From NCBI RefSeq assembly GCF_007747215.1, contig NZ_CP036273.1, forward strand, positions 4,386,322 to 4,450,321: 64,000 bases of DNA, in the 5' to 3' direction. The translations under genes were made by a program, and so were the position numbers. Every line of letters starts with the position of its first letter. The first letter of the stretch is position 1. Of the stretch, positions 1 to 64,000 are shown piece by piece. The stretch comes from Urbifossiella limnaea (lineage in GTDB: Bacteria; Planctomycetota; Planctomycetia; Gemmatales; Gemmataceae). The notes under the pieces were generated by a model that worked only from the letters and a program-made list of their open reading frames with translations, ran no database searches and was not told the DNA's origin.

Positions 1-633
1 ACCGGGAAGAGCCTCAAGCAGGAACTCGCCGCCGAGAAGTGGGACGTGATCACCGTCCAGCAGGCGAGCATCCGCAGCCACGACGCCTCGACGTACCGGC
101 CGGGCATGCGGGAGCTGTACGCCTTTATCAAGAAGCACGCCCCGGCCAGCGAGGTGGTGATCCACCAGACGTGGGCGTACCGCGTGGACGACCCGCGGTT
201 CAGCGGGAGGGCCGAGCCGAAGACCCAGAAGGCGATGTACGACGGGCTGTCGGACGCCTACCGCACGATCGCCAAGGAACTCGGCGTCCACTACATCCCG
301 GTCGGGGATGCGTTCTACGCCGCGGACACCGACCCGAACTGGGGGTACAAGCCGGACGCGATGTTCGACGTGAAGACGGCGACGCACCCGACCTTGCCCG
401 AGCAAAAGCACTCGCTCCACATCGGCTGGCGGTGGGAGAACGACAAGTCGGCCCTGAAGATGGACGGCCACCACGCCAGCCCCGCCGGCGAGTACCTCGG
501 GGGGTTGGTCTTCTACGAGTTCCTGTACGGCCGGAGTGCGGTCGGCAACACGTTCCGCCCGTCGGGCGTGGGCGAGGAGTTCGCCCGCTTCTTACAGGAC
601 ACCGCGCACAAGGTGGTTGAGCGGGTGAACTGA
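1..633 (+). CDS. DUF4886-type SGNH-like protein, C-terminal part
   Basis: The frame is open from the first base, so the 5' end lies outside the window. The visible 210 residues match my memory of DUF4886 proteins, which have an SGNH-hydrolase-like fold of unknown substrate. Near the start is WDVITVQQAS. Then come VVIHQTWAYR, HYIPVGDAFY and a terminal DGHHASPAGEYL, the Asp-x-x-His block that in SGNH folds carries the catalytic His. The N-terminal GDS-like serine motif is not in view. The protein may be secreted, but the signal peptide region is missing. Family assignment is by motif spacing only. Confidence 0.75.
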   Translation, partial: TGKSLKQELAAEKWDVITVQQASIRSHDASTYRPGMRELYAFIKKHAPASEVVIHQTWAYRVDDPRFSGRAEPKTQKAMYDGLSDAYRTIAKELGVHYIPVGDAFYAADTDPNWGYKPDAMFDVKTATHPTLPEQKHSLHIGWRWENDKSALKMDGHHASPAGEYLGGLVFYEFLYGRSAVGNTFRPSGVGEEFARFLQDTAHKVVERVN

Positions 634-699
634 AATCCGGTGATCCGCGCGTACCGGGGGTGATCGCGGACGGTTCCCGCCCTTCCCGCGGTCGAGGTG

Positions 700-909
700 T
701 CAGGCCATCACCGACACCGTGCCGAGGACGGGCGTCCCGAGCCGCTCGTCCCCCTCGACCCGGATGTCGGGGAACAGCCGCCGGGCCTCGTCGGGCGTGC
801 GGCGTTTCGTCACCAGCCGCCAGGCCGTGTCCGCGTCCATCGTGACCGTACTCGCCGGCGGCCCGGCGGCCCCCGGCTCCTGCCGCCACCCTCGACGCCG
901 ACCGGCTGA
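700..909 (-). pseudogene. C-terminal remnant of a maleylpyruvate-isomerase-like (DinB/MDMPI) protein
   Basis: About 70 codons on the minus strand read as a protein tail: a Trp/Gly-rich stretch, then MDADTAWRLVTKRRTPDEAR and an end in GTVSVMA. I recall this block as the C-terminal end of mycothiol-dependent maleylpyruvate isomerase-like proteins. The first usable ATG (838-840) would give only a 46-residue peptide that lacks the DinB helical core, and the frame upstream is low-complexity Arg-rich sequence. I read it as a decayed fragment, not a gene. The rest of 634-1300 holds a terminator hairpin and nothing else I can support. Confidence 0.45.
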
Positions 910-1162
910 TTCGGCTGGCCCTTTTACCGTCTGGCAGCGTCGACCGGTAAGTCTTACACGTGCTGCGGGTGGCCTCCTTTTCACCCCGACGGCCGGGGCT
1001 TTATCCGGTAAGTGGTTGCGCCGACCGGCCGGGCAAATCCCGCGAACGGCACGGCCGCTGCTTTACACCCTCCCGTCGAGCCATCCCCCTGGAATCGACA
1101 GGGCCTTCCCCCGGGCCTGCTCCCCCCTGTCCCGTCTTCCCCGACGGGTTCCCAGATCCAGA

Positions 1163-1192
1163 AGCCCGGCAACCTCCCCCGGTTGCCGGGCT
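1163..1192. terminator. perfect 12-bp hairpin, terminator-like
   Basis: AGCCCGGCAACC pairs perfectly with GGTTGCCGGGCT across a 6-base C-rich loop, followed by a weak pyrimidine tail (CTTCTCGTT). It lies upstream of the hydroxylase gene and downstream of no intact plus-strand gene, so it may end transcription of decayed sequence or insulate the next gene. Confidence 0.55.
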
Positions 1193-1300
1193 CTTCTCGT
1201 TCCCCGCCGCCCCCCCTGCGGACGGGCCGCCGCCCCGCCGGTAAGACGAACCCACCGACTCCGGGCGGGTCGCACCGTCGCCCGACCAGGAGAGACGCGC

Positions 1301-2134
1301 GTGGGGATCGACAGCCTGACCCGTGCCGCTCAGGGGGCCGTCGGGTCCACGCTCTCCGAGTTGGTCTGGTACACGCTCGCGGCGTCCGCCGCCTACCTGT
1401 TCTTCTACGTCGCCTTCCGCACCCGCCTCCGCCACCGCCGGGCGTCGCCCCGCGACCCGCACGCGGGCCAGATCCGCCGGGAGGTCGCCCACTCCCTCCG
1501 CAGCATCCTCGTCTTCGGGGTCGTCACCCTCTTCGTGCTGCTCGCCGCCCGGGCCGGGTGGACCCGCCTCTACGGCCGGGTCGAGCAGTACGGGTGGCCG
1601 TGGTTCTTCGCCAGCATCGCGGTGATGGTCGTCGTCCACGACGCATACTTCTACTGGACCCACCGGTTGATGCACCACCCCCGGGTGTTCCGCCTCGTCC
1701 ACCGCGCCCACCACCGGTCGACCAGCCCGACCCCGTGGGCCGCCTACGCGTTCGGCCCGGTCGAGGCGGTCGTCCAGGCCGGGATCGGCCCGCTCGTCGT
1801 GTTCACCATCCCGACGCACGGAGCCGCGTTCGCCGCGTTCATGGCCTGGCAGATCGGGTTCAACGTGCTCGGCCACTGCGGGTACGAGATCTTCCCCCGG
1901 TGGTTCCTGCGGACCCCGCTCGGGTGGGTGCTCAACTCGGTGACCCACCACGCCCAGCACCACGAGGCGTTCCGGGCCAACTACGGGCTGTACTTCAACG
2001 TCTGGGACCGGCTCATGGGGACCAACCACCCGGACTACCGGGCGCGGTTCGAGCAGGCGACGGCCGGTGGCGCGGCAACTCCGCCGGAGGCACCGACAGC
2101 CGACGAGCCGCAACCCCTGACCGCCGCCTGGTAA
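1301..2134 (+). CDS. sterol desaturase / fatty acid hydroxylase family membrane protein
   Basis: A 277-residue membrane di-iron hydroxylase-type protein. It shows the family's histidine boxes in order: HDAYFYWTHRLMHH (about residues 109-122), HRAHHRS (about 130-136), a central GHCGYE, and THHAQHHEAF (about 214-223). Hydrophobic segments lie near residues 19-40, 66-84 and 155-185. I chose the GTG at 1301 because it follows an AGGAGAG ribosome site and begins the conserved reading; an upstream open stretch is low-complexity. The family oxidises lipids or sterols in membranes using O2 and two irons; the substrate here is unknown. It stands alone, with the small acidic gene 55 bases downstream. 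Confidence 0.85.
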   Translation: MGIDSLTRAAQGAVGSTLSELVWYTLAASAAYLFFYVAFRTRLRHRRASPRDPHAGQIRREVAHSLRSILVFGVVTLFVLLAARAGWTRLYGRVEQYGWPWFFASIAVMVVVHDAYFYWTHRLMHHPRVFRLVHRAHHRSTSPTPWAAYAFGPVEAVVQAGIGPLVVFTIPTHGAAFAAFMAWQIGFNVLGHCGYEIFPRWFLRTPLGWVLNSVTHHAQHHEAFRANYGLYFNVWDRLMGTNHPDYRARFEQATAGGAATPPEAPTADEPQPLTAAW

Positions 2135-2188
2135 CCCGGCCCCCGAATTGCTCCCGGGCTGCCCCCCGTTCCCTTCCTGGAGGCCGAG

Positions 2189-2401
2189 ATGCCCGAGAAC
2201 CCGCTGCTCAAGCTGTACGAGGAAGAGCCGCCGGCCGTGGTCGCCGCGGCCGATGAGGAGGCAGAAGACGAGGAGGCCGAGGACGAGGATGACGACCTCG
2301 ACGACGACGACGACGACGACCTCGACGACGACCTCGACGACCTCGACGACGACGACGACGACGACCTCGACGATGAGGAGGAAGAGGAAGAGGCGGAGTG
2401 A
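2189..2401 (+). CDS. small poly-Asp/Glu protein
   Basis: A 70-residue protein in which residues 23-70 are almost only Asp and Glu with a regular Leu, in DDLDD units. The N-terminus MPENPLLKLYEEEPP is ordinary sequence, and a GGAGG ribosome site sits 8 bases upstream, so it is likely translated. No catalytic motif is present. Such runs bind basic proteins or metal ions in other systems, but I cannot assign a role. The underlying GACGAC repeats are prone to length change by slippage. Confidence 0.6.
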   Translation: MPENPLLKLYEEEPPAVVAAADEEAEDEEAEDEDDDLDDDDDDDLDDDLDDLDDDDDDDLDDEEEEEEAE

Positions 2402-2473
2402 CCCGCGTAAATCCGGGATGTACCGGGCGGGCTGCGACGGCTATCGTCACCGGCCTTCCAGCCAGGAGCGGCC

Positions 2474-2800
2474 ATGACGATGATCGAGGCGGTGTCGCAG
2501 TCCACCGGGGTCGAGCGGAAGGTCGAGGTGACGGCCGCCCCGGAAGGCGTGCGGGTCACGATCCGGGACGGCCGGAAGGGGACCGTCCTGACGTATGTTA
2601 CCGCCCCTGCGGACGACTTGATTACCGTCCTCTCCGATCAGCCGGAGGGACCGACGGCTATCACGGGCGATACCGCCGGTGCCGTTCGCGTGTTGGCGAT
2701 CGAGGTCCGCCGGAACGAGGTCTGGCTGACCATCGGCGGGATCGACGCGGCCGTCGGGCTGGACGACCTGATGGACGCCCTCGCCGCCCTGCCGTCCTGA
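2474..2800 (+). CDS. hypothetical protein, 108 residues
   Basis: This ORF starts with ATG 6 bases after an AGGAG ribosome site and runs to a stop just before the convergent oxidoreductase gene. The sequence is soluble and mixed alpha/beta in character (for example KVEVTAAPEGVRVTIRDGRK) with no signal peptide or membrane segment. Codon use matches its neighbours. I do not recognise the family. Confidence 0.6.
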   Translation: MTMIEAVSQSTGVERKVEVTAAPEGVRVTIRDGRKGTVLTYVTAPADDLITVLSDQPEGPTAITGDTAGAVRVLAIEVRRNEVWLTIGGIDAAVGLDDLMDALAALPS

Positions 2801-2807
2801 GCCCCTG

Positions 2808-3893
2808 CTACTTCGCCCGCCGCTTGACCGCGTACCCGTAGGAGATCGGCCACGTCGGCTCCTCCCCGAGTTCCTGCTGGGCCTTCAGTGCCCAGTACGG
2901 CTCCCGGAGCAACTCCCGGGCGACGAACACCAGGTCGGCGTCGCCCCCAGTCACGATCCCGTCGGCCTGCCGGGCGTCGGTGATCAGGCCGACCGCCCCG
3001 GTCATCACCCCGGCCTCGTCCCGGAGCCTGCGGGCGAACGGCACCTGATACCCCCTGCCGACCGGGATGCGGGCCTTCGGCACCAGCCCGCCGGACGACA
3101 CGTCGACCAGGTCGATCCCCACCTCCTTCAGGCGGCGCGCCAGCACCACCGACTGGTCCGCGTCCCACCCGCCGTCCGCCCAGTCGGTCGCGGAGATGCG
3201 GACGAAGACGGGGAGTTTGGCCGGAACCAGCCCGCGCACCGACCCCGCCACGCGGAGGAGGAGCCGCATCCGGTTCTCCAGGCTGCCGCCGTAGTCGTCC
3301 GTCCGCGTGTTGCTGAGCGGGGAGAGGAACTCGTGGAGCAGGTAGCCGTGCGCGGCGTGGACCTCGATCACCCGGAACCCGGCCGCCAACGCCCGCCGCG
3401 TGGCGACCTCGAACGCGGCCACGACCCCGTCGATCCCGGCCGCGTCCAGGGCGGCGGGGACCGGGTGGCCGTCGTCGAAGGCGATCGCGCTGGGGCCGAC
3501 CACCGGCCACCCGCCGGCCGCGGGGGTCGTCAGCCCGGCCCCGCCCTTCCACGGCAGGTCGCAGCTCGCCTTCCGGCCGGCGTGGGCGAGTTGAATCCCG
3601 GCGACCGCGCCCTGCGACTCGACGAACCGGGCGATCCGAGCCAGCGGCCCGACGTGGTCGTCGGTCCAGATGCCCAGGTCGCTGTTCGTGATCCGGCCGT
3701 CCCGTGTGACGGCGGTGGCCTCGACGACCACGAGCGCCACCCCGCCGGCGGCGCGACTCCCGAGGTGGACCAGGTGCCAGTCGTCGGCCAGGCCCTCTTT
3801 GGCGACGTACTGGCACATCGGGGACATCACGATGCGGTTGCGGAACCGGACGCCGCGGATCGTGAGCGGGCTGAGCAGATCGACCTCGGGCAC
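2808..3893 (-). CDS. NADH:flavin oxidoreductase, Old Yellow Enzyme family (YqjM/NamA-like)
   Basis: A 361-residue FMN enzyme of the Old Yellow Enzyme family that reduces activated C=C bonds using NAD(P)H. It has the YqjM-type N-terminus SPMCQY (about residues 24-29), whose Cys tunes the flavin in that subfamily. It also has IQLAHAGRKAS (about 100-110) and the substrate-binding pair EVHAAHGYLLHEFLSP (about 176-191). DDYGGSLENRMR follows, and the C-terminus carries the FMN-phosphate region around VGLITDARQ and ADLVFVARELLREPYW. Length is normal. Start is the GTG at 3891-3893, overlapping GGGAG upstream; no ATG is available in frame. Physiological substrate unknown. Confidence 0.9.
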   Translation of the reverse strand: MPEVDLLSPLTIRGVRFRNRIVMSPMCQYVAKEGLADDWHLVHLGSRAAGGVALVVVEATAVTRDGRITNSDLGIWTDDHVGPLARIARFVESQGAVAGIQLAHAGRKASCDLPWKGGAGLTTPAAGGWPVVGPSAIAFDDGHPVPAALDAAGIDGVVAAFEVATRRALAAGFRVIEVHAAHGYLLHEFLSPLSNTRTDDYGGSLENRMRLLLRVAGSVRGLVPAKLPVFVRISATDWADGGWDADQSVVLARRLKEVGIDLVDVSSGGLVPKARIPVGRGYQVPFARRLRDEAGVMTGAVGLITDARQADGIVTGGDADLVFVARELLREPYWALKAQQELGEEPTWPISYGYAVKRRAK

Positions 3894-4022
3894 CTCCCGG
3901 TCGTGGTCGGACCCGGACGGACAGCCGTGGGCGGGCGGGCGGCGGCGTGATCGGCCATCGGGTGGGCTCCTGGGGGGCGGCTCACGGGAGTGGGCGATCG
4001 TGGCGCGGGAGGAACGCCGGAG

Positions 4023-4190
4023 TCAGGATAGGAGGGCATCGGTCTCGCGGTCCGCGGCCTCGTCGCCCGGCGTGTGCCCGCCCCTCTCGGCGACCACCCA
4101 CCAGCCGGGGATGCGGACCCGCCCGATCGCGTCGGCGTTCGGGATCGGTTCGACGGCGTTGGTGACCCACCGGCTGCCGGTGCCCGCTTC
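4023..4190 (-). pseudogene. N-terminal remnant of a DRB0094-type RNA ligase-like protein
   Basis: Minus-strand frame ending in TGA at 4023-4025 reads VEPIPNADAIGRVRIPGWWVV followed by a Gly-rich turn, HTPGDE and ETDALLS. This resembles the N-terminal block of the RNA ligase family (pattern: PIPGADAIE, GW-VV, PGD, -EIDS-LP). The ligase core is absent, there is no good start codon and a TAA lies upstream in frame, so only about 50 codons survive. I see nothing else in the 3894-4417 interval. Confidence 0.45.
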
Positions 4191-4417
4191 CCCCCGTGGA
4201 CGTCCGCCGTCGGCCGGCTCGCATCCGGCCGTGCTCGTTTAGACAAACCCCGTCCCCGGCCCGCCCGAAGCCGGTCGCCGCGATCCCGCCCCGTGAGCGG
4301 CGGATGAGAGCGAGCGCGGGCCGCGCAACTCGGACGGGTACGGGCGTCCAAACACCGAGGGGGATGGCCCGTCCCGCGTCGCCCGAGCAGTCGCCCGCAC
4401 CACCAGCGAGCACCACC

Positions 4418-4744
4418 ATGAAGCGCACCATACTGGCCCTCGGCGTCGCCGCCGCCCTGTTCGCCACCTCGGCCACCGCCTCGGCCGACCCCGGCCGCAG
4501 CTACCGCGGCGGGCACAACCACGGCGGGTACAACCGCGGCGGGTTCGGGTACGGCCAGGGGTACGGCGGCGGCTACCGGGCCGCGTACCCCTACGCCGCC
4601 CCGTACCGGGCATACGGCTCCCCGGGGTACGGCTACGGGAGCCCGTACCGCTACGGCGGGGGATACGGGTACGGCTACCAGCCGGGGTTCTCCCTCGGCG
4701 TCGCCCGCCCCGGCCTGTCGTTCGGGTTCAACCTGTTCCGCTGA
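4418..4744 (+). CDS. secreted Gly/Tyr-rich protein
   Basis: A 108-residue protein with a clear signal peptide: MKRT, a hydrophobic core LALGVAAALFATSA, and a likely cut after ATASA near residue 23. The mature part is dominated by GYG, YRGG and GSPGYGYG repeats and ends in LSFGFNLFR, typical of small exported glycine-rich proteins that coat surfaces or bind metals or polymers. The longer open frame upstream is low-complexity Arg/Pro sequence and was not used. Function unknown; it stands alone. Confidence 0.7.
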   Translation: MKRTILALGVAAALFATSATASADPGRSYRGGHNHGGYNRGGFGYGQGYGGGYRAAYPYAAPYRAYGSPGYGYGSPYRYGGGYGYGYQPGFSLGVARPGLSFGFNLFR

Positions 4745-5203
4745 GCCGCCCGCCCGGCACTCCGCCGGACGGGTGGGAACTGACCCGCCTGTTGACACCG
4801 ACGCCCCGGGCGAAACCCCGGGGTGTTCGCGTTGGGTGTGGGTGGCCCGCCGGCCGAGCCCTGGACACGATGACCTGGCGGACGACCGCGACGACATTTC
4901 CACATTTGCGGACACGCCGGACCGTGAGCCGGCGCGGACAGACGCAACGGATTTCGCTTTTGGCCCGCGGCCCGCTCGGGGAAACACCAGTGACGTCAGC
5001 CGGCATTCCATCTCGTTGATCGAGGCAGACTGTTGCGCGTCATTCGGGACGTTCGCACCGGCCCCGCGGGTTGTGCCGGTCGGGAAGGCGTCGCAGACGG
5101 GCGGGCGTGCCGGCTTGGGCCACCCGGAGTACGGTCGTACACCACCGGCGGCCGATGGACGACGGCCGCACGCGGGCACCGCTTCACCACGAGGGCAGAG
5201 GGC
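4745..5203. other. intergenic stretch, no gene seen
   Basis: I find no conserved protein motif, RNA fold or repeat that I can support in these 459 bases. Open frames here are short, Arg/Pro-rich and overlap on both strands. The promoter of the downstream RdgC-like gene presumably lies at its right end. Confidence 0.5.
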
Positions 5204-6367
5204 ATGGGGTTCTTCACCGGCCGGGTCTCCTTCCTCCGGTTCGCCGTCCAGGGGGACGCTCCCCGGCTGTTCGACGACGAGCACGTGGAGAAGCTCCGCG
5301 AGCACGCCGCCGGCAAGCAGGCGGTGGCCGCGGCCGACGGGGTGGAGGCCGGGTGGGCGGCCGGCAAGTCGGTCCTCGACGTCGCCTTCGACCTCACCAA
5401 GAACGTCGTCAACGACTGCCTGACGTTCGACCTGCGGGTCGACACGGAGAAGCTCCCGGGCGACCTGCTCAAGGCGTACTACGAGGCCGACCTCGCCGCC
5501 CTCGCCCGCGAGATCCCGAGCGGGTTCGCGTCGGCCAAGCAGAAGAAGGAGGCGAAGGAGAGCGCCCGCGAGCGGCTGGAGCACGAGGCGAAGGACGGCC
5601 GGTTCAAGCGTCGGAAGTGCACCCCGGTCCTGTGGGACCGGCACTCGAACGAAGTGCTGTTCGGCGCGACCTCCTCGTCCCTGGCGGACCGCCTGGGCCA
5701 CTTATTTGGTGCGACGTTCGGGGCTGGGCTGGAACTCGTCACCGCCGGCCGCCGGGCCGAGCTGCTCGCCGCCCAGCTCGGACTCACGGGGGCGGCCGAC
5801 GCGCCGTCCGGGTTCGTGGCCGGGGCCGGGGACGAGGTCGCCTGGGTGCCCGGGGGCGGGCCGCCCGACTTCCTCGGCAACGAGTTCCTGCTGTGGCTGT
5901 GGTTCCTCACCGACCGCGACGCCGACTCGGTCCAGCTGGCCGACGGCAGTGAAGTGACGCTGATGCCCGCCCGGACGCTCACCCTCCAGTGCCCGCGGGG
6001 GGTGACGGGGACGGGGACGCTGGCGAGCGACGGCCCGACGCGACTGCCGGAAGCCCGGCGGGCGGCCCAGGCCGGGAAGCTGCCGCGGAAGATGGGGCTG
6101 ACCCTGGTGCGGCACGACCAGCAGTACGAGCTGACCCTCCACGCCGAGACGCTGGGCGTGGGCTCCTGCAAGATGCCGGACCTCCCCGAAGACGTGACCG
6201 ACGCCCGTGGGAAGCTGGACGAGCGGGCGAGTCAGCTGCGGGAACTGGTGGAGACGCTCGACCTGCTATACGGCCGGTTCCTGGCCGTCCGGTTGTCGGC
6301 CGACTGGGCGGGAGAGCTGGAGAGGGTGCGGCGGTGGCTCACCCGCGTCGACCAGAAGGCTGCTTGA
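5204..6367 (+). CDS. RdgC-like putative recombination-associated protein
   Basis: A 387-residue protein beginning MGFFTGRVSFLRFAV. It resembles the distant RdgC-like proteins I know from delta-proteobacteria, which open MGFLSxSVS and carry a conserved basic helix (KQKKEAKESARERLE, about residues 113-127), a central NEVLFGATSSSLADRL and a GNEFLLWLWFLT block (about 227-238). Classical RdgC is a ring-shaped DNA-binding protein that limits RecA; whether these distant forms do this is not known. The ATG at 5204 begins the conserved reading. No operon partners: the next gene is convergent and 117 bases away. Confidence 0.55.
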   Translation: MGFFTGRVSFLRFAVQGDAPRLFDDEHVEKLREHAAGKQAVAAADGVEAGWAAGKSVLDVAFDLTKNVVNDCLTFDLRVDTEKLPGDLLKAYYEADLAALAREIPSGFASAKQKKEAKESARERLEHEAKDGRFKRRKCTPVLWDRHSNEVLFGATSSSLADRLGHLFGATFGAGLELVTAGRRAELLAAQLGLTGAADAPSGFVAGAGDEVAWVPGGGPPDFLGNEFLLWLWFLTDRDADSVQLADGSEVTLMPARTLTLQCPRGVTGTGTLASDGPTRLPEARRAAQAGKLPRKMGLTLVRHDQQYELTLHAETLGVGSCKMPDLPEDVTDARGKLDERASQLRELVETLDLLYGRFLAVRLSADWAGELERVRRWLTRVDQKAA

Positions 6368-6484
6368 TCTTGGCACGGCTCCGCGGCAGCAGCAGATCCG
6401 GTTGGTCAGTCACCGCGGCGGGGAATCGAGCTCTGGGCTTCTTCCCCCTGCACGCACTTCGGTCCTCAACGTGAGATGGTGGCG

Positions 6485-6865
6485 TCAGCCCAGGAATGCG
6501 ACGAGCCGGCCCGCGAGCCACGCCCGGAATTCCGGTGTGGTCGGCGGGCAGTGCCTGCACCAGGCGATCACCTCCGCGTCGGCGTGCGGCACCACCGCCT
6601 TGACCAGTAACGCCTGCACCATCCCGCTGAGGGCCGGGAGCCGCTCGTCGTCTCTCACCCACTCGTCCGGCGAGCAGTCCAGCGGCTCGTGTTCGTCGGG
6701 GACGTAGCAGAAGATGACAACCGGGTCGGCGGTCACGGCGGCGGCTCCGAGGGCTGGTTCGATGTTCGCCGCCCGATCGCCGGCGGTCCACACCCAGACA
6801 CCGCTCGCGGTGGTGAGCTCACGCCGTCGGCACCCGGTTCCGCGGGTTGTGCGACTGTCGCCCAT
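6485..6865 (-). CDS. hypothetical protein, start uncertain
   Basis: Up to 126 residues. The convincing part is the C-terminal 80: VVIFCYVPDEHEPLDCSPDEW, then ALSGMVQALLVKAVVPHADAE, then CRHCPPTTPEFRAWLAGRL. It contains two closely spaced Cys and may be a small soluble protein. The N-terminal 30 codons lie inside a 79-bp repeat found again at 15917-15995, so the true start is probably inside or just after the repeat; GTG near 6727 is one option. Family not recognised. Confidence 0.45.
   Translation of the reverse strand: MGDSRTTRGTGCRRRELTTASGVWVWTAGDRAANIEPALGAAAVTADPVVIFCYVPDEHEPLDCSPDEWVRDDERLPALSGMVQALLVKAVVPHADAEVIAWCRHCPPTTPEFRAWLAGRLVAFLG
6774..6852. repeat. dispersed 79-bp repeat, copy 1
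   Basis: These 79 bases recur in the same orientation at 15917-15995 with only three mismatches, while the flanks on both sides differ. The unit begins CGATCGCCGGCGGTCC, includes GGTGGTGAGCTCACG and ends CCGCGGGTTGTGC. It overlaps the 5' end of a weak hypothetical gene in this copy but not in the other, so it is more likely a mobile or recombination-scattered element than coding sequence. Confidence 0.75.
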
Positions 6866-6886
6866 TCAGTCGGGAAGTCGCGGCCG
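6852..6886. repeat. 35-bp hairpin repeat, copy 1
   Basis: CGACT and AGTCG pair around GTCGCCCATTC, and the following GAAGTCGCGGCCG is also shared. The whole 35 bases recur at 11396-11430 with one mismatch. In the other copy the stem is two base pairs longer. It abuts the 79-bp repeat here and lies downstream of the large kinase gene. Confidence 0.6.
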
Positions 6887-6954
6887 CCTGTCGGACTCTA
6901 CAACGCGACTACCATCAGAAATCAACAAGACCGCCGGTTGGTGGAGAGGGGTGT

Positions 6955-9900
6955 CTACGGAGGCGTTGCCTCTTCCTGGACGCGGTTACCCCAGAGAGAT
7001 AGGATCGCTTGTGTGATAGGTTCGGGGACTACGTTCCCTGATGACATCGGTGCCCAGTTCTTGGTGAACTTCGCCTCTCTTACGATTTCTTCCCGCGGGA
7101 TCTCCTTCCCGATTGGTAGGAAAGAGTCCAGACTCAGCTCGACAACACGGGTGCCGTCGTCGTCGAAGGGCTCACTCGTCACGATGCCTTTAGCAAAGAC
7201 GCCATTATGCGCGTTACCGGTGCGCTGCATAATGGCGACGTCGCCGGGCCGCGGCCTTGTCGATGGGCAAATCCACTGACTGGAATATGGCTGTCCCAAT
7301 AGAGCATTTCGCTGCACTTCATCGTAGTCCGCGAATGAATTTGGGTCGAGCTTGGGATTCCAGAGGAAGAAGTAAACCGTCCTTGTCGGGTTGGGGTTAG
7401 GTGTCCCCGTGCCTTGAGCAGCAACACGCGAGCTGGATTTCGATATGCGCTGTACTTCCGAGGAGGATGTCGCATCGGCAACTGGCGCCGATTGTTCACC
7501 GAACGATGGGTGATAGATAGTACAGTCCGGCCGTGCGTCGCTGAGGCGGGAAGCACCGGCTGGAGTAACGCTGGTTCCAGTCAAATTCAGGAGTTCCAGG
7601 GGCTTCATCGCTATCAAGTGATCGACGCTCGCGTCGGTCACTCCGAGGCAGTTCTCCAAATTGAGAGATTCCAACACTGGCGCGGATTTAAGTGCAACTA
7701 TTCCGAGGTCCGTCACCATCGTGTCCGACAGGTCCAGCAATTCCAAACTCGTCATCCTTGCCATCCAGGATAACCCACTGTCCGAGACATGCTTACAGCC
7801 CGTTAGCCGGAGATCCCGTAACTTCTGCATCTTGGCCAACTGCGCCAGGCCAGTCTCCGTGATCTGTGTGCCCCCGAGGTCGAGAAACCAGAGCTCGGAT
7901 AACTTCAGGAGGTGAATCATCCCGTCGTCGCTGATGTTCGTGCCGGGGAGCCCGAGCGCCTCCAGTCGTGACAGCCCGGTGAGGGTAGACAGGCCGGCAT
8001 CGGTGATCGGCAGTTGGTCGAGTCCGAGCGTTTGCAAGTGAGGCAACGGTGAGAGCCAAACGAGTCCGGCATCGCCGATGTCACTGCCTCCCAGCCGGAG
8101 GTCAACCAGAGTTCGCATTGCCCGCACATGCGCGAGGCCGGCATCGGTAACCGTGGTCTCTTCGATGTCTAGTGTTTCGAGCTGCGGCAGCATGGTGAAC
8201 AGCTTCAGGGTGGCGTCCGTCGCGGAAGATTGCGGGAGCAGCAGCGTCCGTACCTGCGTTAACTTTGCCGCGAGCGCGAACCCATCGTTTGTTAGCCGCT
8301 TGCATCCGGTCAGGTCGAGTTCGTTCAGTGCTTCGACATCAACCAAGGTTGCCAGGCCCTGAACGTTTGCGTCTTTCGCACTTCGCATGATGTCGAGTTT
8401 GTACACCTCGCCGGCTCGCACCTTGACCTTTGCAGGCAATTTGGTGACGAGCTTCCATCGGGCGAATGGCTTTACCTCCCGGTTCATCCGCCAGTTCCCT
8501 GAAACGGCTACGTGCAACTCCCGCTCGACGACCGCAGAGAGTTCGTCTGGGAGAAGCTTGACCGCCGTCCCTGTGAGAAGTCCGAGCCGTCGGAGTGCCT
8601 CATTTACCGGACGCCGCAGGGTGAACGCAGTGTGGCCGCTATCTGGATCGCGCTCGGCTGCCCACCCGGCGAGGACATACAACCAAAAACCGCGCGGAGG
8701 CTGCTTGACCCCAAGTCGTGCCGCAATCCGTGCTGCCAGTTTGCCGTACTGGAGGTTGACAGCGCTACCGTTAGCGTACCCGACTTCCGCCGCGAGTCGC
8801 GCCCACGTCGCCGTGTGGTCCGGGGCCGCGTAGTGCTTCCGAAGCAGGTCGAGATGTATATCGGGGATGCCCTCGGCAAGTACTGCTTCAAACGCCCGCA
8901 GGTAGTCGTCGGTGGTTCCGAACTCCTCGTCGTCCACCGGGAGCATTGAAGATTGATGTGCTACGGCTGGGGTATCTGTTGAGACGGGCTCGCTCTCGTT
9001 CTCGCGATTGACGGTGGGTTCCACTTTCGGAGTGGGCTTCGCGTCAATCGCCGAGATCGGTGGCAGTGGGAAGGGAGCGACAGGTGTGGCAACAGGCGGG
9101 GCCGTTGGCGGAACCGTCACAGCGCCGGACGCGAGAGGCGCCAATTCGGCAGCCAGGTCCGCCGCGGTCGCGGGGCGGCGGGCGGGGTTCTGCGCGACGC
9201 ACCGGCCGATGAGGTCGACCAGCGGGGGCGGCGTCCCGACATCGGCGAGGTCGTGCGCGTAGTCCGGCCCCGGCCCCTGGGAGAGGTGGCCGGTCAGCAT
9301 CTGGTATGCGATCACCCCCAGGGCGTGAACGTCGTCGCGCGGGTCGGGGTCGGCCCCGGCGCGTTGCTGGGGGCTGGCGTATAGCGGGGTGTGTGACCCG
9401 CGGTGCGACGAGAGCATCCGCCCGCCCTGAGTTGCCCCTCCGCTTCCGTCCTCTGCAAGAGTCGCTTTCGCCGTCACCGCCCCGATGCCGAAGTCCGTCA
9501 CTCGCAGCCGCTTCCCGGCCCGGTCGTAGAGGATGTTGCTCGGCTTCAAGTCCCTGTGGACGACGGCCGGGGTGAGGCGGTGAAACGCCCCGACCGCCGT
9601 GGCGATCTGCCGCAGAGCTTGAACGACGTACTTCAGCCGCTCCCCCGCGGGCCGCCGGTGCAGGTGGCGAATCCAGTCGCCCACGTCGCCGCCGTCCACG
9701 TAGTCGAACCGCAGCCAGGGGGTGTCGCCGGTCAGCACCGCGTCGCGGAGGGGGACGACCGACGGGTGGTCGCCCGCCCGCATCACCTGCGCGATGACCC
9801 GGCTCTCGTGCCGCAGATCCGCCGCCTGGGGGCCGTGGCAGAACTTGACCGCCGCCTCCACGCCCATGTCGGTGTGCCGGGCCAGCCACACCTCACCGAA

Positions 9901-10383
9901 CCCCCCGACCCCGAGGACGCGGTCGAGGTGCCACTCCGGGCGTCCAACCAGGGCGTCTCCCGGATGAAACCGCGGCGGGCGGGGAGGGAGTAACCGCAAC
10001 ACGTCGTCCGGTGTGGTCAGAGTAAACGCGGCCGGGACCGTCTTGCCGGTGGGATCGCTGGGCCGCTTGAGGGACTGGGTCACAGCCGCGGGGATTTGCG
10101 CGAGGTACGATTCAAGCACCAGCCTTTCTTCGACACTCGCCCCGCCAGCGGCTGCTTGGACGGCTTCGGCAGCTGCCTTCCGGGCCTCCGTAGCGGTAAC
10201 AGCCGCCATCCGCGCGATCTCATCGCGGAGTGCGGCGTCACGAATCCGCTCTCGATACTTGGCGAGTGCGCCGCCCGCGACGGCTAAGGCGAACGAGCCG
10301 CCAGGGACCATCGTGGCCAGCCCTTTCACCCCGTTCTCAACGACTGCTTCAGCCACGCAGCTGAAGAACGTAAACACAGGCAT
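6955..10383 (-). CDS. Ser/Thr kinase - McrA-head-like domain - LRR - EVE/PUA-like fusion
   Basis: A 1142-residue fusion. Residues 1-100: hydrophobic and Ala-rich helical start. 150-415: Hanks-type kinase with Gly loop GVGGFGEV (158-165), Lys180, HRDLK (276-280) and DFG (297-299), so probably active. 415-485: Pro-rich linker. 487-603: a helical domain (LLRKHYAAPDHTATWARLA, VGYANGSAVNLQYGKLA) that I recall as the N-terminal head of McrA/HNH-type modification-dependent nucleases. 680-950: about eleven leucine-rich repeats of 24-25 residues with AGL-HL-LP-L spacing. 1002-1131: VYFFLWNP, then WICPSTRPRPGDVAIM and KNWAPMSSGN, resembling EVE/PUA-like domains seen in HNH and McrBC-type restriction proteins. 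No nuclease is present. The 3' half is visibly richer in A+T than the kinase part. Domain names are by eye; the kinase is certain. Confidence 0.85.
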   Translation of the reverse strand: MPVFTFFSCVAEAVVENGVKGLATMVPGGSFALAVAGGALAKYRERIRDAALRDEIARMAAVTATEARKAAAEAVQAAAGGASVEERLVLESYLAQIPAAVTQSLKRPSDPTGKTVPAAFTLTTPDDVLRLLPPRPPRFHPGDALVGRPEWHLDRVLGVGGFGEVWLARHTDMGVEAAVKFCHGPQAADLRHESRVIAQVMRAGDHPSVVPLRDAVLTGDTPWLRFDYVDGGDVGDWIRHLHRRPAGERLKYVVQALRQIATAVGAFHRLTPAVVHRDLKPSNILYDRAGKRLRVTDFGIGAVTAKATLAEDGSGGATQGGRMLSSHRGSHTPLYASPQQRAGADPDPRDDVHALGVIAYQMLTGHLSQGPGPDYAHDLADVGTPPPLVDLIGRCVAQNPARRPATAADLAAELAPLASGAVTVPPTAPPVATPVAPFPLPPISAIDAKPTPKVEPTVNRENESEPVSTDTPAVAHQSSMLPVDDEEFGTTDDYLRAFEAVLAEGIPDIHLDLLRKHYAAPDHTATWARLAAEVGYANGSAVNLQYGKLAARIAARLGVKQPPRGFWLYVLAGWAAERDPDSGHTAFTLRRPVNEALRRLGLLTGTAVKLLPDELSAVVERELHVAVSGNWRMNREVKPFARWKLVTKLPAKVKVRAGEVYKLDIMRSAKDANVQGLATLVDVEALNELDLTGCKRLTNDGFALAAKLTQVRTLLLPQSSATDATLKLFTMLPQLETLDIEETTVTDAGLAHVRAMRTLVDLRLGGSDIGDAGLVWLSPLPHLQTLGLDQLPITDAGLSTLTGLSRLEALGLPGTNISDDGMIHLLKLSELWFLDLGGTQITETGLAQLAKMQKLRDLRLTGCKHVSDSGLSWMARMTSLELLDLSDTMVTDLGIVALKSAPVLESLNLENCLGVTDASVDHLIAMKPLELLNLTGTSVTPAGASRLSDARPDCTIYHPSFGEQSAPVADATSSSEVQRISKSSSRVAAQGTGTPNPNPTRTVYFFLWNPKLDPNSFADYDEVQRNALLGQPYSSQWICPSTRPRPGDVAIMQRTGNAHNGVFAKGIVTSEPFDDDGTRVVELSLDSFLPIGKEIPREEIVREAKFTKNWAPMSSGNVVPEPITQAILSLWGNRVQEEATPP

Positions 10384-10675
10384 CCCTCACCACACGTACA
10401 GATCGCGTTTGAGTGAAGCCTATTCGGGATGACCGAAGCGTGCGAGCGAAATCACGGGGTTGGCAGCGGGCGGATACGACGCTCGATTCCTTCCCCAGGG
10501 AAAAGGCGTGAGCGTAGGCGCGGCTGTGGTGCCGCACGTGCGCCTGTTTCCTCGGTCAGTCACCCCGCCGCTGTTCTGACCCGACGTGGGATGAGCAGGG
10601 AGGTCAACCGAGGTGGAATCTCGCCCCTGGACCTGTTGAAATCCATCCACTACCGACCCGCGACCGGAGCCCCCC

Positions 10676-11335
10676 TTGGCCGTCTTCAATGTCACCGTTC
10701 GGACCACCGAAAGCCTTCTCCCGGCCTCGGAGCCGGACGAGTTCGTCTCGGCCTACACCGGCACCATCACGTCCACCGACGAGGAGACTCGTGAGGTCAC
10801 ACGAGTGGGGAAGGTGTCGGCCCTGCGGGTCAACGCCGGACTCGCCCTGAACGCCGGCTTCGACCTCTCCGACGTGTGCGACGCCCACAGCTCGGAGTTG
10901 GCCGCCTTGCACACCCTTCTTTACGTCCCCGGCCAATACCACTTCCGGCGGCGGCTGATGGCCCGGTTCGAGGCCACCCAATCGGACCTTCTGGTGCTCG
11001 ACTACGTCGTCATCCACCCCCGGTGGCGTCAGCTCCGGCTCGGCCTGCTCGCGGCCCGACGGATGGTGGACATGGTCGGGGCCGGGTGCGGGCTGGCGGT
11101 CAGCCGCATCGCCCCGGTCAGACACCGCGCAGCCCATCACGTCGGGGTGCCGGGGTCGTGGCTCCCACGAAACGATACCTCGGATGAACGCCGGGAGGCG
11201 GTGGTGTCCTTGCGCCGCTACTTTCGCCGGATGGGGTTCGCGCGGCTCGGTCGGACTCGATACTACGCCCTGCCGCTGAACCTGGTCACGCCGACCGCGG
11301 CCGAGCTACTCGGCGGTCGAGCGCCGGACTCGTGA
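10676..11335 (+). CDS. GNAT-like hypothetical protein
   Basis: A 219-residue soluble protein from a TTG start with GGAG upstream. It has a LLVLDYVVIHPRWRQLRLGL block (about residues 102-121) and AARRMVDMVG, in the order expected of strand 4, the acyl-CoA loop and helix 3 of a GNAT acetyltransferase, then SLRRYFRRMGFARLGRTRYY near the C-terminus (a second GNAT hallmark, 'F-R-GF'). I recall similar lone genes in Gemmata genomes annotated as hypothetical. Substrate unknown. It is divergent from the upstream kinase gene, with a 292-base spacer likely holding both promoters. Confidence 0.6.
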   Translation: MAVFNVTVRTTESLLPASEPDEFVSAYTGTITSTDEETREVTRVGKVSALRVNAGLALNAGFDLSDVCDAHSSELAALHTLLYVPGQYHFRRRLMARFEATQSDLLVLDYVVIHPRWRQLRLGLLAARRMVDMVGAGCGLAVSRIAPVRHRAAHHVGVPGSWLPRNDTSDERREAVVSLRRYFRRMGFARLGRTRYYALPLNLVTPTAAELLGGRAPDS

Positions 11336-11974
11336 GCCGGCGGTACGCGAATGGTGTAGCGGCGCTTCGCGCAAAAAAGGACCGGCCGCGCTACTCGACT
11401 GTCGCCCATTCAGTCGAGAAGTCGCGGCCGGTCTGACGGAACTATACAACCTGCCCACCGCGGAAATCAAACCGAGGATGTCGAGTTTCCAGGGCCGCGG
11501 TGTCGGGCTTCCCGACAGCGACAGACCATGTCGGTGATTGCCGCCAAACAATAAACCAGCCGGAGACCGTGTCGCCTCATCAGGTTGCGACAAACTGGGA
11601 AGTCGGCTTCCCAAGTGGCACTTCTCCTACTTAATCCTTTCACGTCGCCAACCGCTCGCCCATCGCCCAGCATCGCCCGCGGCTTCGCCCAGCGACCCCG
11701 CCCCGGCTGTACGCCCAACAGCCGGGGCTCAAGTCACCGGTTCCGTGTCGCCCTCGGAGCCCTGCCGGAGTCGGGTTGAGGACGCCCACCTCCCCGACCC
11801 CAGCAGCAACCATCCCCAGCATCGACGAGTATCGGCGGTCGGTCGTGCCGGTCTTACCGACTGTCATGCACGGGACGCAGCACGTTCTGCCGTGGGCGCG
11901 CGTCTTCACCGCTGGTTAGCAGGAGAGGAGATTAGTCTGGCGATTGGGCCACCTCCTCGACGGCGGACCCCGTC
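11336..11974. other. 639-base gene-free stretch with repeats and hairpins
   Basis: No convincing gene. It holds the second copy of the 35-bp hairpin repeat (11396-11430) and a perfect 10-bp hairpin at 11701-11710/11718-11727 (CCCCGGCTGT with ACAGCCGGGG). Open frames on both strands are low-complexity and mutually overlapping. This may be a decayed region left by past insertions. Confidence 0.5.
11396..11430. repeat. 35-bp hairpin repeat, copy 2
   Basis: Second copy of the element at 6852-6886, same orientation. Here the inverted arms are longer (CTCGACT at 11394-11400 with AGTCGAG), which keeps the stem despite the one-base difference. It lies about 60 bases after the stop of the GNAT-like gene. 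Confidence 0.6.
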
Positions 11975-12643
11975 ATGTGCGGCCGGTACACGTTGTCGTC
12001 CAGGCCCGAGGACATCGCCCGGACGTTTGACCTGTACCAGCAACCTGACCTCCTGCCCCGGTACAACGTCGCCCCCGCCCAACTGGTCGCCGTCGTCGCC
12101 CTCAAGGGGGACGGCAAGACACGCGGCCTGGCGCAACTCAGGTGGGGGTTCGTGCCGTACTGGGCGAACGACCCGAACTCCGGGCCGAGGCCCATCAACG
12201 CCAGGGCCGAGACGGTCGCGTACAAGCCGCCCTTCGACCACGCCTTCCGCGAACGCCGATGTCTCATCCCGGCCGACGGGTTCTTCGAGTGGGCCAAGGT
12301 CGGCACGAAGAAGGTCGGGCACCACCTCCGGTTGAAAGCCGGCGGCGTGATGGCGTTCGCCGGCGTCTGGGACGTGTGGAAGGCCGAGGGACGACCCACG
12401 TTGGCGACGTGCGCCATCATCACCGTGGCCGCGAACGAGCTGGTCAAGCCCTTCCACGACCGGATGCCGGCAGTCATCACGCCGGAGAAGTTCGACCTGT
12501 GGATGGGGTTCGACACCCCGGCGCGTGACCTCCTGGGGGCGCTCGCCCCTCTGCCTGCCGAGCAACTGGAGGTCGTTCGGGTCGGCCCGGCGGTGAACAA
12601 GGTGACCAACGACACCCCCGCGTGCGTCGCCCCGGCCGCGTGA
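11975..12643 (+). CDS. SRAP-domain protein (YedK/HMCES family)
   Basis: A 222-residue complete SRAP protein. This family shields abasic sites in single-stranded DNA by forming a covalent bond through its N-terminal Cys. The sequence starts MCGRYTLSS, so Cys2 is ready after Met removal. Further hallmarks are RYNVAPAQ (about residues 29-36), LRWGFVPYW, NARAETV (Asn and Glu of the active site), RCLIPADGFFEW (about 93-104), FAGVWD, and the late HDRMPAVI (about 160-167). Length is normal. A cut-off second SRAP start occurs at 16086. Confidence 0.92.
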   Translation: MCGRYTLSSRPEDIARTFDLYQQPDLLPRYNVAPAQLVAVVALKGDGKTRGLAQLRWGFVPYWANDPNSGPRPINARAETVAYKPPFDHAFRERRCLIPADGFFEWAKVGTKKVGHHLRLKAGGVMAFAGVWDVWKAEGRPTLATCAIITVAANELVKPFHDRMPAVITPEKFDLWMGFDTPARDLLGALAPLPAEQLEVVRVGPAVNKVTNDTPACVAPAA

Positions 12644-12734
12644 CGATCAGCCGGAGACCCTCGTGCCCGCCCCGGACGTGATCCCGTTCCCCACCCCGCC
12701 GCCCGACCTGCTGTCCTGCTCGCCCGGCTGATAG

Positions 12735-13012
12735 GTGGTGAACGCCGCCCGCGTCCTGGCCGACGACCCGCCAAGGCTGGTGAAGCCGACACACGACCTG
12801 GACGACCCCGCCCCGCTTGGTACGACACCCCGTCGGAGGCGGACCCGGCCACGGGCAACGACACGTTCGGGCCGCGGCCCGGGGTGGTGTTCCGCAAGAC
12901 CTCGGGTCTGTTCGACGTCCTGAACCGTAGCGGTTGGGGAATGCCGCCGGGGTGCGTGTCGGCGTGTGGTGCTCTGGCCCATTCGGGACGAGTTGGGGTA
13001 CAGTCATGAGCC
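12735..13012 (+). pseudogene. possible frameshifted small gene remnant
   Basis: Reading from GTG/ATG near 12735, VNAARVLADDPPRLVKPTHD is followed, after a shift of one frame around 12812, by a sensible stretch WYDTPSEADPATGNDTFGP and then FRKTSGLFDVLNRSGWGMPPG, ending in TGA at 13010-13012. Both halves have normal codon character, which suggests one gene broken by an indel (or a sequencing error). I do not recognise the product. The preceding 90 bases after the SRAP stop show nothing. Confidence 0.3.
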
Positions 13013-13038
13013 GCTGATCACGCCCGGAATACGTGAAT

Positions 13039-13078
13039 GGCCGGTCGGGGCCTCCCGCCAAAAAGCCCCCGACCGGCC
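13039..13078 (+). promoter_or_regulatory. GC-rich leader hairpin before the winged-helix gene
   Basis: GGCCGGTCGGGG (13039-13050) pairs perfectly with CCCCGACCGGCC (13067-13078) around a 16-base loop containing AAAAAG. It ends 17 bases before the ATG chosen for the next gene, with the GGAG ribosome site between. It could be a terminator for upstream transcription or a leader that controls the next gene. Confidence 0.5.
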
Positions 13079-13095
13079 GACCAACCGGAGCACGA

Positions 13096-14385
13096 ATGCT
13101 ACCCGGCAACGCCGGCCCGCGGCGGGGCGCGAGCACGCCCGTCGGCAGTCGCAACCTCCAGCCCCGCGAGCCCGTCGTCCTTCCGGTCGACGAGTACGAC
13201 CGGACCGGCCCCGACTTCGACCCCGCCGAGTGGGAACACGCCGGCACCCCCCGAACGGTACTGAGCGAGTTCCTCGCCGAGGACGAGGACGACGAGCCGA
13301 CGGTGAGGCCGACCGCGATCGCCGCGAAGGCGAATCCGGTGAGTCCCGTGAAGACCTCTACCCGGGCCGAACGCGAGGGCACCTCGGTTCCCGCTGATGC
13401 AATCACCGGGACCGCGGACGGGAACGGTTCGTCCGCCCACACTTCCGACGAAGCGATCACCGTGCCCATCACTTCCGAGGAAATGCGCAGTCGGATCAAG
13501 CGGGACGGACGGATCGTGAAACGGATGCGGGCAGCCGACCGGGAGCGGTTGCGCGGGATCGCCGACCCGGCCGCCCTGGCGGGCGAGACTGCCACCACCG
13601 TCGTGTGCTACGGGGCGGGGCTGCGGTGCGCCGTCGAGGCGAAGGCGGACGCACACGCCGAACTCTACCACTCTCCGCTCGACGAGCCGCGCGAGGTTCG
13701 CCAGGCCCGGCTCAAGGACGCCTGGGCGGTGGTGACCCGGGGGCGGCAGAAGATCGCCGCGTACGACGCGTGGACGACCGCGCACCGCCCGGAGCTGGCC
13801 GACGACGGGCTGCTCGACGGGCTGGCCGGGTCGAAAGAGGACCGGGCCGCCGCGAAGGCCCGGCTCGCCGAGCTGGACCGGACGTACCGGACCGGGGCGG
13901 GCAGGTCCGGCTCCGCGGCACCGACAACCGAGGCAGTCCCGGTCCCGCTGATTTACCAGGACGAGTACCGGGGAAAGGTCCGGGCGTACCCGGAATGGGT
14001 CGGCCGTGTGCTGCGGATGGTCGTCGCCCGGAAGCAGGCCCGCTACATCCCGGCCATGGCGTTCGTACTCGCACAGCTCGCGTACTGGACGGAGCCGACG
14101 GACGGGACCGGGCGGCCCCGGGCGAGGCGGGCGAGGGTCATCAACGGCAAGTGGTGGGTCGTGCTCGGGTACGGGCAGATGGAGAAGCAGACCCCGGTCA
14201 GCAGGAGCCAGGCCCGGCAGGCGGTCAAGGTGCTCAAGGAACACAGGCTGGTCGAGACGCTGGCGGCGAAGGGGGCGAACGTCGGGACCGAGGCCGGGGG
14301 CGTGAACTATGGCCCGAACACCGTCTTCCTGCGGGTGAACACCGGGGCACTCGACCCGCTCGTGAAGGAGGTGATGTCGGGGTGA
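13096..14385 (+). CDS. winged-helix, replication-initiator-like protein
   Basis: A 429-residue protein. The first 170 residues are charged and disordered-looking. The C-terminal third contains AMAFVLAQLAYWTEP, NGKWWVVLGYGQMEKQTPVS (about residues 350-369), SRSQARQAVKVLKEHRLVET and a terminal VFLRVN. That order (helix with AQLAYW, then K-WW, then recognition helix and wing) is what I know from winged-helix domains of plasmid and phage replication or replisome-organiser proteins. I chose ATG 13096 over the GTG at 13033 because a GGAG site precedes it and the GTG lies at the foot of a long hairpin. Five evenly spaced palindromes follow just downstream, fitting a replication or partition role. 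Function is inferred. Confidence 0.6.
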   Translation: MLPGNAGPRRGASTPVGSRNLQPREPVVLPVDEYDRTGPDFDPAEWEHAGTPRTVLSEFLAEDEDDEPTVRPTAIAAKANPVSPVKTSTRAEREGTSVPADAITGTADGNGSSAHTSDEAITVPITSEEMRSRIKRDGRIVKRMRAADRERLRGIADPAALAGETATTVVCYGAGLRCAVEAKADAHAELYHSPLDEPREVRQARLKDAWAVVTRGRQKIAAYDAWTTAHRPELADDGLLDGLAGSKEDRAAAKARLAELDRTYRTGAGRSGSAAPTTEAVPVPLIYQDEYRGKVRAYPEWVGRVLRMVVARKQARYIPAMAFVLAQLAYWTEPTDGTGRPRARRARVINGKWWVVLGYGQMEKQTPVSRSQARQAVKVLKEHRLVETLAAKGANVGTEAGGVNYGPNTVFLRVNTGALDPLVKEVMSG

Positions 14386-14513
14386 CCCAAAAAGTGGATT
14401 TGGAAAGTGGATCGGCCGGCGTGCGTCATCCTACGCGTCGGAGCAACCGAAACTGGTCGGTGTCGAGGTGGAAGTCGGACGCCTGGTGTACAACCGTACG
14501 TTTGCCGACTTCA

Positions 14514-14614
14514 ACAGACCCGTCTGTCCGGGTCAGCAGACGACGTCTGCTGAGGTCGACAGACGGGTCTGTCGGGGGCGACACAGGGGTCTGTCGAGGA
14601 CGACAGACCTGTCG
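14514..14614. promoter_or_regulatory. array of five palindromes on a ~22-bp period (iteron/operator-like)
   Basis: Five sites in a row share the core CAGAC-n-GTCTG: 14514-14527 (ACAGACCCGTCTGT), 14535-14551 (AGCAGACGACGTCTGCT), 14557-14574 (CGACAGACGGGTCTGTCG), 14579-14596 (CGACACAGGGGTCTGTCG, one arm imperfect), 14601-14614 (CGACAGACCTGTCG). Their centres are 22.5, 22.5, 22 and 20 bases apart, close to two DNA turns, so dimers bound at each would sit on one face of the helix. This suits replication iterons, a partition centromere or a cooperative operator. The winged-helix protein upstream is the obvious candidate binder (inference). Confidence 0.75.
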
Positions 14615-14657
14615 CAACAGAGTAGGGAGGAGTAGCGAGCGTAAGCGAGCCTACGAC

Positions 14658-14739
14658 TCCTCTCTGCGGCGGCGTCGCTCCGCTCCTCCCCCGCTCCCTC
14701 GGCGGGGCTCGGTCGCGGGGGGCGACGCCGCAGAGAGGA
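14658..14739. repeat. long imperfect hairpin
   Basis: TCCTCTCTGCGGC plus GTCGC (14658-14678) pairs with GCGACGCCGCAGAGAGGA (14722-14739), 18 pairs with a three-base bulge, around a GC-rich loop. It begins about 45 bases after the palindrome array. It may be a terminator, or a structural element such as those at replication origins. Confidence 0.5.
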
Positions 14740-15100
14740 AGTAGAAGTGGCGGGGCGGTTGGTCCCGGCCTGTTCGACCACGACGGGATGAGCGCAGCGT
14801 CGTCCGACTACCACGACTCGGTTGCGCGCGCTCGAACTTCCACGACGGGGCGCTACCGAGTACTGGACCTACACCTGCTGCCCGACAGTGTCATACTCGA
14901 TGCCGACGGGATCGAACCGGACGCCGACCCCGGTGACCGACCGCGCGCAATGCGCGTCTCGACGACGGACCGCCGTCCGATTCTCAAATCCACTTTTTGG
15001 GTTGTGCCTCTCTCGGACCACACCGACGGTCCCCGGATGGCCGCGTCGGTCGACGTCATCCCGCCACCACGACTACGCCGGTCCGGTACGACGGACTCGC

Positions 15101-15769
15101 TCACTCCGATCCCGGCTCCGGGCTTGAGTCGAGTTCGCGCCCGCGCTGCCAGAAGTACATGTCGACCAGCTTCATGACCGGATACCGGAGCCCGCCTTGC
15201 ATTTCGATTCGATCCTGTTCGCATTGAAGGTCGGCCGCGTTGTCACGGGAGAACAGCAGTAGCCGATCGACGAACGCCGCGTTCAGTACGGAGTAGCTGT
15301 TCCCGTCGCCCTTGAAGCCGATCAAGAAGTAACGGTCGGTGGCCGGCAGGCACCCGATTGTCCCGAGCAGGACTTTGGTGACCAGGGTGTCGGTCGCCTC
15401 CCCGAACGGGGCGTACGCACGGCGGACGGCCGCCACGGCGTCGAACACCAGCTGTCGAAGTTCGTCGTCGTGTTGGCCCGCCCCGAACTCACGCTGCCAC
15501 AGGTGCTGGAACCGCGGCTCCGCGAGGCAGTCGATGACGGGCCGGTGAACTGTGTACGCTCGCTGCAACAGGAAGGTCGATCCCCGGTACATGCCCCAGC
15601 TCGCCAGGTAGAAGCCGAGCTGCAACGCCGCGGTGTCGCGGTCGTCCGCGAGGCCGGTCGGCCCGACCCGCCGGAAGTACCGGAAGCAGTGCTCCCACGA
15701 GCGCAGCCGGTGGTGCTCGTCGCCGGCGAGGCGGTCGTGGTAGGCACGGACGTGATCGGTAACGCTCAT
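15101..15769 (-). CDS. hypothetical protein, 222 residues
   Basis: A soluble, mostly helical protein starting MSVTDHVRAYHDRLAG with an ATG at 15767-15769. Notable stretches are RSWEHCFRYFRR, AALQLGFYLASWGMYRGSTF and LLGTIGCLPATDRYFLIGFK. I have a vague memory of similar lone proteins in many bacteria but no function to offer. There is no signal peptide and no classical nucleotide-binding motif. Codon use is normal for the window. Its 3' end faces the inverted-repeat segment. Confidence 0.65.
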   Translation of the reverse strand: MSVTDHVRAYHDRLAGDEHHRLRSWEHCFRYFRRVGPTGLADDRDTAALQLGFYLASWGMYRGSTFLLQRAYTVHRPVIDCLAEPRFQHLWQREFGAGQHDDELRQLVFDAVAAVRRAYAPFGEATDTLVTKVLLGTIGCLPATDRYFLIGFKGDGNSYSVLNAAFVDRLLLFSRDNAADLQCEQDRIEMQGGLRYPVMKLVDMYFWQRGRELDSSPEPGSE

Positions 15770-15916
15770 GTTTCCGGCCTGGGGTGTGGGTCAGTGTGAA
15801 GTCGGTGGCTCAAACCCGAGACCGCGGAGCAACCAAATCGACCTGCGGCCACGCCACCGTCTGCTGTACCTCGGCGGCGTCCGGCCCCGCCACATCCTCC
15901 GCGAACCGGCCCAGGT

Positions 15917-15995
15917 CGATCGCCGGCGGTCCACACCCAGACACCGCTCGCGGTGGTGAGCTCACGCCGCCGGCATCTGGTTCCGCGGGTTGTGC
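15917..15995. repeat. dispersed 79-bp repeat, copy 2
   Basis: Matches 6774-6852 at 76 of 79 positions in the same orientation. It lies in a gene-poor stretch (15770-16085) between a hypothetical gene and the truncated SRAP gene at the edge of the DISARM island. The rest of that stretch shows only a short minus-strand frame (IDLGRFAEDVAGPDAAEVQQ, near 15810-15920) that may be a gene scrap. Confidence 0.75.
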
Positions 15996-16085
15996 CGACA
16001 GCTCACGGCCTGTGCATGACGCCGCACCCGCCGGTCGCTTGTGGCCGGCGGCGCACCCCCGCACGATGGGGTGAGGGGGTGGGGC

Positions 16086-16244
16086 ATGTGCGGGCGGTAC
16101 ACACTGACAGCCGGGTGGGGCGAGGTCGCCAACGAGTTCGGCCTGCCCGAACCGCTCGGTGCCGTCACAGCCCTGCCGCCGCGGTACAACATCGCTCCCT
16201 CGCAGGCGGTGCCGGTCGTCGGATCACGCCGCCGCTACTCGTAG
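16086..16244 (+). pseudogene. truncated SRAP gene at the island boundary
   Basis: Begins MCGRYTLTAGWGEVANEFGL, continues with RYNIAPSQAVPVVG and then loses similarity at SRRRYS, ending in TAG at 16242-16244. Only the first 46 or so of about 220 residues of a SRAP protein remain; the WGxxPxW, NARAE and HxRMP parts are missing. The break, near 16225, is about 100 bases before the first gene of the DISARM operon, so it probably marks where foreign DNA joined. The missing 3' part is not found after the island. Confidence 0.8.
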
Positions 16245-16326
16245 GATACTTGCACTCCGCAGACAACACCCGAACGGACGGCTGGCATCGTCAACCGCCT
16301 TCGGTGGCGGAGTCGAGGATGGCAAG

Positions 16327-18351
16327 ATGGCGAATCCACCACCAGCACAATCCGGCCTGTTCGCCGATGCCCCGTTTGCGTTCGCCGACCGCTTCTTGCA
16401 GGACCACGCCGGGCAGATCATTAGCGAACCCCGCACGGCGATCCTCGAACTGATAGCCAACTCCTACGACGCCGGGGCAACGAAAATCGACCTCGTATGG
16501 CCGAACGAGAAGGGCCAGAAGTTCTCGGTCACGGACGACGGCATCGGGATGACCAAGGCCGAGTTCGAGAGACGGTGGCGCACCCTCTGCTACGATCGGG
16601 AGGCCGAGCAGGGGAACGCAGTCGTCTTCCCGAAAGGCGTCAGGGGGATCAAACGGACGGCGTTCGGGCGCAGTGGCAAGGGCCGTCACGCCCCGTTCTG
16701 CTTTGCCGACTCGTATGAAATCGCCACCATGAAGGACGGCGATCTGATCCAGGTTCGAGTCGGTCTGGCGAGTTCCGGGACGACGCCGTTCGAGATCACA
16801 CTGCTCGCAGAGTCGAAGAAGCGGGGACACGGCACGGAAATCTCCGCCGTCCTCGAAAAACACCTGCTCGGCGTCGATGAACTGAAGCAGTTGATCGGCT
16901 CGAAGTTCATCGTGGACCCGTCGCTCTGCATCCGGGTGAACCAGCAGTCGGTCGAACTGATGTCCCTCGAAGGACTGAAGACGACCGAGATCATTGTCGA
17001 GGGCCACGGTGCGGTCACGATCCACTTCATTGATTCCATCGAGCATTACCGGAGCGCCAGGCTCCGTGGGATCTCTTGGTGGGTCAACCAGCGGCGGGTC
17101 GGCGAACCAAACTGGGACCGGCTTGACGACGAGGGCGCTTACCTCGACGGGCGGACGGAACATGCAAAAAAGTTCAGCTTCATCGTGATGGCCGACTTCC
17201 TGACCCCCGGGCAGGATGTGAAGGCAGACTGGTCCGACTTCCACGCCAACCAGCGGACGAACGCCGTCCGTGACGCCGTGCATCGGTACGTCATCAAGGA
17301 GATTCAGGCGCAGTTGGCGACGACCCGAAAGGAGCGGAAGAAGTCGGCCATCGAGAACAGCCGGGAGTTGATGGGGGAACTCCCCACGATCTCGAAGAAC
17401 ACCATCGGCCAGTTCATTGACGAAGTTCAAGAGAAGTGTCCTACCATGTCCGACCGTGACCTGTCACGCACCGTGCAGGTCTTGGCGAAGCTGGAGCAAA
17501 GCCGTTCCGGTTACGACCTGTTGACGCAGTTGGCCGCCTGCTCGCCGGACGACCTCGACACCTGGAACTCGTTGATGCAGCGGTGGACGGCCAGTAACGC
17601 CGAGATCGTGCTGGACGAGCTTGATCGTCGGTTGAAGCTGATTGGCCGCATGGAGAAGTTGGTCGAGAACCCGCTGGCGGACGAACTCCACGACCTCCAG
17701 CCGCTTTTCGAGCGGGGGCTGTGGATATTCGGCCCGGAGTTCGAGTCGGTCGATTTTCGCTCGAACCGAGGGTTGGCGGAAGTCATCGGCAGGTTTCTCG
17801 GCGGGGCGGACTACAAGCCGCCGAAGCGCAGGCCAGATTTCGTGGCCCTGCCGGAAAGCACCATCGGGGCTTACTGCGCCGACGCCTACGACACGGGGGG
17901 CGAAATTTGCGGCATCCGAAAGGTCGCCATTCTGGAACTCAAGAAGGGCGGCTACTGCGTCACGCAGAAGGAAGCGGACCAAGCCCGTGACTACGCCAAG
18001 GAGATTCGCAAGGCCGGTCGTGTCCAGGCGGCGACAGAGATTGTGGCCTACGTCCTCGGCGCTACGCTGGAGGACGGCCTCGAATCGGCGGACTACGGCG
18101 ACACCACCCACATCATCCCGATGATCTACCAGACCGTCCTCCGCAAAGCGCACCAGCGGACGTTCAACCTCCAGAAGCGACTGCTGGAAGCCCTGCCATC
18201 ATTGGCGTCGGACCCGGAAGTGGATGAAGTGCTGCGGGTCGATGCACAACAGAAGTTATTCGATGGCTCGGTGCCGAAGCATCACATGCCGACGCCGAAC
18301 GGAGTTGACCGGCCCGCTCCGGCAACCGTTGAGCCAGGGGGCGGCGCATGA
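16327..18351 (+). CDS. GHKL ATPase with C-terminal PD-(D/E)XK nuclease-like domain, DISARM-linked
   Basis: A 674-residue protein. Residues 25-330 are a GHKL (Hsp90/MutL/histidine kinase-type) ATPase: N-box LELIANSYDAGA (about 40-51), G1 box VTDDGIGM (about 68-75) and a second Gly-rich region GRSGKGRHAP. Residues 330-480 are helical. Residues 480-620 look like a restriction-enzyme fold: PDFVAL (Asp504) and then VAILELKKGGYC (Glu537-x-Lys539), the D...ExK metal site, similar in style to Shedu/DUF4263 nucleases. The ATG at 16327 follows GAGG. The stop overlaps the start of drmD by four bases (ATGA), so the two are translationally coupled. It is not one of the named core DISARM genes; role as an added sensor/nuclease is inference. 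Confidence 0.8.
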   Translation: MANPPPAQSGLFADAPFAFADRFLQDHAGQIISEPRTAILELIANSYDAGATKIDLVWPNEKGQKFSVTDDGIGMTKAEFERRWRTLCYDREAEQGNAVVFPKGVRGIKRTAFGRSGKGRHAPFCFADSYEIATMKDGDLIQVRVGLASSGTTPFEITLLAESKKRGHGTEISAVLEKHLLGVDELKQLIGSKFIVDPSLCIRVNQQSVELMSLEGLKTTEIIVEGHGAVTIHFIDSIEHYRSARLRGISWWVNQRRVGEPNWDRLDDEGAYLDGRTEHAKKFSFIVMADFLTPGQDVKADWSDFHANQRTNAVRDAVHRYVIKEIQAQLATTRKERKKSAIENSRELMGELPTISKNTIGQFIDEVQEKCPTMSDRDLSRTVQVLAKLEQSRSGYDLLTQLAACSPDDLDTWNSLMQRWTASNAEIVLDELDRRLKLIGRMEKLVENPLADELHDLQPLFERGLWIFGPEFESVDFRSNRGLAEVIGRFLGGADYKPPKRRPDFVALPESTIGAYCADAYDTGGEICGIRKVAILELKKGGYCVTQKEADQARDYAKEIRKAGRVQAATEIVAYVLGATLEDGLESADYGDTTHIIPMIYQTVLRKAHQRTFNLQKRLLEALPSLASDPEVDEVLRVDAQQKLFDGSVPKHHMPTPNGVDRPAPATVEPGGGA

Positions 18352-21300
18352 CGACGGCAACCTCCCCGCACCCCGAACTGGGGCAGATGGTCAGCGTCCG
18401 GTCCCGCAACTGGATGGTCACGGACGTTTCTGCCAGCACGCTGCCACCCGAACGCCTTCAAGCCGGCCTGGAGTCGCCCCAGCATCTCCTCACGCTCTCG
18501 TCGGTCGAGGACGACGGCTTGGGCGAAGAACTCAACGTCATTTGGGAGCTTGAGCCGGGGGCCAGGGTCATCGAGAAGGTGGCCCTGCCCGACCCCACCG
18601 GGTTCGACGCGCCCGACCGCCTCGACGCCTTCCTCGATGCCGTCCGCTGGGGCGCGTCCTCGTCGGCGGACGTGCGGACGATCCAAGCCCCGTTCCGCTC
18701 CGGCATCGACATTGAGGACTACCAACTCGACCCGGTGGTGCGGGCCATCCAGATGCCACGGGTCAACCTCCTGGTCGCCGACGACGTGGGCCTCGGCAAG
18801 ACCATCGAGGCGGGCATGGTGGCGCTCGAACTCATCATCCGCCACCGCACCCGGAAAATCCTCATCGTCTGCCCGGCCCCGCTCCAGGTGCAGTGGCAGG
18901 AGCAGATGCGGGACAAGTTCGGCCTCGACTTCCGCATCGTGAACTCGGCCCTGATGGGCGTGCTGCGCCGCAGCCGGGGCATCCACGTGAACCCGTGGAA
19001 TCACTTCCCCCGGCTCATCACCAGCATCGATTTCCTCAAGCGGGAGCGCCCGCTGCGGCGGTTCCGGGAACTGTTGCCGGGGCCGGACGAGCCGGCCTTC
19101 CCTCGTAAGTTCGACCTGATGATTCTTGACGAGGCGCACAACTGTGCCCCGTCCGGCGTGGGCCGGTACGCCACGGACTCGCAGCGGACCCAGGCGCTCC
19201 GGCTGCTCGTCCCGCACTTTGAACACAAGCTGTTCCTTACGGCCACCCCCCACAACGGCTACCCAGAGAGCTTTTCGGCCCTGCTCGAACTGCTCGACAA
19301 CCAGCGGTTCGCCCGCAGCACGCCGCCCGACCGCAAGCAACTCAATGCGGTGATGGTCCGCCGCATGAAGTCGGAGTTGCCGCCGAAGTGGGACGGCTCG
19401 CCCCGGTTCCCGAAGCGGGTGCTGGACCCCATCGAAGTCCCCTACACCGACGAGGAGCGGGCCGTTCACGCTGCGTTGCGTCAGTACGCCGACCTCCGGG
19501 TGGAGCGGTCCCAGGACAACGCCGAGAAGCTGGCGACCGAGTTCGTCCTGAAGACCCTCAAGAAGCGCCTCTTCTCCAGCCCGGCGGCGTTCCTGACGAC
19601 CCTCGACCAGCACGAGAAGTCGCTGCGGATGGCGAAGCGGGGCAAGGCCGTCCGCAAGCCGTCCGTCGGCATCTTGAAGCAGGAACTCGACCGGGTGGAC
19701 GAGGACTACGCCGACGACGGCGAGTACGACGAGGCGATGACCGACGCCGTGGACGCCGCCTCGCTGCTGTTCACCGAGCCGTCCCCGGACGAACTGGCCC
19801 TCCTCCGGCAGATGCGAACCTGGGCGGAAAAGGCGAGCGGGCAACTCGACTCGAAGGTGAACTGCCTGATCGACTGGCTGAACGCCCACCTGCGCCCCGG
19901 CAAGAAGTGGGGCCACGAGCGGGTCATCATCTTCACCGAGTACCGGGCCACGCAGAACTGGCTGCTGGAAATCCTCGCCCAGCGGGGGTTCACGGGCGGC
20001 GAGCGGCTGCTGACCATGTACGGCGGCATGGACTCCGAGGAGCGGGAGGAGGTCAAAGCCGCCTTCCAGTCGGCCCCGGACATCAGCCCGGTGCGCATCC
20101 TGCTCGCCACCGACGCCGCCGCCGAGGGGCTGAACCTCCAGAACCACTGCTGTCGGCTGATCCACTACGAAATCCCGTGGAACCCGAACCGGCTGGAGCA
20201 GCGGAACGGGCGGATCGACCGGCACGGGCAGAAGGGCTTCCTCGCCGACACCGGCGAGCGGCAGGTGTTCGTATACCACTTCGTCGGCCAGGGCTACAAG
20301 CAGCGGCAGCACTCGGCCTTCTCGGCGAAGGCGGCGGACCTGGACGCCGACCTGGAGTTCCTGATGCGGGTGGCGAAGAAGGTCGAGACGATTCGGGAAG
20401 ACCTGGGCAGCTACGGCACGGTGCTGGCCGATGACGTCGAGCAGGCGATGCTCGGCCGGGGGTACTCGATGCCGGGCGTGGGCCGGGCCGACGCCAAGGT
20501 CGAACCCGTGCGGAAGATGCTGAAGTTCGAGCGGGATTTGGCGAAGCAGATCGGCGACCTGCTGGAGCAGTACCGGGAGACGCAGCGGGAGCTTCGGTTG
20601 TCCCCGGAGAACGTCCGCAAGGTGGTCGAGGTCGGGCTGGCCCTCGCCGAGCAACCCGCCTTGATCCCGCTGACCCACCCGTCCGGCAAGCCGGTCTTCA
20701 CCCTCCCCGACCTGAAGCACAGTTGGGCGGCGTGCGCCGAGGGGCTGGAGCATCCGCACACGAAGGCCGTCCGCCCGATCACGTTCGACCACGCCGCCGC
20801 CGACGGGCGCGACGACCTCGTGTTGGTCCACCTGAACCACCGGCTCGTGCAGATGAGCCTGCGGCTGCTGCGGGCGGAAGTCTGGTCGTTGAAGGGTCGG
20901 AAGCGGCTGCACCGGATCACCGCCCGCACCGTGCCGGACCACGCCCTCAACGTGCCTGCGGTGGTGGCCCACGCCCGGCTGGTCGTGATCGGCGGCGACA
21001 GCCACCGGCTGCACGAGGAGATCATCACGGCGGGCGGGCTGCTCAAGGAGGGCCGCTTCTCCCGCATGAACCTCAGCGAGTTGGACAACGTGCTGGCGGC
21101 GGCCACGGGCGACGAACCCGCCGAGCCGATGCGGACCCACCTGCTCGACCTGTGGGACAAGTTCGCCCCGCCGCTGGCGACCGCCCTCGAAGCACGAATG
21201 AGGGACCGGACCACCGGCCTCCAGAAAAAGCTCGGCGAGCGGGCCGACAAGGAGGCCGACGACATCCGGGCGATCCTGCTCGAACTGAAGAAGGCCATCG

Positions 21301-21533
21301 ACGCCGAACTCGCAGAGCAGGCGAGCCACCAGCCCACCCTGTTCGATGACTTGGAAACCGACCAATTCGAGCGGAACAGGGACTTCCTGCGGGCGAGGTC
21401 GAAGACGATCCCCGCCGAGATCGAGCGGGAGACGGCGGCGGTCAAGTCCCGCTTCGCCGACCCGCAGCCCCGGATGTTCCCCGTGGCAGTAACGTTCCTC
21501 GTGCCGGAACGGTTAGCGAGGGCAGACCGATGA
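18348..21533 (+). CDS. drmD: DrmD, SNF2-like helicase of class 1 DISARM
   Basis: A 1061-residue SNF2-family ATPase. Walker A is DDVGLGKTIEAG (about residues 145-156), Walker B/DEAH is LMILDEAHN (257-265), motif III is FLTATPH. The C-terminal RecA lobe has VIIFTEYRATQNWL, TDAAAEGLNLQ and motif VI LEQRNGRIDRHGQ. The last 350 residues are helical and charged. The protein is the length expected of DrmD, the class 1 DISARM helicase, and the order of downstream genes supports that name. It begins in a four-base overlap with the GHKL gene and ends in another with the next gene (ATGA at 21530), so it sits inside one operon. DISARM restricts phage DNA using methylation to mark self. Confidence 0.9.
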   Translation: MTTATSPHPELGQMVSVRSRNWMVTDVSASTLPPERLQAGLESPQHLLTLSSVEDDGLGEELNVIWELEPGARVIEKVALPDPTGFDAPDRLDAFLDAVRWGASSSADVRTIQAPFRSGIDIEDYQLDPVVRAIQMPRVNLLVADDVGLGKTIEAGMVALELIIRHRTRKILIVCPAPLQVQWQEQMRDKFGLDFRIVNSALMGVLRRSRGIHVNPWNHFPRLITSIDFLKRERPLRRFRELLPGPDEPAFPRKFDLMILDEAHNCAPSGVGRYATDSQRTQALRLLVPHFEHKLFLTATPHNGYPESFSALLELLDNQRFARSTPPDRKQLNAVMVRRMKSELPPKWDGSPRFPKRVLDPIEVPYTDEERAVHAALRQYADLRVERSQDNAEKLATEFVLKTLKKRLFSSPAAFLTTLDQHEKSLRMAKRGKAVRKPSVGILKQELDRVDEDYADDGEYDEAMTDAVDAASLLFTEPSPDELALLRQMRTWAEKASGQLDSKVNCLIDWLNAHLRPGKKWGHERVIIFTEYRATQNWLLEILAQRGFTGGERLLTMYGGMDSEEREEVKAAFQSAPDISPVRILLATDAAAEGLNLQNHCCRLIHYEIPWNPNRLEQRNGRIDRHGQKGFLADTGERQVFVYHFVGQGYKQRQHSAFSAKAADLDADLEFLMRVAKKVETIREDLGSYGTVLADDVEQAMLGRGYSMPGVGRADAKVEPVRKMLKFERDLAKQIGDLLEQYRETQRELRLSPENVRKVVEVGLALAEQPALIPLTHPSGKPVFTLPDLKHSWAACAEGLEHPHTKAVRPITFDHAAADGRDDLVLVHLNHRLVQMSLRLLRAEVWSLKGRKRLHRITARTVPDHALNVPAVVAHARLVVIGGDSHRLHEEIITAGGLLKEGRFSRMNLSELDNVLAAATGDEPAEPMRTHLLDLWDKFAPPLATALEARMRDRTTGLQKKLGERADKEADDIRAILLELKKAIDAELAEQASHQPTLFDDLETDQFERNRDFLRARSKTIPAEIERETAAVKSRFADPQPRMFPVAVTFLVPERLARADR

Positions 21534-22393
21534 GAAGACTTTGGCTCGTCGGGGAATCGCTGCCCCTGAAGGAAGACGGAACACAGCGCAAGGCCCGTGA
21601 AGCCGCTGGGCTACCGCCGACCTTAGTGCCCCTCGACCCCCGTCACGGCGTCTTCCCGAATCTCGTGATGAAGCCGTTGTTCGCCGCCGGGTACGCCCTG
21701 TCCCAGAGCCACGCCGACCAACTGCTGAACTTCTTTCAGGAGATGAAGGAGGTCGTGTCCGACCATTCAGGAAGACGGTTCAACTTCTTTGACAACCGCC
21801 CGACCCGGCCCAAGGGGCGGGGAAAAGAGGCTGCACCCGAAAACCTCGGGACGGATCAATTCGCCGTCCCCGACGAGGACATGACGGTACGGATCAAGTC
21901 GTTCGACACCCTCAACACGCTCTGGCTGGTCTTTGGTCACCAGACGAACTTCGGCCTGCTCTGGTGGCTCGTGGACAAGGCGGCGGCCGATAAGCCGACC
22001 AAGGTCCAGATCAAGAAGTTCTCCGAGCAGTTCGTAAATGCCGTCTGCGATTGCTCGCCCGCCCACGCTGGGGGCGGCTACGGACAACTGTCGAGCCGGA
22101 TCGGGTTGCTCCATCGCCTCTGCACGGGGGCCGACACCCGCTTGACGCTGGAGGCCGCCGTCTCGAAACTCAATCCGGTCGGCCCCTTCTCGTTGACTCG
22201 GATCAGCGAGGTAATGCGTGCCACGGTGCCCCTGCTCCACAACGAAGGGTATCAGGACGGGACGAATCCGACAGGGAACGCCCAGGGGCATTTCGTCCGT
22301 CTGGCGAAGGGCAAAGTCGATGTAGGAGACCTCTACTGGCAGGTGATGGGTAACGCCATCGCCACTCGGATCATGGACGGCTTCGTGGAGTAA
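21530..22393 (+). CDS. unknown protein inside the DISARM operon
   Basis: A 287-residue soluble protein starting MRRLWLVGESLPLKED and translationally coupled to drmD by a four-base overlap; drmMI follows directly. It has an NFFQEMKEV helix, a Trp-rich segment TLWLVFGHQTNFGLLWWLVD (about residues 127-146), and a C-terminal part ending WQVMGNAIATRIMDGFVE. No Walker, HKD, nuclease or methylase motif is visible. It is not among the named class 1 DISARM core genes (drmD, drmMI, drmA, drmB, drmC) as I know them. Its fixed position suggests an accessory subunit, perhaps bridging helicase and methylase; this is inference. Confidence 0.75.
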   Translation: MRRLWLVGESLPLKEDGTQRKAREAAGLPPTLVPLDPRHGVFPNLVMKPLFAAGYALSQSHADQLLNFFQEMKEVVSDHSGRRFNFFDNRPTRPKGRGKEAAPENLGTDQFAVPDEDMTVRIKSFDTLNTLWLVFGHQTNFGLLWWLVDKAAADKPTKVQIKKFSEQFVNAVCDCSPAHAGGGYGQLSSRIGLLHRLCTGADTRLTLEAAVSKLNPVGPFSLTRISEVMRATVPLLHNEGYQDGTNPTGNAQGHFVRLAKGKVDVGDLYWQVMGNAIATRIMDGFVE

Positions 22394-25300
22394 TTGCCCT
22401 TGTCCGTCACCCGCCACCACAACGACTGGCTACGCCTCGTGCCGAACTCAGGCCCGTTCCTGAGCCTGCCGGTGCTGGCACTGACGTTCCCACAAGGGCT
22501 GAACGCCCACGACGCCGAACACGCCCGGCGGCTGCGGCAGGCGTTCGGCGAGTGGGACGATGACCAGTTGGGGCAGCGGCCCGATCCGGTCTTGCACCGG
22601 GCGTGGGTCCGGTTCGTGTTGGGGGAGACGCTGGGCTACGACGAACTGCTCGCCGAGGGGCAGGAGATACCGCAATCGCTCCAGAGCGAAGAGGCCCAAT
22701 ACGGCGAGACGCTGCGCCCCGACTGGATCGTCACCGACCCGGCCACGAAGAAGGCCCGGTTGCTCGTGCAGTTCTACCCCCGGACACAGCCGCTCACGAA
22801 GCCAGTGGCAACGTCCCGGTGGAAAACTTCGCCCGACACCCGGATGACGCAACTGCTCAACGACACCGGCATCCGCCTCGGCCTCGTCACCAACGGCCAC
22901 GACTGGATGCTGGTGAACGCTCCGAAGAACGAGACGACCGGGTACGCCAGCTGGCGGGCGGACCTCTGGCTGGAAGAGCCGGTCACGCTCCGGGCCTTCC
23001 GCACACTGTTGTCCGCCGACCGCTTCTTCAGCGTGCCGGACGCCGAAACGCTCGACCTCAAGGGCGGGTTGCTCGACCAGAGCCAGAAGGACCAGCAGGA
23101 AGTCACCGACCAGCTCGGCTACCAAGTCCGCAAGGCCGTCGAGGTCGTGATCCAGGCGCTCGACAAGGCCGACCAGGACCACGGGCGGGAGCTGCTCGCC
23201 GACGTGAACGAAAAGGTGCTTTACGAATCCGCCCTCACCGTCATGATGCGGCTGGTGTTCCTGTTCTGTGCCGAGGAGCGGGAACTGCTGCTGCTGGGCG
23301 ACGAACTGTACGACAAGAACTACGCCGTCAGCACCCTGCGGGAGCAATTGCGGCTCACGGCGGACGAGTTCGGCGAGGAAATCCTCGGCCTGCGGTACGA
23401 CGCCTGGACCCGGCTGCTGACCACCTTCCGGGCCGTCTATGCCGGGGCCAAGCACGACCGGCTCAGGCTCCCGGCCTACGGCGGCAGCCTGTTCAACCCC
23501 GACCGCTTCCCGTTCCTCGAAGGCCGCAAGGCGGGGACGAGTTGGAGGACCACCCCGGCCACGCCGCTGCCGGTGAGTAACCGGACGGTGCTGCACCTGC
23601 TCGAAGCGTTGCAAGTACTGCAAACGAAAGTCGGCAAGACCATCGAAGCCCGATCGCTCAGTTTCCGGTCCCTCGACATCGAGCAGATCGGCCACGTCTA
23701 CGAAGGGTTGCTCGATCACACCGCCAAGCGTGCCAGCGAGCCGATGCTGGGGCTGGCCGGGACAAGGGACCGGGAACCGGAGATCGCCCTGGCCGACCTG
23801 GAGAAGATCGCCGCCAGTGGGGAGAGGGAACTGCTCCGCTTCCTCAAGGACGAGATGGGCCGCTCGGAGCCGGCGCTAAAGAAGGCGCTTGCAGCCGAAC
23901 TAGGCGACCAACCCGCCAGCCGGTTCCGCACCGCCTGTCAGGACTCGACCTTGTGGAGTCGGGTGAAGCCGTATGCCGGGCTGGTGCGGTTCGATACGGT
24001 CGGCTACCCGGTCGTCATTACGACGGGGAGCGTCTTCGTCACGGCGGGGAGCGACCGCCGTAGCACCGGCACGCACTATACGCCGAAGCCGCTGACAGTA
24101 CCCATCGTGCAGTACACGCTGGAGCCGCTAGTGTTTGTCGGTCCCGCAGAAGGGTTGCCCAAGGAGCAGTGGACACTACGCCCGGCCAAGGAACTGCTCG
24201 CTCTGAAAATCTGCGACATGGCCTGCGGTTCCGGGGCGTTCCTCGTGCAAACCTGCCGCTACATGGCCGCTCGGTTGCTCGAAGCCTGGGACGCCGTGCA
24301 GCGGGCCAATCCCGGCACGGTACACATCACGCCTGAGGGTGAAGCCTCGAACGGCAAACCCGGCGAGATGTTGATCCCCGACGATCCCGATGAGCGGATG
24401 ACCTACGCCATGCGGATTGTCGCCCAACGCTGCTTGTACGGCGTGGACAAGAATCCGCTTGCTGTCGAGATGGCGAAGCTGTCGCTCTGGTTGCTCACGC
24501 TCGCCAAAGACAAGCCGTTCGAGTTTCTGGATCACAACATCCGGTGCGGCGATTCGCTCGTCGGCCTGAGCAACATCGAGCAACTTCGTTCGTACAGCCT
24601 CCAACCCGACGAGCCGAACTCGATCAAGTTTTCCGGCCCGCTTGATGCCGCCGTGGACGAGACGATCAGCCTGCGGCTCAAGCTCGGAGACCTGCCGTCG
24701 AACACGGTCGAAGATGTCGAGCGGCAGGAGAAGCTACTTAAGGAAGCCAACGAGAAGATTGCCCGGTTGCGGTGTGCGGCGGACTTGCTCGTGGCCGGGG
24801 AGTTCTGGGGCGAGAACTACAAGGACAAGGCCGAACGAGTGGGACACAACGCCGTCCGCTCGGGGCACTACGTCGAAAATGGGCCAATTGAGGAGTTCGA
24901 GCAAGTCGCCGCCAAGGAATGCCGTGGACAGTTAATGTTTCATTGGCCGCTAGAATTCCCTGAGGTAATCGTGAAGCGTGGTGGCTTCGATGCGTTCGTG
25001 GGCAATCCGCCGTTTTTGGGGGGTTCCAGAATCTCCGGCACGTTTGGGGATCGCTATCTGGCGATACTTCTCTCGCAGTTCGAGAAATCAAACGGAAACG
25101 CCGATATTTGTTCATTCTTTCTTCGTCGTGCTGCGAATCTCATTTCAGCTCAAGGATGCTCAGGATTTATTGCAACAAATTCAGTTGCGAAGGGGGAGAC
25201 AAGAACAAGTGGCCTCCAGTGCCTCCTTGATTCAGGCGGCCAACTCATTCGTGCGACACGCTCACGACCTTGGCCGGGGACGGCCAATGTGTTCATAAGT

Positions 25301-26446
25301 GAAATCCACTTCTATTTCGGGCCGTGGAAGGGAACGTGCGTCTTGGATGGAAGCGATGTGTCGGGCATTTCTTCTTTCCTTGACGCACATGCAGCGCCTT
25401 TTTTGCCGTACCGTCTCGCCCAAAATCATGGGTTAGTATTCCGTGGTCCGACAGTTGGCGGAGAGGGATTTATCTTGACCTCGGAAGAACGTGATCGGAT
25501 AGTCTCGCTCGATCCGAGATCGAGCGATGTCATTTTTCCGTTCCTGACAGGACAAGATATCAATCAAGACTACCAGCAATCTTCAGATAGATTCGCAATC
25601 GATTTTGCCGATCGGGCAGAATCGGAAGCTTCAAAGTACACGGCTTGTTGGAGCCGCCTGTCTGCGACTGTTAGAATACAGCGGCAGGGCAACAAGATAC
25701 CCCAGCGTGAAAAATACTGGTGGCGATATATCGGTCGCCAGGAGAAGCTGTACGAGGCCATCAAGGGCTTTCCTGTTGCTTTGACCTGCGGTGAAGTCTC
25801 AAAGTATTGGAGTGTATCCTGGGTGTCACCACATCAGGTTTTTGCAGGCAAAGTGGTGGTTTTTGCCCTCTGTGGCAATGGCAACTTTGCGGTGCTGAGT
25901 TCGTGTTTTCATACTGAGTGGGCCGAGAAGACGGCATCTCGATTGAAAGGTGATCCGGCTTACAGCTTGGCGGACACCTTTGAGACGTTTCCATTCCCGA
26001 TTTCTCTAAATGGGCTGGAAGCTATCGGCGAGCATTACCACGCCCATCGCAAGCGGATCATGCTCTCCCGGAAAGATGGCCTGACAACGACCTACAATCG
26101 CTTCCACAATCCTGAAGAAGCCAGCGACGACATCCAGAATTTCCGAGAGCTGCACGTCGAGATAGATCGAGCGGCAGCCGCCGCCTACGGCTGGGCCGAC
26201 CTCAACCTCGATCACGCTTTCCATGAGACGAAGCATGGCATCCGTTACACGATTAGCGAAGCAGCCCGGCGAGAAGTTTTGGCCCGGCTACTGTCATTGA
26301 ATCACGAGCGGTACACCGCTGAAGTGAGGCAAGGTCTGCACGAGGCAAAGGCCAAGCGTCCCGCCACGAACAAGCCAAAAGCGACGACTACCCAGCAAAG
26401 TGCCGCAGTCAAGCCGTCCCTCTTCGCCGCTGCGGAGGACGAATGA
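22394..26446 (+). CDS. drmMI: DrmMI, adenine-specific DNA methyltransferase of DISARM
   Basis: A 1350-residue Eco57I/type IIG-like N6-adenine methylase. The AdoMet motif CDMACGSGAFLVQ starts near residue 606 and the catalytic motif NPPFLGG near 870. The N-terminal 550 residues are a helical and nuclease-type region without a sure active site; the C-terminal 450 residues should hold the target-recognition part. In DISARM, DrmMI methylates host DNA so that self is spared. Start is TTG 22394, directly after the TAA of the preceding gene; a second TTG lies six bases on. Bases from about 24900 to 26000 are clearly richer in A+T than the rest of the operon, suggesting the specificity half was exchanged. 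Confidence 0.88.
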   Translation: MPLSVTRHHNDWLRLVPNSGPFLSLPVLALTFPQGLNAHDAEHARRLRQAFGEWDDDQLGQRPDPVLHRAWVRFVLGETLGYDELLAEGQEIPQSLQSEEAQYGETLRPDWIVTDPATKKARLLVQFYPRTQPLTKPVATSRWKTSPDTRMTQLLNDTGIRLGLVTNGHDWMLVNAPKNETTGYASWRADLWLEEPVTLRAFRTLLSADRFFSVPDAETLDLKGGLLDQSQKDQQEVTDQLGYQVRKAVEVVIQALDKADQDHGRELLADVNEKVLYESALTVMMRLVFLFCAEERELLLLGDELYDKNYAVSTLREQLRLTADEFGEEILGLRYDAWTRLLTTFRAVYAGAKHDRLRLPAYGGSLFNPDRFPFLEGRKAGTSWRTTPATPLPVSNRTVLHLLEALQVLQTKVGKTIEARSLSFRSLDIEQIGHVYEGLLDHTAKRASEPMLGLAGTRDREPEIALADLEKIAASGERELLRFLKDEMGRSEPALKKALAAELGDQPASRFRTACQDSTLWSRVKPYAGLVRFDTVGYPVVITTGSVFVTAGSDRRSTGTHYTPKPLTVPIVQYTLEPLVFVGPAEGLPKEQWTLRPAKELLALKICDMACGSGAFLVQTCRYMAARLLEAWDAVQRANPGTVHITPEGEASNGKPGEMLIPDDPDERMTYAMRIVAQRCLYGVDKNPLAVEMAKLSLWLLTLAKDKPFEFLDHNIRCGDSLVGLSNIEQLRSYSLQPDEPNSIKFSGPLDAAVDETISLRLKLGDLPSNTVEDVERQEKLLKEANEKIARLRCAADLLVAGEFWGENYKDKAERVGHNAVRSGHYVENGPIEEFEQVAAKECRGQLMFHWPLEFPEVIVKRGGFDAFVGNPPFLGGSRISGTFGDRYLAILLSQFEKSNGNADICSFFLRRAANLISAQGCSGFIATNSVAKGETRTSGLQCLLDSGGQLIRATRSRPWPGTANVFISEIHFYFGPWKGTCVLDGSDVSGISSFLDAHAAPFLPYRLAQNHGLVFRGPTVGGEGFILTSEERDRIVSLDPRSSDVIFPFLTGQDINQDYQQSSDRFAIDFADRAESEASKYTACWSRLSATVRIQRQGNKIPQREKYWWRYIGRQEKLYEAIKGFPVALTCGEVSKYWSVSWVSPHQVFAGKVVVFALCGNGNFAVLSSCFHTEWAEKTASRLKGDPAYSLADTFETFPFPISLNGLEAIGEHYHAHRKRIMLSRKDGLTTTYNRFHNPEEASDDIQNFRELHVEIDRAAAAAYGWADLNLDHAFHETKHGIRYTISEAARREVLARLLSLNHERYTAEVRQGLHEAKAKRPATNKPKATTTQQSAAVKPSLFAAAEDE

Positions 26447-29400
26447 ACCTCACCCTGAAGCCCTCCGTCTCACCGCTGCATCTGCGGGACGAACTGGAAA
26501 TGATGGTCCTCAAGGAACTGCTCGGCCCCGGTAGCGCCGAGGAGGAGATCATCGAGTCGCCCGGCACTCGCTACTTCGTCGGCGTGCTGGCCCCCCGCAG
26601 GCGGGCCACCCCCGCCGCCCCGCCCAAACCTGCCGCCGTCCTGCCCCCGCCCGACGACGATGACGGGGAGACGGACGGGGAAATCCTCGACGGCGACGAA
26701 CTGGCCTTGGGGGGCAAGGACACGACCCAGGACGGCACGACCGACCAGACGGCCTCCCAGGAACAGGCCAAGGCGCTCATCCCGTCCTCCTTCGGGATGA
26801 CCTTCTCGGTGAACCCGGAGGCCACGGAGATCGACGTGTCCGCCGCCTGGGGCCAGTACCTCCGGGAGAAGAGCGAATACCTCGTCAGCGAGAAGACCGG
26901 CAACCCCCGGCTGGTGTGGCGGCGGTATCCCCGTGGCGGCAAGCACCGGCTGCCCCTCGTCGCAGGCCCGCTCGCCCCGATTGTGGTCGATGCCAACTGC
27001 CCGGAGGTCGTCGTCCAGGGACTCGTCCGCAGGCGCACCGACCACTGGTGCGTCACCCTCTTCCTGGTGAACGAGCAGCAGGAGCCGGAGAAACAGAAGG
27101 ACACCGGCTGGGCGTTCCAGCCGGAACTGATGGCCGAGGGCGTCGGCGGGGCGGCGGTCATCCACAAGCGGCACACCGTCCTGGAACTGACCGGCACGGA
27201 CCCCGCCGTGAAGGGGGAGAACGACCTGCTGGCGATGATCTACCGGCGGCACGTCGAGTTCGCCGTGGGGCACGGGATCGGCGTCCACGTCGATGGGTCC
27301 GCCGACCCGAACCACGCCGTCCGGGTGCGCACCAAGGTCGTGCCGACCTACGAGGTTCCCAAGACGACCCCGCCCCGGCCCGCCGACGCCGAGATCAACC
27401 CGGCCTTCGCCAAACTGGAGGGCATGGTCCTTGACATGAAGGCGCTGGCCGAGTCCAACCCGAAGCAGTTCCGCCCGAAACTCAAGCCGCTTGTGGACGC
27501 CTATCGGGACTGGATCGAGCGAGAGGAGGGGCGGATCGCCGACCCCGCCGAGGGGCTGGCCCACTTCCAGCACGCCGCCCAGCACACCATCGCCCGCTGC
27601 CGCACGACGCTGAAGCGGATCGAGGAGGGGCTGGACCTGCTCGACACGGACGACAAGGCGGCGCAGGCGTTCCAGTTCATGAACCGGGCGATGTGGCTCC
27701 AGCGGACGCACTCCCTGTTCGCCGAGCGGGTGCGGCGGGGCGACGAGAAGCCCGATATGGGGGCCATCGACAACCCGGACAACCGCTCCTGGTATCCGTT
27801 CCAGCTTGCCTTCGTCCTGCTGAACCTGCCGGGGATCACCAAGTTCGACCACCCCGAACGGAGCGAGTCGCCCGACGCCATCGCCGACCTGCTGTGGTTC
27901 CCGACCGGCGGCGGGAAGACTGAAGCGTACTTGGGCCTGACGGCCTACACCCTCGGCCTTCGCCGCCTGCAAGGGGTGATCGAGGGGCGCTCCGGCGAGA
28001 ACGGCGTCACCGTGCTGATGCGGTACACCCTGCGGCTCCTGACGCTTCAACAGTTCCAGCGGGCGGCGACACTCATCTGCGCCTCCGAGGACATCCGCCG
28101 CACGGCCCTGAGCAACGGCGACACCCGCTGGGGGAAGACGCCGTTCCGCATCGGCCTTTGGGTCGGCGGCAGCACGACCCCGAACTGGACCAGCGATGCG
28201 GACGAAGCGGTGAAGTCGGCCCACGGCGGCAAGCCGAGGTCGGGGGCGATGGGCGGCGTCGGGTCGCCCCACCAACTGACCAACTGCCCGTGGTGCGGCA
28301 CGAAGATCGACCCCGGCAAGCACATTAAGGTCGACAAGGAGGTGGGGCGGACGCTCGTCTTCTGCGGGGCCAAGTTTGGCCAGTGCAAGTTCTCGATGAA
28401 GGAAGCGCCCGGCGAGGGGCTGCCGGTGATGGTGGTGGACGAGGAGATTTACCGCCGCCTGCCGTCGTTGCTCATCACGACGGTGGACAAGTTCGCCCAG
28501 ATGCCGTGGAACGGGGCGGTGCAGATGCTGTTCGGGCAGGTGGACGGGTACTGCGAGCGGCACGGGTTCCGGTCGCCGGAGATCGAAGACGCCAACAGCC
28601 ACAATAAAAAGGGCGACCTTCCAGCGGCGAAGACAATCCCCCAGAACCCGCTGCGCCCGCCCGACCTTATCATCCAGGACGAGTTGCACCTCATCAGCGG
28701 GCCTCTCGGCACGTTGGTCGGTCTGTACGAGACGGCCGTCGACCACCTGTGTACCTGGGACGTGAACGGCACGAGGGTGCGGCCCAAGGTCGTGGCCTCG
28801 ACGGCGACCATTCGGAATGCGAAGGACCAACTCCACGCCCTGTTCCTGCGGCGGCTGGAGACGTTCCCCCCGAACGGTCTCGACATCCGGGACAACTTCT
28901 TCTCCCTCCAGCGCCCGTCGAGCGAGACGACGCCGGGTCGGAAGTACATCGGCATCTGTGCCCCCGGTCGGCGGCTCAAGGCGGCACTCATCCGGGTGTA
29001 CGTCGCCCTCCTATCCGCCGGGCAGGTGTTGTTCGAGAAGTACGGCCTGGACGCCGACCCGTGGATGACGCTGGTGGGCTACTTCAACAGCCTGCGAGAA
29101 CTCGGCGGCATGAAGCGGCTGGTGGACGACGACGTGCGCACCCGCCTCGGCAAGATGCAGGACCGGGGGCTGGCGAAGCGGAAGTTGTTCACGCCCGACA
29201 CGGTGAAGGAACTGACCTCCCGCCTGGGTTCGACGGCGATCCCCGAAACGCTCGACCTCCTCGAAGGCCGGTTCGACCCGGCGATCCTGGACGGGATCAA
29301 GGATCGGAAGAAGGGCGACGGGTTCGTCCACCGGCCCCTCGACGTGCTGCTCGCCACGAACATGATCTCGGTCGGGGTGGACGTGCCCCGGTTGGGCCTG

Positions 29401-30048
29401 ATGGTGGTGGGTGGCCAGCCGAAGACGACGGCGGAGTACATCCAGGCCAGCAGCCGGGTCGGGCGGAAGTTCCCCGGCCTCGTCTGCACCGTGTTCAATT
29501 GGGCGAGGCCACGGGACTTGTCCCACTACGAAACCTTTGAGCACTACCACTCGACCTTTTACAAGCACGTCGAGGCGTTGTCCGTGACGCCGTTCTCGGC
29601 GGGGGCGACGGCCCGTGGGCTGGCGGCGCTCCTGGTGGCGATGGTCCGGCAGCCGGGGGCCGCCTTCAACTCGAACGACAAGGCGATGCTGATGGCGACC
29701 CAGCGGGGCCACCAGTACGTCACCGCCGCCGTCGAGGCCATCACGAGGCGGGCCGAACTGATCGCCGGGGTGGAAGCCGCCGAGGAGGTCCGGCAGCAAC
29801 TCAAGCGGAAGATGGACCTGTGGCAGAAGCGGGCGCAGCGGACGGCCCAGGGGAACCAGCTCGGGTACGAGACGAAGAAGGACGGGGTGACGGTCGGGCT
29901 GCTCCGCAAGCCGAGCATCGAGTCGTGGGACGAGTTCACCTGCCTGAACTCGCTGCGGGACGTGGAGCCGACGGCGAACCTGATCCTCGACACCTTCGGC
30001 ATGGACGACGAGGGCGGCGACGAATCCGAGGAAGGAGCCTCCCCGTGA
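26443..30048 (+). CDS. drmA: DrmA, DISARM helicase
   Basis: A 1201-residue superfamily 2 helicase. Walker A is FPTGGGKTEAYL (about residues 486-497); motif II is PDLIIQDELHL (DELH, about 740-750); a four-Cys zinc site starts CPWCGTKID near 616 and continues FCGAKFGQC. The C-terminal lobe carries LLATNMISVGVDVPRLGLM and motif VI IQASSRVGRKFPG. The N-terminal 450 residues are the long DrmA-specific region. The start overlaps the drmMI stop (ATGA) and the stop overlaps the drmB start (GTGA). DrmA works with DrmB as the core DISARM complex on foreign DNA. Confidence 0.92.
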   Translation: MNLTLKPSVSPLHLRDELEMMVLKELLGPGSAEEEIIESPGTRYFVGVLAPRRRATPAAPPKPAAVLPPPDDDDGETDGEILDGDELALGGKDTTQDGTTDQTASQEQAKALIPSSFGMTFSVNPEATEIDVSAAWGQYLREKSEYLVSEKTGNPRLVWRRYPRGGKHRLPLVAGPLAPIVVDANCPEVVVQGLVRRRTDHWCVTLFLVNEQQEPEKQKDTGWAFQPELMAEGVGGAAVIHKRHTVLELTGTDPAVKGENDLLAMIYRRHVEFAVGHGIGVHVDGSADPNHAVRVRTKVVPTYEVPKTTPPRPADAEINPAFAKLEGMVLDMKALAESNPKQFRPKLKPLVDAYRDWIEREEGRIADPAEGLAHFQHAAQHTIARCRTTLKRIEEGLDLLDTDDKAAQAFQFMNRAMWLQRTHSLFAERVRRGDEKPDMGAIDNPDNRSWYPFQLAFVLLNLPGITKFDHPERSESPDAIADLLWFPTGGGKTEAYLGLTAYTLGLRRLQGVIEGRSGENGVTVLMRYTLRLLTLQQFQRAATLICASEDIRRTALSNGDTRWGKTPFRIGLWVGGSTTPNWTSDADEAVKSAHGGKPRSGAMGGVGSPHQLTNCPWCGTKIDPGKHIKVDKEVGRTLVFCGAKFGQCKFSMKEAPGEGLPVMVVDEEIYRRLPSLLITTVDKFAQMPWNGAVQMLFGQVDGYCERHGFRSPEIEDANSHNKKGDLPAAKTIPQNPLRPPDLIIQDELHLISGPLGTLVGLYETAVDHLCTWDVNGTRVRPKVVASTATIRNAKDQLHALFLRRLETFPPNGLDIRDNFFSLQRPSSETTPGRKYIGICAPGRRLKAALIRVYVALLSAGQVLFEKYGLDADPWMTLVGYFNSLRELGGMKRLVDDDVRTRLGKMQDRGLAKRKLFTPDTVKELTSRLGSTAIPETLDLLEGRFDPAILDGIKDRKKGDGFVHRPLDVLLATNMISVGVDVPRLGLMVVGGQPKTTAEYIQASSRVGRKFPGLVCTVFNWARPRDLSHYETFEHYHSTFYKHVEALSVTPFSAGATARGLAALLVAMVRQPGAAFNSNDKAMLMATQRGHQYVTAAVEAITRRAELIAGVEAAEEVRQQLKRKMDLWQKRAQRTAQGNQLGYETKKDGVTVGLLRKPSIESWDEFTCLNSLRDVEPTANLILDTFGMDDEGGDESEEGASP

Positions 30049-31925
30049 CTCCCAAGGACCAAAAACGCTTCAAGGTCGGCGAACTGCGGCCCAGCCAGGC
30101 GCTCACCACGTTCGGCGTCGGGGCCATCATCGACCTGCCGAACCTGTCGGTCATGGTGATGGGGCTGAACGACTGGCCGCTCAAGGACACGGTGGAGATC
30201 GGGTTGCAGCGACTTCTGGACTCCGTCAGGGACGTGTTGGGGGCGCAGGTGGCGGCGCTGCGGTCGGCCCCGGTCGTGCCGGACACCCGTCAGGTCAACC
30301 CGTTCGACCCGTCGGCGCTGGTCGGCATCCCGGTCGCCCCGTTCCCCCGATGGATGGTGTGCCCTTACTGTCGGCGGCTGGCCCCGCTCGGCAGCGGCCT
30401 GTTCAAGCTGGAGACGCCGTACCGCACCGACCAGATTCGGTACGTCCACGCCAACTGCACGAAGCCGGGCAAGCCCCCGACCGTGGTCCCCGCCCGGTTC
30501 GTCGTGGCGTGCAAGAACGGCCACCTGGACGACTTCCCGTGGCGGGACTTCGCCCACAACGGGCCGACGACCTGCACGGGCGGGATGAAGCTGCTCGAAC
30601 CCTCGGCCACGGGCGAGGCGGCGAGCATCTTCGTGCAGTGCGAGGGGGCGAACTGCGGAGCGATCCGGCCCATGTCGGACGCCTTCAAGATGGACCTCAA
30701 GGCGCTGCCCGTGTGCAAGGCCCGCCGCCCCCACCTGCGGGACCACGACGAGTGCGGGTGCAAGACGCCCCTCGGCCTGGACATGCGCATGGAGCCGATG
30801 CTTCAGGGGGCGTCGAACTCGTGGTTCGGCATCACCCTGACGGCCCTGGCGATCCCACAGGCGTCGGGCAAATTGAAGCAGCTCGTAGAGGACCACTGGA
30901 CCGTTCTAGAGAAGGTCCAGAGCGAGCAGAACATCGAGCTTCTTCAGACGGTGACGACGCAGTTGCGTGACCTGTCGGAATACACCGCCACCGACATCTG
31001 GCAGGCGGTCCAGGCCAAGAAGACTGCTCCGCCGGACGAGGGCGGCGACCCGTCCGACCTCAAGACGCCGGAGTGGGAGGTCTTCACCGACCCCGACTCG
31101 GCGGAAAAAGGGCGAGACTTCCAGTTGCGGGCGGTCCCGCCGCCGAAGCGGTACGCCAAGTATTTCGAGACGGTCGTCCTCGCCGAGCGGCTGCGGGAAG
31201 TGCGGGCGCTGGTCGGCTTCTCCCGGATCGAGTCGCCGTCCGATTACGACAACCCGACGGCGTTCCCGGAGAACCAGCGGGCCAGACTGTCCCGCACGCA
31301 GCCGACGTGGGTTCCCGCCTCGGAGATTCGGGGCGAGGGGCTGTTCTTCCACTTCAAGGAAGATCTGATCCAGAAGTGGGTGAAGGAGAACAAGGCACTC
31401 GACGGCGTGTTCCTGGAGGCCCACCGGCGGTGGCGGATCGCCCGCAAGTTGGAGCCGCCCGACGAGTTCTACCCCGGCCTACGGTTCGTGCTACTCCACT
31501 CGTTCGCCCACGCCCTGATCCGCCAACTGTCGGTCGAGTGCGGGTACACGACGGCCTCGCTCCGGGAGCGGATTTACTCCCGCAACCCCGGCGTGGACGA
31601 GCCGGAGATGGCGGGGGTGCTGATCTACACGGCAGCCCCGGACAGCGAAGGGACGCTCGGCGGGCTGGTGTCGCTCGGCAGGCCGGGGACGCTTGAGCGG
31701 CATCTGGACCAGGCGCTCGACAACGTGCGGCTGTGCGCCAGCGACCCGCTGTGCGCCGAGCACCACCCGTACCGGGACGGGACGACGCTGCACGCCGCCT
31801 CGTGCCACGCCTGCCTGTTCGCCCCGGAAACGTCGTGCGAGCGGGGCAACAAGTACCTCGACCGGGCCGTGCTGGTCCCCACCGTGGAAACCGGCGAGGG
31901 GAGCGAGTTGGCGTTCTTCCGGTGA
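30045..31925 (+). CDS. drmB: DrmB, DUF1998-domain DISARM protein
   Basis: A 626-residue protein starting at GTG 30045, four bases inside the drmA stop and 8 bases after GAAGGAG. It opens with KRFKVGELRPSQALTTFGVG, the usual DrmB start. Zinc-type cysteines recur: MVCPYCRR, VACKNGHLDDFPW, FVQCEGANCG, DECGCK. The C-terminal DUF1998 region has FVLLHSFAHALIRQLSVECG (about residues 483-502), GVLIYTAAPDSEGTLGGL and a final CHACLFAPETSC. DrmB forms the core complex with DrmA. All family features are present and length is normal. Confidence 0.93.
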   Translation: MTPKDQKRFKVGELRPSQALTTFGVGAIIDLPNLSVMVMGLNDWPLKDTVEIGLQRLLDSVRDVLGAQVAALRSAPVVPDTRQVNPFDPSALVGIPVAPFPRWMVCPYCRRLAPLGSGLFKLETPYRTDQIRYVHANCTKPGKPPTVVPARFVVACKNGHLDDFPWRDFAHNGPTTCTGGMKLLEPSATGEAASIFVQCEGANCGAIRPMSDAFKMDLKALPVCKARRPHLRDHDECGCKTPLGLDMRMEPMLQGASNSWFGITLTALAIPQASGKLKQLVEDHWTVLEKVQSEQNIELLQTVTTQLRDLSEYTATDIWQAVQAKKTAPPDEGGDPSDLKTPEWEVFTDPDSAEKGRDFQLRAVPPPKRYAKYFETVVLAERLREVRALVGFSRIESPSDYDNPTAFPENQRARLSRTQPTWVPASEIRGEGLFFHFKEDLIQKWVKENKALDGVFLEAHRRWRIARKLEPPDEFYPGLRFVLLHSFAHALIRQLSVECGYTTASLRERIYSRNPGVDEPEMAGVLIYTAAPDSEGTLGGLVSLGRPGTLERHLDQALDNVRLCASDPLCAEHHPYRDGTTLHAASCHACLFAPETSCERGNKYLDRAVLVPTVETGEGSELAFFR

Positions 31926-31930
31926 GAGCC

Positions 31931-32734
31931 ATGACCCACGAACACCACCGGATCGGGGCGGGGGCGGCCCGGCTGGCGGCACGCCTGCCACACTCTCTGG
32001 CGGTGGGCGTGGCCGACTCCGTGACCCGGTACGGCAGCCTCGACCGGGCGGCGGCACGGCAGGCGATCCTGCACCACCTGCCGACCCCGGACTTCCGGGA
32101 GGCGACGGCCGAGTTCATCGACCTCTGGCACGCCACGGCTGGCGGCGTCGGGGCTGAGGCGGTCGCCGTCGCCCTGGTGACGGCGGCGAAGTGCGAACAC
32201 GACCACCGGCACGACGAGACGGTCGAGGTCGTGTGGACCGGCCCGGAAACCGCCGACACCCGGTTCCGGCAGACCGAGCAGGCCGTTCTCGAAGTGATCG
32301 ACTCGGCGGCGGGGCGGCTGACAGTGGTGAGCTACGCCGTCTACCGCATCCCCCGCATCCGGGACGCCCTGGTCGCCGCCGCCGGCCGTGGCGTCCGCAT
32401 CCGGCTAGTCGTGGAAACCCCGAACCGGATCGAGGGCCAGGGCGAGTACGATTGCCTGCTGGCCCTGGGCGACAACGTGGCCTCGGCCTGCTCGGTGTAC
32501 TACTGGCCCCAGGCCAACCGCTCCAGGGACGACAACGGGAAGGTCGGCATCTTGCATGTCAAGTGCGCTGTGGCCGACGGACACCGGTTGTTCCTGTCGA
32601 GCGCCAACCTCACCGAGTACGCTTTCACCATCAATATGGAGTTGGGCCTCCTGGTGACGGGCGGGAAGTTGCCGGGGCAGGTGGAGCGGCATTTCGAGCG
32701 GCTAGTCGAGGCTGGTCAACTGTCAAGGGTTTGA
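31931..32734 (+). CDS. drmC: DrmC, phospholipase D-like protein of DISARM
   Basis: A 267-residue PLD-superfamily protein. The HKD site is ILHVKCAVADGHRLFLSSAN (His209, Lys211, Asp216) with the trailing SSANLTEYA; only one HKD motif is present, so it would act as a dimer. The N-terminal 95 residues are helical. The ATG at 31931 is 5 bases after the drmB stop, with GTGAGAG overlapping upstream. In known DISARM loci DrmC is the last gene and is dispensable in at least one tested system. It closes the operon here; 266 bases without a gene follow. Confidence 0.88.
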   Translation: MTHEHHRIGAGAARLAARLPHSLAVGVADSVTRYGSLDRAAARQAILHHLPTPDFREATAEFIDLWHATAGGVGAEAVAVALVTAAKCEHDHRHDETVEVVWTGPETADTRFRQTEQAVLEVIDSAAGRLTVVSYAVYRIPRIRDALVAAAGRGVRIRLVVETPNRIEGQGEYDCLLALGDNVASACSVYYWPQANRSRDDNGKVGILHVKCAVADGHRLFLSSANLTEYAFTINMELGLLVTGGKLPGQVERHFERLVEAGQLSRV

Positions 32735-33000
32735 AGTTGGCGGCTGGTACCTCCCGACCGTCCGCAGTCGTCGCAGGACGAGGACGACGTGGAGTAGGAC
32801 GAGGCCGATGGCAGCCCGCTGTGGCATGCGAGGCATCCGCCGGCGACCCGGTGCAAGTCGATCCCGAGCTAAAGAAACAACAAATACGAGTCAGAATAAG
32901 TAGGGGAGCCGATTACCCGTCGGCCCCTTCCACCCCCACGGCCCCGCCCCGCACTTTTATCGTGTGGACGAGGCTTTTCTCGTTCCTGGAGGACGTCGAG

Positions 33001-34131
33001 ATGAAGCTGGTCCGGTCCGACTACGACCCCGTCCGCGAGAAGTTCGCTCAGGCCCGCAAGGAGCTGTCGGCCGCACTCATCGAGCGGGAAGACGAGGTGG
33101 ACCTCGTCCTCGCCGCCCTGGTCGCCAACGAGCACGTGCTGCTCGTCGGCCCGCCCGGGTGCGGCAAGTCGCTGCTGCTCGACAGCGTCCTGTCGTGGAC
33201 CGGCGGGACGAAGTTCTCGATCCTGCTCACCAAGTTCACGACCGTCGAGGAGGTGATGGGGCCGGTGAGCCTCGCGGCCCTCAAGGTGGACAAGTACCTG
33301 CGGGTGACGACCGGCAAGCTGCCGGAGGCCGACTTCGCGTTCGTCGACGAGGTGATGAAGGCGTCGAGCGCGATCCTGAACACCCTGCTGAAGATCCTCA
33401 ACGAGCGGGTCTACGACGCCGGGGACGGGGTCGCCCGCCGGGTGCCGCTGAGACTCTGCGTGGCGGCGTCGAACGAATGGCCGTCGCCGGACACGGGCAA
33501 GGAGTTGTCGGCGCTGTTCGATCGCTTCGTGCTGCGGAAGGCCGTCTCCCCCATCCGGTCGCAGGCGGGGCGGCAGAAGCTCCTCTGGACCCGCGACCAC
33601 GCCCCGCGGCTGTCCACGACGGTGACCCCGGCCGAGGTCGAGCAGGCCCGGCGGCAGGCCCTGGCGCTGCCGTGGTCGGACGAGGCGAAGGACGCCCTGG
33701 AGGTGATCCTGAAGGAGCTGGCCCGGGAGGGCATCCAGCCGGGCGACCGGCGGCAGTTCAAGACGGTCGGGGCGGTGCGGGCGTTCGCCTACCTGAGCGG
33801 CGCCGATGAGGTGCTCCCCGAGCACCTGGAGGTCGCCCAGCACTGCCTGTGGGACGCGCCCGAGGAGCAGCCCCGGAAGGCCGCCCAAGTGATCGCACGG
33901 GTCGCCAACCCCGCCGGCATGCGGGTCACGCAGTTGCTCCTGGAGGTCGAGCAGGTGCTGGCCGCGGCCGACGTGCGGAACCTCGCCGACGCCGCCAAGG
34001 CCGCCGCCAAGCTGGCCGAGATCGACCGGCAGTTCTCGACGCTCAAGGGCAACGGTCGGGTCGAGAAGGCTCGTGCATACCTGAAGGACCAGCTCCGGCA
34101 GCTCAAGCTCGCCTCGATCGAGGCCGTCTGA
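33001..34131 (+). CDS. MoxR-family AAA+ ATPase (RavA-like)
   Basis: A 376-residue MoxR ATPase. Walker A GPPGCGKS is at residues 50-57; Walker B FAFVDEVMKA lies near 110-119, followed by NTLLKILNERVY and a VAASNEWP sensor region, then the SALFDRFVLRK arginine-finger area. The C-terminal 150 residues contain the MoxR lid and a coiled-coil-like tail (AAKAAAKLAEIDRQF). MoxR proteins work as chaperones with VWA partners, and a VWA protein is encoded two plus-strand genes downstream. RBS GGAGG lies 11 bases upstream. A run of A+T-rich bases at 32870-32900 may hold the promoter. Confidence 0.9.
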   Translation: MKLVRSDYDPVREKFAQARKELSAALIEREDEVDLVLAALVANEHVLLVGPPGCGKSLLLDSVLSWTGGTKFSILLTKFTTVEEVMGPVSLAALKVDKYLRVTTGKLPEADFAFVDEVMKASSAILNTLLKILNERVYDAGDGVARRVPLRLCVAASNEWPSPDTGKELSALFDRFVLRKAVSPIRSQAGRQKLLWTRDHAPRLSTTVTPAEVEQARRQALALPWSDEAKDALEVILKELAREGIQPGDRRQFKTVGAVRAFAYLSGADEVLPEHLEVAQHCLWDAPEEQPRKAAQVIARVANPAGMRVTQLLLEVEQVLAAADVRNLADAAKAAAKLAEIDRQFSTLKGNGRVEKARAYLKDQLRQLKLASIEAV

Positions 34132-34205
34132 CCACCTGCTCACCCGCGGCGTCATGGCCGCCTGATGGGGTCGAGGAGAACTCGCTCAAGCCGGCAGCGT
34201 GGCGG

Positions 34206-34263
34206 TCAGGCAAGCAGAATTGCGGAGGGTCCGCTTGCGGAAACCGTCATTCTGCTTGCCTGA
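34206..34263. terminator. perfect 15-bp inverted repeat after the MoxR gene
   Basis: TCAGGCAAGCAGAAT (34206-34220) pairs exactly with ATTCTGCTTGCCTGA (34249-34263) around a 28-base loop that can itself fold (GCGGA/TCCGC). There is no U-run, so it is not a textbook terminator; it could be a transcript stabiliser or a small mobile element end. The remaining bases of 34132-34502 show nothing else. Confidence 0.55.
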
Positions 34264-34502
34264 GCCGGATGCGGGTTCAGGCCCCGGCAGACAGGCGGGA
34301 TGATGCGGTCGGGCGGGAGAGGAGCGGGGTGACCCGGCACTACAGAAAGCGATCGCGGGGTGCCGGCATCCGCCGTGGCCGGTGCTCGAAACGATGCCTA
34401 TACCAAGAGGTTCCCACCTCGCCCGGAGCCAGTTCCTTGCTGCAAGTCGAACCCAAGCCGCGGGTGCGTGACGACGAGAAGCCCAGGGCCGTGCCGGAGA
34501 CG

Positions 34503-34937
34503 ATGCACGACCGGGAGGAATGCGGGCAGGAGGTCGCCAGCGACCTGACCCTGGGCGGGATGACGGTCTTCCTGTCCGTCGCCGGGAAGGGGATCAACCT
34601 GCTCGCCGCCGGCATGACGCTCAAGGCCACCATGCCGGTGCGGATCGTGGCCGATACCGAAGGGAAGAAGCTGAAGCTCAAGCCCGACGACGCGAAACTG
34701 CTGTCGGAGGCCGGCGGGGTGATCGCGTTCCTGCTGGGCGAGCCCGACGACCGGGAGCGGTTCTACCTGCCGATCGACAGGTTCCTCGCCAAGGCGACGC
34801 TGCGGGACGGCCGCCACACGCTGGAGTTCGAGCCGAACGTGAAGTGGCTCATGGCCTACGAGGGGCACGCCGGGGTCAAGAAGGCGTTCGCGCCGCTCAT
34901 CAAGAAGGCCGTACCAAAAGTCGAGGCCGGCGGCTGA
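34503..34937 (+). CDS. hypothetical protein between MoxR and VWA genes
   Basis: About 144 residues from ATG 34503 (GGAG just upstream) or 125 from ATG 34560. The core MTVFLSVAGKGINLLAAGMT followed by LKATMPVRIVADTEGKKLKL looks like a compact beta-rich domain, and the end KKAFAPLIKKAVPKVEAGG is basic. I do not recognise the family. Its place between the MoxR ATPase and the VWA protein suggests a substrate or adaptor for that pair (inference). Confidence 0.6.
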   Translation: MHDREECGQEVASDLTLGGMTVFLSVAGKGINLLAAGMTLKATMPVRIVADTEGKKLKLKPDDAKLLSEAGGVIAFLLGEPDDRERFYLPIDRFLAKATLRDGRHTLEFEPNVKWLMAYEGHAGVKKAFAPLIKKAVPKVEAGG

Positions 34938-35112
34938 TGCCACCGGCCTTCGTTGAACTGGGTAGGAACGTGCGGGGGAAGATGTCTGGGGGCTGGGAGA
35001 ACCCGGCCCGGTTGGTGGTGTGATGGGACAGAATTGTGCAGTAGTTGTGCCGATGATTCCGGTCGGGCGTCGGGAATAGCCCGGAGCGTCCGGGCGGGTT
35101 CCGGGCCGCACC

Positions 35113-35379
35113 TCAAGCGCCAGTCCCGTCCTTGAGCGTGCGGTAACCGCGACTCGTCAACTCGCCGAACGCGTGTTCATCCACCTCGAACATCTCGGCC
35201 TCCTCGTGCAGTCCGTCTCGCCGCAGCGCGCCGACGGCGATCATCACGTCGATCCGGTTCAGCAGTTCCCTGGCACGGTCTGCCTTCTCGTGGTACTCCT
35301 CGGCTCGTTCGCCCGCTAGCAACTCGCTGTCTTCTTCGATTCCCGATTCGTCGCGGACGTCGAAGCTCTCCGAGATCAT
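35113..35379 (-). CDS. small acidic helical protein, 88 residues
   Basis: Starts MISESFDVRDESGIEEDSEL with GAGG 7 bases before the ATG. The sequence is helical and acidic (AGERAEEYHEKADRARELLN) with a Cys-free C-terminal half. It is divergent from the VWA gene with a 66-base spacer. No family recognised; a small regulator or antitoxin-like protein is possible but unsupported. The same bases are also open in other frames, so I give moderate confidence. Confidence 0.5.
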   Translation of the reverse strand: MISESFDVRDESGIEEDSELLAGERAEEYHEKADRARELLNRIDVMIAVGALRRDGLHEEAEMFEVDEHAFGELTSRGYRTLKDGTGA

Positions 35380-35445
35380 CTCGAACCTCGCGGACACCTG
35401 CCCGCCGCGGGCTGGCGACTCACCACTACACCCACTGGGGGAGGA

Positions 35446-36837
35446 ATGGACCCGAACGACCTGCTCAAGATGCTCGACCTGGATGGCAAGCCGCCCGACA
35501 CGGCGGACACCGGCGTGATCGTTACGGACGCCGCGCGTTCCGACACGCCGGGCAACGCCAGCCCGACGGCCCTCGCCGTGGACGCCTGGGGCCTGCGGCG
35601 GGGGCGGGATCTCGTCGCCGAGAGCGACCGGCTGAAGGGGGCGGTCACCGACGAGTTCGCCGCCGCCGACTTCTTCGCGGCCGGGTTCGACCCGGACCCC
35701 CGGCTGGTCGAGGCGTGCGCAGACCCGCGGCGGCACCAGTTCGTCGCCCAGTTGCTCGACTCGCCCGAGTACCGCGCCCTGCACGCCGCTACCCACCTGG
35801 ACGACACCGCCGCGGCGATCGCGGCGACCCACTTCGCCGAGCAGTTCGCCAACCTGAAGAAGGAGGACGGGACGGGCCACACTGATGGTGTGACGGCCGG
35901 TGGCACGCCCGGCGACGAGATGGCGACCCTGCGGGCCGTCGGCCGGGCGGTCGCCGCGGCCGGCACGGAGGTGAGCGAGTTGCACGAGGCGGCGGGGGCA
36001 CTCGGGCTGGGGCCGGGCTCGCCCGGCAGCAACGACCCGCGGGCCGTCGCCGACCTGTTCCGGCGCGTGCGCGGCGACCCGACGCTGCGGCGGATCTGCG
36101 AGCTGGCCGGGCGGTTCCGGCGGGTCGCGCAGTCGAAGCAGCGGGTGAAGCAGACGCACGGGCTCGACGACGTCGTCGGCGTCGAGCCGGGGGGCGAGGT
36201 CGGCCGCCTGCTGCCGGTCGAATTGTCGCGGCTCATGGTCCCCGAGCTGGAACTCGACACCCTCCGCCGGATCGTCGAACGCCAGGCGGCGTGCCGCGAG
36301 CACCACGCCGTCGAGCCGGTCGGGAAGGGGCCGGTCATTATTGCCATCGACGAGAGTGGGAGCATGGAGGGGGAGAAGGCCCACACCGCGAAGGCCCTGG
36401 CCCTGGCCCTCGCGTGGGTCGCCCGGCACCAGCGGCGGTGGTGCGCCCTGGTGGCGTACAGCGGCGATTCAGGCGAACGGCTGCTGGCCCTGCCGCCCGG
36501 CCGGTGGGACGAGAGCAGCCTCATGGACTGGCTCGCGGCGTTCATCGGCCGCGGGTCCGACATCGACGTGCCGGTCCGCGAAATGCCCCGGATGTACGCC
36601 GACCTGAAGGCCCCGCCGGGGGTGACCGACCTGGTGTTCGTGACCGACGCGAAGTGCCGCCTCCCGGTAGAAGTTAAAAACCACTTTTTGAAATGGAAGG
36701 CCGGCGCGAAGGCCCGGCTCGTGACGCTCGTCGTCGGCAACGACCCCGGCGACCTCGCCCACGTCAGCGACGAGGCCCACGCCGTCCGCTCGCTCACACC
36801 CGACGCCGACGCCGTCGGCCGGGTGCTTTCCCTGTAG
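35446..36837 (+). CDS. von Willebrand factor A domain protein (MoxR partner)
   Basis: A 463-residue cytosolic VWA protein. The MIDAS metal site begins IAIDESGSMEG (Asp302), with AYSGDSGE in the middle and DLVFVTDAKC (about residues 393-402) supplying the later Asp. The N-terminal 290 residues are helical and end in LELDTLRRIVERQA, like the ViaA/CoxE group that works with MoxR ATPases. ATG 35446 follows a strong GGGGGAGGA. With the upstream MoxR gene this forms a RavA-ViaA-style pair: the ATPase remodels a target which the VWA protein selects through its metal site. The target is unknown. Confidence 0.85.
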   Translation: MDPNDLLKMLDLDGKPPDTADTGVIVTDAARSDTPGNASPTALAVDAWGLRRGRDLVAESDRLKGAVTDEFAAADFFAAGFDPDPRLVEACADPRRHQFVAQLLDSPEYRALHAATHLDDTAAAIAATHFAEQFANLKKEDGTGHTDGVTAGGTPGDEMATLRAVGRAVAAAGTEVSELHEAAGALGLGPGSPGSNDPRAVADLFRRVRGDPTLRRICELAGRFRRVAQSKQRVKQTHGLDDVVGVEPGGEVGRLLPVELSRLMVPELELDTLRRIVERQAACREHHAVEPVGKGPVIIAIDESGSMEGEKAHTAKALALALAWVARHQRRWCALVAYSGDSGERLLALPPGRWDESSLMDWLAAFIGRGSDIDVPVREMPRMYADLKAPPGVTDLVFVTDAKCRLPVEVKNHFLKWKAGAKARLVTLVVGNDPGDLAHVSDEAHAVRSLTPDADAVGRVLSL

Positions 36838-36922
36838 CCGCCCCCGCGTTCGTGGCCCGGCCGCGGCCCGCCCCACCGGCGGGTCACGACCGGGCCGCGT
36901 CGTTTCCCCGTCCCCCGCTCCG

Positions 36923-36933
36923 AAGGAGGTGAT
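36923..36933 (+). promoter_or_regulatory. full-length Shine-Dalgarno site
   Basis: AAGGAGGTGAT is complementary to the whole anti-SD tail of 16S rRNA, far longer than the GGAG cores elsewhere in this window. It fixes the GTG at 36937 as the start of the next gene and predicts strong translation. Confidence 0.75.
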
Positions 36934-36936
36934 TCC

Positions 36937-37800
36937 GTGTCCGCCACCGCCGCCCTCCCGTTCCCCGTCGCCGCCGGCACCCGGCTGCTCGGGGAGGTGA
37001 TCTCGTGGACCTGCTCCGGGGTGGCCGTCACCCACCCGGCCCTGCTGACCGCGCTCCGCGACGCCGGCCTCGACGAGAACGTCGCCCGCGAGCTGGCCGC
37101 CAAGCACGCCTTCACCCGGGCGTGCAAGAAGCTGTGCGACCGACGCATCATCCGCCAGGTGGCCGAGGACGAGGCGGCCGTGAAGTTCCAGTTCACGGCC
37201 GAGAGCCGGGACGGGGACCGGTTCGAGTATGCCCTGGAGACGATGCTCACCCTCGACAAGAAGACCGGCACGGTGACGTGCGACCTGCCCGGCCTCGCCA
37301 CCCTCGCCCAGGAGGAACTCGACCGGGCGACCGACGCCCGGACGGGAAGCGACGTGACGCGGGTGATCCAGAAGCTGTTCGACCGGCACGCCGACCTGTT
37401 CCCGATCCGGCCGCAGGGCGGCTGCTACTTCACGCCGATCCGGCACACGGCCTTCGTGGACAAGGTGCAGGCCATGCTCGGCCGGCTGAACGGCCAGATC
37501 CTCCGCTTCCCGGTCCCCGCCGGGACGGCCGAGGGGGACCGGTCGGTCAAGGACGCGGTGGCCGCCGGCCTCGCCGCCCTGATCGACGACCACCGCCGCG
37601 CGGTCGCCCAGTTCGGGGAGGACACCCGCGAGGACACGCTGAAGCGGGCGGCCGACAAGATCCGCTCGACCCAGTTCAAGATCTCCGCCTACGCCGAGTA
37701 CCTGCTCGACGAGAAGGGGCGGCTCGACCGGGAGCTTGCCGCCGCCCGGGACGAGCTGCGGCGGAAGGTCGACCAGCTCGCCGCCCCGGCCGTCGCCTGA
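36937..37800 (+). CDS. DUF6744-like protein in the MoxR/VWA cassette
   Basis: A 287-residue soluble protein that I match by memory to the DUF6744 group, whose role is unknown. It starts with a compact domain (LGEVISWTCSGVAVTHPAL, then LLTALRDAGLDENVARELAA) that may be a helix-turn-helix. A central FEYALETMLTLDKKTGTVTC and CYFTPIRHTAFVDKVQAML follow, and the last 70 residues are a coiled coil (DTLKRAADKIRSTQ, GRLDRELAAARDELRRKVDQ). The start is set by a full Shine-Dalgarno match. It follows the VWA gene by 99 bases and precedes a small gene by 21. Confidence 0.65.
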   Translation: MSATAALPFPVAAGTRLLGEVISWTCSGVAVTHPALLTALRDAGLDENVARELAAKHAFTRACKKLCDRRIIRQVAEDEAAVKFQFTAESRDGDRFEYALETMLTLDKKTGTVTCDLPGLATLAQEELDRATDARTGSDVTRVIQKLFDRHADLFPIRPQGGCYFTPIRHTAFVDKVQAMLGRLNGQILRFPVPAGTAEGDRSVKDAVAAGLAALIDDHRRAVAQFGEDTREDTLKRAADKIRSTQFKISAYAEYLLDEKGRLDRELAAARDELRRKVDQLAAPAVA

Positions 37801-37821
37801 CCCCAGCAACGGGAGGACGCC

Positions 37822-38121
37822 GTGACCACGCTCGTGTCGTCGAAGCCGGGCGACCTCGCCCGGCACCTGCTGTTCGTCACCACGCCGGCCCTATGGCCGG
37901 CGTGGCCGTTCTTGCCTGTCGTCCGCCGCACGCGTGGGGCCGAGGAGCTGGGGGTGATGTTCGACGCCCGGACCGTGTGCGGGCGGACTGGGTTTAGCTC
38001 GACCGTGTTCAAGACGAACCTGTTCGCCCTCCCGCCGACCGTCGACGCCCTCCTCGCTCTCCCGCGGGAGTCGTTCGACTCCGGGGAGGAGCTGCTGGCG
38101 AGCGGCTGGGCGGTGGATTGA
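37822..38121 (+). CDS. small hypothetical protein, 99 residues
   Basis: Begins at GTG 37822 after GGGAGGA, 21 bases after the preceding stop. The middle is hydrophobic (HLLFVTTPALWPAWPFLPVV) and the end acidic (SGEELLASGWAVD). No family recognised; probably a small subunit of the cassette. Confidence 0.55.
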   Translation: MTTLVSSKPGDLARHLLFVTTPALWPAWPFLPVVRRTRGAEELGVMFDARTVCGRTGFSSTVFKTNLFALPPTVDALLALPRESFDSGEELLASGWAVD

Positions 38122-38151
38122 CCCGACCCCCCCGAACCGGAGGTGACATCC

Positions 38152-39540
38152 GTGATCGTGATCCCCCGCGGGGTGTGCCGGGCGTTCCCGGCCCTGGCCC
38201 GCAAGTGCCTCTCCGGCCGGCCCCGCGGCCCGGCCCCGATGGTTGTGTGCGAAGTGACGGCCGGCACCCTGGCGGTGTGGGCGCGGACCGCCGACGCGGT
38301 CCTCGCCTACTCGGCCCCGTGCGGCGGCGCCACCGGTGAAGAGCGGGTGGTGGTCCCGATGACAGTGCTCGCCGCCGTCGGGGGGCCGGGGACCGAGCCC
38401 GTCGAGCTGGCCGTCGGGCCGGGGTTGGTGGGCGAAGCCCGCTTCTCCGACCGCGGCGTCCCGACGGCCCACCCGTTCGAGGCGATCCTGCCCGGCCGGC
38501 AACACCAGTTGCCCGAGCCGCCGGACGCGTGGCACCCGGTCGGGCCGGACTTCCCCGCCGCCCTGCACGAGTGCGGGCGGACGGCGGCCAAGGACGCAAC
38601 CCGGTTCGCGTTGACCCGCCTGCAACTCCGCGGCAAGGCCGGGCAGGTCGTCGCCACCGACGGCCGCACGGCCCTCGTCTGGGGCGGGTTCTCGTTCCCC
38701 TTCGCCGCCGACCTGCTGGTCCCGGCCGTCCCGGTTTTCGGCGCCCGGGAACTCGCCAGCGGCGTCGAGGTGCGGGTCGGCCGGACCGCGACGCACCTGG
38801 TCGTCGAGTCCGGCCCGTGGCGGGTGTTCCTGGCGGTCGACACCGCGGGCCGCTACCCGGACGTCGCCGGGATCGTGCCGCGGGACGCGCCCACCGTGGC
38901 GGGGATCGACGAGGCGGACGCGGCGGCGCTGGCCGACCGGCTGCCCGACCTGCCCGGGGCCGACGCCGAGTGCCGGCCGGTCACCCTCGCCCTCGACCGC
39001 GGGGTCGTGGTCCTCGCCCGCGACGACAAGACCGGGGCGGTCGAGCGGGTCCGACTGGAGGGCTCGCCGTCGGCCGGCCCCCGCGCCCGGGTCGTGATCG
39101 ACCGCCGCGTGCTGGCCCGCGCCCTGGCCCTCGGGTGCCACACCGTCCGCGTCGCCGGCGACAAGCCGGTCGTGTTCGAGGGGGGCGGCAGGACGTTCAT
39201 CACGGTCGCCCTCGACCCGTCCCTCGCGGTCGCGGCCGACACCGCGGCCGACCTCGCCACCGTCACCGACGTCACCAACACCACCATCACCGACAGGAGA
39301 ATCGCCTTGAGGCACGAGACGAACGGTCACGCCCCGAACGGCCGGCACGACCCGCCGGCCGCGGACGCGCCGGACCCGCTGGCCGCGGCCGAGGAGCTGC
39401 GGCTCGCGCTGGGCGACGCCCTGGCGAAGGCGGGGCGGCTGGTCGCGGCGCTAAAGTGTCGCAAGAAGGAGCAGCGGGCGTTGACCCAGGTGTGGTCGAG
39501 CCTGAAGGCCCTCAACCTCGCGCCCGGGGGCCAACCGTGA
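38152..39540 (+). CDS. DNA sliding-clamp-like (DnaN-like) protein
   Basis: A 462-residue protein with the repeating clamp fold signature. The central AKDATRFALTRLQLRG followed by VVATDGRTALVWGG (about residues 146-179) matches the domain II hallmark of bacterial beta clamps (phase: LTHVLLE--VATDGHRLA). A third-domain-like VVIDRRVLARALALG occurs at 314-328. It is longer than a housekeeping clamp (about 370 residues) because of a 90-residue charged C-terminal tail. The first-domain region is diverged. Start GTG 38152 follows GGAGGTGA. This is unlikely to be the replicative clamp; it is part of the MoxR/VWA cassette. How it is used is unknown. Confidence 0.65.
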   Translation: MIVIPRGVCRAFPALARKCLSGRPRGPAPMVVCEVTAGTLAVWARTADAVLAYSAPCGGATGEERVVVPMTVLAAVGGPGTEPVELAVGPGLVGEARFSDRGVPTAHPFEAILPGRQHQLPEPPDAWHPVGPDFPAALHECGRTAAKDATRFALTRLQLRGKAGQVVATDGRTALVWGGFSFPFAADLLVPAVPVFGARELASGVEVRVGRTATHLVVESGPWRVFLAVDTAGRYPDVAGIVPRDAPTVAGIDEADAAALADRLPDLPGADAECRPVTLALDRGVVVLARDDKTGAVERVRLEGSPSAGPRARVVIDRRVLARALALGCHTVRVAGDKPVVFEGGGRTFITVALDPSLAVAADTAADLATVTDVTNTTITDRRIALRHETNGHAPNGRHDPPAADAPDPLAAAEELRLALGDALAKAGRLVAALKCRKKEQRALTQVWSSLKALNLAPGGQP

Positions 39541-40094
39541 CCGGCGTCGTCCGCACTCAGCTGACCGGCCTGGCCGCGACCATCGCCGGGTTGAAGGAGC
39601 GGGTCCGCGTCGCCGTCGCCGGGGAGCTCGGCCGGGCGGTGAGCGGGGCCGTCCAGCAGGTCGTCCAGGCCGTCGTGTCCGGCCGGGCCGACCCGCCGCC
39701 GTCCCGCCACGCCCCCCAGCGGGGGTGGGACGATGCCGAGGAAGATGACGCCCGCTGGGGCCGCCCCCGCGACGCCTGGGACGAGGACCGGGACGAGGAC
39801 GACGGGTACGACCGGGAGCGCCAACGAGCTACACCCGTGCGGCCCGACGAATCGCCGGACGCCATCCCGGCCGTGACGACCGCCGTCGCCGCCGGGCTGT
39901 ACGCCGCCAAGTGGTGGGTCGGTCGCAAGGGCACCCTCCTCGCCGCCGCCGGGCTCGGCCTGGGCGTCGGGCTGCTCGGCGTCCTCGGCGGCCCGGTCGC
40001 CCGCACCGCCGTCGCCGTCCTGGCCGCCGCCGCCGACCTCCTGGCCGCCGCCGACGCCCTCGGCGACGGCGCCGCCCGCCTCGAACACCTCTGA
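39537..40094 (+). CDS. membrane-associated hypothetical protein
   Basis: A 185-residue protein starting at GTG 39537 in a four-base overlap with the clamp-like gene. An Ala-rich helical start is followed by a very acidic and Arg-rich middle (DDAEEDDARWGRPRDAWDED) and a C-terminal hydrophobic stretch (LLAAAGLGLGVGLLGVLGG) that would span the membrane once or pack as a hairpin. Family unknown. Confidence 0.6.
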   Translation: MTGVVRTQLTGLAATIAGLKERVRVAVAGELGRAVSGAVQQVVQAVVSGRADPPPSRHAPQRGWDDAEEDDARWGRPRDAWDEDRDEDDGYDRERQRATPVRPDESPDAIPAVTTAVAAGLYAAKWWVGRKGTLLAAAGLGLGVGLLGVLGGPVARTAVAVLAAAADLLAAADALGDGAARLEHL

Positions 40095-40251
40095 CCGTTC
40101 CGCCCCCGCTTAGTTCCGCCCGCTCGCCCGTACCAGCCCCGGGGCCTCGGCCCGCGGGTCGTAGCCGGGGTGCGCCCGCGGCCGACGGGGGCGCCGACCG
40201 GTCGCCCGATCCCGATCCCGAATCTACTCACACTCCCGACGGAGACCGACT

Positions 40252-40821
40252 ATGACCGCGACCACGAACGGCCGACCCCGCAAGCAATTGTCCGAGCAGC
40301 TCGACAGGATGGACTCGATCGTCGACGCCCTGGCCGAGGCCCTGCCCGAGGCGGTGACCGACGCCGTCCGGGAGGGTGCCCGGCAGGCCGTCCGCGAGGT
40401 GCTCGCCGAGGTGCTCACCAACCCCGACCTCCGCGCCCTGATCTCCGGCGTGACCGCCGCCCGGGTCGCGCCGCCCCCGCCGACGGCCCCGGACGAGTAC
40501 GCCCCCGCGGCGCCCGGCATCTGGACCCGCACGAAGGCCAAGCTCGCGGCCGTCCGGGCCGCCGCGGCCGAGCGGTTCCACGTCGCGGCGGCGAAGGTCG
40601 CCGTCGCTACCCGCACGGTGGCGGCGCTGATGCCGGTGCGGAAGATCCTGGCGGTCGGGGCCGGCGTCGGAGTGGCCGTCGGCGTCGCCTCGTACCTGTG
40701 CCCGCACGGCCTGTCGGCCGTGGTCGGCGGTGTCGGCGGGATGTGCACCGCGGTCGGCGTCCAGGTCGGCACCTGGTTCCGCCGCTCGGCCCGGTCGCTC
40801 GGGTTCGGCGGCACGGGCTGA
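40252..40821 (+). CDS. hypothetical protein with C-terminal hydrophobic region
   Basis: A 189-residue protein whose first half is a likely coiled coil (QLSEQLDRMDSIVDALAEAL, EGARQAVREVLAEVL). A Pro-rich linker follows, then a basic helix and a Gly/Val-rich hydrophobic segment (ILAVGAGVGVAVGVASYLC, about residues 127-145). Similar in design to the preceding gene product, so both may be membrane-tethered parts of one complex. Not recognised. Confidence 0.6.
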   Translation: MTATTNGRPRKQLSEQLDRMDSIVDALAEALPEAVTDAVREGARQAVREVLAEVLTNPDLRALISGVTAARVAPPPPTAPDEYAPAAPGIWTRTKAKLAAVRAAAAERFHVAAAKVAVATRTVAALMPVRKILAVGAGVGVAVGVASYLCPHGLSAVVGGVGGMCTAVGVQVGTWFRRSARSLGFGGTG

Positions 40822-40988
40822 CCGCCGGCGCGGAGAGCGGAACACTGCATCGACGGAGAGGGGTTGGCCGGTCGAGCGTTCCCCCGGGGAACGCGTCAGC
40901 CCGTGCGACACCGATCACGCGACGCCGCCTGACCGCCTCCCCGCCCCGCCCCGCCCCCAGCTTCCCACGACCCCCTCGGAGCCGTCCC

Positions 40989-41048
40989 ATGCCCGTCCTG
41001 TTCGCGTTGCTGTTCATCCTCCTGGCCGCCGGCTACCTGGCCGGCTGA
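40989..41048 (+). CDS. 19-residue hydrophobic micropeptide
   Basis: MPVLFALLFILLAAGYLAG from an ATG at 40989, followed by TGA and 28 bases later by the next membrane gene. GGAG sits about 8 bases upstream. One transmembrane helix, no charge. Small single-helix peptides often tune membrane complexes; translation is not proven. Confidence 0.4.
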   Translation: MPVLFALLFILLAAGYLAG

Positions 41049-41076
41049 CCCCGCCCCAAACCTGAAGGCACCCGCC

Positions 41077-41415
41077 ATGGCGTACCTGCTCGCCCTGCTG
41101 ATCTTCGTCGCGCTGTCGTCGGCGTGCTGGTTCGTGTCCGTCGCCTGCGCCCAGGGCACAGGCGCCGGCCCCGACCCGGCCGCCGCCCCGCACTACCGCA
41201 CGACCGCCGCCGCCGCGATCGGCGCCGCGGTCCTGACCTCGTTCATCCCGTTCCCGGCCGGCTACCTACTCGGGCTGGTGGGGTGGGCGGTCGCCGCGTT
41301 CACCGGCCTCGGGCTGACCGCCGGCCGGGCGGCCGTCCTGTTCGGCTACTTGGCGGCGAGTTCCTACGCCGCCCGGCTGGTCGTGGGCGGGGTGATGGAG
41401 ATGATGGGGAGTTGA
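41077..41415 (+). CDS. small membrane protein, 112 residues
   Basis: Three or four hydrophobic segments: LLALLIFVALSSACWFVSVA at the N-terminus, AAAAIGAAVLTSFIPFPAGY, then LLGLVGWAVAAFTGLGLTAG and FGYLAASSYAARLVVGGVM. No known motif. Its place after two proteins with membrane anchors suggests it belongs to the same unit. Confidence 0.6.
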   Translation: MAYLLALLIFVALSSACWFVSVACAQGTGAGPDPAAAPHYRTTAAAAIGAAVLTSFIPFPAGYLLGLVGWAVAAFTGLGLTAGRAAVLFGYLAASSYAARLVVGGVMEMMGS

Positions 41416-41456
41416 CGGGCGCAGGCTCCCCCACCCGGTCCCCGCGGGAGTACCCC

Positions 41457-41651
41457 ATGCCGCCGACCGTCGTTGTCGACGAGTTGCACCTGACCGTCCG
41501 CATGCCGGCGGACCTGCCGGCGGGCGAGGCCGAGGCGGTCCGCCGGACCCTCGCCGAGCTTGCGTTCCTGGACCACGTGCGGGCCGCCGTCCTCGCCGTC
41601 GTCCGGGAGTACCCGACCCTCGCCCCGGTCGCTGTGACCGCGTCCCGCTGA
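41457..41651 (+). CDS. small hypothetical protein, 64 residues
   Basis: MPPTVVVDELHLTVRMPADL followed by ten residues and LAFLDHVRAAVLAVVREYP. A beta strand then helix arrangement. GGGAG lies upstream of the ATG at 41457. It is the last plus-strand gene of the cassette; 183 bases then separate it from a convergent gene. Confidence 0.5.
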   Translation: MPPTVVVDELHLTVRMPADLPAGEAEAVRRTLAELAFLDHVRAAVLAVVREYPTLAPVAVTASR

Positions 41652-41834
41652 ACGGCGACGCCCCGCCCCCGTCGGCCCACACGGGGCGATGCGGGGGCGG
41701 GGCGGTGAGCGGCGGGTGCCCAAACCCGCCGTGTCAGTGGACCTTTTTCTTACCTATTCCCCGGTTCCGCCGGCGTCGGCCTTCGGCGGGTTGTCGCTGC
41801 ACGGAGGGTCACCGCCCCGGCCCTGCGGGCGAGG

Positions 41835-43196
41835 CTACCTCGGCGGCTCGGTCTCGTCCGCGGCGGTCAGGGTCGCGGCCGGCCGGTAGTCGTCACCCAG
41901 CACCTCGACCCGGGCGGGAGCGGCGAGGGCTGCGGTCGCGGCACGGGCCAACCCGGCCCACCGCCGGCGGACGCCCGGGACGAGTTCCGCCGGCCGCAGG
42001 TTGAGCGGGGTGATGACCCACCCGCCGGGCTCGCGGGCGAGCAGGATGACCCAGCCGACCCGGGTGTCGAGCCCCCCGCGGGCGAGCAGGTCCGCCAGCC
42101 GGTCCCCCTCGGCCTTGGCCCCGCCGAGCGAGAAGACTGCGGCGGCCGACCCGCCGACCGGGCTCCGGCCGGCCCCCTCGACCCGGACGGCCGCCCGCTC
42201 CCTGCCCCCGGTCTCGCCGAGCCGCATCTCCACCCGCCCCCCGGGGAACGCCGAGGCGGCCACCCGGACGCCGACCCACCGCTCCATGGCGGCCGGGGTC
42301 GTCGGGTCGTCGAACACCGCCGGCCGGAGGTCCAGCTCCACGACCCAGGTGTCGCCCCGGCGGCCCAGCTGCACCCGAGCGGGCCACTTGCCCTCCCCGT
42401 ACCCGGCCTCGCCCAGTGCCCGGACCAGCCGCTCCGCGTCCGCCCCGAGCCCCGCCGAATACAAGATCTCCCGACCGGGGCCGACCGTGAGCCGTTCGAC
42501 AGCGGGGGCCGGCGGCACCAGGGCCTCGCCCGCCGGGGCCGGGAGCGGCCCGCCCTTATCTCCCGCCCCGCCGCCCCGGACTGCGAGGGCGAGCCCCAGC
42601 CCCCCGACCGCGACCGCAGCAGCTGCGAAGGCCACCCGTCGGCCGTTCCCCGGCGGAGGCGGTGGTACGGTCGGGGCGGCCCCGCCCGGGTTCGGCGGGG
42701 CTGTTGCGGTGGGCTCGAACAGACTGGCGACGGCCCCGGCCGACACCCACCGCCCGCCGCACGGGTCGAGGACCATGTCGGCCGGGGTCAGTGCCCCGGT
42801 CGCGGCCATCGCCCGCAGCCGGTCGACGGCGAACGGCCCGACCTTCCCGCCGTCCCGGGCGACGTACCAGTCGCCGGCCGGGGCGGGGGCGACGGGCCGC
42901 GCCGTCGACGGCGTCCGGCGGGTCAACTCGACCGCCGCGTACCCGGCGCAAACCACGCCGATGGTCCCGACCGCGACCCCCCTTCCGACGCCGGCTTCCT
43001 CCCCGGTAGCCGCCCCGCCTGCCGCGGCCACGGCCGTGCTGACGACCAGGATGGTCAGGTAGACGGGGAGCGACCCCCGGTCGCGGAGCCGCCGGCCGCA
43101 CCCCGCGCACCGGTAGCCGCGGAACGGGGAGATGTCGTTGCGGGCCAGCCGGTCCAGCCGGTCCGACCCGCACCCCGGGCAAGAGAGTCCGCCCAT
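41835..43196 (-). CDS. GYF_2-domain membrane protein with N-terminal zinc ribbon
   Basis: A 453-residue protein. Residues 6-36 hold a zinc ribbon (CPGCGSDRLDRL and RCAGCGRRL). Two hydrophobic helices follow (VYLTILVVSTAVAAAGGAAT and the VGTIGVVCAGYAAVEL region). Then comes a GYF_2/DUF4339 domain (WYVARDGGKVGPFAVDRLRA, about residues 109-128), common in planctomycetes. Another hydrophobic helix precedes a C-terminal domain that I do not recognise (ILYSAGLGADAERLVRALGE). The start overlaps the stop of the upstream GYF_2 gene by one base (TGATG), so they are co-translated. Probably an anchored adaptor; function unknown. Confidence 0.7.
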   Translation of the reverse strand: MGGLSCPGCGSDRLDRLARNDISPFRGYRCAGCGRRLRDRGSLPVYLTILVVSTAVAAAGGAATGEEAGVGRGVAVGTIGVVCAGYAAVELTRRTPSTARPVAPAPAGDWYVARDGGKVGPFAVDRLRAMAATGALTPADMVLDPCGGRWVSAGAVASLFEPTATAPPNPGGAAPTVPPPPPGNGRRVAFAAAAVAVGGLGLALAVRGGGAGDKGGPLPAPAGEALVPPAPAVERLTVGPGREILYSAGLGADAERLVRALGEAGYGEGKWPARVQLGRRGDTWVVELDLRPAVFDDPTTPAAMERWVGVRVAASAFPGGRVEMRLGETGGRERAAVRVEGAGRSPVGGSAAAVFSLGGAKAEGDRLADLLARGGLDTRVGWVILLAREPGGWVITPLNLRPAELVPGVRRRWAGLARAATAALAAPARVEVLGDDYRPAATLTAADETEPPR

Positions 43197-44077
43197 CACC
43201 CGGCCCCCCCGGACCCGGCCCGGCGGGCGGCCGGCCGAGGCCGGAAGGCGTTCCACGCACCCGCGAGCACGAAGAACGCGACCATCGCGGTCCCTTTCCA
43301 GTTCCGCTCCAGGAAGGCCCAGAACCCGACGCCCTCTCGCGGCGGCAATTGGACCGCCCCGGCCGCCGAGCGTGGCGGGTTGCGGTGGTGCTCCTCGACC
43401 AGCGAGCCCGGCGCGGGCAGAGCCTGCCCCTCGACCACCGTGATGAACATGTCGTCGGCCTTCCACCCGCCGTCCTGGATCACCAGCATGTACCCCTCCA
43501 TCCGCACCCGGTGGCCGGCCTCGGGAGACAGCCACGACCCCCGGAACCCGACTCGCCGGGTCCGCGGGCGGGGGCCGTCCGCCTCCTGGGTCCACTCGAA
43601 CGTGTCGTTCGGGTCGAGGACCGACTGGTCGGCGAACATGGAGTCGAGCAGCGGGTGCATCCGGGGGGTGGCGTACTTCTTCGCATCGGCCGCCGTCTTG
43701 GCCCGTTCGAGACGCTTGCACACCTCCGTCGGAGTGAACGGGCGGACCCACTCGTAGAGCCCGTACACGAGCGTAGCGGTGACGACGATCAGCACGACCG
43801 TCGCCAGGGCCGGCACGACTTCCCGGCGGACACCGCCCGCCGCCGGGGCGGGCGGTGGGGTGGATACGCACGGTGCGGAAGGTGGTCGCTCCGGCCCCAC
43901 CCCCGGGGTCTGCACGAGCGGCAGCCAGGTGGTCCCTCCCACCAGGCACGCCGGTGTCTGCCAGCTCGCACGGCCTACGGCCAACTCGGCGTGGATCTGG
44001 GCGACAGTGAACGGCCCGGTCGGCACCTCGCCGGTCAGCAGCCAGAACTGGTCCGGGGCGGGTGGTACGTCGGGCAT
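43196..44077 (-). CDS. GYF_2-domain membrane protein
   Basis: A 293-residue protein beginning with a GYF_2/DUF4339-like domain (FWLLTGEVPTGPFTVAQIHA, about residues 11-30, with WLPLVQTPG at its end). A membrane helix follows (ALATVVLIVVTATLVYGLYE, about 91-110), then a soluble domain with DSMFADQSVLDPNDTF and DDMFITVVEGQALP, and a final helix near 262-280. It shares its design with the next gene, and both lie in one minus-strand unit. Role unknown; GYF_2 domains are thought to bind peptides. Confidence 0.7.
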   Translation of the reverse strand: MPDVPPAPDQFWLLTGEVPTGPFTVAQIHAELAVGRASWQTPACLVGGTTWLPLVQTPGVGPERPPSAPCVSTPPPAPAAGGVRREVVPALATVVLIVVTATLVYGLYEWVRPFTPTEVCKRLERAKTAADAKKYATPRMHPLLDSMFADQSVLDPNDTFEWTQEADGPRPRTRRVGFRGSWLSPEAGHRVRMEGYMLVIQDGGWKADDMFITVVEGQALPAPGSLVEEHHRNPPRSAAGAVQLPPREGVGFWAFLERNWKGTAMVAFFVLAGAWNAFRPRPAARRAGSGGAG

Positions 44078-44172
44078 GGGCGCGTCTCGCTCGGCCGGAG
44101 CGGGGTGACCGGCCGCCGACGAATGAGAGATAAAGGCGGTGTTGTTATAAGCCGTGGATCAGGAGAACGCAA

Positions 44173-44208
44173 ATGGCCACTGTCAGGGGATGGCGGACGA
44201 AGACGTGA
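44173..44208 (+). CDS. 11-codon leader ORF overlapping the XRE start
   Basis: ATG at 44173 with an AGGAG site 7 bases upstream reads MATVRGWRTKT and stops at 44206-44208, 18 bases inside the XRE gene (ATG 44190) in another frame. The better ribosome site belongs to the leader, so the regulator may be translated by coupling or re-initiation. Only sequence layout supports this. Confidence 0.35.
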   Translation: MATVRGWRTKT

Positions 44209-44444
44209 AGGTGCTGTTCGGCCGGCGGGTGCGCCAGCTCCGCAGGGCGAAGGGCGTGAGCCAAGAGGCGTTCGCCCACGAGATCCAGATCGACCGGAGC
44301 TACTTCGGCAGCATCGAGCGCGGAGAGCGGAACGTCAGCCTCGACAACATCTGCCTCATCGCCGCCGGGCTCGGGGTGCCGCCGTTGGAACTCCTCCGGT
44401 TCGAGGCCGTCCGGGATGTCGGGCCGTCTCGTGTGGACGACTGA
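44190..44444 (+). CDS. XRE-family HTH regulator
   Basis: An 84-residue lambda-repressor-type helix-turn-helix protein: VKVLFGRRVRQLRRAKGVSQ (helix 1 and start of helix 2), EAFAHEIQIDRSYFGSIERG (recognition helix and the SxIERG hallmark), then NVSLDNICLIAAGLGVPPLE. It is close to the minimal HTH_3 type with no effector domain. The last two thirds of the gene recur at 48510-48732. It lies divergent from the GYF_2 genes and convergent with the cyclase-kinase gene. The 272 bases up to 44716 contain a short minus-strand frame near 44440-44523 (MTYFDVNFGTVQVDYR) that may be a gene scrap. Confidence 0.85.
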   Translation: MADEDVKVLFGRRVRQLRRAKGVSQEAFAHEIQIDRSYFGSIERGERNVSLDNICLIAAGLGVPPLELLRFEAVRDVGPSRVDD

Positions 44445-44457
44445 CGCCCGCACGAGA
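44235..44457. repeat. 223-bp direct repeat, copy 1
   Basis: From the middle of the XRE gene to 13 bases past its stop (GACGCCCGCACGAGA). The same 223 bases recur at 48510-48732 in direct orientation with scattered changes, mostly in third codon positions. The pair flanks the cyclase-kinase gene. Confidence 0.8.
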
Positions 44458-44716
44458 ACCACCAGGTCGGCCGCCCTGTAGTCGACCTGCACGGTGCCGA
44501 AGTTGACGTCGAAGTACGTCATCCTACGGGCGGCTCCCGCCCGTGGTCGAGGTGGGCCGCGGAGCGGTCCTGCCCGATCGAGTCGACGACGCGGCCCGTG
44601 CCCCGGATCATCTTCCGCCGCCTTGATCCCAGCCAATGCTATCCAGCTGCGCCGCACCGCTAGCGGACCAACCCGGCGCGAGGTAAACGGGAAGGCGCGG
44701 TCTGGGACCGCCCGAC

Positions 44717-47700
44717 TTACGGCTGGAGTCGAGGGGGCGGCGTAAGAAGATCGAGCTGCGGCTGGTGGGCGCGAGCGTAGTCAACGAAGTCCCACAGGTC
44801 GCGGAACCGCCGCTGGTGGGTGAATTCCATCGCATCGAGTACGGCCCGTTGCGCTTCGCCGACACAGAACGGGTGCTTGAGTAACTCGACGAGTTCCTGC
44901 GGCGGGAGCCAGAACACGCCGTCTGACAGGCGGCATGTCAGTATCGGTGCGGGTAGAGTTGGAGGGGCTGTAAAGGATCCAAGGGCAAGGAGAAAGGGGC
45001 GGTACGTGTAGTGCGGGGGTGTGCGAGCGGACATGAGCCTCGAAAGATCACCGGCCAGCCAACCTAGCGCAAGCGTGTTGACAGCCGAAGCGGTCACGTG
45101 CCGTTCGACCTTGTTGCGGTAGAAGTTCCGCTGAGCAAGTCGCCCGGTGCTCAACCAGTTCCCGGGCTTGATCGGGGTGCCGCTTGACACTGTAAGTCGG
45201 TCTCGCCCCTTCACGGCACTCGTTTTGTCGACGAACCCGGAGAGCGTTGCCTCCACGTCGTCACCCGTGCGATCGTCCAAGCGGCGTAATGTGGTTTCGA
45301 TCACTGGCGCGTTTTGCAGTGTGGTCAGCACGCGGAGGCAGAGTTCGTTTGCCTTCGTCTTGTCCAGGTGTCGTGCCAGCGCGGCTACCCCGAGCGCGGC
45401 CTCGTATCGCTCGGCCGCGACGGGAGTGACCCGGGGTGCCACCCGGTCGGCCAGATGAGTGGCGGCCGGAAGGCAGACCTGTTCGGCCGTGGCCCGCTCC
45501 ATGAGGTCGGCCACCCCGGCGAGGCACTCCGCCAGGACACGTGCCGCGTACCGGCTCTGCGCCCGGGTGATCCCCTCGGTGCAGAGGGCCGCCCCCTCGG
45601 CTGCGGGCAAGTGACCCACAAGCGCACCGAGGCCGTCTCCCAACTCCCAAAGAAACTCAGGCCGCCGTTGCATGCTCACGGCTTCGGCGACGACCGCCGC
45701 TACCGGCCGGCAGGTGTTCGCAGCCTGGTCTGGCGACTGGCGTACCGCGGCAGCCGAAACAGCAAGAGCCAACGCACCCAACGAATCCGGGTCGGAAGGG
45801 TGGGACGCCAAGTTCGCCAGGACGTGGGCCGCGTCGTCCGACGGAATGCGTGACGAAACGCCCGCCAGGCATACCACCAGCGCGATCCGAGTCTCACGGA
45901 CACGGGCCTTGGAAGCGGCGCCGGAGATCAGCTCTGCCGCCTGCGTTCCCACGTCCGTCGCGTCCGCATCCGCCATCCGGCGGCAGAGGACGATGAGACC
46001 GGCTGCAAGTTCGATCTGCCGCGCGGGGTCCGCCTCGCGCTTCAGTTCATCGAGTAGTACACGGGCCGCAACAGCCGCCGTGTCCGGGGGGGTCGCGTCC
46101 CACCGCGAACATGCGAGGGCAAGGCTTCGCCTTTGTTCTGGCGGGCAGTCCGTATCCCTCATAACGGCGAATCGCCGAATTACGTCTTCTCGACAACGCG
46201 GGTCGAGGCCCACAAGTGCGTGCCACACGAACTCTGCCCGGCATTCGAGTTGCCGGCAGGCGTGCGGCGTGCGAGTAATCTCCTCAAGGAAAAACGTACA
46301 CGCAGCCGAACCACGGAGGGAAGCAAGTCCGCAGAATGCCTCTTGCTCGTAAGGCGTCGGTGCGGCGTTCCGCTGCCCGGCCTGCATGGGGCCGAGTAAG
46401 GCCCGCGAGAGGGCCAGCTGGAGATCGCCGCGCGCACGCACCGCCTCCCCCTTCTCACGATCGGCACGCGCTGCCTCTCCCGCCGCCCGTTCCGCAGCCG
46501 CCTTCTCCCGCGCTACCGCGTCCTCGGCGTCTTTTGTCCGTGCCCGCGCTGTCTCGGCCTGCTGCCACGCGTATGCCCCGAGGCCGCCGACCATCAAAAG
46601 CACCACCGCCGACCCGACCAGTGCCCGCCTCAGCACTAGTACCCGCCGAGCCTGGGAAGCCGCCCGCCGCTCCAGCCCGCGGAGGCGTTCTCGCTCGGAC
46701 AGTGACTCGAGTCGATCGGCGAGGACGGTCACCGTGGCCAGCCGACGGTCGGCCGGTAGCGTCGCGGTGCGGATGTCGTCGGCGAGGAGGTCCGCGTGCG
46801 GTAACCCCCTCAGGTTCTCCTCCCACCCCGTGCCCAGCGGCTGCCCGAAGTCTCCGACAAGCGTCTGGTACAGCACCACCCCCAGGGCGTACACGTCGTA
46901 CCCCGTCGTCGCCGGCTTCCCCACCAGCGCTTCCGGCGGGGCGTACAGCCGGGTGCCCGTCCGGTTGCTTTCGTTGCCGGCTAGCGCCTGTGTGCCGCCG
47001 GTCGCGGTGATGTGACGCTGGTTCAGGATCGACCGGTCGGTCAACACACCGATCCCGAAGTCGGCGACGACCGGGTGCGGGCGACCGTTCACCTCCCGCA
47101 CGAGCAGGTTCGCCGGCTTCAGGTCTTTGTGAATGATCCCCAGCTGGTGGGCGGCGGCCACCGTCCGCGCGACCGCGGCTACGAACCGGACGCGGTCGTC
47201 GACCGGCCACGAGTCGAATCCCCGCGCCGTCACCCAGTCACACAGGTTGCCGCCGGCGACGTACTCGCTTTCGATGAAGTACGGCGGGCGATCGAACTGC
47301 ACGTCGTTGAGCCGCACGAAGTCCGGTCGCTCCCCGAACTCCGACTTGAGGAGCCGAAACAAAGTAAGCTCTCGCTTGAACGACCGGAGGCGCTCGGCGG
47401 CGAAGCAGAACTTGAACACCCGCTGGTCCTTGGTCCGCGGTTGGCAGGCCAGCCACACCTCGCCGAACCCGCCCTCCCCGAGTGGCCGTTCCAGCCGCCA
47501 CCCCTCCCGACCGGGGATCACCAGGCCGACCCCCGGCCGCCACGCTCCGGTGTCGTCCGCGTCGTCCACCCGGACGCGCCGCGCCTTTTCCGAGTCCGGT
47601 GGGGGGGCGAGTTCCGGTGCGCCCTCCGGGCCGACGCCGAACACCTCCAGCGGGTCGTCGTCGTTACCCTTGAACCGGTACTGGCCGTGAGCGACAAACG

Positions 47701-48223
47701 TCAACGGGCGGGCGGGGTCGGTCGGGTTCACCCGGACGTACTGGCGGGCGCTGTCGAACGCGTGGCGCGTGAGGAGAGTCTGCCCCGGCCGGGCGAGGCC
47801 CATGACGCGGGCGGCCAGGTCCACGGCCTGCCCCGCCAACTTGGGCGTGCCGGACTGGGCAAGTTCGACGTGCTCACCGAGGTGGATGCCGACGCGAGTG
47901 GCCGGTAGCCGGCCTGACCGCCGCACGGCATGGCCCCACGGCTCGGCGGTAAGGGCGGCGTGGAACCGCAGGGCGAACTGGACCGCCCCCCCGGGCGCCG
48001 GGAAGGTGGCAAGGTAGCCGTCGCCCATGTCATTGTTGACCGCCGCCCCGGGGTAGTCGCCCAGCAGGGTGCGGAACAGCCGGTCGTGGGGCTTCAACAC
48101 CTGGAGCGCGTAATCGCGGTCACCGAGGGTCTTCTTCCAGGCGGTCGAGTCTGCCAGGTCGGTGAATAGGAAGACCCTCAGGACAGACGCCGCGGCGCTG
48201 GGGTCCGATTCGTGATGAACCAT
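44717..48223 (-). CDS. class III cyclase-like domain fused to Ser/Thr kinase
   Basis: A 1168-residue fusion. Residues 14-195 look like a class III nucleotide cyclase: FLFTDLADSTAWKK (metal Asp region), NNDMGDGYLATF, VGIHLGEHVE and GQAVDLAARV. Whether all catalytic residues are kept is unsure. Residues 243-510 are a Hanks-type kinase with GEGGFGEV (249-256), HKDLK (365-369) and ADFG (397-400). A membrane helix lies at about 534-553, followed by a coiled coil (560-605) and a 560-residue helical C-terminal region of repeat-like Ala/Leu sequence that I cannot name. Start ATG 48223. The kinase would face the cytosol. Direct repeats of an XRE gene flank the gene. Confidence 0.8.
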   Translation of the reverse strand: MVHHESDPSAAASVLRVFLFTDLADSTAWKKTLGDRDYALQVLKPHDRLFRTLLGDYPGAAVNNDMGDGYLATFPAPGGAVQFALRFHAALTAEPWGHAVRRSGRLPATRVGIHLGEHVELAQSGTPKLAGQAVDLAARVMGLARPGQTLLTRHAFDSARQYVRVNPTDPARPLTFVAHGQYRFKGNDDDPLEVFGVGPEGAPELAPPPDSEKARRVRVDDADDTGAWRPGVGLVIPGREGWRLERPLGEGGFGEVWLACQPRTKDQRVFKFCFAAERLRSFKRELTLFRLLKSEFGERPDFVRLNDVQFDRPPYFIESEYVAGGNLCDWVTARGFDSWPVDDRVRFVAAVARTVAAAHQLGIIHKDLKPANLLVREVNGRPHPVVADFGIGVLTDRSILNQRHITATGGTQALAGNESNRTGTRLYAPPEALVGKPATTGYDVYALGVVLYQTLVGDFGQPLGTGWEENLRGLPHADLLADDIRTATLPADRRLATVTVLADRLESLSERERLRGLERRAASQARRVLVLRRALVGSAVVLLMVGGLGAYAWQQAETARARTKDAEDAVAREKAAAERAAGEAARADREKGEAVRARGDLQLALSRALLGPMQAGQRNAAPTPYEQEAFCGLASLRGSAACTFFLEEITRTPHACRQLECRAEFVWHALVGLDPRCREDVIRRFAVMRDTDCPPEQRRSLALACSRWDATPPDTAAVAARVLLDELKREADPARQIELAAGLIVLCRRMADADATDVGTQAAELISGAASKARVRETRIALVVCLAGVSSRIPSDDAAHVLANLASHPSDPDSLGALALAVSAAAVRQSPDQAANTCRPVAAVVAEAVSMQRRPEFLWELGDGLGALVGHLPAAEGAALCTEGITRAQSRYAARVLAECLAGVADLMERATAEQVCLPAATHLADRVAPRVTPVAAERYEAALGVAALARHLDKTKANELCLRVLTTLQNAPVIETTLRRLDDRTGDDVEATLSGFVDKTSAVKGRDRLTVSSGTPIKPGNWLSTGRLAQRNFYRNKVERHVTASAVNTLALGWLAGDLSRLMSARTPPHYTYRPFLLALGSFTAPPTLPAPILTCRLSDGVFWLPPQELVELLKHPFCVGEAQRAVLDAMEFTHQRRFRDLWDFVDYARAHQPQLDLLTPPPRLQP

Positions 48224-48452
48224 CAAGGTGCTCTCGATACGACGCGACTGCCCCTGTCGCGCTGGACGATTCGATGTCGTGGGCGAAGGGCGGTTGAGTC
48301 ACACGGAAGTAGATGGTTATCAGATTATCACGGACCCCGAAGCGAAGTCCCGACAATTCACACGAGTGGCGCAGAGTCGACGGGCGGCAGCACGTTAGCG
48401 AACCCGGTGGTGCGGGCGACCGGCGGACGGGGGCGTCACCTCGACCTGCTCG

Positions 48453-48719
48453 ATGGCTGTGGCGCCCTCCGTATACGGCCCGCGGGCCAGCACGGCGCTG
48501 CCCGGTCACCAACTCCGCAAGGAGAAGGGCGTGAGCCAGGAGGCGTTCGCCCACCAGATCCAGATCGACCGGAGCTACTTCGGGAGCATCGAGCGGGGGG
48601 AGCGGAACGTCAGCCTCGACAACATCTGCCTCATCGCCGCCGGGCTCGGGGTGCCGCCATCAGAACTCCTCCGGTTCGACGCCGTCCGGGACGTCGAACC
48701 GGCTCGTGTGGACGAATGA
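48453..48719 (+). pseudogene. truncated second XRE copy
   Basis: In frame with LRKEKGVSQEAFAHQIQIDR through GVPPSELLRF to the stop, this matches the XRE gene at 44190 but helix 1 is replaced by unrelated sequence (PSVYGPRASTALPGH). An ATG at 48453 could still give an 88-residue product lacking a proper first helix. Most likely a broken duplicate. The stretch 48224-48452 shows nothing else. Confidence 0.65.
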
Positions 48720-48732
48720 CGCCCGCACGAGA
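48510..48732. repeat. 223-bp direct repeat, copy 2
   Basis: Second copy of 44235-44457. Changes between copies are mostly silent, showing the source sequence was under protein-level selection before or after the duplication. Confidence 0.8.
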
Positions 48733-48834
48733 CGGCTCAATTACGCCGCCGGAGGTCGGCCGGGCCGCCGCCGGCCGCGGCTCACGTCCGATCGCCAGCT
48801 TGTCCGTCGTCCGCGGCCGGGCCGCGTTCGGCGG

Positions 48835-49368
48835 TTAGAGCGCGCCGAGCAGGTGGCTCGCCGCCTCCCGGACCTGTTCGCGGAGTTCGTCCTGTTCCCG
48901 CTCGTGCTCGCGGTCGAGCACCTCCTCGATGTGCTCCAAGACCTCCTCGGACGGCGACTCGCGGCGGAGCCACGCCAGTTCGCGGCGGAACTGCTCTTCG
49001 TTCCCGGCCGGGCGCTCGGGCGAGCAGGCCCGGAACACCCACCTCCAGTGCCCCAGGGTGAGGGGCTGCCCGTTGTCCATCGGGGTTGCCGCCTCCTCCA
49101 GAATGAAGGCGCGATCCTCCTCGTCGATGTGACCGAGGCTCATGACCCAGGACGCGCGCTCCTCGGTCCCCAGGTGGGACACCCGCGACGCGATGTCCGC
49201 GATCCCCCGCGGGCCGTACGTCACCTGGTCCATTACCACCGGCCCCAGGTCGAGCCCGACGGCGAAGTAGGTGGCCATCTGCTCGGCCGGGGGTCGTCGG
49301 TCGAAGTCCTTGAAGTGGGCGGCGATCTCTCGGACCAGCTTCGCGGTCGCCCGGTTCGTCGTGTTCAT
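48835..49368 (-). CDS. hypothetical acidic helical protein, 177 residues
   Basis: Starts MNTTNRATAKLVREIAAHFK at ATG 49366-49368. A middle with DLGPVVMDQVTYGPRGIADI and a C-terminal coiled coil of Glu/Arg (EEVLEHIEEVLDREHEREQD). It looks soluble. No family recognised. The upstream sequence contains TTGAAAC, but I do not call a promoter. Confidence 0.6.
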   Translation of the reverse strand: MNTTNRATAKLVREIAAHFKDFDRRPPAEQMATYFAVGLDLGPVVMDQVTYGPRGIADIASRVSHLGTEERASWVMSLGHIDEEDRAFILEEAATPMDNGQPLTLGHWRWVFRACSPERPAGNEEQFRRELAWLRRESPSEEVLEHIEEVLDREHEREQDELREQVREAASHLLGAL

Positions 49369-49537
49369 CACGTACTCCTGTTTCAATTGAGGCTGTGATT
49401 TCGTCGCGCTGTCAGCACTACGACCGGACCCACGATGAGGGGCGGTCGGCACAGTTACGTCCGCGCACCTGTGCGACGGTGCGCACGCCGACGAGGGCCG
49501 CTGCGGCCCCACGCCGGGGCGGCAGCGGCCGTGTCGG

Positions 49538-50854
49538 TCAGCCGGGCCAGCCGGCCCCGGTCCAGCCCGCGACCGTCTTCTCGTGGATCGGGGCGTGCCC
49601 CGTCAGGGCCGCCGCGACGCGCCGCCGGAAGGCGGTCACGGACGGCATCCGGTCGAAGCGGATCAGGTGGGCCTTCGCCTTCGGGTTGTCGGCGGCCCCG
49701 AACCCCCGGGCCGGGTACGACGCCCCCGGTAACGCCGCCAGGATCGCCGCCCAGGCGAACTCCACCTTGACGCGGTCGAGTGTCCACCACACCGCGACGG
49801 GCGTGCCGAGCGGCTTGAGGTGGTCGAGGTTCCACATCCGGGGAGTGACCGTCGTGAGGTGACGATGGGTCCGCTTTCGTACCCCACCCGGCCCGAACGC
49901 ACTCCCGGCATAGGCGTAGTACCCGGCCGGGAAGTCGAACGTCCCCAGCTTGCCGATCCTGACGGCCGTGGCCGCCTCGGGCAGACGGCAGAACGCCACA
50001 TAAGTGCCCGGCACCGCGGGCGGTCCCGTCAGCGGGTCGTGGCCCCGCGACCGGACGACCGCGGCCAGCCGCTCGGCCGCCCGCCGCAGCACCCGCGCCG
50101 CTTCCCGGACCGCGTCCGCCTCGGCCCGCGTCGGCGGCGTCTCCCGCACCACACGCGGCAGCTCGCGGGCGTTCTTCTCGGCGATGCCGCGGACCGAGGC
50201 CACCTTCGCCCGCGTCGTTGTGGGGGCGTACGCCGCGGGCCGCCCCCGCGGCTTCCACGGCTGGTGCCCCCGCTCGTCCGCGAGCCGGCCGCCGGCCCGC
50301 TTCATCAGGGCGTCGATCCGCCGCCAGTGTGCCCGGATGGTGCGGACGTCATGGAGGACGCCGTCGGTCCGGCCGGCCGCCGGCCACGCCCGCGGACGCG
50401 TGGCGAGCAGCCCGTCGGCGACATGGTCGAGTAGCCCGGCGTTCCGGGCCAGCCGGCTCGCCACCTCGGTGTAGCCGTGGGTGTCGAAGGGCGGGTCGAC
50501 GCCGGCCGGCGGCTTGCCGAGCGGGTTCCGGCCGGCGCGGGCCTGCGCCAGCGCGAACCGCTGCCGCTCCGCGTGGGTGCGGCCGATCTTCATCAGCACC
50601 CGCGCCGGGAGCCGCGGGTGGTCTGACAGGAGGAGCCGCCGGGCACCCCGGCCGCAGTTGGCGGCGATCCGGTCCACGGCACTGGTGAAATTGGCGGCGG
50701 TCACGACCGCCTTCCGGTCCACGCCGCACTCGGCGGCGACGGTCACCCAGGTGGCCGTCTGCTTGCGCCCGGCCGAGAGCCGTGCGCGGTCGGCGATGTA
50801 CTGCTGGCCGGCCCGGTACAGGTCGGCGTTCGGTGGTGTCGGTTCAGGGGTCAT
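49538..50854 (-). CDS. HTH protein with C-terminal DUF123 (GIY-YIG-like) domain
   Basis: A 438-residue protein. The C-terminal 130 residues match DUF123, a GIY-YIG-related putative endonuclease: PGTYVAFCRLPE, VRIGKLGTFDFPAGYYAYAG (about residues 308-327), SAFGPGGVRKRTHRHL, MWNLDHLKPLG. DUF123 proteins are usually stand-alone and about 130 residues long. Here a 290-residue extension precedes it with TATWVTVAAECGVDRKAVVT (a probable HTH, about 33-52), then RIAANCGRGARRLLL and long helical Arg/Ala stretches. The start ATG 50854 follows GGAGA; longer reading is possible but low-complexity. A DNA-binding module joined to a nuclease-like fold is the simplest view; activity is unproven. Confidence 0.7.
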   Translation of the reverse strand: MTPEPTPPNADLYRAGQQYIADRARLSAGRKQTATWVTVAAECGVDRKAVVTAANFTSAVDRIAANCGRGARRLLLSDHPRLPARVLMKIGRTHAERQRFALAQARAGRNPLGKPPAGVDPPFDTHGYTEVASRLARNAGLLDHVADGLLATRPRAWPAAGRTDGVLHDVRTIRAHWRRIDALMKRAGGRLADERGHQPWKPRGRPAAYAPTTTRAKVASVRGIAEKNARELPRVVRETPPTRAEADAVREAARVLRRAAERLAAVVRSRGHDPLTGPPAVPGTYVAFCRLPEAATAVRIGKLGTFDFPAGYYAYAGSAFGPGGVRKRTHRHLTTVTPRMWNLDHLKPLGTPVAVWWTLDRVKVEFAWAAILAALPGASYPARGFGAADNPKAKAHLIRFDRMPSVTAFRRRVAAALTGHAPIHEKTVAGWTGAGWPG

Positions 50855-51592
50855 CTTCGGTGTCTCCGGCCGACGCCCGGGGCCGCTGTGGCAGCGGTCA
50901 TTACCCGTTCGCGTCGCCCTCTCGCTCGTCATGCGTCGTGCGGCCACCCATGAAGAGTGTGCCGCGACGCCTACCGCAGGCCGGTAGCGACGCCGGACGC
51001 GCCGGCGTGCGCCGCTCCCACCCGTTGTGGGGTGAGCCCGGCCTCGTCTTCTCGGTCACGTTGGTGTGTACTTCCCCGGCCCGAGGCCGGGGTGCGGTCA
51101 GCCGCGATCCCTATCCCGGGGACCGCGGTGGGGGAGTTTGACCCCGTCGCAAAAAATGGCTCCGTACTAGCCGTCGTGGATCGGGATGTCGGTCGGAGTG
51201 ATGGTCGGCCCCGTACCCCGGGGCCGACCGTCACTCCGACCGTCCGGTCGATCCTGTCCCCCGCCCCGGGCTCGTCATGGCCGGGTGCGAGATCCCTCTT
51301 CTCCCGCCCGTCCGCACCGCAGAATCGCGGGCGGGCACGCCTGAACGGCGGTCGCCTCTCGTCGGGCGATCGTCCCCGGGGCGTTGAACGCCCACGCCCC
51401 GGTCAGATGATCATAACCCGACGCCTCGACGGATCAAGCCCCCATTTGCAGAAAGGAATTCGACAGACTCGCCCCGCCGCCTGACCGCGGAGGGCGATCG
51501 CCCCGCCAGGCCGATGCTCAGTACCCGTCCGGTGAAAAAGCGCCTTGCGTGGTCGGGTAGACTGCGAGTTTTCCCCGAGGGAGAACTCCGGC
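50855..51592. other. 738-base gene-free stretch before IS66
   Basis: No gene seen. Besides the hairpin at 51191-51241, the stretch is GC-rich with short overlapping frames. The left end of the IS66 element must lie near its right side, but I could not identify a terminal repeat with confidence; CGCCCCGCC occurs near 51470 and 51500 and, reversed, near 53905. Confidence 0.45.
51191..51241. terminator. long near-perfect hairpin
   Basis: GGTCGGAGTGA (51191-51201) pairs with TCACTCCGACC (51231-51241), one mismatch follows, then GGTCGGCCCCG pairs with CGGGGCCGACC around a five-base loop: 22 pairs in all. No U-run. It could end transcription from the left or be a palindromic site used by a mobile element. 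Confidence 0.55.
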
Positions 51593-51913
51593 ATGTCCGC
51601 ACACCGCCCCGAGAAGGTCCGCGCCTGGCGGGCCACCATCGACGCCTGGAAGCGGTCCGGGCAGACGGTCAACGCGTTCTGTCGCGCCCGGCAACTCACT
51701 CGGTCGAACTTCGACCGCTGGCGGCGGATTCTGGCCACCCGACCGGGCGAGTCAGCGTCAACCCCGCCGCCGGCGTTCGTACCCGTCCGCGTCGTCGCCG
51801 AACCGATGGCGGAGGTGGTGCTCCGCTCCGGGGTCGTGGTGCGGGTGCCGCTGGGGGCCGCGGCCGACGCCGTCACCCGGCTGGTGACCGCGGTGGGGGC
51901 GGCGTCATGCTGA
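51593..51913 (+). CDS. tnpA: IS66 accessory protein TnpA
   Basis: A 106-residue protein: KVRAWRATIDAWKRSGQTVN (about residues 8-27), then ARQLTRSNFDRWRR, the helix-turn-helix of IS66 TnpA, and a C-terminal strand region (LRSGVVVRVPLGAAADAV). ATG 51593 follows GGGAG. The stop overlaps the start of TnpB (ATGCTGA). TnpA is needed for IS66 movement and probably binds the element's DNA. Confidence 0.8.
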   Translation: MSAHRPEKVRAWRATIDAWKRSGQTVNAFCRARQLTRSNFDRWRRILATRPGESASTPPPAFVPVRVVAEPMAEVVLRSGVVVRVPLGAAADAVTRLVTAVGAASC

Positions 51914-52254
51914 GCCTGCTCCCCGGCGGCCGCATCCTCGTCGCCGTCGAGCCGGTGGACGGCCGCAAGGGGATCGACTCCCTCGCCGGCGTGGTGCGGG
52001 CGGTCCTGAAGGGCGACCCCATGTCGGGCGACCTGTTCGTCTTCAGAACCCGCCGCGCCGACAAGCTCAAGATCCTGGCCTGGATGGGTGACGGGTTCGC
52101 CCTGTACCTGCGCCGGCTGGAACGCGGCACGTTCGCCTTCCCCGCCGCCACGGACGCCGGCGTGGCCGTCACGCCGACGCAGTTGGCCATGATCCTCGGC
52201 GGCCTCGACCCGGCCAAGACTCGCGAGCGCCGCCGGTACAAAACGCCGGCGTGA
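51907..52254 (+). CDS. tnpB: IS66 Orf2 accessory protein TnpB
   Basis: A 115-residue protein with all IS66 Orf2 hallmarks: VDGRKGIDSLAGVV (about residues 18-31), GDLFVFRTRRADKLKILAWM, GFALYLRRLERGTF and a C-terminal PTQLAMILGGLD. The frame is complete. The stop overlaps the start of tnpC (GTGATG). Its exact role in transposition is not settled. Confidence 0.92.
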   Translation: MLSLLPGGRILVAVEPVDGRKGIDSLAGVVRAVLKGDPMSGDLFVFRTRRADKLKILAWMGDGFALYLRRLERGTFAFPAATDAGVAVTPTQLAMILGGLDPAKTRERRRYKTPA

Positions 52255-53864
52255 TGCGCTACCGCGACCACTCCGCCGGTGTTGAATCCGACATGCCGCC
52301 GACCGACGACATCGACGATCTCCGCCGGAAGTTGGCCCACGCCGACGCCGTGATCGCCGAACTCCGCGGCGTCGTGGCCGACCTCCGCAAGCAGGTCGAG
52401 GCGCAGCAGGCCCACATCCACCGCCTGGTGAAGATCACCTTCGGCCGGGGCGGGGAGCGGGTCGAAGGGCCGACCCTGTTCGACGGGCTGGATCTGCCCG
52501 ACGCCGAGCAGCCACCGCCGCCGGTCGAGTCGTCCACCCCCGAAACGGTCCCCGAAGTGCCTCCCGCGGCGAAGCGGAAGGGGCACGGCCGGCGGCGGAA
52601 GCCGGCGGATCTGCCGCGCCGCCGGGAGGACATCGACCTGACCGCCGCCGAGAAGGTCTGCGCCTGTTGCGGCACACTCAAGATCCGTATCGGGCAGGTC
52701 GTCAGTGAACGCCTCGACTACCAGCCGATGGCCCTCTTCGTCCGGGAGTTGGTCCGCCCGACTTACGCCTGTCGGTCTTGTGAATCGCAGGGCCACGACC
52801 CGCAGATCGCTCGGGCGTCGCTGCCGCCGGAGCCGATTCCCCGGAGCGGGATCGGCAGCGGTCTGCTCGCCCACGTCATCGTCTCGAAGCTCGTCGATCA
52901 CCTGCCGCTCCACCGCCAGGAGGCGATCCTCGCCCGCCACGGGTGGGACGTGCGACGGTCCACCTTGTGCGACCACCTGCGGGCGTGTGGCCACCTCCTG
53001 ACCCCGCTCTACGACCTGATGCGCCGCCGCCTACTCCGGTCGTTCGCGATCCACGCCGACGACACGCCCCTGGTGCTGTTGCGGCCACTGCGGACCGCCT
53101 ACGCGTGGGTGTACCTGGGCGACGCCGCGAACCCATACACCCTCTTCGACCTGACCGCCGGCCGCCGCCAGGAGTTCCCGCAGGCGTTCCTCGCCGGCTA
53201 CCGCGGGTTCGTCCACGCCGACGCCTACGACGGGTACAACGCCGTCCACAACGACGTGCGGCACCTCGGCTGCTGGATGCACGCGAGAAGATACTTCGTG
53301 GACGCCGAGCCGACCGACCCGAGGGCGGTTGAAGCGCTGGCGTTCATCCGCACCCTGTACGCCGTCGAGCGCGAGATCCAGGTGGAACGGGAGAAGCCGG
53401 GCGAGACGTTCACCGCCGCCGACGTGGTGCGGATCCGACGCACGCGGGCCGGGCCGATCCTCGCCCAGTTCCGTGACTGGCTCGACGAGCAACAGAGATC
53501 CGCGACGCCGAAGAGCCTGTTCGGACAGGCCGTCGGGTATGCTCGGAACCAGTGGGCGAGTTTGGTTCGTTACCTCGACGACGCGAGGTTCGCCATCGAT
53601 AACGGGGCCGCCGAGCGGGCCATCCGGCCGCTGGCGATCGGCCGCGGCAACTGGCTGCACGTCGGCGGTGACAGCGGGTTGAAGACTGCCTCGGTCCTGT
53701 TGAGCGTCTGCGCCGGCGCGACCCGGCACCGACTCGACCCGTGGGCGTACCTGACGCACGTCCTGTCCGAGTTGCCCACCCGTTCCACCGGGGCCGACTT
53801 GACCGACCTGCTGCCGGACGTGTGGGCGAAGGCACACGCTCGGGTGCGACAGCGGATCGCCTGA
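52254..53864 (+). CDS. tnpC: IS66 transposase TnpC
   Basis: A 536-residue DDE transposase, full length. An N-terminal coiled coil (KLAHADAVIAELRGVVADLR) is followed by a zinc-finger-like region (CACCGTLKI, YACRSCESQG). The DDE core shows HADDTPL (first Asp), HADAYDGYNAVH (second Asp) and NGAAERAIRPLAIGR (Glu), then LLSVCAGATRHRLDPWAYL near the C-terminus. The IS66 insertion domain carries LGCWMHARRYF. I chose ATG 52254, which overlaps the tnpB stop; GTG 52251 and ATG 52293 are alternatives. No frame damage, so it may be active. Confidence 0.92.
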   Translation: MRYRDHSAGVESDMPPTDDIDDLRRKLAHADAVIAELRGVVADLRKQVEAQQAHIHRLVKITFGRGGERVEGPTLFDGLDLPDAEQPPPPVESSTPETVPEVPPAAKRKGHGRRRKPADLPRRREDIDLTAAEKVCACCGTLKIRIGQVVSERLDYQPMALFVRELVRPTYACRSCESQGHDPQIARASLPPEPIPRSGIGSGLLAHVIVSKLVDHLPLHRQEAILARHGWDVRRSTLCDHLRACGHLLTPLYDLMRRRLLRSFAIHADDTPLVLLRPLRTAYAWVYLGDAANPYTLFDLTAGRRQEFPQAFLAGYRGFVHADAYDGYNAVHNDVRHLGCWMHARRYFVDAEPTDPRAVEALAFIRTLYAVEREIQVEREKPGETFTAADVVRIRRTRAGPILAQFRDWLDEQQRSATPKSLFGQAVGYARNQWASLVRYLDDARFAIDNGAAERAIRPLAIGRGNWLHVGGDSGLKTASVLLSVCAGATRHRLDPWAYLTHVLSELPTRSTGADLTDLLPDVWAKAHARVRQRIA

Positions 53865-54007
53865 CGCGATAAGTCCCGCTCGCCTCTTTCCCGGGGGCGG
53901 GGCGACCTCCTGCTTCGCCTCGGGGTGCTTCGCCCGCAGTTCCTGGTACTACTTCACTCGTTCTGGTACTTCGTGGCAGTGGAAAGCTCGACCACCGAAT
54001 CCGATGG

Positions 54008-58465
<4,458 letters not shown>

Positions 58466-58520
58466 GGCGGCCTCCGGGTTCTTGCGACGATCATATCGCG
58501 GAAACGGCCCCGGATTCGTC

Positions 58521-59096
58521 TCAGCTTTTTTCTGAGATCTGTTCCGACCGCCCGAGTGCGTCGCGGAGCCAGGCCCGGGCGAACGCCCAGTCGCGGTACG
58601 CCGTGGCCCGCGAGACCCCGAGCAGGTCGGCCGCTTCTTCGACCGACGCCCCACCGAACACCTTCAGCCGCACGACCGCGGCGGCACCGGCGTCGAGAGC
58701 GGCGAGCCGGCCCAGGGCGTCGTCCACCTCCGCCCAGTCGGTCGGGTCGGTGGCGGCTGCCGGGAGGCCGTCGATCGGGACACGGCCGCGGTCCCCGCCA
58801 CGCTTCTCGGCCCGGGCGCGGCGGGCGTGATCGACGAGGATGCGGCGCATGGCCTCGGCGGCGGCCGCGACGAACTGCCGGCGGTGCTCCCACGTCGGCC
58901 GGTTCTCCCCGCCGACGAGCCGCAGGTAGGCCTCGTGGACGAGGGCCGTGGCGTCGAGCGTGTGGCCGGGGGCTTCGGCCGCCATGCGGGCGGCCGCGAG
59001 CCTCCGCAACTCGTCGTAGACGAGCGGGAGCAACTCCGCGGCGGCCTGGCGATCACCGGCCTGGGCGGCTACCAGGAGACGGGTCACATCGGACAT
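58521..59096 (-). CDS. ECF-type RNA polymerase sigma factor
   Basis: A 191-residue sigma factor of the planctomycete-rich ECF group. Region 2 contains LLPLVYDELRRLAAARM and TALVHEAYLRLVG (about residues 49-61); RRILVDHARRARAEKRGG is typical of this group. Region 4 is AAVVRLKVFGGASVEEAADL followed by LGVSRATAYRDWAFARAWLR, the promoter -35 reading helix. It begins at ATG 59096 and ends 56 bases before the kinase start. Such pairs often form a signalling unit in which the kinase controls the sigma factor. No anti-sigma gene is adjacent. Confidence 0.93.
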   Translation of the reverse strand: MSDVTRLLVAAQAGDRQAAAELLPLVYDELRRLAAARMAAEAPGHTLDATALVHEAYLRLVGGENRPTWEHRRQFVAAAAEAMRRILVDHARRARAEKRGGDRGRVPIDGLPAAATDPTDWAEVDDALGRLAALDAGAAAVVRLKVFGGASVEEAADLLGVSRATAYRDWAFARAWLRDALGRSEQISEKS

Positions 59097-59183
59097 TCAG
59101 CCGAGTGTAACCGCGGGGTGACGATGGGACGACTCGAAAGCGAGGGAGTGGCAATCAACATCGCCACCGGACGGCTACGATGC

Positions 59184-59492
59184 TCAGAGGTAGTCGGCCG
59201 CGATCCGGTCGAGGTCGAACGGGGTCAGCCCGCGGTCGACGGCGAACACGGCGTCGGCCCTGTCAAGGTCGTCCACCGCCTCCCCGCGGGCACGCACGTG
59301 CAGCCCGAACAGAGTGTGCAGGTCCGTCTTCCGCAACTGCGTGACCGCCCGGAGCATGCCCGACACGCCGCTCAGGTTGTTGCGGACGTTGTTGGCGAAC
59401 CGCGGGTGCTTGCTGAGAGCGACGTCGGCCCAGACCACCTCCCGCCCGACCAAGTCGAACACCGCCGGCCGAATCCCCGCGCACATGACCAT
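59184..59492 (-). CDS. hypothetical protein, perhaps a C-terminal domain fragment
   Basis: A 102-residue protein starting MVMCAGIRPAVFDLVGREVV with NNVRNNLSGVSGMLRAVTQL in the middle and a clear ending AVDRGLTPFDLDRIAADYL. I recall similar C-terminal blocks ('LTPFD-ERI-AEYL') at the end of larger conserved bacterial proteins, but cannot name the family with confidence, so this could be a cut-off piece. It ends about 90 bases before the sigma gene start. Confidence 0.5.
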   Translation of the reverse strand: MVMCAGIRPAVFDLVGREVVWADVALSKHPRFANNVRNNLSGVSGMLRAVTQLRKTDLHTLFGLHVRARGEAVDDLDRADAVFAVDRGLTPFDLDRIAADYL

Positions 59493-59560
59493 AGCCTCTT
59501 GATTCTACCGAGCGGGCAAGGACACTAGGCAGCAACTGTGTGACAAGCTGAGGTTATGAC

Positions 59561-62020
59561 GTGGCCTCGACGTTTGACGAGATCGCCGAACTGTTCGAGC
59601 GCGGCAGGTGGACACCTGCCGCTGACAAGGCCCTGGACCTGATCCTTGAGGCACCCGTCGATCAACTGAAGGCCATCGAACCTCGCCTACGGCCGCTGCT
59701 ATCGCGGTTCCCTTCTAAGCTACGCGTACCGTTGGCTGCTGCTCTCGATTCCAGGATGCCTATAGTCCAGGTTGCCAGCCCGCTGGTAGCCCCGATGTTG
59801 GTGCTAGAAGTCAGCCAGCCAAGCCCCGCGCCAGTCCCCCCCGAGCCACAGCCGATCCCGCCGCCCTCTGCATCACCACCGTCGACAATCCAGGTGAACG
59901 GGATGCTCCGGGCGAAAGCTCACCGTCTCCTCGACAACCTGGCGAATCACCACATCTTCCAATGGGCCACCTTCTACCGGGACACCCTCCGGGAGATCTT
60001 CGCCGACTACCTTCGGGCTGTTCGGGTGGGGGAAGACTCGGCCGAACTGCTGGCCGGACTGGAGTCGGTGGTTGCCGAACACTCGGGGTACGTCTTCCAT
60101 CGCGGCTACGTGCACCAGCAATTGAAAGAGAACGACCGCGAGACGGCCATCCAGAAGGCTCTGAACGGCTTGGAGCGGTTCATCGACCTGCCACTATCCC
60201 TGTTCCTGCTCACCGCCAGGCCGTCGAACGACCAGGAGGAGGTTTGGGCCGCACGGCAGGTCGGGTCGGCGATGTTGTCCGGCGTCCTGACCGGGTTCGG
60301 GCAGAACGAGATCGGGGGGTATTCTGGCTCGTATCTGCTCACAAGACACACCCGCAGGTGGGCGCACTGCCTCCCATTTCTGCTCCACAACCAAGTTCGG
60401 GGACTCAGCGGGCGAATTGGACGAGGGGAGTTCGCGTCCCAGTTGGACGCGGTCGTCGCCCCGGTGGTCGAGGCTATCGACCGGGTGGCCATCACCCCAG
60501 GGCTGTTCGCGTACCCCTCGATCAGCGAGTACATCCCAGAGCCGTGGGACTACCGCCGGCTGGAACTGGTGATCGACCTGCCGCACGCGGCCGGGAACCC
60601 TAAACTCGAAATGCACGTCTACTTCAGCGGCCTCTCGGTGACCCGGCAACAGCTTGAGGATTCCGGCCGTCGCGCCGGGTTGGTCGTCGTGCCGTTGAAG
60701 GCCGACCTGGAGGCGTGGGTCGAGGGCCACGACCTACTACGTACGGTCGTAGAGGACGCGAGCGGGAGGAGCCGGCAGATCGCCACTCGGTTGAGCGAAC
60801 GGCTTGCGGCAGAAGTCACCCGACGCCGCCAGGTGTCGGGCGGGGCGGTGCTGGTCCACAACTACCCGGCGGACTTTCCGCTGGAGAAGCCATCGTGGAA
60901 GAAGTACTACTTCGTCCAGCGGCCGAGCGTTCGGGATCTCCTCCACTCTTTCGAACACGGAACGGGCGTGCGGCTGTGGTGTAGCGTCCGCCGCAGCGGA
61001 AAGACCACGGCCGGCCTCGAACTCAGTTCGGCCACTGGTGGCACCCAAGTCGTGTGCCAGACGTGCGACACGACGGGCGACCGCCCGGATGACCACCGAT
61101 TCTACACCCGTTTCGTAAGAGCCATCGACAGCAATCGGCGGCTCTCCGAACGGTTCTTCATCGAGGCAGTTACCGACTGCCTGGGTCGTGACCAGCGGCA
61201 GGCCGGTGCCAAGATCGTCTTCGTTCTGGACGAGTACGAGACGCTGTTCGGGCAACTCGGGGAGATCGCTCGGCAGGACAAGTTCCGCCGCTACTCCGTC
61301 GTGCAGCCGATGCTCAACCAGATGGTCCACTTTTCACGCGAGAACCTCCTGGTCTTTATCGGCCTGCGGCCCGACGCCCACCTGATCCTGACGGACCAGA
61401 ACCAGTTGATGCCTTACGTCACTCAGGACCGTTTTCCACTATTCACCCACGCCGCGGGAGCGACCGAGTTCCACGAACTCCTCCAGAAGACTGTCAGTCG
61501 CCGCTGCGAGTTCGACCCGGGGTTTGTCGACGCCGTCTATTCTGAAACGGCAGGGCACCCGACCCTGACGGTCAACGTGCTAACGGAATTGTTCAAGTGG
61601 CTCATCGAACGCAAGCACCCGGCGGACCCGGTTCGGCTCCGGGCGGACGACTTCTTGCTGTTCATGGCTAACCGACTCACGCCGGCCGCGCTACGGGAAA
61701 CGACCGGCTACCGGACCATGCGGCCATTCGTGCGCGGGAGCCTGACCCCCGACGCCCGGCGAGACCAGCCGTGGCTGTTCGCGGTACTCACCGCGCTCTG
61801 CAGGTTCCCCGTCGAAGCCCCTCAGGAGTTGGCTCTTCCGCGTGGCGACCTGATCGACGGGATTCGCCGCTTGGGCCTGGAGGGAGACGCGACCGACGAC
61901 CCCGATCACTTACTGCGGGCGGCTGAGGACGCGAATTTCGTGAAGTCCGATGGCGACCTGGTACGACCCCGTATCCCCCTTCTCGCCCGACTCGCAGCGG
62001 CGAGCAGGTTGTCCCCATAA
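59561..62020 (+). CDS. P-loop ATPase, candidate defence protein
   Basis: An 819-residue protein from GTG 59561. The N-terminal 450 residues are unfamiliar: a Pro-rich linker (about 85-110) and then helical blocks (HRLLDNLANHHIFQWATFYR, LTGFGQNEIGGYSGSYLLTR). The ATPase starts near residue 474 with a degenerate Walker A, CSVRRSGKTTAG (Cys where Gly is usual), Walker B KIVFVLDEYETLF (about 550-562), a sensor-like LVFIGLRPDAHLI and a winged-helix-like C-terminus. This is the style of AAA/STAND ATPases such as Orc-like or AAA_35 proteins. The next gene follows after 12 bases and both are slightly less GC-rich than the neighbours, beside a transposase. A defence role is inference only. Confidence 0.65.
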   Translation: MASTFDEIAELFERGRWTPAADKALDLILEAPVDQLKAIEPRLRPLLSRFPSKLRVPLAAALDSRMPIVQVASPLVAPMLVLEVSQPSPAPVPPEPQPIPPPSASPPSTIQVNGMLRAKAHRLLDNLANHHIFQWATFYRDTLREIFADYLRAVRVGEDSAELLAGLESVVAEHSGYVFHRGYVHQQLKENDRETAIQKALNGLERFIDLPLSLFLLTARPSNDQEEVWAARQVGSAMLSGVLTGFGQNEIGGYSGSYLLTRHTRRWAHCLPFLLHNQVRGLSGRIGRGEFASQLDAVVAPVVEAIDRVAITPGLFAYPSISEYIPEPWDYRRLELVIDLPHAAGNPKLEMHVYFSGLSVTRQQLEDSGRRAGLVVVPLKADLEAWVEGHDLLRTVVEDASGRSRQIATRLSERLAAEVTRRRQVSGGAVLVHNYPADFPLEKPSWKKYYFVQRPSVRDLLHSFEHGTGVRLWCSVRRSGKTTAGLELSSATGGTQVVCQTCDTTGDRPDDHRFYTRFVRAIDSNRRLSERFFIEAVTDCLGRDQRQAGAKIVFVLDEYETLFGQLGEIARQDKFRRYSVVQPMLNQMVHFSRENLLVFIGLRPDAHLILTDQNQLMPYVTQDRFPLFTHAAGATEFHELLQKTVSRRCEFDPGFVDAVYSETAGHPTLTVNVLTELFKWLIERKHPADPVRLRADDFLLFMANRLTPAALRETTGYRTMRPFVRGSLTPDARRDQPWLFAVLTALCRFPVEAPQELALPRGDLIDGIRRLGLEGDATDDPDHLLRAAEDANFVKSDGDLVRPRIPLLARLAAASRLSP

Positions 62021-62032
62021 CCGGAGGGTTCA

Positions 62033-63067
62033 ATGGGCCTATCTCCCGCCGACTTGGTGGCAGACATCACCCGCCGTTCCCAGTCCCGCCAGCCCGACTC
62101 TCTTGTCCTGGCATACTGGTTCTGCCCGGACGGGCCGCGGAAGGAATACGCCACCGCCGTCACCGCCACCACTCGGGATCTGGTGCCGTTGGTCGTCAGC
62201 GGCGGGTTCCAGGTGGCGAATAATCTCATCGCCGATCTCAGTAAGCTCATCGCCGAACACGAACCGGAACTTCGCCACCGCGAGCCACCCACGCCGGATC
62301 ACCCGCTGATTCTTCTCCTGCTCAGCCGGGAGGAGTTTCGTCTTCCGCAGACGGCATCCGCCGCGCGGCTCCCGGACTGGTTTCCGGGGCTGGGAGGGAC
62401 GGAGGTGGCGGTGTGGATCGAAGACCTTTCGAGGTCGGCAGCGGTCGCCTGGGACCACCCGAGCATCCAGCCGTCGGAACTCCACGCCGAGGTGTACCGG
62501 CTGGACCTCGCTGTCGGTAGGCGGCTACGGGAGGTGAATGCCGCGCAGCACGCTGCTGGCGACCCCTGGTTCCAACTCGCGCGAGAGGTCTACAAGACGA
62601 AGCCGGCGACATTCGCCGAGGCCATCGACCGCGGCATGACCACCCTGGCAGCGGTAACCAACCAGGCCAAATACCGGATGGCTCTTGATCCTCGCCATCC
62701 TCTGACTCCGGTTGCTGCCGGTGTCTTGCTCGTCGGCCGATCTACACCGGATTCGCTCACCGGAATAGGTAAGAAGTTCGCGGACGCGTTGGGGATGGCG
62801 ATCGACCCGCCGACGGTCCACCGCCCCCTGACCGCGCTCCTCGAAGAAACGACCAACCCGACAGACAAGAAGAACAAGGCCGGGCTGTTCGGCCAGACCG
62901 TACTGCAAGCGGCGTACACTGCCCACCGACTCTACTCGGTTGCGGCGCACACGGACGAGTACCCGTTCTACCCGCTTGTACTGGTTCGGAGTGTCATTTC
63001 GGATGTGGCTCAGGCCGTTAGGACTGCGGCCCAAGCGGTCGAGACTAGACACGGATCTAGTAGCTAA
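62033..63067 (+). CDS. unknown partner of the P-loop ATPase
   Basis: A 344-residue soluble protein with ATG 62033 placed 5 bases after GGAGGG, 12 bases after the ATPase stop. The N-terminal 140 residues are alpha/beta (LVLAYWFCPDGPRKEYATAV, HPLILLLLSREEFRLP); the C-terminal half is helical (EVYKTKPATFAEAIDRGMTT, GLFGQTVLQAAYTAHRLYSV). No nuclease, HEPN or TIR motif that I can recognise, no membrane helix. Its tight spacing to the ATPase gene suggests the two act together, the ATPase perhaps as sensor and this as effector or partner; unproven. Confidence 0.65.
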   Translation: MGLSPADLVADITRRSQSRQPDSLVLAYWFCPDGPRKEYATAVTATTRDLVPLVVSGGFQVANNLIADLSKLIAEHEPELRHREPPTPDHPLILLLLSREEFRLPQTASAARLPDWFPGLGGTEVAVWIEDLSRSAAVAWDHPSIQPSELHAEVYRLDLAVGRRLREVNAAQHAAGDPWFQLAREVYKTKPATFAEAIDRGMTTLAAVTNQAKYRMALDPRHPLTPVAAGVLLVGRSTPDSLTGIGKKFADALGMAIDPPTVHRPLTALLEETTNPTDKKNKAGLFGQTVLQAAYTAHRLYSVAAHTDEYPFYPLVLVRSVISDVAQAVRTAAQAVETRHGSSS

Positions 63068-63164
63068 CTGATTCCAGTACTTTCAAGTTCGGGGTGCTGA
63101 CGTAGCGGGACGCACGAGACTCCAGTGAGATGGAGGTAGCCACACTTCCACCGGGAGGAGCCCC

Positions 63165-64000
63165 ATGCGTCCCGCCCGCCAGCTCATCCCCCGCACCCCG
63201 GCCGCCGCGACCCGTCACCTCCGGCCGACCCTGACCGCCTGGCTGTCGGCCGCCGTCTGCCTCCCCCGTCGCCGCCGCACGTGCACCCCGGGCACGGTCT
63301 GGGCCGTCCTCCTGTGGGCCGCCGCGTTCGCCCGGTCGGTCGCCGCCGCGTGCGCCGCCGTGCCCGCCGCCCCATCTGGGCAGACAGTCTGGGACGCCCT
63401 CCGGGCGGCCCTCCCGAAGCGACGCCGGACCCTGGAGGAGCGACTCCTGCGCGCCCTCCACGCCCCGCTCCCGGCCCGGCCGACGGCCGCCCGGGTGGCG
63501 ATCGACTACCACCGCATCCCGTACTACGGCGAGCCGGACCGGCACACCACCCGGGCCAAGGCGACCGCCGGGACGCACAACTTCCACACGTAAGCGACCG
63601 CCTGCGTGGTCGGCGGGCCGGGGCGGTATACGGTCGGGCTGACCGCGGTCGGCGAGAAGGAGGCCCTGACCGCGGTCCTGGCCCGGCTGCTGGATCAGGT
63701 GGCCGCGGCGCGGGTCCCGGTCCGGGTGGTCCTGCTCGACCGGGCGTTCTTCACGATCGCGGTGATGCAACTCCTCCAGGCCCGCCGGGTGCCGTTCGTG
63801 GTCCCGGTGGTGATCCGCGGGCGGAAGCCCCGGCCCGGGGTGCCGGCCGCCGGCCTGCGAGGCATCCGCCGGCGGGCGGCCGGGCGGTACGCGTACACCC
63901 ACGCCGACCGGGGTCGGGCCGTCCGGGCCGACGTGGTGGTGGCCCACAGGACGTACCGGCACTGCCGGACCGGGCGGCGGCGGACGCGGAAGCTGCTGTT
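63165..64000 (+). pseudogene. ISH3/IS4-like transposase interrupted by a stop, cut by window end
   Basis: Begins at ATG 63165 after GGGAGGAG. IDYHRIPYYGEPDRHT (first catalytic Asp region) ends near 63545. At 63591-63593 a TAA interrupts the frame; the same frame resumes directly and reads on with VVGGPGRYTVGLTAVGEKEA, VRVVLLDRAFFTIAV (second Asp) and IRGRKPRPGVPAAGLRGI to the window end. One base change of a Tyr codon (TAC or TAT) to TAA would explain it. The N-terminal part and DDE spacing resemble ISH3/IS4-type transposases. It is likely inactive unless read through. The rest lies beyond the window. Confidence 0.75.

Follow-up and report, generated by a model that had tools for sequence, protein, structure and literature searches.

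Type IV restriction combines a reader with a nuclease. The EVE-HNH endonuclease VcaM4I flips 5mC and 5hmC, and the flipped base is held by the residues P24, W82 and Y130, W82 replacing Y82 of the EVE structure 2eve (PMC7897488). Other published modification-dependent nucleases pair PUA, winged-helix and HNH domains (PMC11037411), and EVE domains also take part in EVE-McrB type IV restriction (PMC7641849). Among the defence Ser/Thr kinases, PglW likewise carries nucleic-acid-binding parts (PMC12839542). The Gemmataceae encode about 100 kinases per genome (PMC11032199). We analyzed a stretch of 64,000 nucleotides (hereafter the window) from the complete 7.8 Mb single-contig genome of Urbifossiella limnaea, in which one kinase can be compared with each of these systems.

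The protein is encoded by an ORF with an ATG start at 6955..10383 on the (-) strand, and its length (1142 aa), strand and coordinates are exactly those of a first-pass annotation made from the sequence alone. From the N- to the C-terminus, it comprises a domain of Gemmataceae type, a Ser/Thr kinase, a domain that we call the head, leucine-rich repeats (LRR), about eleven in number, and an EVE domain, all these features being on the (-) strand. The N-terminal domain (residues 1-147; 9943..10383), common to a large Gemmataceae kinase family, is a conserved domain additional to those of the annotation. The kinase domain (residues about 151-425; 9109..9933) exceeded the Pfam cut-off (Pkinase, E 8.4e-27, residues 152-368) and its motifs are intact, including the glycine loop GVGGFG, K180, HRDLKPSN (D278) and DFG (D297), in agreement with the apparently active kinase proposed at first pass. 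The following proline-rich linker (residues 426-486; 8926..9108) precedes the point at which the head (residues about 487-606; 8566..8925) is inserted in the alignment with the closest ortholog. Next come a pre-LRR segment (residues about 620-680; 8344..8526) kept in the LRR members of the kinase family, the LRR themselves (residues about 681-960; 7504..8343) and the EVE domain, of the PUA superfamily (residues about 1002-1140; 6964..7380). The LRR gave significant Pfam matches, and the repeat number given by the annotation was recovered by eye (about 11 repeats of 24 residues), eight start positions being found by regular expressions. No direct Pfam match was obtained for the head (487-603) or for the C-terminal domain (1002-1131). 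As the annotation had claimed, no nuclease domain was detected in the protein by Pfam and NCBIfam, which gave kinase and LRR families; the protein is thus not a type IV or modification-dependent restriction enzyme in the sense of one carrying its own nuclease. The third-position GC content was 0.90 in the kinase domain vs 0.54-0.71 in the other segments of 6955-10383, a mosaic that would fit replacement of the kinase domain by that of a different copy.

When the kinase protein was used as query, 86 places in the source genome were matched by its kinase or LRR part, and the C-termini of paralogs were variable (WD40, LRR, Sel1-like repeats, formylglycine-type and others). Two more large kinase-matching genes are located in the window at 54008-58654 and 44717-48226, one of them with about 19 WD40 repeats. 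A query combining the N-terminal domain and the pre-LRR segment had matches in 58 of the 95 genomes of the family, mostly to the N-terminal part. The protein is best described as a member of an expanded Gemmataceae family in which an N-terminal domain and a kinase are followed by freely exchanged C-terminal halves. This resembles the association of a kinase with variable C-terminal repeats in the expanded Gemmataceae kinases previously described, although the common partners named in the passages used here are WD40 and TPR, with no mention of an EVE fusion (PMC11032199).

G309:C77 was the closest ortholog of the kinase protein, with 75.5% identity over residues 3-419 and 51.5% over residues 620-956, and it consists of the kinase and the LRR without head and without EVE. 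Both modules are thus probably later additions; a gain in the source lineage is a simpler reading of the sequences than a loss in the G309 lineage, represented by this one relative. The sole head gene of G309 is located 1.1 kb from this kinase, in divergent orientation and with an RNA-binding-type ORF in between, and beyond it, in a type III-like restriction-modification locus, are a modification gene, a Fic gene and a Res-like gene. The probability of such nearness of head and kinase by chance was about 3e-4, for a single after-the-fact observation.

A direct search of 294 genomes of the phylum with the C-terminal domain recovered two relatives. L022 is an EVE-like ORF (E 1.5e-8), and in L023, a McrB-like protein with Mrr_N and AAA domains, the N-terminal part was matched (E 3.5e-5). 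On plasmids, the relatives of the domain belong to AAA proteins whose genes are followed by that of a restriction endonuclease. The likeness to EVE-McrB type IV restriction (PMC7641849) lies in these homologous EVE domains of McrB-like AAA proteins with a restriction endonuclease gene downstream, whereas the source protein has no AAA or McrC-type partner and its predicted output is a kinase activity. The EVE part of one plasmid homolog, the McrB-like protein P0003, passed the Pfam EVE cut-off (E 1.5e-8, 35.2 bits vs 23); the C-terminal domain of the kinase protein itself was below this cut-off, with no match to PF01878 at E 10. The 12 positions that are invariant in an alignment of five EVE sequences are all kept in the kinase protein. 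An AlphaFold2 model was obtained from a five-row alignment (pLDDT 81.5, pTM 0.76), for which Foldseek returned the EVE structure 2ar1 at the top, then other members of the PUA superfamily (ASCH, YTH), VcaM4I and 2eve. EVE structures also came at the top with VIA-align (2ar1, Z 12.0; 2eve, 10.7; human THYN1, 10.4; VcaM4I, 9.0). The EVE/PUA-like fold suspected at first pass can thus be considered secure for the modelled C-terminal domain. A profile of five EVE-like sequences had no match among the PDB sequences, and the match obtained later (E 1.5e-14) was partly by construction, the profile then including one canonical EVE sequence.

In a HMMER alignment (residues counted by hand), Y82 of 2eve corresponds to the W of a PHWD-like segment in the EVE relatives. 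The EVE domain of the kinase protein has EPFDDDGTRVV at this place, and the PHWD-like segment, with the pocket aromatic, is missing. Base reading may thus be altered or lost, and the missing segment, as judged from the alignment, counts against a 5mC reader. The PHWD-like segment is likewise missing in the EVE-HNH protein L190. A derivation of the kinase's EVE from the L190 lineage, both being without the loop, was considered and dropped since the tree shows no such grouping. In this EVE tree, the kinase protein's EVE forms a long divergent branch.

The head matched L025, a protein that also has an HNH domain (E 8e-13, confirmed by profile), and the HNH-bearing L030 (E 2.2e-10). Further matches were on plasmids, to the C-terminal end of a Nostoc protein that itself matches GmrSD_C and to a Pseudomonas gene adjoining an HNH gene and restriction-modification genes. 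These similarities place the head with HNH/GmrSD-linked proteins, a grouping based on sequence. Taken together, the domain matches of the kinase protein go far beyond what chance would produce. The first-pass annotation had compared it with the N-terminal head of McrA/HNH nucleases; homology to HNH N-terminal domains was indeed recovered, but no link to McrA itself (NEco) was found, either among the PDB sequences or in the structural lists. The head model (pLDDT 83.9) resembles MarR/ArsR winged helices, with a middling score for the best structural match (Z 7.5, rmsd 2.2 over 74 residues), and we describe the modelled domain as winged-helix-like, a modest assignment. Heads were also found as standalone genes. 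Those in G357, G358 and G588 have no evident defence locus around them, and none of the other standalone heads examined adjoins a kinase as in G309. Scanning genome contigs with the head, we obtained four loci, none with a kinase. In the Burkholderiales loci L084 and L085, the head is located at the C-terminus, behind a different conserved N-terminal segment.

Profile searches with the EVE domain and with the head were then extended to 397 Planctomycetia genomes. The EVE profile recovered 13 loci besides the kinase protein, and seven of them carry one HNH nuclease family (at one of these seven loci, the HNH is in a different reading frame); the others were two canonical EVE genes and short, truncated or decayed loci. 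With the head profile, 16 loci were recovered besides the kinase protein; of these, 11 carry this HNH family (in frame in 10 and across a stop codon in one) and five are standalone. Identity between the HNH parts of the head-HNH and EVE-HNH proteins was 44-49% for the closest examples and 26% for the most distant one aligned. The head and the EVE are alternatives to each other at the N-terminus of a single HNH nuclease family, which resembles modification-dependent (type IV) restriction enzymes. The kinase motif was present in none of the 13 EVE and 16 head loci of these 397 genomes. The proposal of the annotation that a kinase stands where relatives carry a nuclease holds at this level, head and EVE being joined elsewhere to a single HNH family. 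In the source genome, the kinase is the only protein with the head or with this type of EVE, one canonical EVE gene lying elsewhere, and we found a single protein with this kinase-head-LRR-EVE architecture. Scans of viral contigs gave few or no relatives, and phage records gave no match.

The kinase protein shares with the VcaM4I-type EVE-HNH enzymes (PMC7897488) the EVE fold, the same EVE type being joined to HNH in Planctomycetia, and differs from them by its kinase in place of the nuclease, by the C-terminal position of the EVE after the LRR and by the missing pocket segment. Like the PUA/winged-helix/HNH nucleases (PMC11037411), it combines a PUA-superfamily domain with a domain modelled as winged-helix-like, but it is devoid of HNH, and its head, without Pfam match, is not established as a winged helix of the DpnI/HhiV4I type. 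Its similarity to the defence kinases is limited to the kinase, the other domains being different, with 91.9 bits for the MADS kinase MAD6 (NCBIfam equivalog cut-off, 460) and 52.1 for PglW (cut-off, 990). The literature searched, a limited collection, contains no report of an EVE-kinase fusion, and the EVE survey names only histidine kinases, in context. Absent from this literature and from the other genomes searched, the fusion described here is apparently new.

Another kinase of the family, G309:C47 (706 aa; L177 5162-7198), has an N-terminal domain 57% identical to that of the source kinase. Its end domain shares 50% identity (E 7e-43) with the domain found at the C-terminus of plasmid DUF91 proteins. 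In Gemmatales, relatives of this end domain are joined to DUF91-, PLD- and GIY-YIG-like nuclease parts, the GIY-YIG and DUF91 calls being made by eye. Besides AbiU2, the locus includes an AAA gene, a PLD-like gene (weak RE_NgoFVII match) and a recombinase. These similarities identify G309:C47 as a putative second capture of a nuclease-associated domain by this kinase family. The end domain is not called EVE (hhalign probability 1.4%). A PLD-like nuclease gene with an end domain of the G309:C47 type (L175 12394-13665), close to a transposase gene, lies outside the window, about 3 kb to its left, and about 10 kb from the source kinase.

The window also contains a class 1 DISARM locus at 18348..31925 on the (+) strand, with drmD, a 287-aa gene without family, drmMI, drmA and drmB, DrmMI being an Eco57I/MmeI-like methylase. 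A GHKL ATPase-like gene (16159-18351) directly precedes drmD. The kinase and DISARM are on opposite strands, about 8 kb apart and in separate operons, and we regard this proximity as context, not as proof. Between them are an SRAP (SOS response-associated peptidase) gene at 11975-12643 and genes without family. When tested as a DISARM component, the kinase did not correspond to a drm gene and had kinase-only similarity among the PADLOC matches listed. Since Gemmataceae genomes encode so many kinases (PMC11032199), chance may have placed this one near defence genes.

We tentatively propose, giving it somewhat less than an even chance, that the protein is a DNA-sensing kinase produced by effector exchange, in which modules of a nuclease family are carried by a kinase-LRR core and phosphorylation is the output. 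We infer that an ancestral kinase-LRR protein would have gained the winged-helix-like head in the linker and the EVE at the C-terminus. The EVE, and probably the head, would bind DNA of a particular modification state and the LRR a protein partner; binding would bring kinases together and lead to autophosphorylation, and the kinases would then phosphorylate host or phage proteins, resulting in arrest or a defence response. The DNA would not be cut. Such a DNA-sensing kinase would probably act in phage defence or methylation surveillance. The narrower claim of a modification-dependent kinase, in which restriction readers would switch a kinase rather than a nuclease and nuclease-associated modules would have been captured at least twice by the family, is in our opinion unlikely.

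Alternatively, the head and the EVE could be generic nucleic-acid or protein binders accreted in ordinary signalling, with no role in defence. The many unrelated C-termini of the family kinases and the 86 matching places in the source genome would fit such an accretion, as would the missing pocket segment and the occurrence of EVE and PUA in housekeeping proteins, the source genome itself having a canonical EVE gene. We nevertheless consider it somewhat doubtful, since both modules derive from a single nuclease family of restriction type and were probably gained by one protein, and since related G309 loci adjoin restriction or abortive-infection genes. It is quite improbable that the modules read host methylation, the kinase reporting its loss or gain and guarding or tuning a restriction locus: DrmMI is indeed present in the window and an N6/N4 methylase (type III-like Mod) lies beside the G309 ortholog, but the kinase is outside the methylase operon, and neither DISARM nor type III loci are rare. 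Finally, if the head and the EVE were relics of a recombined restriction gene that no longer bind DNA, with only the kinase-LRR core at work, one could explain the long divergent EVE branch, the loss of the pocket segment and the lower third-position GC in EVE codons (0.65) than in the kinase (0.90). However, the added domains, some 260 residues in all, are read without interruption of the frame, the 12 invariant EVE positions are kept and confident folds are predicted for both modules, which makes this decay very unlikely.

The hypothesis of a DNA-sensing kinase gives a prediction clear enough for testing with one purified protein, and the search for kinases with nuclease-associated readers has already provided a second candidate, G309:C47. 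If the readers of one nuclease family indeed sit on a kinase, recognition of the state of DNA would be linked directly to phosphorylation signalling in bacteria, and the protein would represent a type of DNA-sensing receptor kinase.
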